In this document: positions 1-26,870 of the stretch, one piece after another
Layout of the letters: each line of letters begins with the position of its first letter
Numbering within the stretch: the stretch's first letter is position 1
DNA from: a virus
IMG/VR virus record: IMGVR_UViG_3300044835_000047
Span: 1 to 26,870 of that record
Length of the DNA: 26,870 nucleotides
Direction: 5' to 3' (one strand)
Notes under the pieces: model-generated
Seen by the model: only the letters and a program-made list of their open reading frames with translations
Database searches by the model: none
Told to the model about the DNA's origin: nothing
Translations under genes and position numbers: made by a program

Positions 1-110
1 TCAGAATTTCTGAGGAGCACATCCTTGAATTCCTGCAAGGCGTTGAATCCATTCCTCTACCAGCCGCTATTGCCGCAACCAGACCAAAACTGAAACACAT
101 ACGCCTATAA
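1..110 (+). CDS. 3' end of an unrecognised ORF (partial at window edge)
   Basis: Frame 3 is open from the window edge to a TAA and gives about 35 residues, beginning RISEEHILEFLQG and ending ATRPKLKHIRL. The mix of acidic and hydrophobic residues followed by a basic tail looks like the C-terminus of a small soluble protein, possibly nucleic-acid binding, but I recognise no family. Its last bases overlap the stop of the convergent broken HNH gene by 6 nt. It lies on the same strand as the recombinase fragment further right, so the two may once have belonged to the same plus-strand unit. The true start is outside the window. Confidence 0.4.
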   Translation, partial: RISEEHILEFLQGVESIPLPAAIAATRPKLKHIRL

Positions 111-620
111 TAAGGCCCACCGCGTTCCTTTTTGCACCTGACACACAATCTGCGGAGACACATTAAGCATTTTGGCGATTTCCTTGCCCTTCATCTTCCC
201 ACGCAAATCTCGAATTAGTTGGGCTTTCTCTGGGTTCAATTTTGAATTCCAGTGGTCAGCCCCTTTCTTTTGTAGCCCTGTATCGTAAGCGTGTTGGCGT
301 TGCTCGCTATCGGTAACATAAGCTAGATTGTCAATAAAATTATTTGTCTTGACGCCATCTTTATGATTTACTTCCTTGCCGGGTGGGCATGGCCCTATAA
401 ACGCCTCGGCAACAAGCCGATGAATCAGTTTGTCTTTGTTGCCCGCAACGTCGTATAGCCTGACCGCTCTATAGCCATAATGCGTTATCGATCCTTTTAG
501 AATCCTCTCGTTATCACTAGGGCCACCTCTGTATCCCCATTTCCTACTGCTTTTTATTCGCCCTTCACTCGATACCGCTTAACTTTCATACCCTTGAATG
601 GGCTTCCATATCTCAACCAT
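105..620 (-). pseudogene. NUMOD4/HNH endonuclease gene broken by an in-frame stop at codon 14
   Basis: A 172-codon frame opens with ATG behind a GGAGG ribosome site nine bases upstream. It begins MVEIWKPIQGYES, then meets TAA (579-581), then continues in the same frame with AVSSEGRIKSSRKWG. WKPI-GYE...VS..GR(I/V)KS is the N-terminal NUMOD4 motif of phage HNH homing-type endonucleases. Downstream the HNH core is intact (KLIHRLVAEAFIG, then VNHKDGVKTNNFIDNL), followed by a helix-turn-helix-like tail (KGKEIAKMLNVSPQIVCQV). The family normally has an aromatic residue at the stop position, so a TAC or TAT to TAA change is the simplest history. No in-frame ATG restart precedes the HNH core. The frame is otherwise uninterrupted, so the break looks recent. 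Confidence 0.85.
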
Positions 621-646
621 ACCTAATACCTCCATGTGGTGTCGGT

Positions 647-886
647 ATGAGTATGCATATTAATATGCGAAGTGTCAACCGATTCCACAGGATTTCCCAA
701 AAGACCGGCAAGAAGATGTTTTGCTATGCGGCGAGACATGGTTTTGCGACAAGGAAGTTGGTTCAGGGGCATGATTGTTTAACCGTCGCAACATTACTCG
801 GCCACGCTGATGGATCAATGTTGGCCAAGGTCTACCAGCATCTTGATAAGAATGGAGAATTCCTCAAGAAAGCACTAAGAGAGTAA
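647..886 (+). pseudogene. C-terminal fragment of a tyrosine recombinase (integrase)
   Basis: The 79 residues carry the end of a phage-integrase catalytic domain: YAARH with Arg30, LLGH with His53, and the nucleophile in KVYQHL (Tyr63). The N-terminal arm-binding domain, the core-binding domain and the first catalytic Arg are missing; families of this type are about 300-400 aa. It aligns without gaps from the RH motif to the end with the intact integrase at 4106-5125 (shared LTV..L.GH and YQHL.KN..FL..AL), so it belongs to the same subfamily. It runs in the opposite orientation and starts just beyond the broken HNH gene. It is most simply a remnant of an older or partner element's integrase. 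Expression as a separate small protein is possible but there is no clear ribosome site. Confidence 0.8.
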
Positions 887-902
887 CCATTCAGCGAATC
901 AG

Positions 903-1115
903 TCATCTTGCCTTCCTTATCTCTGTCGTGATGTCACGCATTTCCGGGTAATCCTTACGATCCTGTGCCAATCGGTAGCGAGCAATGTTCATGGCGCTTT
1001 CTTCGGATTCAGCCAGCACATCGTAGCCAGATTCGGCCTGCAAAGTGTATTTGATTACCACTTCGTATTTTTTAACAGGTTTCTGTGTGCCGTAGCTCGT
1101 ATCTGGTAAAGTCAT
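903..1115 (-). CDS. Small phage protein, DpnD/PcfM-like pattern
   Basis: This 70-aa protein contains KKYEVVIKYTLQAESGYDVLAESEESAMNIARY. A beta strand, a turn and an A.SEE.A...A helix resemble the small DpnD/PcfM-type domain of mobile elements, but the match is from memory and weak. It is the last gene of the leftward early operon and its ATG overlaps the preceding stop (ATGA), which implies translational coupling. It converges on the recombinase fragment, with 16 bases between the two stops. Its function is unknown. Confidence 0.6.
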   Translation of the reverse strand: MTLPDTSYGTQKPVKKYEVVIKYTLQAESGYDVLAESEESAMNIARYRLAQDRKDYPEMRDITTEIRKAR

Positions 1116-1321
1116 TGCATTTTCCTTCTCAGAAAATCGATTCGTCCCTGCACAATATAGCGAACATCGGTCTGACTTTTTGGCACTTCCCTCTTGAATG
1201 CTTCGAGCATCGAGATAACCATTTCAGCTTCTTTCATTGGCATGTAAAAGTATGCCTTATGCCATCCACTCTCCTCGCCAACGGGCGGGTTGTTGTGACC
1301 GATCATGTTCGTGTCCGTCAT
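1112..1321 (-). CDS. Small phage protein with GHNNPP motif
   Basis: This 69-aa protein begins MTDTNMIGHNNPPVGEES. An IGHNxPP-type N-terminus is a recurrent feature of small early phage proteins of unknown role. The rest (HKAYFYMPMKEAEMVISMLEAF, then a basic VRYIVQGRIDFLRRKMQ end) predicts mostly helix. Both ends overlap neighbouring genes by ATGA, so it is embedded in a translationally coupled run. There is no evidence for enzymatic activity. Confidence 0.75.
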   Translation of the reverse strand: MTDTNMIGHNNPPVGEESGWHKAYFYMPMKEAEMVISMLEAFKREVPKSQTDVRYIVQGRIDFLRRKMQ

Positions 1322-1653
1322 AGTGGATACTTGCTCCTGTCGAAGTCGGTGAACTTGATCTGGGCGATTGGCTTGTCCAGTGTGCCGAACAACCGCAGGA
1401 TGTTGGCCTGCGTTGTGCTGCCAAAGCTGCGAGCGTCACGCTTATGGAATTCAGCAACAACCGCCAATATGCGGTGCGCTTTGCCATAGCCTTTCGACAG
1501 GAGGGCCTTGCGACCCACCCGGCATGTCTCCTCGTTCCAGCGAGGGCCAAATAGCCGTAGCTCGTCGGTCTTATCGCCGTTGCGGAAGGCGTACCAAAAC
1601 TCCGCATTCAGCGGAACAAACAGCGGCTTCTCATCTATCAGATCGTTGGTCAT
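1318..1653 (-). CDS. ASCH/PUA-like domain protein
   Basis: This 111-aa protein contains PLFVPLNAEFWYAF, NGDKTDELRLFGPRWN and SKGYGKAHRILAVVAEF. That pattern (a small barrel with a K-T-x-E/D-x-R segment and a GYG loop) resembles the ASCH/PUA-like proteins encoded in many phage early regions. Such folds bind modified nucleic acids or nucleotides, but the role in this subfamily is not established. The gene overlaps both neighbours by ATGA. The identification comes from recalled family sequence, so the domain name is moderately certain and the function unknown. Confidence 0.6.
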   Translation of the reverse strand: MTNDLIDEKPLFVPLNAEFWYAFRNGDKTDELRLFGPRWNEETCRVGRKALLSKGYGKAHRILAVVAEFHKRDARSFGSTTQANILRLFGTLDKPIAQIKFTDFDRSKYPL

Positions 1654-1907
1654 ATCGCATTTCCGCTTTTTGTTGAGAATTTGATAGGAGCGTGGCCATC
1701 CGCCTTTCCGTTATTGCAGTACCAGCAAGCGGAAGTGATGTTATGATCTTGAGTCTGGCCGCCGTCTGCTCGTGGCCGAATATGATCGACCGTGAGCGTA
1801 TTCCGCTGTCCGTGCTTCATAGACAACGCGATTCCGCAGTAGGCACAGAAGCAGTGTCCTTTCCTCCAGAGCTTTTCCCTCGCATTCTTGTTTCGGCTCC
1901 CTGTCAT
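1650..1907 (-). CDS. HNH endonuclease, small
   Basis: This 85-aa protein is a minimal HNH nuclease. Cys21-x2-Cys24 and Cys61-x2-Cys64 would hold the structural zinc. The motif TVDHIRPRADGG supplies the Asp41-His42 pair, and Asn56 completes the HNH signature. The C-terminus is short, with no extra DNA-recognition domain. In phages such proteins are either packaging-associated nicking enzymes, usually beside the terminase, or free-standing homing or defence nucleases. Here it sits in the early operon, not near terminase, which favours the latter. A GGAG ribosome site precedes the ATG and its stop overlaps the next start. Confidence 0.85.
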   Translation of the reverse strand: MTGSRNKNAREKLWRKGHCFCAYCGIALSMKHGQRNTLTVDHIRPRADGGQTQDHNITSACWYCNNGKADGHAPIKFSTKSGNAI

Positions 1908-1914
1908 ACTCCAA

Positions 1915-2085
1915 TTATCCCTTTGCAGCGTTTTGTTCCATTAACGCGCGGACTGTCCCTTTTGCTCGTATGGCCCGATTGATTGCCGCTGAAAGCTCTG
2001 GGGTGTCCGTTTCCTCGTACACGCAAGAAGCTTTCAGCAGAGCATCAATTGCCGCGTAGACTCCAGAAAGCAGTTCATTTTGCAT
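1915..2085 (-). CDS. Small hypothetical protein (56 aa)
   Basis: An ATG with an AGGGA ribosome site upstream opens a 56-codon frame beginning MQNELLSGVYAAIDALLKAS and ending MEQNAAKG. It looks like a two-helix protein with an acidic centre (CVYEETDTPE). I recognise no family. It fits exactly between the HNH gene (7 bases away) and the next upstream gene (5 bases away), which supports it as a real operon member. Confidence 0.65.
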   Translation of the reverse strand: MQNELLSGVYAAIDALLKASCVYEETDTPELSAAINRAIRAKGTVRALMEQNAAKG

Positions 2086-2090
2086 TTGTA

Positions 2091-2255
2091 TTAATCCCTA
2101 TCACTCGCGTTAATAGCCTCTAGCTCGTTAGCGGCCTGAACCACCATTTGCACCAGCATCATGGTTTCAGTTTTATTGCTTCCCTCGAATCCATCGGCCA
2201 ATGCCTTAAGGACAATTGCGGCTTTCTTGAGCCCAAGCAGTTCAATTCTTGTCAT
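2091..2255 (-). CDS. Small hypothetical protein (54 aa)
   Basis: The chosen start gives MTRIELLGLKKAAIVLKALA and the end is ELEAINASDRD. The frame is open further upstream, but that part lies inside the better-supported 101-aa gene in another frame. The internal ATG has a short, operon-like 14-base overlap with that gene's end. The protein predicts two amphipathic helices (MMLVQMVVQAANELEA). Function is unknown. Confidence 0.55.
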   Translation of the reverse strand: MTRIELLGLKKAAIVLKALADGFEGSNKTETMMLVQMVVQAANELEAINASDRD

Positions 2256-2547
2256 CTGATTCCCTCGATGGTTGGTCTTCTTCCAGAAAACGTGCGGGTA
2301 GCTGCGGATTCCCGGCCTCCCAGCTAGCTTCGTAAGCCTCAAACTCCTCAATCGTCCACGGTTCAGCGTCAATAGCCTCTGGTGTGAAAGCTTGGTAGTC
2401 AGGCCCGAATCGACCACTACCAGGCTTCCAGCTTGGTTGGGCCTTCCGGGCAAGCTCATAAACATCGCAACGCCGAATGGGAATCCCGCCATATGAAATG
2501 ACCTCATTGTAAAAGCGATCAACGCAATTCATTTTCTTCTTCGCCAT
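2242..2547 (-). CDS. Acidic hypothetical phage protein (101 aa)
   Basis: The protein starts MAKKKMNCVDRFYNEVISYG and becomes acidic (EAIDAEPWTIEEFEAYEAS), ending in a charged tail (SRESDDKN). It looks like a soluble small early phage protein with no known domain. It is preceded by an AGGGATAACGGT stretch that recurs before several genes of this operon and carries the ribosome-binding AGGGA. Anti-host or accessory function is possible but unsupported. Confidence 0.65.
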   Translation of the reverse strand: MAKKKMNCVDRFYNEVISYGGIPIRRCDVYELARKAQPSWKPGSGRFGPDYQAFTPEAIDAEPWTIEEFEAYEASWEAGNPQLPARFLEEDQPSRESDDKN

Positions 2548-2575
2548 AAACCGTTATCCCTACATTTACTACAAG

Positions 2576-2917
2576 CTACTTCAACGCGGCGACGATTGCC
2601 TTGAACAACTTATCTTTCTTCTGCTGCTCTACCGGCAATTCATTGAACGGCACAAAGCAAGGATGCGTTTTCTCCTCGGCGTCTTTTACTGGTCCGTATA
2701 TCCAACCTTCCGCCTCTTTGACCTTGAGCCACGAATCATGGTTGGCACTCGGCGGTGCATCAGGGTTCTCAAGGCAGAACTCGACGCCAGCCATGGCACT
2801 GTTCTTCTGCCAATCCGGAGCCTCCGCCCATGAGTTTTGGCTGTGATCGCCTATGGTAGTGCAATAAGCGCGGTTAGCTTCGTGGCAGACTATTGCGATT
2901 GATGTTTTATGAGCCAT
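2576..2917 (-). CDS. RyR-domain protein
   Basis: This 113-aa protein carries the compact RyR domain seen in phages and bacteria. Visible landmarks are EANRAYCTTIGDHSQNSW, APDWQKNSAMAGVEF, HDSWLKVKEAEGWIYGPVKD and THPCFVPFNELP. The aromatic-rich core (W, W, GW-YGP) is typical. RyR domains are named after the ryanodine receptor repeat; in prokaryotes they are proposed to bind nucleotide or modified-base ligands and often travel with conflict systems, but no biochemical role is proven for this phage form. The length matches a stand-alone single domain. Confidence 0.85.
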   Translation of the reverse strand: MAHKTSIAIVCHEANRAYCTTIGDHSQNSWAEAPDWQKNSAMAGVEFCLENPDAPPSANHDSWLKVKEAEGWIYGPVKDAEEKTHPCFVPFNELPVEQQKKDKLFKAIVAALK

Positions 2918-2953
2918 TGTCTTTTTCCTTTAGTTCTTAAGTGTTCTGTACCG

Positions 2954-3397
2954 TTAAATCGTTGCCGTTAGTTCCCATCGCAGTTTTGGCTGCGTCGGAT
3001 GTTTGTCCACTCGCGGGCGAGAAGGAACATCCCAACTGCCACCCCCACGTTTGCCTATTAGTCGCCATCCAGAGGCTCTTAAACTCGCACCTCCTTCATC
3101 CGGAAGGGTGTACGTCCCTATTCGGTTGTAGCCAAGGGCGAACGCCGCCCGAGCAGCTGCGCCGTAGAGGAACGAACAGGCGTTGCGAGTACCATCTGTG
3201 CAAAGACGGGTGACCTCCAGCGTTCTTCCGTCTTGTAGCATCCGGGAAACCGGCCTGCCGATTATCGCCACGCCGACCAGTTCCCCCAGCCTTTCAGCTC
3301 CCAAACTAAACTTGTGGCCGCGCACAGGCGGGTGATGCCGATGCAGCCGCTGCACAAACTCATTCGCCTCCTGTAGAGTGATAGGCACAACTTCCAT
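2954..3397 (-). CDS. XF1762-like family protein
   Basis: The protein matches a small phage/prophage family named from Xylella XF1762. Landmarks are ITLQEANEFVQRLHRHHPPV, GHKFSLGAE, LVGVAIIGRPVSRML, TLEVTRLCTDGTRNACSFL, and GGASLRASGW near the end. The EVTRL and GASLR segments resemble parts of a GNAT acetyltransferase fold, but substrate and activity are unknown. I chose ATG at 3397 (MEVVPITL), which has AGG eight bases upstream. A TTG 18 bases earlier is an alternative start, and an overlapping five-codon ATG..TAA mini-frame precedes both. Confidence 0.8.
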   Translation of the reverse strand: MEVVPITLQEANEFVQRLHRHHPPVRGHKFSLGAERLGELVGVAIIGRPVSRMLQDGRTLEVTRLCTDGTRNACSFLYGAAARAAFALGYNRIGTYTLPDEGGASLRASGWRLIGKRGGGSWDVPSRPRVDKHPTQPKLRWELTATI

Positions 3398-3429
3398 TCT
3401 ATTAACCTTGACCAACCATACCGTTATCC

Positions 3430-3690
3430 CTATGCCGCCGATGCCTTGTCATGGGCCTCGCGGGCAATTGCGAGCCATCCCTTCAGCTTCGTCGTGTCGT
3501 AAATGTCACTCGCTCTGAAGCCTTTCACATTGCAGAATGTCGCGTAAGCCTCGGCGACTGCCATTGTAGTTTCCAAAGCCCTCATCAATTCGTGCGCCAG
3601 CAATGCGGCCTCCACCAGCGGGAATGAATCCAGTCCTTGACCTTCGGCTTCGTGATATTCCTGTACTCGTTCTTTGCTCATCAGTGCCAT
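3430..3690 (-). CDS. Hypothetical helical protein (86 aa)
   Basis: The sequence (MALMSKERVQEYHEAEGQG, then EAALLAHELMRALETTMAVAEAYATF) predicts a helical bundle. I recognise no family. It is the second gene of the operon behind the XRE regulator and has a GGA site before its ATG. An internal ATG four codons in is an alternative start. Confidence 0.6.
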   Translation of the reverse strand: MALMSKERVQEYHEAEGQGLDSFPLVEAALLAHELMRALETTMAVAEAYATFCNVKGFRASDIYDTTKLKGWLAIAREAHDKASAA

Positions 3691-3712
3691 TTACAATACT
3701 TTCCTGTTATCC

Positions 3713-3961
3713 CTATTCTTTCACCATTGTCGGTTTCCGCATTGGCGTTATAGACAGCTTCACCTTTCCGCCAGCCAGATTACCAATCTCACACCCCAAA
3801 GCGGCTGCTATTGCTAACGCCTTTTCGAGCGATACACTTCGTTTACCACTCTCAATCTCGCACAGATGGGAGCTGCTGCTATCGATCATAGTAGCCAACT
3901 CATTCTGAGTCAGATTGCGCAATTTGCGATATGCTTTTAGATTGCTGCCGAAATGTTTCAT
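3713..3961 (-). CDS. XRE-family HTH transcriptional regulator
   Basis: This 82-aa protein is essentially one Cro/C1-type helix-turn-helix: MKHFGSNLKAYRKLRNLTQNELA, then SSSSHLCEIESGKRSVSLEKALAIAAALG, with recognition residues around 27-38. The C-terminal part (AGGKVKLSITPMRK) is too short for a cleavage or dimerisation domain like that of lambda CI, so it resembles Cro, small immunity repressors or restriction-modification controller proteins. It is the first gene of the leftward early operon and has its own consensus-like promoter containing an inverted repeat, so autoregulation is likely. Whether it represses or activates the operon cannot be told from sequence. Confidence 0.88.
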   Translation of the reverse strand: MKHFGSNLKAYRKLRNLTQNELATMIDSSSSHLCEIESGKRSVSLEKALAIAAALGCEIGNLAGGKVKLSITPMRKPTMVKE

Positions 3962-3990
3962 TCAAATCCCATTCGCTGTTAGTGAGATTA

Positions 3991-4019
3991 TTGATAGCGC
4001 AGTAAATTCGCTATGTCAA
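3991..4019 (-). promoter_or_regulatory. Promoter with operator-like dyad for the XRE early operon
   Basis: On the minus strand a perfect TTGACA (4014-4019) is followed after 17 bases by TATCAA (3991-3996), 30 bases before the XRE start codon. A dyad ATAGCG-N9-CGCTAT (3994-4014) fills the spacer and touches both hexamers, the position expected for an operator of the adjacent small XRE protein. No other copy was noticed in the window. Confidence 0.75.
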
Positions 4020-4049
4020 CAGATTGTTTTGCATGTATGGAAACAATAA

Positions 4050-4080
4050 AGCCCCGCCAGCGTATTAACGCGGCGGGGCT
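4050..4080 (-). terminator. Rho-independent terminator of the integrase gene
   Basis: A 9-bp perfect stem (AGCCCCGCC with GGCGGGGCT) encloses a short loop with an additional GCG/CGC pairing. On the minus strand it is followed by TTTATTGTTT. It lies 25 bases beyond the integrase stop and separates integrase transcription from the XRE operon promoter. Confidence 0.85.
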
Positions 4081-4105
4081 ATGTGTTTCGGTGGGTTCCG
4101 GTCGA

Positions 4106-5125
4106 TCAGCCGTTTAACGCTCCGCTGAGGAACGCAGCGTTCTTCTGCAGGTGCTGGTAATGCTTCATTACCATCGCGGGCGACGTGTGCCCCATGAGCA
4201 GGCTCACAGTGAGGATGTCCTTGCCTTCCAACAGCAGCCGCTGACAGAAGGAATGCCGGATGTGGTAGAGGCAAAGCTTCCTGCCGAGAGCCTTCTTCTT
4301 CCTCAGAAATCGCCGGTTCACCGTGTCCTTGGTCCACACCTCACCGTCCGCATTCCGGAGAAGCGGGCCTTCCGGGTTCGCTGCCATCAGCCTGGTCGTG
4401 ATCTCCATTGCCCGGTCGGAGAGGTAGACGTTGCGTGCCCGCTTCTTCCCCTTCGATTCTTTGATTTTGAAAACCCACCGCTTGTTGGCGGCGTCAACGT
4501 GCCGGGCCTCGACGGTGAAAAGCTCGTTCGGCCTCGCGCCGGTGTCCCACGCGGCAATCAGGAGGTCGCGGAAATCCTGATCGGGGAATCGGCCTAGCAG
4601 GTCTTCAAACTCGGCGGGGGTGATGACCAACTCGCGGCTCTCGGGGGAGGGCTTCTGAACTTTGGGCAGGGGAGTGCGGTCGATGAGGCCCTGATCGACG
4701 GCCCAATTCATCCCCCGCTGGATCGAGCGGGCGAATCCGTTCTTGGTGCTCGCCGACCATGTGGTGCGTGCATCCATGACGCGGGTGACGTGGAACGGCT
4801 TCAGCTCGGCGATGCTGAGCGTGGCCGGAATGGCGGTGGCGAAATTCTGGACGTGATCGCGATGCCAGCGGTAGGTCTTCGGGGCTTGGTTGGCCTGCGT
4901 CCATTCGAGGAAGGAATCGAGGATGGTGACCACGAGGGCACTAGGGCCGCTGGGCACGGCCTTGACTCGCTCCTCCGGGGGCTTGGCCATCAGCTCGTGC
5001 CAGAGCCGCCAAGCTTCGTCCTTATCGGGGGAAAGCCTGACCTGCTTTCCGCCATCATGAACATACCAGCAACTGCAAAATTCCCGCCAGAATGGCTCGC
5101 GACTTTGCTTCTTGGGGCGTCCCAC
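4106..5125 (-). CDS. int: Tyrosine recombinase (phage/element integrase)
   Basis: This 339-aa protein has full integrase length and should catalyse site-specific integration and excision. The N-terminus (about 1-60) is basic. Residues about 65-150 form the core-binding SAM-like domain (SFLEWTQAN, then STKNGFARSIQRGMNWA), and 165-335 the catalytic domain. Catalytic residues visible are Arg198 in TGARPNE, a lysine in IKESKGKK, Arg290 in YHIRHSF, His313 in LLMGH and the nucleophile Tyr323 in KHYQHL. The usual first His of HxxR is Tyr287, a substitution also present in the fragment at 647-886. Wording such as AWDTGARP and SPAMVMKHYQHL recalls Planctomycetes-type integrases (from memory). The gene is visibly GC-richer than the virion genes. 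Its 5' end abuts the putative attP and a terminator closes its 3' end. Confidence 0.95.
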   Translation of the reverse strand: MGRPKKQSREPFWREFCSCWYVHDGGKQVRLSPDKDEAWRLWHELMAKPPEERVKAVPSGPSALVVTILDSFLEWTQANQAPKTYRWHRDHVQNFATAIPATLSIAELKPFHVTRVMDARTTWSASTKNGFARSIQRGMNWAVDQGLIDRTPLPKVQKPSPESRELVITPAEFEDLLGRFPDQDFRDLLIAAWDTGARPNELFTVEARHVDAANKRWVFKIKESKGKKRARNVYLSDRAMEITTRLMAANPEGPLLRNADGEVWTKDTVNRRFLRKKKALGRKLCLYHIRHSFCQRLLLEGKDILTVSLLMGHTSPAMVMKHYQHLQKNAAFLSGALNG

Positions 5126-5156
5126 GGCTGTCTTCCCCCTGGGTTTCGGTGCAGCA

Positions 5157-5410
<254 letters not shown>

Positions 5411-5438
5411 CTCCCCATGCCGCCCGTTCCGATGGATT

Positions 5439-5936
5439 CTAGCCGAATGCCTCGATCAAGTCAGCCAAGCCCGACTGGCCGTACTTGCTGACCAGCCCAC
5501 CAAGGCTACCAACCAACTCCTGCAACTCTTCGGCCCCGCCAGCTTTCTCAATCAATCCTTTGAGCGTCTTGATGTCCTCCCCGAAACCGGGCGGGATGAC
5601 GGCGGATTGACCGCCTGATTGCGTGCGTGATTGACGTGGCTGGATTTCGCCACCTGCCTTCCGCTCTCGTGCCCGTTGCTGGGCAACGTAACTCGACCAC
5701 ATGGGCTTGGGCAGGTCAACGCCGAACCGTGACTTGAGGAAGGCGACGCCATCCGTGGGATTGTCGATCCCCTGTGCCATCGCGATTCGAACCATCTCAG
5801 CTTTGCTGGATGGTTGATCGACCTCCTGAGCTGCGTTGGCAATGCTCTGCTCTGGGGTCAAGAAATCGGGGTCTGCATCATCCTGGGGAATCTCGGTTGG
5901 CTGCTCGGGATTTCTAGCCGTCCTAACGCGGGCCAT
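5439..5936 (-). CDS. Hypothetical protein with a small winged-helix-like segment
   Basis: This 165-aa protein has a disordered acidic N-terminus (TEIPQDDADPDFLTPE). A central segment (KAEMVRIAMAQGIDNPTDGVAFLKSRFGVDL, about 45-78) has the helix-turn-helix-helix pattern seen in small putative DNA-associated proteins of some environmental bacteria. A basic linker (QQRARERKAGG) and a helical C-terminus rich in Gly and Leu (TLKGLIEKAGGAEELQELVG) follow. AGGAG precedes the ATG and a plausible promoter lies further upstream, so it may be a separate transcription unit from the methyltransferase pair. I cannot assign a function. The neighbourhood between attP and the methyltransferase operon suggests element-encoded accessory or regulatory cargo. 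Confidence 0.65.
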   Translation of the reverse strand: MARVRTARNPEQPTEIPQDDADPDFLTPEQSIANAAQEVDQPSSKAEMVRIAMAQGIDNPTDGVAFLKSRFGVDLPKPMWSSYVAQQRARERKAGGEIQPRQSRTQSGGQSAVIPPGFGEDIKTLKGLIEKAGGAEELQELVGSLGGLVSKYGQSGLADLIEAFG

Positions 5937-5975
5937 GCTATGGCTCCTGCTATGGGAAGGTAACTGTCCCTTAGC

Positions 5976-6004
5976 ATTGTAAGGTCTGGACCATGAATGC
6001 GCAA
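5976..6004 (-). promoter_or_regulatory. Possible promoter of the 165-aa gene
   Basis: On the minus strand TTGCGC (5999-6004) and TACAAT (5976-5981) are spaced by 17 bases, about 40 bases before the start codon. The -10 matches at 5 of 6 positions and the -35 is weak. The TTGC..TACAAT pattern resembles the candidate promoter before the 85-aa gene. Confidence 0.35.
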
Positions 6005-6065
6005 TAGCATGTCAAATATTATGGTCTATGACGTCGGAATTCCGAGGCGAGCAAGCCGAGCCAGA

Positions 6066-6845
6066 TTAGAATGGCCTTTTGGAGCGGAACTCATCCACAA
6101 ATTGCTCTTTGGCATACGCAAGAGTTCGATCCGCCCATTTTGTTATCTCATGCCAAGTTGATGGCAATGCGCATCTCCAGCAATTAGGATGGGCTGCGCC
6201 CTGGTTCCATCCACCCATGGCAAGATGCATTCCTTTCATAGAAAGCTCTTGAACTCCCGTCGGTTCGATTATTTCAACCAACCCGACTTCCTCGGCTGGC
6301 AATTCGATCAGATCACCCCCTTGTTCTAAGGGAGCGGCCTCCACCGATACACGATGATAGGATTCCACAAGAAGATCGGGGTCGATATGCCAATGGGGTT
6401 GCCCTGCACGCGAGCTTCGATAGTGGAGTGAATCCCATTCGGCCCTGAGAATGGCGTTCCTAGGCCTATATAAGGTTCCCCAATAGAATGTCCACGAAAG
6501 ACCTATCAGATTGAATTTTTCGTCGCCAATGGCGAGCCATTGCTCATACCAGCCAGCCCACAATGTCGGCTCTTCCGATGGCCTCTTCAGGAGGCGGAAT
6601 ACGAACACCCTTCCGCCGAGATCGCGTTCAATCCTGTCGAATGAAGCGCTCTCGGGATCTGGATCATCTTCGTCTGACTTGACAACATCAAGTTCAAATT
6701 TAATCTCGCTGCCTGAAACCGCCGTGCTCCAGCCTTTCGGGTAGTTCGGCGACCTCATCCGCAATGGCGTTTCCGCTGCCGCCCTGGCAACTGTGATGAT
6801 GTTCGCGTGCAGCGAATCTATATGGGACTTATTTACCCCGTGCAT
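6066..6845 (-). CDS. Unknown protein partnered with the N6 methyltransferase (QPHWH motif)
   Basis: This 259-aa protein starts 12 bases after the methyltransferase stop and is the second gene of that operon. Possible landmarks are an early DxEIKFELDV-like strand region (about 46-56), a central AEW followed by AGQPHWHID (147-155), MHLAMGGW (206-213) and a C-terminal helix (HEITKWADRTLAYAKEQFVDEF). The His-rich QPHWH and MHLAM segments look like conserved sites of a single globular domain. There are no membrane segments, and I cannot place it in a named nuclease or toxin family. Tight linkage suggests it works with the methyltransferase as restriction effector, specificity factor or toxin-like partner. 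That is inference only. Confidence 0.7.
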   Translation of the reverse strand: MHGVNKSHIDSLHANIITVARAAAETPLRMRSPNYPKGWSTAVSGSEIKFELDVVKSDEDDPDPESASFDRIERDLGGRVFVFRLLKRPSEEPTLWAGWYEQWLAIGDEKFNLIGLSWTFYWGTLYRPRNAILRAEWDSLHYRSSRAGQPHWHIDPDLLVESYHRVSVEAAPLEQGGDLIELPAEEVGLVEIIEPTGVQELSMKGMHLAMGGWNQGAAHPNCWRCALPSTWHEITKWADRTLAYAKEQFVDEFRSKRPF

Positions 6846-6857
6846 AGTCTTACTCGC

Positions 6858-9428
6858 TTAGATGTCGCGGGAGAGGATATCCTCCAGCGGCATCTGATAG
6901 GCTCGTGCGGCCAGGTGATTCAATTGCACCAAGTCGTAATTTTCGCCGGAATAAATCGCTCGCCCAATGCGCGAAAGCTTCTTGACCATATCTTTCGTGG
7001 ACGGTGACTCCGTGGAAAGATCAGGAATATGAACTTTGCTAACATAGCGAGAAGAGAGGTTGAGCTGACCACCTTGCATGACAGGACAGATGAAGGATAG
7101 AAATCGCCCAAACACTTCGCTGTTCAGCAGAGCCAGGTAAGCCCACGGCAGCGGGCTATTGTAGAAAGTGACAGGAGGGGCAACATCCTCATCGAATTCG
7201 CCAGGGTCTTCTATCTCGATTGACTCGGGAGGCTCCTTCAGCCAATGCCAAGCATAGCCTTGGGTGACGACGTATTGCCCCGAATCGTCATAAGCAAAGC
7301 TGCCCCTCTGCCCGAAATAGGCAGATACCAGCTTCGGCCCTGGTTCACGCTGCCATTCGCGTTCATGCGTAAGCCGCCACCATGTAGACTCATCAACGCG
7401 AGAGCGTGCCAATAGGGCTGATTTAAACGGTTGAAGGATTTCACGATAATAATTCGGTACGGCCGATTTGACCTGATCCTCGGCCGTCAATTTCAGCCCT
7501 GATGCATCATAGGGAAAGAAGACATAATTCTTTGGTGTGATACGACCATTCCGTATCGTCGATGATGCTGCTATGGGCCTGAAGAAGGTCTTTTCGTTCG
7601 GTTTGTATTTTGAATAGGTTTCAGCCGTGATGATGAAAGCTTCATTGAGTCCGGTAAGTGCACCTTGCTGTACGTTGAAAAGAATGCCTACGGTTGGCAT
7701 TCGCAGGCTGTCCAGCCATTCAACGGCCCTGCGATACCCCTCTGACCTTGGCGTCCAGCTAGGCTGCTGCATTATGAATTCTGGTGAGGAATCGTACACC
7801 TCAAAGCTCTTGTCCTGCCGGTCGATATATTCCCGGTCCTGCCGCAAAGCCCGCAACGCAGAGTCTTCCGCGCCATCGGTGGCGATTACAATGGCTACTT
7901 TTGCGGGGTCCGGAATACCTGCCGAGGGCTTTTTCATCACGATGAAGGCCGGCTCAACCTTCGTGCCCTTGAAATACCCGTAACCACGGAAACACCCGAG
8001 CAGCGAAAGCCTGGATTCGACTGCAAGATGCTTGCGCCAGCGATCTCCGGCAGAAGTTTCTAGCAGTGGGGCCGGGAGAACGGTGGAAACCACGCCTCCC
8101 TCCTTAATGCTCTGAAATGCCTTCCATGCAAAAGCCATCGCCTTGTCACTGCGCCCCTTGTCGAGGTGCCCCAGCACATTCTTGACTACCTCTAATTCAT
8201 CCTTATTCATCCGATCTACGTGGATGAATGGCGGGTTCATGAGCACTACATCTGGAGTGCCCCACTCGCAGGAAAGAGCATCCTCAGGGTCGATCCGGTA
8301 AGTGACTTTGACGCCGGAAGCTCTCGCATCCTGAGAGGCATGCTCAAGGCAGAATCGCGCCATCGTGCAAGAGATTTGGGACAGGTCGAAGCCGCGAATC
8401 CGGACGTCGCCGCGATAGCCACGATTTACCAACTCCAGGATGGCCTGAATCAGAAAAACCGCCGAGCCGCAGGCAGGGTCTAGGATGTCCAGCGAAGGGA
8501 ATGAGGAAAGATTTCCGAGTGCGTCCAAAGCCTGCTGGACGAGGGTACGGGCCAGCGCAACCGGCGTGAATCGCACATCCGAACGTGCTGGCGGGGACGC
8601 CTGAGCATCGGCCTCGTCAATGCCCGCGAAAAGTGACTGCTGGGCAGGCTGGCGTTCCAGAGCAAGATGTGCTTCCTGATAGAGCTGGCCCGAGGCATGC
8701 CGCATCAGCAGATTGGGTTCAAGAGCGTATCTGAACTGCGTTTCGACGTCGATAAAACGGGAAAGCAAAATCTCGGAAAGGATTGCCCGGCTGGTATTTG
8801 CAATTTCGAGCGCCCCGCTCGATCTGAGCAGATCGGGATACCCACCTGTGAGCTTTTCCAGCATTGAGATTATGTCGCCGATGTCGTTCCGCTTGGCGAC
8901 TTCCGCACGCTCAATCGCGCCGTCAGCTACCGCCTTTGCGGCAAGGAGTAGGGCATTGAATACTCGGAGGGATTCGTGGCCGTTGTCCGCTCCCCTGATG
9001 GCCGCTCTGATAGCCCTGAAAGCACGCAGGAGATGTAGGATAACATCTGTATGAGCTACAGGTTTGCTATTCTTGACGATGTTGAAGAGCTGCGATACGC
9101 CACGGGGCGACGTGGGGAGCTGGAACCTGCGAATCGTCTCCGGTGAATCCCAGCGGCGAAGGAGCACCACTTCCTTCTTCACGTCAGCGATGATGGTGTG
9201 ATTCAGGAAGGAAGACCACGACCATTCAAGGGGGCGATTACCTAGAAGTTCGGTAGGGTCATCGGTGACGAGGAAGGTGAAACTCGATCTCTGCCCGTCG
9301 AGCAGGACGTTTCCACTTTGGTGATAGACAGACGAGGCCTTTCCGAACAGCGGAACGGGCACAAGCCCGAGCACGCGCGCCCAGTCTGAAGCTTCACCGA
9401 CGTTCCAGCGATCAGCACCCGGCCCCAT
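6858..9428 (-). CDS. N6-adenine DNA methyltransferase, large (Eco57I/type IIG-like)
   Basis: This 856-aa protein should transfer methyl groups from SAM to adenine in DNA. It has motif X-like RFTPVALARTL (286-296), motif I DPACGSAVFL (317-326) and motif IV NPPF (398-401), followed by the usual Rossmann continuation (EGGVVSTVLPAPLLE). Residues 1-280 are a largely helical region without a PD-(D/E)xK motif that I can see, so it is not obviously a fused type IIG restriction enzyme. The C-terminal half (about 560-850) looks like a target-recognition domain with NSPLPWAYLALLNSEVFGRF, common in type IIG, BREX PglX and related enzymes. AAAGGCGG precedes the ATG. The promoter region holds a long palindrome, and the 259-aa partner follows 12 bases downstream. 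Confidence 0.9.
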   Translation of the reverse strand: MGPGADRWNVGEASDWARVLGLVPVPLFGKASSVYHQSGNVLLDGQRSSFTFLVTDDPTELLGNRPLEWSWSSFLNHTIIADVKKEVVLLRRWDSPETIRRFQLPTSPRGVSQLFNIVKNSKPVAHTDVILHLLRAFRAIRAAIRGADNGHESLRVFNALLLAAKAVADGAIERAEVAKRNDIGDIISMLEKLTGGYPDLLRSSGALEIANTSRAILSEILLSRFIDVETQFRYALEPNLLMRHASGQLYQEAHLALERQPAQQSLFAGIDEADAQASPPARSDVRFTPVALARTLVQQALDALGNLSSFPSLDILDPACGSAVFLIQAILELVNRGYRGDVRIRGFDLSQISCTMARFCLEHASQDARASGVKVTYRIDPEDALSCEWGTPDVVLMNPPFIHVDRMNKDELEVVKNVLGHLDKGRSDKAMAFAWKAFQSIKEGGVVSTVLPAPLLETSAGDRWRKHLAVESRLSLLGCFRGYGYFKGTKVEPAFIVMKKPSAGIPDPAKVAIVIATDGAEDSALRALRQDREYIDRQDKSFEVYDSSPEFIMQQPSWTPRSEGYRRAVEWLDSLRMPTVGILFNVQQGALTGLNEAFIITAETYSKYKPNEKTFFRPIAASSTIRNGRITPKNYVFFPYDASGLKLTAEDQVKSAVPNYYREILQPFKSALLARSRVDESTWWRLTHEREWQREPGPKLVSAYFGQRGSFAYDDSGQYVVTQGYAWHWLKEPPESIEIEDPGEFDEDVAPPVTFYNSPLPWAYLALLNSEVFGRFLSFICPVMQGGQLNLSSRYVSKVHIPDLSTESPSTKDMVKKLSRIGRAIYSGENYDLVQLNHLAARAYQMPLEDILSRDI

Positions 9429-9454
9429 GGAACTTCTGCCGCCTTTCGGAAGCG

Positions 9455-9490
9455 AGCTATAATGGCGTAACTCGTTACCCCATTATAGCT
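9455..9490. promoter_or_regulatory. 36-bp near-perfect palindrome with TATAAT on both strands
   Basis: The 17-base arms AGCTATAATGGCGTAAC (9455-9471) and its near-complement (9474-9490) flank a 2-base centre, with one mismatched pair. Each arm carries a perfect TATAAT -10 box: plus strand 9458-9463, minus strand 9482-9487. The minus-strand box would start transcription near the palindrome centre, about 45 bases before the methyltransferase ATG. The best -35 for it (TTCGCC at 9505-9510) is poor, which suggests activator dependence. The likely role is an operator controlling the methyltransferase operon. Confidence 0.7.
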
Positions 9491-9498
9491 TATTTTCG

Positions 9499-9535
9499 AG
9501 TGATGGCGAAGATCACTTTCCCCTTTGCCATCACT
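9499..9535. repeat. Inverted repeat AGTGATGGC in the methyltransferase promoter region
   Basis: AGTGATGGC (9499-9507) is the exact complement of GCCATCACT (9527-9535), with 19 bases between that include a further GATCACT. Read on the minus strand it is not followed by a T tract, so it is a poor terminator for the SLOG gene that ends at 9601. Its overlap with the expected -35 region of the methyltransferase promoter makes an activator or repressor site more likely. Confidence 0.5.
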
Positions 9536-9600
9536 GACTTGTAGCGAGAGCATACCAAGACGGAACGACCAGAAAAATACCCAAATCCCCTATTCTCCAT

Positions 9601-10056
9601 TTATTCCAGCCTCGCGTCTTCAGATCGGAGCCGCTTGGGTTCTGCCCTTTCCGAATCAATCAGATAGGTGGGAATTCCAGCCTCGATGGCTCGCCTGGCG
9701 CAGTCTTTCGTTCCCCTGCTGGCTGAAATTGCCCGGTGGAATGCGAGGCATAGCCGAGCGCCTGCCGCGACGATTTCGGCGTTCCTAACCGGCCCCGCGT
9801 TGGCGTTGTACGGTCGGTTCCGCTTGTCGTAGCGGATTTGAACGTGCGGCGCGTCCAGCTCGTCCCATCGTGCCGGATGCGCCTCCTGATCGATGCCGAT
9901 TTCCCCGCACGCTTCGGCGAAAGAACGGTCGATTCCGCTGGCTCCTCCATGCACGATGACGAAGCTCGGCCCGTGGCGTAGGATGAGCCTGTTCAAGACC
10001 TCCTCAGCCAGGTCGGGCGCGTACCAGTTCCGATCTCCGGTCACGATGACTCGCAT
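9601..10056 (-). CDS. DUF2493 / YspA-type SLOG-family protein
   Basis: This 151-aa protein has the Rossmann-like SLOG signature: MRVIVTGDRNWYAP at the start, then FVIVHGGASGIDRSFAEAC (about 32-50), PARW, GPVRNAEIVAAGARLCLAFH, and GTKDCARRAIEAGIPTYLI. The GxR-W and GGAxGID motifs form the nucleotide-binding face of this family. SLOG proteins are proposed nucleotide or ligand sensors and processors, often found in mobile elements and conflict loci; no reaction is established for DUF2493. The C-terminus (KRLRSEDARLE) ends just before the methyltransferase regulatory region. No Shine-Dalgarno is evident and a -10-like TAAAAT sits six bases before the ATG, so translation may be leaderless. Confidence 0.85.
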   Translation of the reverse strand: MRVIVTGDRNWYAPDLAEEVLNRLILRHGPSFVIVHGGASGIDRSFAEACGEIGIDQEAHPARWDELDAPHVQIRYDKRNRPYNANAGPVRNAEIVAAGARLCLAFHRAISASRGTKDCARRAIEAGIPTYLIDSERAEPKRLRSEDARLE

Positions 10057-10061
10057 GATGG

Positions 10062-10090
10062 ATTTTAGCCCACTTGTGGACGGTTGACCA
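10062..10090 (-). promoter_or_regulatory. Candidate promoter of the SLOG gene (leaderless)
   Basis: On the minus strand TGGTCA (10085-10090) and TAAAAT (10062-10067) are spaced by exactly 17 bases. A start site seven bases beyond the -10 would fall at or next to the A of the ATG (10056). That would give an mRNA without a 5' leader, in line with the absence of a ribosome site. Confidence 0.45.
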
Positions 10091-10104
10091 GTCGCATTGG
10101 CCGT

Positions 10105-10362
10105 TCAGCTTTTCGACCGCTGCTTATGCTTCCTGATGCCCACCAGCGACCTCAGGATGAACGGCCTGGTCAGTCTCGGGGTTCCGAGCCGCTTTTTCAC
10201 GAGCTGGCAGAATTCCGCCGCCTCATCGCGTGTGAAGCAAAGTTCGTCGATGGACCAGCCCGCGAAATGATCGGCTTTGATAGCGGTCAGGGCCGCTCGG
10301 AATTCTTCGACCGGGCCGCTATAACCGAAATTCTTCAGGGTGTCCGCAACTCGGGCTTTCAT
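10105..10362 (-). CDS. Small hypothetical protein (85 aa)
   Basis: The sequence runs MKARVADTLKNFGYSGPVEEF, then KADHFAGWSIDELCFTRDEAAEFCQLV, then PRLTRPFILRSLVGIRKH. It predicts three to four helices with a basic C-terminus, and could bind nucleic acid. A strong AGGAGG precedes the ATG and a plausible promoter is upstream. I recall similar small proteins in Planctomycetes genomes but cannot give a function. It sits between ardC and the SLOG gene on the same strand. Confidence 0.65.
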   Translation of the reverse strand: MKARVADTLKNFGYSGPVEEFRAALTAIKADHFAGWSIDELCFTRDEAAEFCQLVKKRLGTPRLTRPFILRSLVGIRKHKQRSKS

Positions 10363-10394
10363 GGGTCAGCCTCCTGTGTATAGGCGTCCACTAA

Positions 10395-10422
10395 ATTGTA
10401 TGTCGGTCGATGCTCAATGCAA
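10395..10422 (-). promoter_or_regulatory. Possible promoter of the 85-aa gene
   Basis: On the minus strand TTGCAT (10417-10422), a 16-base spacer and TACAAT (10395-10400) precede the AGGAGG and start codon by about 35 bases. The -10 is good and the -35 weak. Confidence 0.35.
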
Positions 10423-10457
10423 TAGGTGCGCTTTGATTTTGAACATGGATGGAAAAT

Positions 10458-10475
10458 GCCGCCCGCTAGGGCGGC
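10458..10475 (-). terminator. Rho-independent terminator after ardC
   Basis: A perfect 7-bp GC stem (GCCGCCC with GGGCGGC) closes a 4-base loop and is followed on the minus strand by ATTTTCC. It lies about 12 bases past the ArdC stop, so it probably ends the antirestriction transcript. Confidence 0.75.
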
Positions 10476-10487
10476 GAATCAGCCCAT

Positions 10488-11363
10488 TTAATCCGTCTTC
10501 GGCTGCTGGCCATTGAGGTAATCGGCTGTCGCTTGGGCCTTTGAAGCCGCCGTGAAGAGATAACGCGGATCTTCTTTCATGGCCGCGATCCAGAATTGGA
10601 GGTAGGCAGCGTGCTCGTTCATGTCCGGCGGGGCGATGCCAAGTGTTGCGCAGGTGTAGACGCTCGCCAGTTCGGCGATGATCTCCTCACGGGCATAGCT
10701 CTGGCGGTCAGATGAGGGCTTGAGATCGCGTGAAAGTCGGCTCCCGTGTCCCGTCCAGTGCCCAAACTCGTGAATCGCGGTGCTGTAATATCCTTCAGGG
10801 CTGGTGAACGATTCAAAGTCGGGAAGGTTGATGAAATCCTCCGAAGGGCGATAGAAAGCCCCTCCGCTGCCGTGGCGGATCGTTGCGCAGGTGTTCTTGA
10901 TGAACGTGTCGGCGTGCTCGATGCGCTGGGATTGGTCGAGCTGGTGAACCGGCTTGCTCGAATATTTCTCGGGAAGCCCGTCGCACTGATCCGCGTTGAA
11001 CACGCGATAAACCTTGCTGATCCAGTAACGATCCTCCTTTTCAGTGCCGTCTTCCGCCGTGTCCTTCTTGGTCCGTGGCTCGCACCAGAGGATCGCCGTC
11101 GATTTCTCTCCCTTCCTGACGCTCCCTCCAAACTCCAAAGCTTGCTTGAACGTCATCCAATAGGGTGAAACGTACCCCATCTCGTCGGATTGAATCCAGA
11201 GAATGAGCGTGTTGATTCCTCGATAGGGCTGTCCGGCGTGGCGGAGCGGCAGGAAAGCGCCGTTGCCCGCTGCCCACGGTTTGCGCCATGGGGGAAGGCT
11301 GCCCGACTCAAGGGCGGCGATGATTTGGTTGGTGACGCTGGTGTAGAGTTCGCTGGCATTCAT
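10488..11363 (-). CDS. ardC: ArdC-type antirestriction protein (ssDNA-binding plus zinc metallopeptidase-like)
   Basis: The 291-aa product starts at the ATG behind GGGGGA (MNASELYTSVTNQIIAALESG). Residues 1-135 form the ArdC N-terminal single-strand DNA-binding domain (PPWRKPW, then PYRGINTLIL, PYWMTFKQALE, GSVRKGEKSTAILW). Residues 145-285 form the zincin-like domain with HEFGH (198-202) and a downstream EEIIAELAS (Glu231 probable third ligand). ArdC proteins of plasmids and integrative elements protect incoming DNA from host restriction; whether proteolysis is needed is unsettled. It is the first gene after a structured non-coding stretch and has its own terminator. It is the clearest plasmid/ICE-like gene in the window. 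Confidence 0.93.
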   Translation of the reverse strand: MNASELYTSVTNQIIAALESGSLPPWRKPWAAGNGAFLPLRHAGQPYRGINTLILWIQSDEMGYVSPYWMTFKQALEFGGSVRKGEKSTAILWCEPRTKKDTAEDGTEKEDRYWISKVYRVFNADQCDGLPEKYSSKPVHQLDQSQRIEHADTFIKNTCATIRHGSGGAFYRPSEDFINLPDFESFTSPEGYYSTAIHEFGHWTGHGSRLSRDLKPSSDRQSYAREEIIAELASVYTCATLGIAPPDMNEHAAYLQFWIAAMKEDPRYLFTAASKAQATADYLNGQQPKTD

Positions 11364-11671
11364 GGAAATCCCCCGTCTGAAATTGAAAAAGGCTGCGATG
11401 CGGCAAGCGCCGTCATTCGCTGCCATGCCGGGCAGGCTTCAGAGCGAAGGGGAATTTGTCTAGGGTCGATTCGCCCGTCTGCAAGGAGCGCAGCGGATGA
11501 AGATGGGATAGCGACTTGCGAAGCCCTAGACAAAGGGGAACGTTAGGTTCCCGCGTCAGTCGGTGGGAAGGCCGCGAAGCGGGTGTGCAACACGGGAGCG
11601 AAGCGCACCCTGGAAAGTGACGCTCGGACGCTCAAGCTCATTGACGATACGGGAGAGGGTTTCAAATTAAA
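11364..11671. other. Gene-free region with a stack of strong stem-loops upstream of ardC
   Basis: No convincing gene lies between ardC and the GH16 gene. Several exact pairings occur in order: TTTGTCTAGGG/CCCTAGACAAA (11455-11465 with 11524-11534) enclosing a hairpin CCG-CTGC/GCAG-CGG (11475-11496), then GGGAAC/GTTCCC (11536-11552), then GCGTCA/TGACGC (11553-11558 with 11618-11623). The last encloses GGGTGTGC/GCGCACCC (11581-11588 with 11603-11610, one wobble) or the competing CCGC-GAA-GCGG (11572-11582). This could be an ardC leader RNA, a stand-alone structured RNA, or a single-strand DNA element such as an origin. Which strand matters is not evident. Confidence 0.6.
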
Positions 11672-12400
11672 CTAACGTGAGGTCAAAATCGTCGTAAAGC
11701 TGACCGATGAATATTCAGCGGTTACCGGCGCGGTGTACTTGAACGCCCCAAGCCAAGCATTCTCAGCGGCAGCACCAGCCCACAATTCGAGATACATCTT
11801 GCTCGCGTGAGCTGGCAATACCTTACCCGGCTTCGTCTGGAACAGAACTTTTCCGTCCGCGTACCATGTGATGCTGCCCGGCTGCCAGTTGAAGGCGTAG
11901 GTGTGGAAGTCGGCGGATGAATCGAAACCCAGATCAGCGATGTAGCTGCCTGAGCTGATGCCATTCACCCAATAGGTGAGCGACACATAGCGCGGGCTTC
12001 GGCCCAGGAATTCAAGGTCGATCTCGTCATGCGGGTTTGCGGTGTAGGTGAAAAATGCAGTGTTGAGTCCTGGGCCTGCGGCGGTTTTCAAATTGACTTG
12101 ATACATGCCGTAGGCCTGCTGGGTATAGGACTGCAACTCCCCGCAAGCGTATTTACCCTTTGGCAGTCCTACCTTGCTCCCGATGGTGAAATTAAGGTGC
12201 CCGATGCCATTAGGAAGGAACTGCGGAATAATCGCGCTGGTCTGCCACTGGCAAGCCATCCAGTCGCCATCAGACCAGCCGTTCGAGATATACCATTTCG
12301 ATGTGTCTATTGCGCCTGTCTTGGAGAAGAATGGAATCGTTTGGGCTTCAGCCTGGCTTGCGAATAAGGCTAGAGCTGCGATCAGGGCTTTGAGCTTCAT
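11672..12400 (-). CDS. Secreted GH16-family endo-beta-glucanase (ExoK/licheninase-like)
   Basis: The 242-aa product has a Sec signal peptide (MKLKALIAALALFASQAEA, cleavage likely after residue 19) and a GH16 beta-jelly-roll. The catalytic cluster is DEIDLEF, giving nucleophile Glu126, Asp128 and acid/base Glu130. WYISNGWSDGDWMACQW, CGELQSY, GLNTAFFTY and FHTYAFNWQPGSITWYADGK are typical of the family and close to licheninase and the rhizobial EPS glycanase ExoK. It should cleave beta-1,3/1,4-glucan-type linkages outside the cytoplasm. It follows the spanin genes directly and has AAAGGA before the ATG, so it is expressed with the lysis cassette. It probably loosens exopolysaccharide at lysis or helps virions spread. 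Confidence 0.92.
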   Translation of the reverse strand: MKLKALIAALALFASQAEAQTIPFFSKTGAIDTSKWYISNGWSDGDWMACQWQTSAIIPQFLPNGIGHLNFTIGSKVGLPKGKYACGELQSYTQQAYGMYQVNLKTAAGPGLNTAFFTYTANPHDEIDLEFLGRSPRYVSLTYWVNGISSGSYIADLGFDSSADFHTYAFNWQPGSITWYADGKVLFQTKPGKVLPAHASKMYLELWAGAAAENAWLGAFKYTAPVTAEYSSVSFTTILTSR

Positions 12401-12410
12401 AGGAATCCTT

Positions 12411-12566
12411 TCATTGCCGTGGTGCGGCGTTCGGAAATGTGGGGCAAATGTGGTCGGGGCAGATAACGCAGCCTGATAATGACGCGAGAAATAGCAGAAA
12501 TATTGTGAGGCACCCCCAATATTGGATTGGCCCTATCATTGGCGTTGCCGGTATAGCCATGCCCAT
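12411..12566 (-). CDS. Rz1-like outer-membrane spanin lipoprotein
   Basis: The reading frame starts inside the Rz gene in another phase and runs past its end. It encodes a hydrophobic segment (YWGCLTIFLLFLASLSGC) with a lipobox ending LSGC, so the mature lipoprotein would begin at that cysteine and be only about 19 residues (CVICPDHICPTFPNAAPRQ). An out-of-phase Rz1 overlapping the end of Rz is the classic spanin arrangement. The start is uncertain: an ATG 33 bases further upstream would also work. O-spanins are usually longer and richer in proline, so this is a minimal form. Confidence 0.8.
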   Translation of the reverse strand: MGMAIPATPMIGPIQYWGCLTIFLLFLASLSGCVICPDHICPTFPNAAPRQ

Positions 12567-12961
12567 AGTGAGATGAGCTTTTGTTCCTCGATATCGCATT
12601 GCCTATAGGTCAATTGGTAGGTTTTACTGGATTTCGGATCGGGGTTAGAGATGACGGTAGTTCTGGAAACGGTTGGCAGACGATGGCCGGTTGTATCGTC
12701 GGGCTTGCGCAGGCCGTTAAAGTCATACTTGCTATCAATACCAAATATTTGCTTTTCATATTGAGCCTCGACGTTATTGGTTATGGACTCGGCCTTCTGC
12801 TGCTTGACGATCACGCCTTGCTCTGCGGCTATAGTGACTTTCTGCTGTTCCTCGACAATTTGAGCGGCGGCTTGTCCAGCCCGCCAGCTTTCAGCTTTGA
12901 ACCCTCCGATGAACATTCCGACAGACCAGGCAACGAAAGCCAATAGCCAATATTTATTCAT
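12536..12961 (-). CDS. Rz-like inner-membrane spanin
   Basis: The 141-aa protein has one N-terminal membrane segment (YWLLAFVAWSVGMFIGGF). A long helical, Gln/Glu-rich periplasmic stretch follows (about 25-75, QAAAQIVEEQQKVTIAAEQG), then a C-terminal globular part. This is the i-spanin pattern: together with Rz1 it bridges the envelope and fuses inner and outer membranes after the endolysin has cut the wall. It overlaps the end of the holin gene, and the Rz1 frame begins within its 3' part. Confidence 0.85.
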   Translation of the reverse strand: MNKYWLLAFVAWSVGMFIGGFKAESWRAGQAAAQIVEEQQKVTIAAEQGVIVKQQKAESITNNVEAQYEKQIFGIDSKYDFNGLRKPDDTTGHRLPTVSRTTVISNPDPKSSKTYQLTYRQCDIEEQKLISLWAWLYRQRQ

Positions 12962-13166
12962 CGCATTGCTCTTCTTTCAAATCGTCACGGTCCTTGTCGG
13001 GAGAACGCAAAAGTATGCCGATGGCCCCGCAAATTATCCCTGCGGTAACGCAGAAATGTTGATAAGGCGACCACATTTCACTGGAAGAGGCGGCAAAAAG
13101 CGCACTCAAAGCGGCCCAGGTAGAGCCGTGTTCGAGTGCGCCGAGTATGCTGCCATGGAGTCGCAT
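12954..13166 (-). CDS. Holin-like small membrane protein
   Basis: The 70-aa protein has a short hydrophobic stretch (STWAALSALFAAS, 15-27), a longer membrane segment (FCVTAGIICGAIGILL, 38-53) and a highly charged C-terminus (RSPDKDRDDLKEEQCDE). This matches small two-segment phage holins that time lysis and release the endolysin. Its start shares a base with the preceding stop (TAATG) and its end overlaps the Rz start, so it is translationally coupled in the lysis operon. Confidence 0.8.
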   Translation of the reverse strand: MRLHGSILGALEHGSTWAALSALFAASSSEMWSPYQHFCVTAGIICGAIGILLRSPDKDRDDLKEEQCDE

Positions 13167-13444
13167 TAAGCGATTATGGAGCCGGAACCGCTTGAGGACG
13201 AAGACGTCGGAGCGGGAGCCGGGGTCGGAGCCGGTGCGAACGCCGTGGTGAATTCCGTCAATGCGGCGGTCACATCCGCCAGTTTCTGCTCGTCGGTGGC
13301 TTGGCTGGTCTGGATAGAAGAAATCGCGGATTGCAACGGAGCAATCGCCTGAGCAACGATGGCGTTAACCTGGTCAGTAGATAGGCCGTGTTGGGATTGC
13401 AGGGTTGCGATAGCGGCTGTCATTGCATCAGTGAGTTGGGTCAT
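13166..13444 (-). CDS. Hypothetical lysis-region protein with Pro/Ala-rich tail
   Basis: Starting at the ATG behind AAGGGA, the 92-residue product begins MTQLTDAMTAAIATLQSQHG. It has a helical region with repeated Ala, Gln and Ser (VNAIVAQAIAPLQSAISSIQ) and ends in a low-complexity tail (PAPTPAPAPTSSSSSGSGS). The frame is open a further 20 codons upstream but without a good site. The pattern resembles small phage coiled-coil proteins found near tail or lysis genes. Function is unknown. Confidence 0.65.
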   Translation of the reverse strand: MTQLTDAMTAAIATLQSQHGLSTDQVNAIVAQAIAPLQSAISSIQTSQATDEQKLADVTAALTEFTTAFAPAPTPAPAPTSSSSSGSGSIIA

Positions 13445-13496
13445 GGTAATCCCTTTCAAGTCGAGGTTTATATTAAGATTGATATCAATAGACCGT

Positions 13497-13676
13497 CTAA
13501 ACATGCTTTTTCAGGTCGGCAATCAAAGCTTCAATTTTCTTGATTGGCCATTCAGCGGCGTTTTCTAGCCTTTGCCATATTGTATTGATGTGCGACTTGG
13601 CCTCGTTCTCCGCTAATTTGCGAGCAGCCGTGGTGGCTGTTTCCATTGCATTAATAGTTATCCCATCATCGGCCAT
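13497..13676 (-). CDS. Small hypothetical protein (59 aa)
   Basis: AGGAAAGGA precedes an ATG giving MADDGITINAMETATTAARK and ending IEALIADLKKHV. It predicts amphipathic helix throughout with no membrane segment. The open frame extends upstream into endolysin sequence but that part is a shadow. I recognise no family. It lies between the endolysin and the coiled-coil protein of the lysis region. Confidence 0.65.
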   Translation of the reverse strand: MADDGITINAMETATTAARKLAENEAKSHINTIWQRLENAAEWPIKKIEALIADLKKHV

Positions 13677-13740
13677 ATTGAATCCTTTCCTGTTAATTCT
13701 ACTCCCTATTGTATACTTAACTCTCTGCTGGTGCAATCGC

Positions 13741-14184
13741 TTAGTCTTCAATAGGTTTATCAAATAAAGAACGCTCGGCTTCCCTGCGGCGGGATAATCC
13801 GAGAGATAGCGTGGTTCCAATATATTTCCAGCGAGTGATTTGCTCGCTCGCGCCCTGCAAGTCATTCTCATTTAGCTTTTCAAGCAACGTGCTCTCATTA
13901 AGACGTCCCACACCTAAATTGTAAGTCCAAGAACAGAGGGCATCGAATTGATTTTGATTCAGGACGACTTTGACCAGGGTATTGATGGCGTGTTCGGTAT
14001 CAGCCAGGTCACTGTGTAACAACGCTTCAGCCGTTGCTTCGGTTATATTGTCGAATAATTCCCCCGGCTCAACCTTGTGGCCGAATCCCACAGTATTCAG
14101 TCCTGCTCCATCCTTGTAAGGACTAGCGGAAAATCCTTCAAATTTCTTGATAAGGTTGATCGCGGTATCACTTGCGTTCATCAT
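13741..14184 (-). CDS. GH24 endolysin (T4-lysozyme type muramidase)
   Basis: The 147-aa enzyme hydrolyses the beta-1,4 bond between MurNAc and GlcNAc in peptidoglycan. The GH24 triad is visible: Glu16 in KKFEG, Asp25 in YKDG and Thr31 in NTVGFGH, with the same 9- and 6-residue spacing as in T4 lysozyme. QFDALCSWTYNLGVG and SLGLSRRREAERSLF are further family signatures. There is no signal peptide or SAR segment, so export should depend on the holin. Length is typical. It starts with ATGATG overlapping the upstream stop, and the second ATG could also be used. Confidence 0.95.
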   Translation of the reverse strand: MMNASDTAINLIKKFEGFSASPYKDGAGLNTVGFGHKVEPGELFDNITEATAEALLHSDLADTEHAINTLVKVVLNQNQFDALCSWTYNLGVGRLNESTLLEKLNENDLQGASEQITRWKYIGTTLSLGLSRRREAERSLFDKPIED

Positions 14185-14360
14185 TGTCTCATTCTTTCCA
14201 CAAGGTCAGCTTTAGCAATATCTAACGCGGCGTTAATCTCATGCAGCCTTAGTTTTTTCTTGTTCCTACTATAGACAGAAACAACAAGATTATCGGTTTC
14301 GTAATAGAAACACGAATGACTGGATGGCTTAAGTGCGACGACATTAGTTTTAGGGGTCAT
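14181..14360 (-). CDS. Small hypothetical protein (59 aa) between the membrane protein and endolysin genes
   Basis: The frame begins MTPKTNVVALKPSSHSCFYY and ends KADLVERMRQ. It overlaps both neighbours by ATGA, which strongly suggests real, coupled translation. The product is a short basic protein, strand then helix (NKKKLRLHEINAALDIAK), without a membrane segment. No family is recognised. Confidence 0.7.
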   Translation of the reverse strand: MTPKTNVVALKPSSHSCFYYETDNLVVSVYSRNKKKLRLHEINAALDIAKADLVERMRQ

Positions 14361-14638
14361 TTCTTGTCTGCTTTCCTATCGAGCTTATCCTCAATGCGGT
14401 CGAACCGTGACGAAAGGCGGGTTTCCATTTTCTCAAGGTCACTGTGTAATGAGGTGTTTACATTGGCGATTTCAAGTTTTCGCGTATCGTTCTCTGTCAG
14501 CAGGTGACTGACATCTGATCGCATCGTCGCCCATGCAAATATAATTCCAGCGGCTAGCGTGATGTGGCCGGTGCTGATGTTCGGGCTGAATCGAATGAAT
14601 CGGTTTCTGCCGACAGGCCTAGTTTCGTCATCCAACAT
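14357..14638 (-). CDS. Membrane-anchored coiled-coil protein
   Basis: The 93-aa product has a basic N-terminus (GRNRFIRFSPN) and one membrane segment (about 23-39, TGHITLAAGIIFAWATM). A heptad-rich helix follows (about 49-90, ENDTRKLEIANV, then LEKMETRLSSRFDRIEDKLD). Phage lysis regions often carry such one-segment coiled-coil proteins, some acting as holin-like or antiholin factors; XhlA-type proteins have the reverse order. AAGAGG precedes the ATG. It is the first gene of the tightly overlapped run leading to the endolysin. Confidence 0.7.
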   Translation of the reverse strand: MLDDETRPVGRNRFIRFSPNISTGHITLAAGIIFAWATMRSDVSHLLTENDTRKLEIANVNTSLHSDLEKMETRLSSRFDRIEDKLDRKADKK

Positions 14639-14808
14639 GGTTGCCTCTTGTAATACATGGTAACTAATTTAACACGCTCCATCATACTTAGGCAAAGCAA
14701 AATGATGTTTCCGGTGCATAATTTCTTAGTCTAGCAAAGCCCGCATAATGGACTGCTGCGGCTTGATGCCCAGCATCGCCTAGCCGTATCTGCCCATGCT
14801 ACTTGATA

Positions 14809-15969
14809 TTAAATATTAAATACGTTAATCGTTAAATCCTTTACCGATGATGTATTACCTGCACTGTTAGAAACAGCCAAATCTATCCATATTGCTCCGC
14901 CAGGCGTCAATCCGAGAATACGGCTTACAGAAAATGGGAATTGAGTCTGCCCCTGATTAAATGTGCCGGACAACCCATATTTAACAGTACCTATCGGCGT
15001 TACCGTTAATGCCGCACCATTGCTGGGAGCCGCGCCTGTTCCATAGCAAAGCTGTACCGTAGTAAGACCGGCAGGGCCGCTGTTTTGCACATCTCCTGGT
15101 ACATCGATATACACGACACCAAAACCAAGCGGGGTAAATGTAGCTATGGCCCCCAATCCCATCATTACCGGCGTCGTACTGGATGTCCCTGTTGGGTCAG
15201 AAGGATTCCAGGTATAGATATTTGGTAAGCTGCTGGATGGCAGGTCTGCTGCGACCAATGCGCGGAAGGTAGGCGCTGCGGCAGCACCTGAAGTTGGTCC
15301 TGCTAGGATATGATTGGCACTCTGGTTAACCAGCGTAGCAGGTAAAGTACCTGTGGATGTTACTGGACTAGTTGGGGTCGAACTCAGGATAGTCCCATCT
15401 CCTGTAAAAGTTACCGATGTGACCGTTCCAGCATTACCCGCCGAAGTGCCGCTAAACTGGAAATGCGATCCATCATAGAAAGAAGCATATTCATTTCCGG
15501 CTACAATCTCACCACCCACACAAGCAACGGGGCCGCTGGTCGATTTCTTGTATGCAGCTACTGCCCCGATGCTATTAACATTGATAGTGGTCGCACCAGT
15601 ATTGTTCCCAGTTGCCACGAATCGGAATTCTTGCCCTATCTTATAAGCCGATACCGCTGGAGAAACATTAAAAGTGATGCTATTCGTGCCCGCAACGCTG
15701 GAACCTATAAGACCCGAACCGGACTGGAGTGTTTCCAGATTAACGGCGTCTTGTGCAGCTGTCGCATCGCCTACGCCAGTAAGCTTGAAGCCGTTTAATG
15801 GGATGTTAGCCGTTACGTTCTGTGTGCCGTCCTTGAGCATGCAGGTTGACAGGGCGATTGCCATGCCATTCATCTCGTTATCCATACGGGTAGAATCGAT
15901 GTTAAGGCCGTTATTCTTATCATTAATCCAAGAATATAATCGGCTAAAAACGCCACCTGAATAACTCAT
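14809..15969 (-). CDS. Tail fiber / collar fiber protein
   Basis: The 386-aa protein starts like the virion-attachment end of podovirus fibers (MSYSGGVFSRLYSWINDKNN, then DSTRMDNEMNGMAIALSTCM). A shaft repeat region follows (KDGTQNVTANIPLNGFKL, then DATAAQDAVNLETLQSG). Further on are the common fiber modules VTSVTFTGDGTILSSTPTSP and GPTSGAAAAPTFRALVAAD. The C-terminus (about 265-386) is a separate beta-rich domain that probably binds the receptor and has no enzymatic motif that I can see. It is the last virion gene before the lysis region, with 170 bases of non-coding sequence after it. Confidence 0.88.
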   Translation of the reverse strand: MSYSGGVFSRLYSWINDKNNGLNIDSTRMDNEMNGMAIALSTCMLKDGTQNVTANIPLNGFKLTGVGDATAAQDAVNLETLQSGSGLIGSSVAGTNSITFNVSPAVSAYKIGQEFRFVATGNNTGATTINVNSIGAVAAYKKSTSGPVACVGGEIVAGNEYASFYDGSHFQFSGTSAGNAGTVTSVTFTGDGTILSSTPTSPVTSTGTLPATLVNQSANHILAGPTSGAAAAPTFRALVAADLPSSSLPNIYTWNPSDPTGTSSTTPVMMGLGAIATFTPLGFGVVYIDVPGDVQNSGPAGLTTVQLCYGTGAAPSNGAALTVTPIGTVKYGLSGTFNQGQTQFPFSVSRILGLTPGGAIWIDLAVSNSAGNTSSVKDLTINVFNI

Positions 15970-16110
15970 GCTTTTGTATCCTATAAATAAATACGTTGAA
16001 AATAGCCAGGGAATAGAAATCCCTTGCCTTAAGTAGTTAATATGTTAATGATTGTGGTATGATGTATTTTATCGCAATCCCACTTGGTATTTGGCTGTTC
16101 CTTGAAATTA

Positions 16111-18138
16111 TTAATTCTGGGAACGGCTCATTAGGGCGTTAACCGTGCCGGGAAGCACTCCACCAACATTATTCATTGGCGAAGCCATGCGAGCTACAAA
16201 ATTAGGGTCTGTCAATCTTTGAGCGAGCATTCTTGCCGTTAGAGCAGTGCCCCCAATACCCGCTGCAACTCCGGGATGACCTGTTGCCAGTGCTCCAAGG
16301 AAACCAGTTAGGGCCGAAGCGTTTGAGGCCGTTGCCGCTGTTCCGCTAGGATTGGACAAAACTTTGCTACCTTGACGGAGATTATCAGCAACATTCGCCA
16401 TAGCCGAAAGGCGAGATGACACATCAGGGCCAACCGTATTCGGGCTAAAAAGCTGCGCCTTTGCATCTGGTGATAGCTTGTTCCATTTAGTAAGGAAAGT
16501 TTCTGTCGAGGCCGCATCCCCAGCAGCGTTTTGCTTGCTGGCAAGTGCCTTGCCAATATTGGAAATCTCAGTAGCAGCAATTTGTTTCTTTGCGTCATCA
16601 GGCAATGCGGCTAACACCGTAGAAATCTTGCTTCCCCCACGTTGGGCCTCTGACATGGCGGCTTGATATACAGACTCAGGAGAATCTTTGTTTACCACTC
16701 CATTTAGAGTATCGGCTTGCTGATGGAAGTTTTTGGTAAATGCGTTTGCCTGTTGTAACGCATTTTCTGCATCTGGTCCTGCGGCTTTAGCTGCCGATTC
16801 CATATCTTGGGAGATGGCCGCATATAGTTGTTTTAGCTGGCCGCGAGGAACATCTGAAGTCAGACCATCGGTGAGCATTCCTCCAACTTGCGTACGTATT
16901 CCTTTAAGCCCCTCGTATGGCAATCCGCTATTAACAATTTTGTTGCCAAGAACTGGGTCAAATGTTTCTTTCTGGGTGTCCTGCATTATAGCATTGCGAA
17001 TGTCATTAATCTTGCCATTTACTAATGCTTGCGAAGTCTTCTCAGCGCCAGAAATAGGCGTGGAAATGCGATTAAGTGTGTCGAGAGTGTTGTTAACAGG
17101 TACAGTAGCATTGCTTGGAATGTAAGAATCAAGCTTATCGTATAGCTGTTGCTGAATTGCCTTCTGTTGCGGTATAAAGCTTTCGGTTATTCCATCTCTG
17201 ATGGCCTGACCTGCCGTTGTTGGATTCGCGCTTGGGGAAACTTGGTCTGCCAAAGAGCCTAATGTATCTGCTATAGCGGACTGCTGTTTATCGGCAAACG
17301 CATGCATAGGCGATGAACCACCCGTGACTTTACCGAGGGTATTTTCAAGAGCAGTGGCCCCACTCCCCTGCGTTGCTTGGGCTACGCTCGGGGTTATGCC
17401 TACATTCTTGAACATATCAATATTAGATTGAATTTGCGGGATAGCGGAATCGCTACCACGAAGGAGATACGTTCCAGCATTCTTCACCAGCCCACCCGTT
17501 GCAGGAGCAGCGCCACCCGCCAGAGATGCAGCTAGTTGCCAACCTGGCGAGGCTCCCTTCTCTTTCGCTATATCGCCCGCAAGCGTAGAGCCCAGTGCGG
17601 CCCTCGCTTGTAATTGGGGATTCTGGCTAAGAAACGCTGCTGCATTAGGGCCAAGCATAGAGTTACCCCCCGCCAATGCTTCGCTTCCTAATGCTGTTCC
17701 AGTCCCGACGCTTGCCAAGGCTGCGCCAAGGTCTACAGCCGTACGTTCCTGTGAGTTCTGTGGCTTTGCAACACCAAGCGTATCGAGTCCTTCGTTATAA
17801 GGGTTGGCATAAGGGACGCTTGGTGAAGATGGGTCTATGCCCAATGCTTTGTCTCCAATATAGCGTGTCCCGTTTGCAACTACTGCGGGAATGTTAGCAA
17901 TCATAATAGGGAGGGAAGTTCCGCCCTGAATAGCAGCCCTATAAGCCAGTCCTGCGTCATGCGATAACGAAGATGCGGGGTCAGGCTGCGACACCTCTTT
18001 CGGCTCATCCTTGGCATTCGCCCTCGCCTGAAGCATGGCAATGGTGGGGTCGATGGAAGGCTGTGCAACAGAGGGTGCTGCATCAGACTGATTGGCTCGG
18101 GCCTGTAGGAGTGCTAGGGTCGGGTCTACTGAATCCAT
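16111..18138 (-). CDS. Large internal/ejection virion protein
   Basis: The 675-aa protein is Ala/Gly/Gln-rich. It has a helical middle (IPQQKAIQQQLYDKLDSYIP, then AAISQDMESAAKAAG) and glycine-rich hydrophobic stretches (SLAGGAAPATGGL, then TGFLGALATGHPGVAAGIGG) that could insert in membrane. Size, composition and position next to another internal protein fit DNA-ejection proteins of P22- or Bcep22-type podophages. The N-terminus holds a duplicated short motif: DPTLALLQARAN at 5-16 and DPTIAMLQARAN at 30-41. It overlaps the preceding gene by 13 bases. No lytic transglycosylase motif is seen. Confidence 0.7.
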   Translation of the reverse strand: MDSVDPTLALLQARANQSDAAPSVAQPSIDPTIAMLQARANAKDEPKEVSQPDPASSLSHDAGLAYRAAIQGGTSLPIMIANIPAVVANGTRYIGDKALGIDPSSPSVPYANPYNEGLDTLGVAKPQNSQERTAVDLGAALASVGTGTALGSEALAGGNSMLGPNAAAFLSQNPQLQARAALGSTLAGDIAKEKGASPGWQLAASLAGGAAPATGGLVKNAGTYLLRGSDSAIPQIQSNIDMFKNVGITPSVAQATQGSGATALENTLGKVTGGSSPMHAFADKQQSAIADTLGSLADQVSPSANPTTAGQAIRDGITESFIPQQKAIQQQLYDKLDSYIPSNATVPVNNTLDTLNRISTPISGAEKTSQALVNGKINDIRNAIMQDTQKETFDPVLGNKIVNSGLPYEGLKGIRTQVGGMLTDGLTSDVPRGQLKQLYAAISQDMESAAKAAGPDAENALQQANAFTKNFHQQADTLNGVVNKDSPESVYQAAMSEAQRGGSKISTVLAALPDDAKKQIAATEISNIGKALASKQNAAGDAASTETFLTKWNKLSPDAKAQLFSPNTVGPDVSSRLSAMANVADNLRQGSKVLSNPSGTAATASNASALTGFLGALATGHPGVAAGIGGTALTARMLAQRLTDPNFVARMASPMNNVGGVLPGTVNALMSRSQN

Positions 18139-20048
18139 CCGGCCTCCAATGCTTTTTGATAGCTTCCTTTATCGTTCTTGCCGTCACCTCCAAGTTTTGC
18201 GGCATCCGCTGGACTCAGGGACTGAATGAAAGCTGGCCTCTGTGCAGGAGGAATGGAAGCCAGCTCGAAAGCATCAGGGTCGTAATTCTTCTGCCAGTAG
18301 CCTTCAAGGTTTTGCAAGTCCTGCGTTGGGTTTTTATAACCATTGGCGGGGTTGGTGACGGATCGGCGCATGTTGGCCTGAGCCTGCAACGCCTTCTCCT
18401 GACCCATGAGGAACGGCGCAACCTTTGTAATCGCCTGATTCAGCATGTCGGGGCCGGGAGTGCCGCTCATGGCGATATCGAGCTGCTTGTCGGTTCCGGT
18501 CCCACCCAATGCCTTTTGATACTGGCCACTGAGGTTGCTGAAATATTTCTTGGCAACTTCGTAGTTAGTTGCATCATCATTGCTCGGGTTGATGCCGGGG
18601 ATTTGCTGAGAAAGCCCTTTATAATAGGAAGCCTTATCAGCTCCTGGGCCGAACTTGGTGGAGGTCTGGGCGAGACCATAAATCTTCTGCAAGTCGGACA
18701 TTCTCGTGGGGGAAGTTTGGGCCGCCGTCAGAACATCGTTATTGCGCTGGATTGTCGCCTTGGCGTTATCCGTTGCGGCTCCCGTGTCTGCCGGGGTAAT
18801 CGTCATCTGGGCGGGGGCGGAAGGTTTCGGGAAGTCTGGTGGCAACTGAGAAGGAGCCGAAGTGGCATTAGCTGGCCCTGAAGAAGCATTAAGCACAACG
18901 GGGCCGCCATTGCCTTGCGGAGACATCGGAGTTGGGTTTGTTCCAGGCAAAGGAGGTGGAATATTAGGAGAGTTGGGAGGCGTTCCGTACATGTCTCCCA
19001 ATGCGTTCTGCCCTGCCGGTGATTGCGGGGTGATTGCGGGGTTGGCCAACGGGGGCGCAGGGTTATTGAAAGAAGCTGGCGATGCTTGGTTTTGAATGCC
19101 TTGCTGAAGTGTAGGTGGCAATACCGGAGCTGTCGCGGCAGGGGTTTGAGGTGCGGCGCCCTGTGGTGGAAATGGTGCGCCCATAATAGGAAGTGGGGCC
19201 ACGCCAATAGCTTGACCAGCGGCGTCGTATTGTGGCGCTGCACCAGCCGGAACGATTGGATTGAAGGTCTTCTGGCCCGTGAGTAGGTTGGTTGAGGAGC
19301 TGCCCGCCCTATCCTCATGAATGCCCTTAGCCTGAAGTTCCGCCGCTAAAGCGGCTCTCGCGGCATCGATATTGCCATTGTTCGCGTAATTTGCCACTTT
19401 CACGGCATCGGGCGTGGAATTGCGCGCAAGGTATCCCTTATAGGCATCTTCTGGTCCTACCACCATCGCATCACGCATAAATTGAGGATCGTTGATAGCG
19501 GTCTGCGGGTTCCCAAGCTGCTGGGCGATTGCCGCGTTAGGTTGCGCATCATTATCTGTGATTTCCGGTCCTGTATATGGGTTTGCCAATTGCTGCGCAA
19601 GCCCTTGATATTGCGTGGCGACATCTTGAGCGGAAGCTGGGCCTTGAGTCGGATTATTTGGGTCGCTGCTATTGTTCTCGCTCCCGATGGCCGCGTTGGT
19701 GGCTTGCCCCATCAAGGCTTGCCCTGATGTGGGCTGCCCTGAAGACAAGACACCTGGTCCCGAATCCCCACCCTGAAGGCCCTGATATGCTTGAACCTGC
19801 TGGGTTGTGGCGTCCTTGTTCAAATAGCTGCCTATACCTTGTTCCAAGGTTTTGGCCAAAGCGCCCCATTTGGAAACTGGAACGATAAGGCCGCCTGGGT
19901 TCGCCATATGGGCGGGGTCTTGAGGCGTGCTACCATCCTTCATTAGTTGCTGTGCGAGCTGTGCCTGCTGTTGTGCGTAGGCTTGTTTCGCAGCAAAGGC
20001 TGGGTTCGCCAACGCCATGAAGTTGAAGTTGCTAACTGGACCGGCCAT
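18126..20048 (-). CDS. Second internal/ejection-type virion protein (Pro/Gln/Ala-rich)
   Basis: The 640-aa protein begins MAGPVSNFNFMALANPAFAA followed by a Gln-rich helix (KQAYAQQQAQLAQQL). It contains a long low-complexity middle rich in Pro, Asn, Ala and Gln (about 250-410) and ends with a helical domain (LSGQYQKALGGTGTDKQ, then EGYWQKNYDPDAFELAS). Such architecture is seen in internal virion proteins that leave the head with the DNA. Its start overlaps the S74-protein stop by one base (TAATG) and its end overlaps the next gene by 13, so the three are co-translated. Function is inferred from place and composition, not from a conserved domain. Confidence 0.6.
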   Translation of the reverse strand: MAGPVSNFNFMALANPAFAAKQAYAQQQAQLAQQLMKDGSTPQDPAHMANPGGLIVPVSKWGALAKTLEQGIGSYLNKDATTQQVQAYQGLQGGDSGPGVLSSGQPTSGQALMGQATNAAIGSENNSSDPNNPTQGPASAQDVATQYQGLAQQLANPYTGPEITDNDAQPNAAIAQQLGNPQTAINDPQFMRDAMVVGPEDAYKGYLARNSTPDAVKVANYANNGNIDAARAALAAELQAKGIHEDRAGSSSTNLLTGQKTFNPIVPAGAAPQYDAAGQAIGVAPLPIMGAPFPPQGAAPQTPAATAPVLPPTLQQGIQNQASPASFNNPAPPLANPAITPQSPAGQNALGDMYGTPPNSPNIPPPLPGTNPTPMSPQGNGGPVVLNASSGPANATSAPSQLPPDFPKPSAPAQMTITPADTGAATDNAKATIQRNNDVLTAAQTSPTRMSDLQKIYGLAQTSTKFGPGADKASYYKGLSQQIPGINPSNDDATNYEVAKKYFSNLSGQYQKALGGTGTDKQLDIAMSGTPGPDMLNQAITKVAPFLMGQEKALQAQANMRRSVTNPANGYKNPTQDLQNLEGYWQKNYDPDAFELASIPPAQRPAFIQSLSPADAAKLGGDGKNDKGSYQKALEAGWIQ

Positions 20049-21100
20049 TATTGAACTCTCCCGAATGTAATGCCTATCATATTATAGCGTACCGCAAGAT
20101 AATCACCATCGCTAACGATTGCGGTGGGGAATATTTCCTGCACATCCTGAGCCATGACGCCGCGATAGATACGATGTCCCGGATCTGCTTTGTAGCTGAA
20201 ATGATAAATCGGGAATCCGTTCTCATTGCCCACAAGTTTGATATTCTCTTTCAGGCGAATATCAGAGAATGCCGCCATAGCATATGGTGCTGCTTGCAAT
20301 GCCGCACCCGCAAGACCAAATATGCCATTAGTCGTATTATTACTTGATGCAATCGACTGATTGTAGCCATTAAGGCTATTCTGATAGCCCTGCTGGGCAA
20401 TAGCAGCCGTATTCGTTGGGGCAGCCGCAGAGGCGTTCGTGCCCTGCGAAGTAGGCATCTGCACCTGAGAGCCTGTACGCAGCGCGTTGTACTCATTGAG
20501 CGGCTGCGTCTGTGCTGCGGAAGTCAGGCCGAACAATTGGCTTGCCACTTGCGGTCCTTGCGTAATCGCAGAATTCATCGCTTGCTGGTTAGCAAATGTA
20601 TTGTTCCGCGATAGGTTACCTTCTGCGGCGTTCCATGCCTGACTTCCCGGCGAAAGCCCCTGATTGGCGAGCTGGTTATCAAGTTGCTCCTGCGCCTGCT
20701 GCTGTTGCGGCTGTAGATAAGCCATCTGGCTATTGTAATATGCGTTCTGCGCTTGATTCGAGAGGTCCGTGATGTTCTGAGGCGTGGTGTTGGGCTGATT
20801 GAGGGCTGAAGCAACATTTGGGGCCAACTGATTCGCAAGATTTGATAGGTCAATGCTCTGTTGTGTCTGGTTATTGTAGAGCTGCTGCTGTTGCGGCGAT
20901 AATGAGATATTCTGCGTAGATGTGGGCTGGTTTGGATTCGAGGTGTCAACAGAATAGGAAACACTGCCCAGCGGGGTGTTGACCGTGGGGTTATTAAGTC
21001 CAAAATTATAAAGCGCGGTGGCCTGATTGCTCGCTGTTTGGGCACCAGCCGTAGCTGTTGGGTCTGGCGCTGCCGGTGGAGATGGCGTCGATTTACCCAT
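20048..21100 (-). CDS. Virion protein with C-terminal peptidase S74 chaperone domain
   Basis: The 350-aa protein has a Pro-rich start, then a long Gln/Asn-rich helical region (about 85-215, LSPQQQQLYNNQTQQ, then QPQQQQAQEQLDNQLAN). It ends in a canonical S74 intramolecular chaperone domain (279-350): SDIRLKENIK, FPIYHFSYK, RGVMAQDVQEIFP, DYLAVRYNMIGI. In tail spikes this domain trimerises the protein and then cleaves itself off using a Ser and a Lys five residues apart; Ser279 and Lys284 keep that spacing. Here it ends a protein of the internal/ejection gene group. AGGGA precedes the ATG. Confidence 0.8.
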   Translation of the reverse strand: MGKSTPSPPAAPDPTATAGAQTASNQATALYNFGLNNPTVNTPLGSVSYSVDTSNPNQPTSTQNISLSPQQQQLYNNQTQQSIDLSNLANQLAPNVASALNQPNTTPQNITDLSNQAQNAYYNSQMAYLQPQQQQAQEQLDNQLANQGLSPGSQAWNAAEGNLSRNNTFANQQAMNSAITQGPQVASQLFGLTSAAQTQPLNEYNALRTGSQVQMPTSQGTNASAAAPTNTAAIAQQGYQNSLNGYNQSIASSNNTTNGIFGLAGAALQAAPYAMAAFSDIRLKENIKLVGNENGFPIYHFSYKADPGHRIYRGVMAQDVQEIFPTAIVSDGDYLAVRYNMIGITFGRVQ

Positions 21101-21146
21101 TTTTTTTATCCCTGTAATTGCTTATTTCAAAGATCTCTGCCGTCAT
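21093..21146 (-). CDS. Very small ORF (17 aa) overlapping the S74-protein start
   Basis: An ATG with AGAAGGA upstream opens MTAEIFEISNYRDKKNG, and its TAA overlaps the first codons of the next gene by 8 bases. The N-terminal motif resembles starts of small helical proteins in alphaproteobacteria and phages. It could be a genuine microprotein, or a leader whose translation couples to the virion gene. Evidence is limited to the ribosome site and placement. Confidence 0.35.
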   Translation of the reverse strand: MTAEIFEISNYRDKKNG

Positions 21147-21177
21147 TCTGCCCGTCCTTCTTTGAGAATCTGCTGTA

Positions 21178-21288
21178 TCAAAAGCCGCGACCAGCAGGGG
21201 GGGGGTTATTATTGACCTTGGCTGGTTGCTTCCCCGTGTATTTTACTGGAGGCGGCTGGTTCTGATAAAATCCGTTCATTGATCCCAT
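21178..21288 (-). CDS. Small Pro/Asn-rich ORF (36 aa) overlapping the end of the GNAT gene
   Basis: GAAAGGA five bases before an ATG gives one of the best ribosome sites of the window. It opens MGSMNGFYQNQPPPVKYTGK and ends NNNPPPAGRGF. Most of it lies in another phase inside the 3' end of the GNAT gene, and it runs past that gene through a run of nine C (minus strand), which encodes the PPP. The composition is like that of short virion-associated peptides. The strong site argues that it is translated, or else that the GNAT gene's annotated tail is the shadow. Confidence 0.55.
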   Translation of the reverse strand: MGSMNGFYQNQPPPVKYTGKQPAKVNNNPPPAGRGF

Positions 21289-21724
21289 ATAATTCCTTTC
21301 TTTTGTTTGGCTTTAACCATTTCTTAGCTTCACGGAAAACCATCCCGCAAATTATCATATCTTCTTTGCCGTAGCCTTGCCGGATAACGCCTTCCTTCTG
21401 GAAGCCGATACCGTAATTAAATTTCAACGCTCGCTTATTGCTGGCGGGAGTGCAAGTAGTAATTCTACGGCAGCGTAGCTGCGTGAATGGGTAGCTCAGG
21501 AACGCCCTTAAGGATTCCGGCGTTGCCCACTTCGGACTGTCTGCGGCCATTGATATTTCAATATTACCATAAACATGAATGTAATTATGATAAACAACGC
21601 CTGCTATGATCTTATCATCTTCAGCCAGCCCTATAGCCGAAAACTGCTCAAACCGTGCGTGCGGAATCCGCTTATTAACCCAATCGGCAACCGCCTGATC
21701 CTGCCCGTAAACAAACCACCTCAC
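21209..21724 (-). CDS. GNAT-like acetyltransferase, phage-encoded
   Basis: The 171-aa protein follows the GNAT fold pattern. An N-terminal recognition helix comes first (QAVADWVNKRIPHARFEQF), then strands (AIGLAEDDKIIAGVVYHNY, then GNIEISMAADSPKWATPESL). A helix-strand stretch follows (RCRRITTCTPASNKRALKF) with NYGIGFQKEGVIRQGYG, the C-terminal GF-x-xEG motif typical of the family. Phage GNATs of this kind lie among tail genes; their targets are unknown. Its ATG overlaps the nozzle stop (ATGA). The last ~30 residues share DNA with a small ORF in another phase and look unstructured. Confidence 0.82.
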   Translation of the reverse strand: MRWFVYGQDQAVADWVNKRIPHARFEQFSAIGLAEDDKIIAGVVYHNYIHVYGNIEISMAADSPKWATPESLRAFLSYPFTQLRCRRITTCTPASNKRALKFNYGIGFQKEGVIRQGYGKEDMIICGMVFREAKKWLKPNKRKELYGINERILSEPAASSKIHGEATSQGQ

Positions 21725-23907
21725 ATCACGCCTCCGCGTTCATACAGCCAGTCTATGCTATTCAGTGCAATACTGACGCCGTTGGTGCTTGTAACTAAAT
21801 GAGCTGCTGCACAATAGCCATTGCCATGCGCCGTGAGCCAGCTTTTGCGTATGATATTTGAGTTTCCCCACGGGGTTGTATCCCAAGGGGACGTATCCCA
21901 TGACGATCCGCCCGAAGCTGGCGTATTGACTGGCGAAGTCACCTTGCTTTCAAAATCTACGTTAATGGACAGGGCAATCTTGACGGCGACACTCGATGAA
22001 ATAACCGGACGTACCGCTTTGAATTGCTTCTTTGAGCTTCTAGTCTTGAAATAATTGAAAGCAGTTACAATTTCTCCATTAATGTAGGATAGTCCGCTAG
22101 CTGTATAACTTAAATTATCATCACCCATGCCTGAATCGGCTTGGCAAACAAAACCGTTGCTGCTGGCAAAGTAGGGCAACTGCTTATAGAGTGTCCAACA
22201 CGAGGCATTCAATCCTATAAACCGACACCACGAATTATTCAGCGTGTTCATGACATACTGATAGACCGTGCTATTTGAAATCACAGGCACGTTGAATAGC
22301 AGCCAATTACTGTCGGGATATAACAATGCCTCCCATCCAAAATTAGCCTTGTAGCTTGTCACGCCGTCCGTAGCCGCCTGCCTGATCTTATCTGAGATAG
22401 CTACCTTTTCAGCAGCGTCCCGTGCCAGCGGTAGCGCCTTTGACATGGGCAAAAAACCATCCTCGGATATGACCACGAGATCGGAACCATACTGAACCAA
22501 TGGGCGATTACCCACGGGTGCACCGATCTGGAAAACCCCCACGAGGGCAAAGGTGGTCGAGCTGGCAGGGTCTGTGCCTTGGTACATGAGAACTTCGCCC
22601 TTATTCGTGTAGAACAGGATAAAATCGTCGGAACCTGCGCCCCCGTCGCGTGTCCAAACTCCGATAGCCACCAGATATCCGCCCTTGTGACACAGGAGCG
22701 AAAGATCAAATTGTGTTGCCGCTCCTGAAATAGCGTCGGTGTCAAGATACCATGCGCTCAATGTTCCTGATTCCACCATCCAGAGGCGATGCTTGAACAG
22801 GCATGGGTAAATCAGTTTCGTTGAGTCTGATAGCCCCGTAATCGTATTGTTCGCCCATGAACCATTGTATTTCTGCGGAGTGTCGCCACCGTTGAACGCT
22901 AGAAGATACCCATTCATATTCTCGTATTGCCAGCGGTTGCTGGTAAAGCCATTAAGCAATGGCAAGCCAACCGGCCCTCCGTTGGTGCAATCATAAATTC
23001 CACCGCCAGCCGCCGCCATAAGGCTCGTGGTCGCCCCACTGGCATAGGAAAACAGCGTTTCAATGGGAACTCCTACTGCGTTGTAGCTGCTACCTGATGA
23101 ATAAGAAGGTGTGTCAGCACCAGACGTTACGGTGCCGCTGGTGGTATTGACCGGCATGGCGTTGGTCTTGCTGGTAAGCATATTGCAATCTACAATGAAG
23201 GCATCGCCTGAAACAGAAATCCTGAATCCTATGGTTGGGTTAAGGCCAGCCGCTGCGGATTCCACCCTGATATAGCTGGTGGTAATTCCAATGACGGTGA
23301 TCCATGTACTTCCATCCAGCGTATAGGCAAATGCCCCCGTCCCGGTGAGTCGTTTGATATAAAAGCTGTCGAACTGCCCTGCCGTAATGGTAATGGCCTG
23401 CTTGGCAGTTCCGTTCGCTGCGCTGGCCGTCAATGTGGAAGCGGAGTTTGAAACGCCGTCCAACCCAACCGCATTCTTTACCGCTGTTAAGTTGCTTTTT
23501 GTCCATGCCGCATTGCTTAGGTCGCGGGAAAACAGGCAACTGTTGGTGTATGATACATCAATCCAAAGCTGCTCTATCGAAAGCTTAGTACCATATCCTG
23601 CGGGAGTGTACCATGTATATCGCGGCACATCGATAGCATCGGTTTTTAATGTGCCAACGCTATCGAAATAGGTTCCTGTAGTGCTGCGGGTGAAGGCAGT
23701 GAGCTGCCCAACATAGTAAGAGTATTTTAACGAGCCATTCCTAAGAGTGGCATTGGCTGAAGCAGGGATATAATTATCGAGTTGCACCGCATCTTCCTGC
23801 GGCATATCGAACAATGCATCACGCGCATTCCAGCCGCCCGTGGGAGGTGGTAACGATGCAGTCTGCGAAACCTGCCGTCCTCGTTCTCTAGCAGCGGGTA
23901 TTAACAT
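21721..23907 (-). CDS. Tail nozzle/tubular protein with an inserted carbohydrate-binding-like module
   Basis: The 728-aa protein matches the long tail-tube or nozzle proteins of podophages: PPPTGGWNARDALFDMPQEDAVQLDNY near the start, then ETLFSYASGATTSLMAAAGGG, RWQYENMNGYLLAFNGGDTPQKYNG, LFKHRLWMVESGTLSAWYLD, and IGVWTRDGGAGSDDFILF. Between residues about 68 and 276 the beta-rich core is interrupted by a different domain (FTRSTTGTYFDSVGTLKTDA, NSCLFSRDLSNAAWTKSN, TSGTVTSGADTPSYSSG). That domain is the concanavalin/LamG-like module commonly fused to phage spikes and fibers. It probably adds surface glycan binding to the tail tip. The gene begins 6 bases after the adaptor stop. Confidence 0.82.
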   Translation of the reverse strand: MLIPAARERGRQVSQTASLPPPTGGWNARDALFDMPQEDAVQLDNYIPASANATLRNGSLKYSYYVGQLTAFTRSTTGTYFDSVGTLKTDAIDVPRYTWYTPAGYGTKLSIEQLWIDVSYTNSCLFSRDLSNAAWTKSNLTAVKNAVGLDGVSNSASTLTASAANGTAKQAITITAGQFDSFYIKRLTGTGAFAYTLDGSTWITVIGITTSYIRVESAAAGLNPTIGFRISVSGDAFIVDCNMLTSKTNAMPVNTTSGTVTSGADTPSYSSGSSYNAVGVPIETLFSYASGATTSLMAAAGGGIYDCTNGGPVGLPLLNGFTSNRWQYENMNGYLLAFNGGDTPQKYNGSWANNTITGLSDSTKLIYPCLFKHRLWMVESGTLSAWYLDTDAISGAATQFDLSLLCHKGGYLVAIGVWTRDGGAGSDDFILFYTNKGEVLMYQGTDPASSTTFALVGVFQIGAPVGNRPLVQYGSDLVVISEDGFLPMSKALPLARDAAEKVAISDKIRQAATDGVTSYKANFGWEALLYPDSNWLLFNVPVISNSTVYQYVMNTLNNSWCRFIGLNASCWTLYKQLPYFASSNGFVCQADSGMGDDNLSYTASGLSYINGEIVTAFNYFKTRSSKKQFKAVRPVISSSVAVKIALSINVDFESKVTSPVNTPASGGSSWDTSPWDTTPWGNSNIIRKSWLTAHGNGYCAAAHLVTSTNGVSIALNSIDWLYERGGVM

Positions 23908-23913
23908 TTCACC

Positions 23914-24627
23914 TCAGCTTAATGGCCAATTTCCTATTTGCACTGCGACCCCGTTGGGATAGCTACTTTCCATGGAATCTTCTGCCAGATTCATCACTCT
24001 GTTAGAGCCAGAACGCGACATTGCATTATTAATCTGGATTTCAAACTCCTGCTTTTCTTCGCCGTAATCCAGCCCCTGCGAGCTTTTCCAGCGCCATACG
24101 AGGTCGAGCGTTAACAAATCTTCCTTCACCGTGCCTTTGTCGGTATCGGCTAACCAGCGATCCTGCCCGGTTCCCGTTGCTGACTGGCACCAGAACCGGG
24201 AAACATATTGCCCTGCAAGCGTCTGCCCTGCTGGTGGGATAGGTAGGCACAGGAGGTTTCCTCCGCGTATGGTGAACTGCGGATAGGGACCGTTGACGTT
24301 CAGGGCTTTCAGGAATTCCCATTCCTGCGGGAAAAGCGGCCCCTGAACTGGAAACTTTGTCGAGCGGTTCCAGATGGTTTCATAGAGGTCGTAATTGAAC
24401 CCCGGCATGATCGCTTCAAGCGTGCCCTGCAATTCAGCGGCTACTGTGGTAAATGTCCACTCCTGAACCAGCTCCTGAAACGGGAAACGCTGTGCGATGG
24501 CCTTGCCCCCCCGTATCGACAGGGCGAGCAAGCGGGCGGTATTGTTGTCCGTGTTTCCGATGACGGTAACTGGGGCGTCTATCCCTACCTCGTTTGCAGT
24601 GTCCTGAATAATGGTGAGTAAGGTCAA
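23914..24627 (-). CDS. Head-tail adaptor / tail tubular A-like protein
   Basis: The 237-aa protein begins MTLLTIIQDTANEVGIDAPV, a typical start of podophage adaptor proteins (gp4/gp11 type). It continues with TARLLALSIRGGKAIAQRFPF, WTFTTVAAELQGTL, GFNYDLYETIWNRSTKFP and LDLVWRWKSSQGLDYGEEK. The helical bundle and aromatic strand segments agree with the ring that joins portal and nozzle. Order in the cluster (head protein, adaptor, nozzle) supports the call. It overlaps the upstream gene by ATGA. Confidence 0.8.
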   Translation of the reverse strand: MTLLTIIQDTANEVGIDAPVTVIGNTDNNTARLLALSIRGGKAIAQRFPFQELVQEWTFTTVAAELQGTLEAIMPGFNYDLYETIWNRSTKFPVQGPLFPQEWEFLKALNVNGPYPQFTIRGGNLLCLPIPPAGQTLAGQYVSRFWCQSATGTGQDRWLADTDKGTVKEDLLTLDLVWRWKSSQGLDYGEEKQEFEIQINNAMSRSGSNRVMNLAEDSMESSYPNGVAVQIGNWPLS

Positions 24628-25235
24628 GCGGCTTCACCTCTCTTGAGTTTCAGCGTGTCTTTTTTTTCCGGAATCAGCGTGGAAATAACAGCGTCTTTTT
24701 CGGAGCTTCTCTTTTGCTCCGCTGTCAGTTGATCCTGCATCTCCTTGATTTGTGCCTGCATTGCTGCCATGGTTTCCGCTACCTTGCCCGAACCCGACGC
24801 AGCATCAAGATACGCTTTGGCTTTGTTTTTTAGTGTCTGCCCACCAATGCCGTATTCCTGCAATCCCTGCTCTGACAGGTTGGCGAAGTCTTCTACTGTG
24901 CGGATATTGAGCGCCTTCGCCTGCTGGATCTGGGAAGGGGAGATGTTGGGCCACTGCTCAAGCGGAATCCCGTTGGTTGGCTCCTCCTGGCCGTCCTTCC
25001 AAGCGTCATAGGCGGCGGGCAGGTGATTCAGATGCGGCAACGTGGTGTCGCGCCAACGGGCAATTTCCCCCGGGGTGATTTCTTTTTCTAAAACCGTGTT
25101 CTTGTCTCCGGGCATGCGGAAGATGGCGAAATCAACATCTTTGGTGCGATACCCGCCAAGCAATATAGTGGCTGAGCGGTCTTCCATCGCCCTGATCTCA
25201 AATGATACATGGGGACGAACTAAATCTTTGGTCAT
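24624..25235 (-). CDS. Head-region phage protein with helix-hairpin-helix-like and coiled-coil segments
   Basis: With the ATG behind AAAGGA (MTKDLVRPHVSFEIRAMEDR) the product is 203 aa; the longer frame to 25364 lies in the neighbouring gene. The middle holds SPSQIQQAKALNIRTVEDFA and QEYGIGGQTLKNKAKAYLDA (about 112-155), a helix-hairpin-helix-like pattern. A coiled coil follows (about 157-190, AETMAAMQAQIKEMQDQLTA) and then a basic tail. I recall similar proteins at this place in podophage morphogenesis clusters, but a precise role (scaffold, head completion) cannot be assigned. Confidence 0.65.
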   Translation of the reverse strand: MTKDLVRPHVSFEIRAMEDRSATILLGGYRTKDVDFAIFRMPGDKNTVLEKEITPGEIARWRDTTLPHLNHLPAAYDAWKDGQEEPTNGIPLEQWPNISPSQIQQAKALNIRTVEDFANLSEQGLQEYGIGGQTLKNKAKAYLDAASGSGKVAETMAAMQAQIKEMQDQLTAEQKRSSEKDAVISTLIPEKKDTLKLKRGEAA

Positions 25236-25236
25236 A

Positions 25237-26598
25237 TTAATCCTTTTGGTTGTTATGTAATAGGTTTCGCTTAACGACAAAGCTGGAAGTGGTTTCGGTG
25301 AGATCCTCCCATTGAATCGTATGGCCTGACAGGGCGGACTTCCACCATTCATGGGGGAATACACTCAAATGCAGACTATCCCCTATAATGGAGCCCATGC
25401 TGTCCGGCACGGTGCTAATTTGAAAGAAAACTGTTTCTGCGGCTTTCATTATATTCTCTATAACGTCGCCAACCTTGTCGGTTGGGATATGCTCCATGAC
25501 ATCGGTGCAATACCCAAAGGGGGCACTGAAACCTATTGGCTTGCTGAGGTCGGCCTGATGAAATGGCAGCAGCATTGCCTGGGGGTCACGGCTATTGGTA
25601 GCGAAATCAATTAACATGACAGCGTACCCCGCCTGATGCAGCTTTAGTGCACCCCGTCCAGTGCCGCACCCAAAATCAATAATCGTTCCATCCGGGTTGA
25701 CTACATCGAGAAAGGTATCTATGCAAAGTTCGCCCGGCGCTTCATTGCGGTATTCTGTGTGCTTCCACATCTCTTGATATTTTTCTTGCTCGGAAAGAGG
25801 ATTGGTCCATATGGCAGGCAGCAATCCATCTCCGTGTATATGAATTACGCTTCCGTCACGCGACAGCGCGCGTGCACGAGAGACGAACCCATAGGCCTGC
25901 GTTTTCATTGTGAGCGAGCAATGGTATGTCTTGCCCCTGTGAGTGGCTGTAGTATAGAAATCGCCGTCATTTAAGGGCTGGTGTTTGGCGTGTGAGCGCC
26001 CGCCTCGATTGGAAGAATCAAGGCCGTATATGTGAAGAATCCGATACCCCATAGCATGTACAAGGACAGGTACGGTGCCTCCTACTGAAGAATGTGCGCC
26101 GATCAGGCAATAATCAACCTGTCGCTTTGGGAAGTCCTGCTGCTCGTCCACGGGGTAATTGCCGTAGGTGGCGTGCCAAAGAATAGCATCGGGTACGGTA
26201 TCGAGCAGCGAAGGATCGACCTGTGACGCGAATAGATGGTTGCGAGCCTGCGAAATCAGCTCGATTGTGCGTGGCTGGGCGTCCATTATGACTTGATAGT
26301 CCGGTATGATTCCGTGGTCATTAAGGTAACCAGCGGCCCCATTCAGGGCGAAGATAATCCCACCTTTGCTCTGCATGGCGGCTATTTCAGCTACGCAATC
26401 TTCCAGACTCGGCCCTGATCCGCAAATGATCGCCTTGCCATCATGTGGCTCAGTCCGTGCAACCCATTCATTGGGTCGCCGCGAATTGGTGAGAACATTC
26501 GTCAATATGCTTCTTTCCGAAACGTTACATACCACGTCAAGCTCTACGCGAAGAGGCATCGTAGCGTGTATGTTCTGTAAAGTGACTTCTGATTGCAT
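25237..26598 (-). CDS. DUF115/MptE-like domain fused to a SAM-dependent methyltransferase
   Basis: The 453-aa product starts at an ATG with AGGAAA upstream (MQSEVTLQNIHATMPLRV). Residues about 50-260 form a DUF115 (MptE-like, Maf-related) domain: GKAIICGSGPSLEDCV, FALNGAAGYL, IPDYQVIMDAQPRT, IGAHSSVGGTVPVLVHAMGY, LHIYGLDSS. Residues about 300-450 form a class I methyltransferase with motif I IIDFGCGTGRGALKL and the later DVMEHIP. DUF115 proteins act in pterin diphosphokinase or flagellin-glycosylation (Maf) settings; the phage role is unknown. It sits between a capsid-associated gene and the head/tail connector genes, so glycan or nucleotide modification of virion or host targets is conceivable. 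Confidence 0.85.
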   Translation of the reverse strand: MQSEVTLQNIHATMPLRVELDVVCNVSERSILTNVLTNSRRPNEWVARTEPHDGKAIICGSGPSLEDCVAEIAAMQSKGGIIFALNGAAGYLNDHGIIPDYQVIMDAQPRTIELISQARNHLFASQVDPSLLDTVPDAILWHATYGNYPVDEQQDFPKRQVDYCLIGAHSSVGGTVPVLVHAMGYRILHIYGLDSSNRGGRSHAKHQPLNDGDFYTTATHRGKTYHCSLTMKTQAYGFVSRARALSRDGSVIHIHGDGLLPAIWTNPLSEQEKYQEMWKHTEYRNEAPGELCIDTFLDVVNPDGTIIDFGCGTGRGALKLHQAGYAVMLIDFATNSRDPQAMLLPFHQADLSKPIGFSAPFGYCTDVMEHIPTDKVGDVIENIMKAAETVFFQISTVPDSMGSIIGDSLHLSVFPHEWWKSALSGHTIQWEDLTETTSSFVVKRNLLHNNQKD

Positions 26599-26618
26599 AG
26601 TGTTTCCTACAATAAGGG

Positions 26619-26646
26619 ACAGCCCCCAAGTTTCCCAGGGGGCTGT
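26619..26646 (-). terminator. Hairpin terminator after the capsid-associated gene
   Basis: A perfect 9-bp stem ACAGCCCCC / GGGGGCTGT with a 10-base loop lies 8 bases past the upstream gene's stop. On the minus strand it is followed by CCCTTATTGTAGG, a weak T run. It could lower transcription from the very highly expressed capsid genes into the genes further along. Confidence 0.7.
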
Positions 26647-26653
26647 ATGGAGG

Positions 26654-26869
26654 TTAGGTAACGCGACCCTGCATGTGAGGCCGATCAATAATCAACGTCA
26701 CGGTTGTCGGGGTCGTCGCTTTGGCTACGGTTAAAGCACCCTGGATTTCTTTCCCAGAGCCGCTTGCCGCTACCTTTCCGGTCGTCAAAACGCCAATAGT
26801 GGCATTAGATGCCAGCGCAAGGCCGGATGTCTTGATTGCCTTGGCATTACCACCGATCTGATACCATCC
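26654..26869 (-). CDS. C-terminus of a capsid-associated protein (partial at window edge)
   Basis: The frame open to the window edge encodes 71 residues: GWYQIGGNAKAIKTSGLALA, then NATIGVLTTGKVAASGSGKE, then TTVTLIIDRPHMQGRVT. The beta-rich, Gly/Thr/Ala-rich composition and its place immediately before the head/connector genes and a hairpin terminator suggest a capsid decoration or minor head protein. The sequence is too short for a firm family call; its start lies outside the window. Confidence 0.55.
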   Translation of the reverse strand, partial: GWYQIGGNAKAIKTSGLALASNATIGVLTTGKVAASGSGKEIQGALTVAKATTPTTVTLIIDRPHMQGRVT

Positions 26870-26870
26870 G

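Follow-up and report, generated by a model that had tools for sequence, protein, structure and literature searches.

A 36-bp palindrome before a phage-borne adenine methyltransferase gene as a possible operator over a leftward promoter

In a temperate-phage fragment, a 36-bp palindrome lies directly before the start codon of a gene for an N6-adenine DNA methyltransferase (MTase), and the reading that we favour, giving it an even chance, is that it is a repressor operator over the single leftward promoter of a unit formed by the MTase and its partner gene. In this model, the symmetric operator would cover the -10 box and the start point of a sigma-70-type promoter from which the MTase-partner transcript would be made, and a dimeric or tetrameric DNA-binding protein bound to the palindrome would exclude RNA polymerase and thereby keep MTase expression low or timed. 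The adjacent dyad at the -35 element may be bound by this regulator or a different one, or may form a hairpin at the end of the SLOG transcript, and the mirror-image TATAAT would follow from operator symmetry without being a working promoter itself. The window, by which we mean the whole stretch of DNA analysed, is a virus record of 26,870 bases, possibly a fragment, and the relevant features are the following.

6066..6845, minus strand: partner gene, 259 aa, conserved downstream of the MTase, without a family match
6858..9428, minus strand: N6-adenine DNA methyltransferase, 856 aa, with an NPPF motif; start codon backed by the alignment of relatives
9455..9490, no strand assigned: 36-bp palindrome, proposed operator, AGCTATAATGGCGTAAC-TC-GTTACCCCATTATAGCT, with 17-nt arms, one mismatch and the 2-nt centre TC
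9458..9463, plus strand: mirror TATAAT, rightward -10, without a convincing -35
9482..9487, minus strand: TATAAT, likely -10 of the leftward MTase promoter, reading GCTATAAT; 10 of 12 consensus matches together with the -35
9499..9535, no strand assigned: second dyad, 13-nt arms, one mismatch, 11-nt spacer, score 10, overlapping the leftward -35
9504..9509, minus strand: TCGCCA, candidate leftward -35, 4 of 6 matches, 16-bp spacer
9601..10056, minus strand: SLOG (YAcAr) protein, 151 aa, encoded upstream of the MTase gene and co-directional with it

The palindrome was first described in an initial annotation of this DNA as having two 17-base arms with one mismatch at 9455-9490, and both coordinates and sequence proved exact, as did the observation that it contains neither GATC nor GANTC. 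Its sole arm mismatch is the pair 9466/9479, and when more mismatches were allowed the symmetry extended to 26-nt arms spanning 9446-9499 (81% complementary). The palindrome ends 27 nt from the MTase ATG and 111 nt from the SLOG stop, and both dyads lie inside the 172-bp gap that separates the SLOG stop (9601) from the MTase start (9428). Scored at +1 for a match and -2 for a mismatch with a gap of up to 8, the palindrome reached 14, the highest value in the window, and scores of at least 14 were obtained in 2 of 600 second-order Markov (Markov-2) windows. The only other palindrome in the window scoring at least 10 (gap up to 12) is the dyad at 9499-9535, the centre of which is 45 bp away in the same gap. 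While 0.5 palindromes with such scores are expected per window, two within 60 bp were found in 0 of 500 random windows, and we therefore conclude that the SLOG-MTase gap carries selected symmetry. The second dyad reads AGTGATGGC.AAG / CTT.GCCATCACT, with an additional ATCACT within it, and may be an operator or a 3'-UTR hairpin.

The initial annotation had also placed a perfect -10 box on each strand, and TATAAT is indeed present at 9458-9463 (+) and 9487-9482 (-). Its further proposal that both boxes belong to promoters was borne out in part: a plausible leftward MTase promoter lies under the operator-like dyad and is the sole promoter-like site in 9300-9700 (400 bp), a region in which shuffled sequences give 0.3 sites. 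Neither direction has an extended -10, because the triplet preceding the box is AGC in both. The predicted leftward start (~9475) coincides with the dyad centre, and since transcription beginning there would leave the hairpin in neither RNA, the symmetry would act on DNA. We count this coincidence and the significance of the single and paired dyads in favour of an operator. The site before the MTase (exact TATAAT, -35 matching only 4 of 6, 16-bp spacer) is a candidate promoter, and its activity is inferred, together with binding and repression by a putative regulator.

The gene that this promoter would serve encodes an 856-aa protein that matches the N6_Mtase and Eco57I models, carries NPPF at residues 398-401 and gives a profile match to M.BseCI; its start corresponds to the N-terminus in three relatives (L003, L118 and L119). 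For the 259-aa partner, no family match was found in Pfam, PHROGs, NCBIfam, PADLOC or PDB. With respect to a type II R-M system, the window holds an N6-adenine MTase and a conserved partner without a recognised nuclease family. The two-gene module (6066-9428, minus strand) is found in the window and in L003/L110, L004, L005, L118, L120 and L121, and in 7 of 7 copies the partner retains P-H-W, the H of MHL and several tryptophans. The pair is kept in Armatimonadota genomes (MTase identity ~40%) and on plasmids of Sinorhizobium mexicanum and Sphingomonas sp. (~30%), and no close MTase relatives were found in viral contigs. Structure predictions had a mean pLDDT of 42 for the partner and 41 for the MTase. 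We regard the MTase and its conserved partner of 230-275 aa as a candidate unnamed defence or R-M-like system.

The main rival to an operator is that the dyads act as RNA, with hairpins that end the SLOG transcript or insulate the MTase. They would stand in tandem in the 3' UTR of the upstream ArdC-85aa-SLOG transcript, or in the leader of an MTase mRNA made by read-through, and could insulate the MTase from upstream transcription, stabilise or cut the mRNA, or attenuate, a tentative possibility that we place well below even. Both dyads do fall, in the sense direction, after the SLOG stop and before the MTase start, and the leftward RNA (9429-9540) folds at -43.7 kcal/mol with a z of -5.3; such good folding as RNA is also a point against an operator. 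Moreover, strong palindromes in the phage DNA compared are often located at gene 3' ends, as are the TATAATGG..CCATTATA hairpins in L006 and L045. However, no U-run follows either hairpin leftward, where the tail of the transcript reads CGCTTCCG, and an intrinsic terminator, which would combine a G+C-rich hairpin with such a run, is therefore disfavoured in this direction. The position of the palindrome, 111 nt from the SLOG stop versus 27 nt from the MTase ATG, also speaks against hairpins at the end of the SLOG transcript, and a perfect TATAAT combined with a candidate -35 would not be expected of an RNA hairpin. The rightward RNA (9440-9545) folds at -44.7 kcal/mol with a z of -7.7, and most arm differences become G-U pairs in this antisense RNA, although with n = five this proves nothing; its tail reads TATTTTCG, and no rightward gene ends there.

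That the two boxes serve two working, mutually exclusive promoters arranged face to face, forming a switch in which the rightward RNA is antisense to SLOG, we consider very improbable. The geometry would suit such a switch: TATAAT is exact on both strands, and the predicted starts at ~9475 leftward and ~9470 rightward are ~4-5 bp apart at the dyad centre, so that the promoters would exclude each other and, with the -10 boxes facing, each polymerase would cross the other's promoter. Precedents exist in the convergent reverse promoters of EcoRI and the reverse promoters of Eco29kI (PMC3874152). Against this, the rightward -35 options match 1 to 3 of 6 positions at spacers of 15 to 19, the palindrome is not conserved, and any operator covering the leftward -10 implies the same -10 symmetry. 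The two TATAAT boxes are one observation and not two, because a symmetric element over one necessarily carries the other. The rightward promoter for SLOG antisense RNA put forward in the initial annotation is not supported, its -35 reaching at most 3 of 6 and its -10 being a by-product of symmetry; with a leftward -35 of 4 of 6 versus 3 of 6 for the best rightward one and a mirror TATAAT that is automatic, little beyond symmetry favours the proposed switch. More doubtful still is the extended version, in which one repressor or methylation event would select between MTase mRNA and SLOG antisense RNA as a compact bistable switch for a phage-borne module.

The idea that the same palindrome would stand upstream of homologous MTases was not confirmed: no comparable palindrome precedes the MTase in any of the five relatives with an MTase start far enough inside the sequence compared, and in two relatives with a MerR-like gene none precedes that gene either. 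This absence is weak evidence, because protein identity is 30-40% and operators change faster; as judged from these sequences, the dyad gains no support from comparison. Exact and relaxed palindrome searches of the viral collection returned 0, 0, 73 and 1 stretches. The exact palindrome is absent from this collection, and none of the 73 stretches, which represent the relaxed pattern TATAATGG-N10-14-CCATTATA, has both full arms plus the core. The 106-bp region matched no phage record, and its only plasmid matches were two weak ones (80-90% over ~40 bp). Few of the relaxed-pattern matches are true palindromes: those in L006, L034 and L045 overlap gene stop codons, that in L055 lies between two short ORFs, that in L016 just before a start and that in L074 between two diverging genes. 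In total, six palindromes with TATAAT arms were found in the compared phage contigs, which is not a frequency estimate because the loci had been chosen for the TATAATGG..CCATTATA pattern. Given these six, the statement that such symmetry is rare was too strong, and since several of them sit at gene 3' ends rather than at promoters, TATAAT in a stem does not prove a promoter.

Two loci with partial matches were rejected. In L006, TATAATGGNGTAA..TTACNCCATTATA is shared but forms a hairpin where a topoisomerase-like gene ends, within AT-rich DNA of a 289-kb contig; in L122, just one arm plus the core is present and the gene that follows is unrelated, which we took as chance. Similar TATAATGGAG..CTCCATTATA hairpins cover the stop codons of topoisomerase-like genes in AT-rich phage contigs at L006:2814-2845 and L045:9152-9183. 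The palindrome between diverging genes at L074:11254-11291, TATTTATAATGG..CCATTATAAATA, would give mirror-image TATAAATA T4-type late promoters.

A chance palindrome without function would account for the lack of conservation, and strong palindromes are commoner in real phage DNA than in random sequence: roughly a dozen unselected palindromes as strong were present in the ~1 Mb of phage contigs compared, and therefore ~0.3 would be expected in a stretch of window length. We nevertheless consider chance very improbable, given that only 2 of 600 random windows reach the score, that a second dyad occupies the same short gap (0 of 500) and that the palindrome stands directly before a start codon. 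A lone palindrome is ordinary, whereas the pair directly before the start codon marks the gap as functional.

Finally, a DNA-structural or recombination site (a remnant of a mobile-element inverted repeat, an integrase core site or a telomere-type palindrome) is hardly likely, although the size and symmetry of the palindrome resemble those of tyrosine-recombinase sites and the MTase module, with integrase and antirestriction genes next to it, has the look of cargo. The palindrome is single-copy without a partner repeat, and the integrase is accompanied by inverted repeats of its own at 5191-5322, in a tRNA-like neighbourhood. The telomere idea was set aside, as no protelomerase family match was found among the proteins scanned; the TATAATGG..CCATTATA orientation, which we take to be opposite to that of the N15 site, is a lead only. 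The inverted repeats beside the integrase are perfect over 17 bp (TTTGCCGTAAGTCGTTG / CAACGACTTACGGCAAA) and 98 bp apart, and between them lies a degenerate tRNA-like sequence (5219-5280; Rfam 25 bits, below the cut-off); this region is a possible attachment region.

Returning to the operator, we found no regulator tied to the palindrome among the candidates in the window. With up to 3 mismatches allowed, no further copy of the half-site is present in the window, and hence the putative regulator lacks a second target there. A single XRE gene was found (3713-3961), on the far side of the integrase and 2.9 kb downstream of the MTase stop codon. Its product weakly resembles C.BclI (E 5e-4) and C.AhdI (E 8e-4), its own upstream dyad is different (ATTGTTT..AAACAAT, 4023-4047), and the small XRE controller gene that C-protein R-M systems carry within the R-M operon was not found in the window. 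Scans with Pfam, NCBIfam and PADLOC detected no HTH domain in the MTase, the structure model of which is too poor to judge. On the Sinorhizobium and Sphingomonas plasmids, by contrast, a MerR-like HTH ORF of 148-151 aa directly precedes the MTase (L004:4531-4986 and L005:3946-4392); the two ORFs are 42% identical to each other and one matches MerR_1 (E 0.003, below the curated cut-off), suggesting that dedicated control of the module plausibly occurs. In the window, no MerR-like gene precedes the MTase. In L120, a stretch resembling the N-terminus of a Phd-type antitoxin lies in frame before the MTase. A dyad of similar appearance at 5948-5976 (GCTATNNNNNNGTAAC) before the 165-aa gene was rejected as a second operator, its 11/17 ungapped identity being at chance level in a scan for which the pattern had been picked after the site had been seen. 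We thus count against an operator the -35 of 4 of 6, the lack of conservation, the single half-site copy and the different dyad of the XRE gene.

The genes of the temperate-phage fragment include those for an integrase, the XRE protein and an ArdC antirestriction protein, and its structural genes show a distant likeness to phages of Bradyrhizobium, Rhizobium and Sulfitobacter. A search with a structural protein found no sibling phages, and relatives of ArdC (35-48%) have no other gene of the palindrome region in common with the window. A 153-aa protein encoded at 2954-3415 (minus strand) matches the Mom family below the threshold (E 8e-5) and is a possible DNA-modification gene alongside ArdC. 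Near the left end, the opposite strand (647-886, plus) encodes the C-terminal part of a tyrosine recombinase, perhaps the remnant of a neighbouring element. A glycosyl hydrolase family 16 gene (11672-12400, minus strand) lies near the phage lysis genes, and among the structural genes a 483-aa protein (25237-26688, minus strand) joins MptE-like and class-I methyltransferase-like domains.

If the palindrome is an operator, the phage fragment would have put an otherwise bacterial or plasmid-borne module under its own symmetric control element, which would stand in the place that the MerR-like gene occupies in two plasmid relatives. The conserved and unnamed module itself may matter more than the palindrome, and its wider value lies in its presence on plasmids of Alphaproteobacteria, in Armatimonadota genomes and here in a phage.

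Among known systems, the 3'-end hairpins of other phages (L006, L045 and L034) share the stem arms TATAATGG / CCATTATA with the palindrome, yet theirs overlap stop codons whereas it lies just before a start codon. In E. coli, Warman et al. found that a shared -10 gives bidirectional promoters with starts either side of or within the -10 (PMC12825309); symmetry likewise puts a -10 on both strands here, but as two separate boxes, 18 bp apart and facing each other. EcoRI has convergent reverse promoters opposing the methyltransferase promoter, with possible bistable behaviour, and reverse promoters are also known for Eco29kI (PMC3874152). In these systems, as in the window, promoter-like elements on opposite strands face each other at a methyltransferase gene, but theirs lie inside the endonuclease gene and were measured, whereas the candidate rightward element is without a convincing -35. 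For R-M systems, it is established that MTase genes are regulated through occupancy of an operator (PMC12707154). As under C-protein control and in the dual-function MTases EcoRII, SsoII and Ecl18kI (PMC12707154), a symmetric element lies over the MTase -10 and start, here predicted ones, and exclusion of RNA polymerase would be expected; unlike C-protein systems, the window has no adjacent C-protein gene and the element is a single 36-bp dyad, and unlike the EcoRII/SsoII-type enzymes the window MTase has no HTH domain detected by the family scans. Claiming membership in neither group, we suggest that the element resembles the operators of R-M MTase promoters or, if the rightward promoter were real, the convergent promoters of EcoRI.

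Follow-up and report, generated by a model that had tools for sequence, protein, structure and literature searches.

Why does a phage carry an EPS-glycanase-like gene directly behind its lysis genes? Phages of slime-forming bacteria face EPS twice, at entry and at exit, and for most of the known depolymerases the assumed role is in entry. The gene considered here, a member of glycoside hydrolase family GH16, lies in a virus record of IMG/VR, 26,870 bases long, which we analyzed as a whole and call the window. The record is probably a fragment of a phage genome. Its virion genes mark the phage as podovirus-like, and a tyrosine integrase gene (4106–5125, minus strand; phrog_1, 3.7e-44; PF00589) marks it, by sequence, as temperate. 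The host is probably an alphaproteobacterium.

The GH16 protein and its cleft

The gene (11672–12400, minus strand) has an ATG start and encodes a protein of 242 aa. This protein matched Pfam PF00722 (Glyco_hydro_16) with an E value of 3.3e-32 and a score of 111.8 bits, versus a curated cut-off of 22. GH16 was the only Pfam domain in the protein, and no virion-attachment domain was found. The DEIDLEF motif is intact at residues 125–131, and the catalytic residues E126, D128 and E130 are kept in all 38 rows of our alignment. PDB lichenases matched the protein down to E 9e-39, and the nearest solved structures are those of bacterial lichenases. An AlphaFold model, built from five sequences and with a mean pLDDT of 76 (the leader and two loops were poor), matched lichenase 1gbg at E 1.7e-20, with TM-scores of 0.75 and 0.84 by query and target length, respectively. 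Residues 1–19, MKLKALIAALALFASQAEA/Q, read by eye as a Sec-type signal peptide. A soluble and exported design of the enzyme is supported by these features. The earlier note on this DNA had described, without naming the strand, a GH16 reading frame with the full catalytic cluster and a Sec signal peptide; the frame and motif were found as described, and the leader agrees as far as reading alone can tell.

Scores against narrower family models fell short of their cut-offs. The window protein reached 177.2 bits for the ExoK equivalog of NCBIfam (NF052392; cut-off 350) and 196 bits for the BglS lichenase model (NF047856; cut-off 300). A Hyphomicrobium gene located in an EPS cluster likewise scored under the ExoK cut-off (275 versus 350 bits). 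PHROGs contained no family matching the GH16 protein up to E 5.

Four positions of the cleft (90, 124, 205 and 44), which we take to be equivalent to substrate-binding residues of Bacillus lichenase, were compared across the alignment. Q90, H124 and E205 of the window protein replace R, W and N, respectively, which all 14 Firmicutes rows share without exception. All eight ExoK-like rows have Q at 90 and H at 124. The nine cellular rows that group with the window gene (see below) vary at both sites, with four Q, three H, one N and one gap at position 90 and seven H and two W at position 124. E205 is unique to the window among the 38 rows; the other 37 have N (19 rows), S (15) or T (3). Position 44 is D in the window and N in 33 of the other rows, the remaining four having D (L060), S, R and a gap. 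The acidic residues E205 and D44 could signal either changed specificity or lost function.

Position behind the lysis genes

The lysis genes lie upstream of GH16, on the same (minus) strand. Closest is an Rz1-like outer-membrane lipoprotein ORF (12411–12599), which has a lipobox-like LSGC by reading and no PHROG match, and which overlaps, in another frame, the gene for an Rz-like i-spanin (12536–12961; phrog_1152, E 3.8e-5). Further upstream are a 70-aa ORF with two hydrophobic stretches by reading (12954–13166), a probable holin that matched neither Pfam nor PHROGs, a 112-aa ORF (13166–13504) and another ORF (13497–13871), each without a Pfam match, and the gene for a T4-type lysozyme endolysin (13741–14184; PF00959, 1.8e-40; phrog_7, 6.8e-47). 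The Rz1 stop and the GH16 ATG are separated by only 10 nt (12401–12410, minus strand), AAGGATTCCT, within which an SD-like AAGGA can be read. Because of this 10-nt gap, it is plausible that the lysis operon ends with GH16. The gap also fits two statements of the earlier note, that the gene directly follows Rz1/Rz and that it has a place in the lysis cassette.

Scans for regulatory elements added little. A terminator-like hairpin lies ~120 nt past the GH16 stop (11536–11552, minus strand), and the scan found 5 terminator-like sites in the region 10000–16000 versus 6.4 expected from shuffles. Promoter predictions near GH16 were at chance level, and no GH16-specific promoter stands out. Repeats nearby are limited to a 12-nt direct pair and a 14-nt palindrome.

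On its other side, GH16 is followed after 245 nt by an accessory block. The first gene past GH16 encodes an ArdC-like antirestriction protein (10488–11426, minus strand; PF18818, 2.8e-44; PF08401, 4.8e-36), and the block continues with a SLOG-family, YspA-like protein (9601–10056) and a large (856-aa) N6-adenine methyltransferase (6858–9428). The window also encodes a Mom-like DNA modification protein (2954–3415; phrog_1384, 1.9e-40), and all four proteins likely have anti-defence or modification functions. GC3 is 0.65 for GH16, as compared to 0.71 for the ArdC gene, 0.60 for the methyltransferase gene and 0.48–0.58 for the lysis genes. Since this value is nearer to those of the accessory block, GH16 may belong to that block and not to the lysis operon.

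Elsewhere in the window, a 79-aa ORF at 647–886 on the plus strand, opposite to the strand of the intact integrase, resembles by reading the C-terminal portion of another tyrosine integrase. The virion/tail block is on the minus strand. It includes a virion or tail protein named 'amidase' in PHROGs (21721–23907, minus strand; phrog_5107, 2.2e-98), which served as the marker for finding sister phages. Also among the virion genes, 25237–26688 encodes an MptE-like domain (PF01973) and then a methyltransferase-like stretch below cut-off; relatives of this product occur in 24 of 80 sister loci (the best 80 of >583). Rfam and tRNA scans gave no matches.

Relatives in cells, plasmids and viruses

Among 385 alphaproteobacterial genomes, GH16 relatives were found in nine at E 1e-10. 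A second search, of 174 genomes of one order, gave six genomes with GH16 at E 1e-20, two of which were already among the nine. In a first tree of 36 rows, the window gene was unplaced, and row L065 fell in the same cellular clade. The second tree, inferred by maximum likelihood from 38 rows, excluded L064, L043, L061 and L065 and took in six further cellular rows; L018, a weak relative, lay under the HMM threshold for row choice. In this tree, the window gene and nine cellular rows, drawn from seven alphaproteobacterial genomes, make up a clade of 10 (support 95/95). Together with an eight-row rhizobial ExoK-like group, these form an 18-row clade (98/90). The inner branching order of the clade of 10 is not settled by the 38-row tree. 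Identity between the window protein and the nine cellular rows ranges from 40 to 51%, and the window gene sits on a long end branch (1.14).

Constrained topologies were also evaluated. An origin among Firmicutes lichenases was rejected, as grouping the window gene with the 14 Firmicutes rows gave an AU p value of 4.6e-5. Grouping it with all eight ExoK-like rows was not rejected (p = 0.207). A constraint with seven of the eight ExoK-type rows, leaving out L062, gave p = 0.0006, a value that does not exclude the ExoK group because omission of L062 also split that group. Hence, we are unsure whether the window gene belongs inside or beside the ExoK group, yet the origin from alphaproteobacterial EPS glycanases holds with either placement. 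Based on the two supported clades and the rejected Firmicutes grouping, the interpretation that the window gene is a captured alphaproteobacterial EPS-type glycanase is well supported.

These results are in line with the earlier note, which had called the enzyme ExoK/licheninase-like and suggested a captured host gene: the sequence falls among EPS-cluster glycanases of alphaproteobacteria, and phage lysis genes lie upstream of it. Like ExoK, a GH16 endo-1,3-1,4-beta-glycanase of Sinorhizobium meliloti, the window protein has the catalytic triad, an H before DEID, Q90, a signal-type leader (by reading) and relatives in EPS clusters, and in the best tree its clade neighbours the ExoK group. Unlike ExoK, it is encoded in a phage rather than in an EPS cluster and scores under the ExoK cut-off; in the best tree it sits in another clade, though a place inside the ExoK group is not rejected (p = 0.207). 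With BglS lichenase it shares the fold, the DEIDxEF motif and the nearest solved structures, but it differs in the three replaced invariant residues, the score below cut-off and the rejected grouping with Firmicutes.

All nine cellular genes of the clade adjoin EPS genes, as judged by reading. The neighbours are of the glycosyltransferase, flippase, Wzy-type polymerase, Wzz/kinase-like, acyltransferase and polysaccharide export types. In a Pfam analysis of eight EPS-type neighbours from six loci, seven cleared the curated cut-off and the eighth, a GNVR match, fell narrowly short; three neighbourhoods (L057, L091 and L092) were assigned by reading alone, and one gene (L058) is at the start of a 3-kb contig. 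No evident phage genes were seen beside the nine cellular members, in stretches of up to ~4.5 kb on each side. Relatives were also found in 166 plasmid records (220 with another query). Six of the plasmid relatives were examined; five are annotated in EPS-type clusters, including S. meliloti exoK, and the sixth record is unannotated. Some genomes have more than one GH16 gene: in G310 (contig C3, 337440–343279), two divergent copies lie ~5 kb apart near EPS genes, and G517 and G530 each have two copies on separate contigs.

Among phages, the gene appears to be rare. A tblastn search of 50,697 phage records with the window protein returned nothing, even at E 1, and the same records gave no match to the Hyphomicrobium relative (E 1) or to the viral relative L026 (E 0.1). 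Scans of viral contigs with the window protein and with query A4 yielded 22 and 63 pattern matches, respectively, and no relative; such absence is not proof, because the scans use short peptide patterns. Two further queries each led to a single distant relative. Query A1 recovered L026 (223–1695; 33% identity), in which the GH16 domain is part of a larger 490-aa protein of a viral contig, and query A5 recovered L120 (27% identity), from a viral contig of 463 kb. A structure search of viral models recovered GH16-fold proteins at ~10–17% identity, siphovirus and crAss-like entries among them; viruses with GH16 are therefore no novelty in themselves. The collections searched may omit records very close to the window.

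Relatives of the virion protein (21721–23907) were found in 24 of the 50,697 phage records, none covering 80% of the protein, and these include phages of Sulfitobacter, Rhizobium and Bradyrhizobium. None of 80 sister loci (the best 80 of >583 relatives of the virion protein) contained GH16; these loci are mostly fragments, and only 5 of the 80 contain a relative of the window endolysin. GH16 was also absent from the whole records of 21 of the 80, picked by size or likeness, from three related records (L019, L020 and L027) and from the stretches around ArdC relatives in viral contigs. The record of L120, run alongside the 21, did match. The earlier note had named two findings that together would speak against its reading, homologues confined to chromosomes without phage context and a lack of co-transcription with the lysis genes. 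The first of these is what we see: the nine cellular members are flanked by EPS genes and no close phage relative was found, so the phage context rests on a single record, the window.

In cellular genomes, the virion protein has relatives in 12 of the 385 alphaproteobacterial genomes and in 4 of the 174 genomes of one order. G097 is the only genome of the 385 with both a virion protein relative and GH16, and these are on different contigs. Residues ~68–280 of the virion protein form an inserted stretch that is missing from many relatives; L125 and L141 align along the entire protein. The inserted stretch resembles proteins in G498 and G517 (43–44% identity; tail-fibre-like by reading). These two genomes also bear EPS-cluster GH16 genes, and they alone among the 4 of 174 match only the inserted stretch. 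G390 matched only this stretch as well, and no GH16 was found in G390; the match is therefore at most a post hoc hint of host range.

A possible role at lysis and its rivals

We propose, with a probability of roughly 60%, that the gene encodes a captured ExoK-like EPS endoglycanase of the host, which is made from the last gene of the lysis operon and cuts host EPS at lysis. A temperate phage would have captured GH16 from an EPS biosynthesis cluster, and the gene would be translated from the late lysis transcript. Sec would then export the enzyme to the periplasm, where it would wait for holin, endolysin and spanins to open the envelope. Once freed, it could cut the beta-glucan-type backbone of the EPS around the dying cell, and this would ease both virion escape and the approach to neighbouring embedded cells. 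We infer the steps of export, storage and spanin-timed release from the leader, from the order of the genes and from what is established about phage lysis; a lysis-linked role is plausible on these grounds. If true, the phage treats EPS as a further layer of the envelope that it must open in order to leave, and limits on virion escape from biofilm become testable by deletion of one gene. A bolder version is put forward tentatively, and we regard it as possible though doubtful: a periplasmic EPS glycanase would represent a fourth functional class in the Gram-negative lysis operon, with spanin-gated release and a cleft retuned to the host EPS. The slime layer would then be opened just as the outer membrane fails, and E205 and D44 would be signs of a specificity adapted to the EPS of the phage's own host.

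The main rival is lysogenic conversion, in which GH16 expressed from the prophage would trim the EPS of the lysogen in an ExoK-like manner, affecting chain length, biofilm and phage adsorption. It earns this rank because, in S. meliloti, ExoK cuts EPS I of high molecular weight, and the amount of ExoK bears on polymer length (PMC3233446). The integrase, the EPS-cluster setting of the relatives and the adjoining accessory block (ArdC, SLOG and DNA methyltransferase) fit this scenario, but the 10-nt gap ties GH16 to late lysis genes, which should be silent in a lysogen, and no promoter specific to GH16 stands out. We consider it rather unlikely. Less likely again is that GH16 is a passenger, a captured host gene without a selected role in the phage. 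That would suit its occurrence in a single record, with no match in 50,697 phage records or 24 related virus records. Yet neither the reading frame nor the leader nor the catalytic residues are damaged, despite 40–51% identity and an end branch of 1.14; decay of a neutral gene would be expected in so long a time, although the sequence may have diverged before capture.

Two further explanations are far less probable than these. An assembly chimera, in which a bacterial EPS gene was fused to a contig of phage origin, could account for there being one metagenomic record only, but GH16 has phage lysis genes upstream, an ArdC-like gene downstream and no EPS genes beside it; moreover, at the upstream junction just 10 nt, with an SD-like sequence, separate GH16 from Rz1, and the repeats nearby are confined to the 12-nt pair and the 14-nt palindrome. 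Least probable, by a small step, is a virion-associated depolymerase for entry. Viral contig L026, with its GH16 domain inside a larger protein, provides a parallel, and phage depolymerases are often virion components (PMC6966330), but the Sec-type leader (by reading), the lack of any domain besides GH16 and the lack of a PHROG match all argue otherwise. The earlier note had regarded phage depolymerases as normally virion-bound. This is fair as a generalization, but a soluble, burst-released precedent exists in PghP of Bacillus phage phiNIT1, which is made at the end of infection (PMC6966330).

Soluble, host-derived phage enzymes acting on capsule or EPS are already known, with PghP and LevP of phiNIT1 as examples. 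Lysates of phage BSP10 also degrade gamma-PGA (PMC5977233). Like PghP and LevP, the GH16 protein is a non-tailspike and apparently host-derived enzyme, whose release is here a prediction. PghP and LevP belong to other enzyme families and come from a lytic phage of a Gram-positive host; the window gene, in contrast, has a Sec-type leader, follows the spanins of a Gram-negative-type lysis block and resides in a temperate phage. Among the literature matches listed, which consist of titles and the starts of abstracts and leave subscription papers and bioRxiv largely outside, none describes a phage with an ExoK-type enzyme in its lysis operon.

GH16 genes have already been published in virus contigs (PMC6460857, PMC10127799 and PMC9636769, each as excerpted). 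One of these soil virome cases, the 70-kb temperate ERR3313649_contig_1027 of PMC10127799, resembles the window in having GH16 in a temperate virus genome. In the excerpted text, the soil virome accounts give no subfamily, neighbourhood or link to a lysis operon and treat the genes as auxiliary carbon-metabolism genes. If our proposal is true, phages pick up glycanases from EPS clusters, a source to be set beside the carbon-cycling roles for which virome surveys, as excerpted, discuss GH16. Separately, by reading, a secreted GH16-like protein is encoded in L120 (9193–14056) next to two apparent glycosyltransferases and to genes resembling membrane exporters; the region has the look of an EPS-type gene set, and the very large contig may belong to a jumbo phage.
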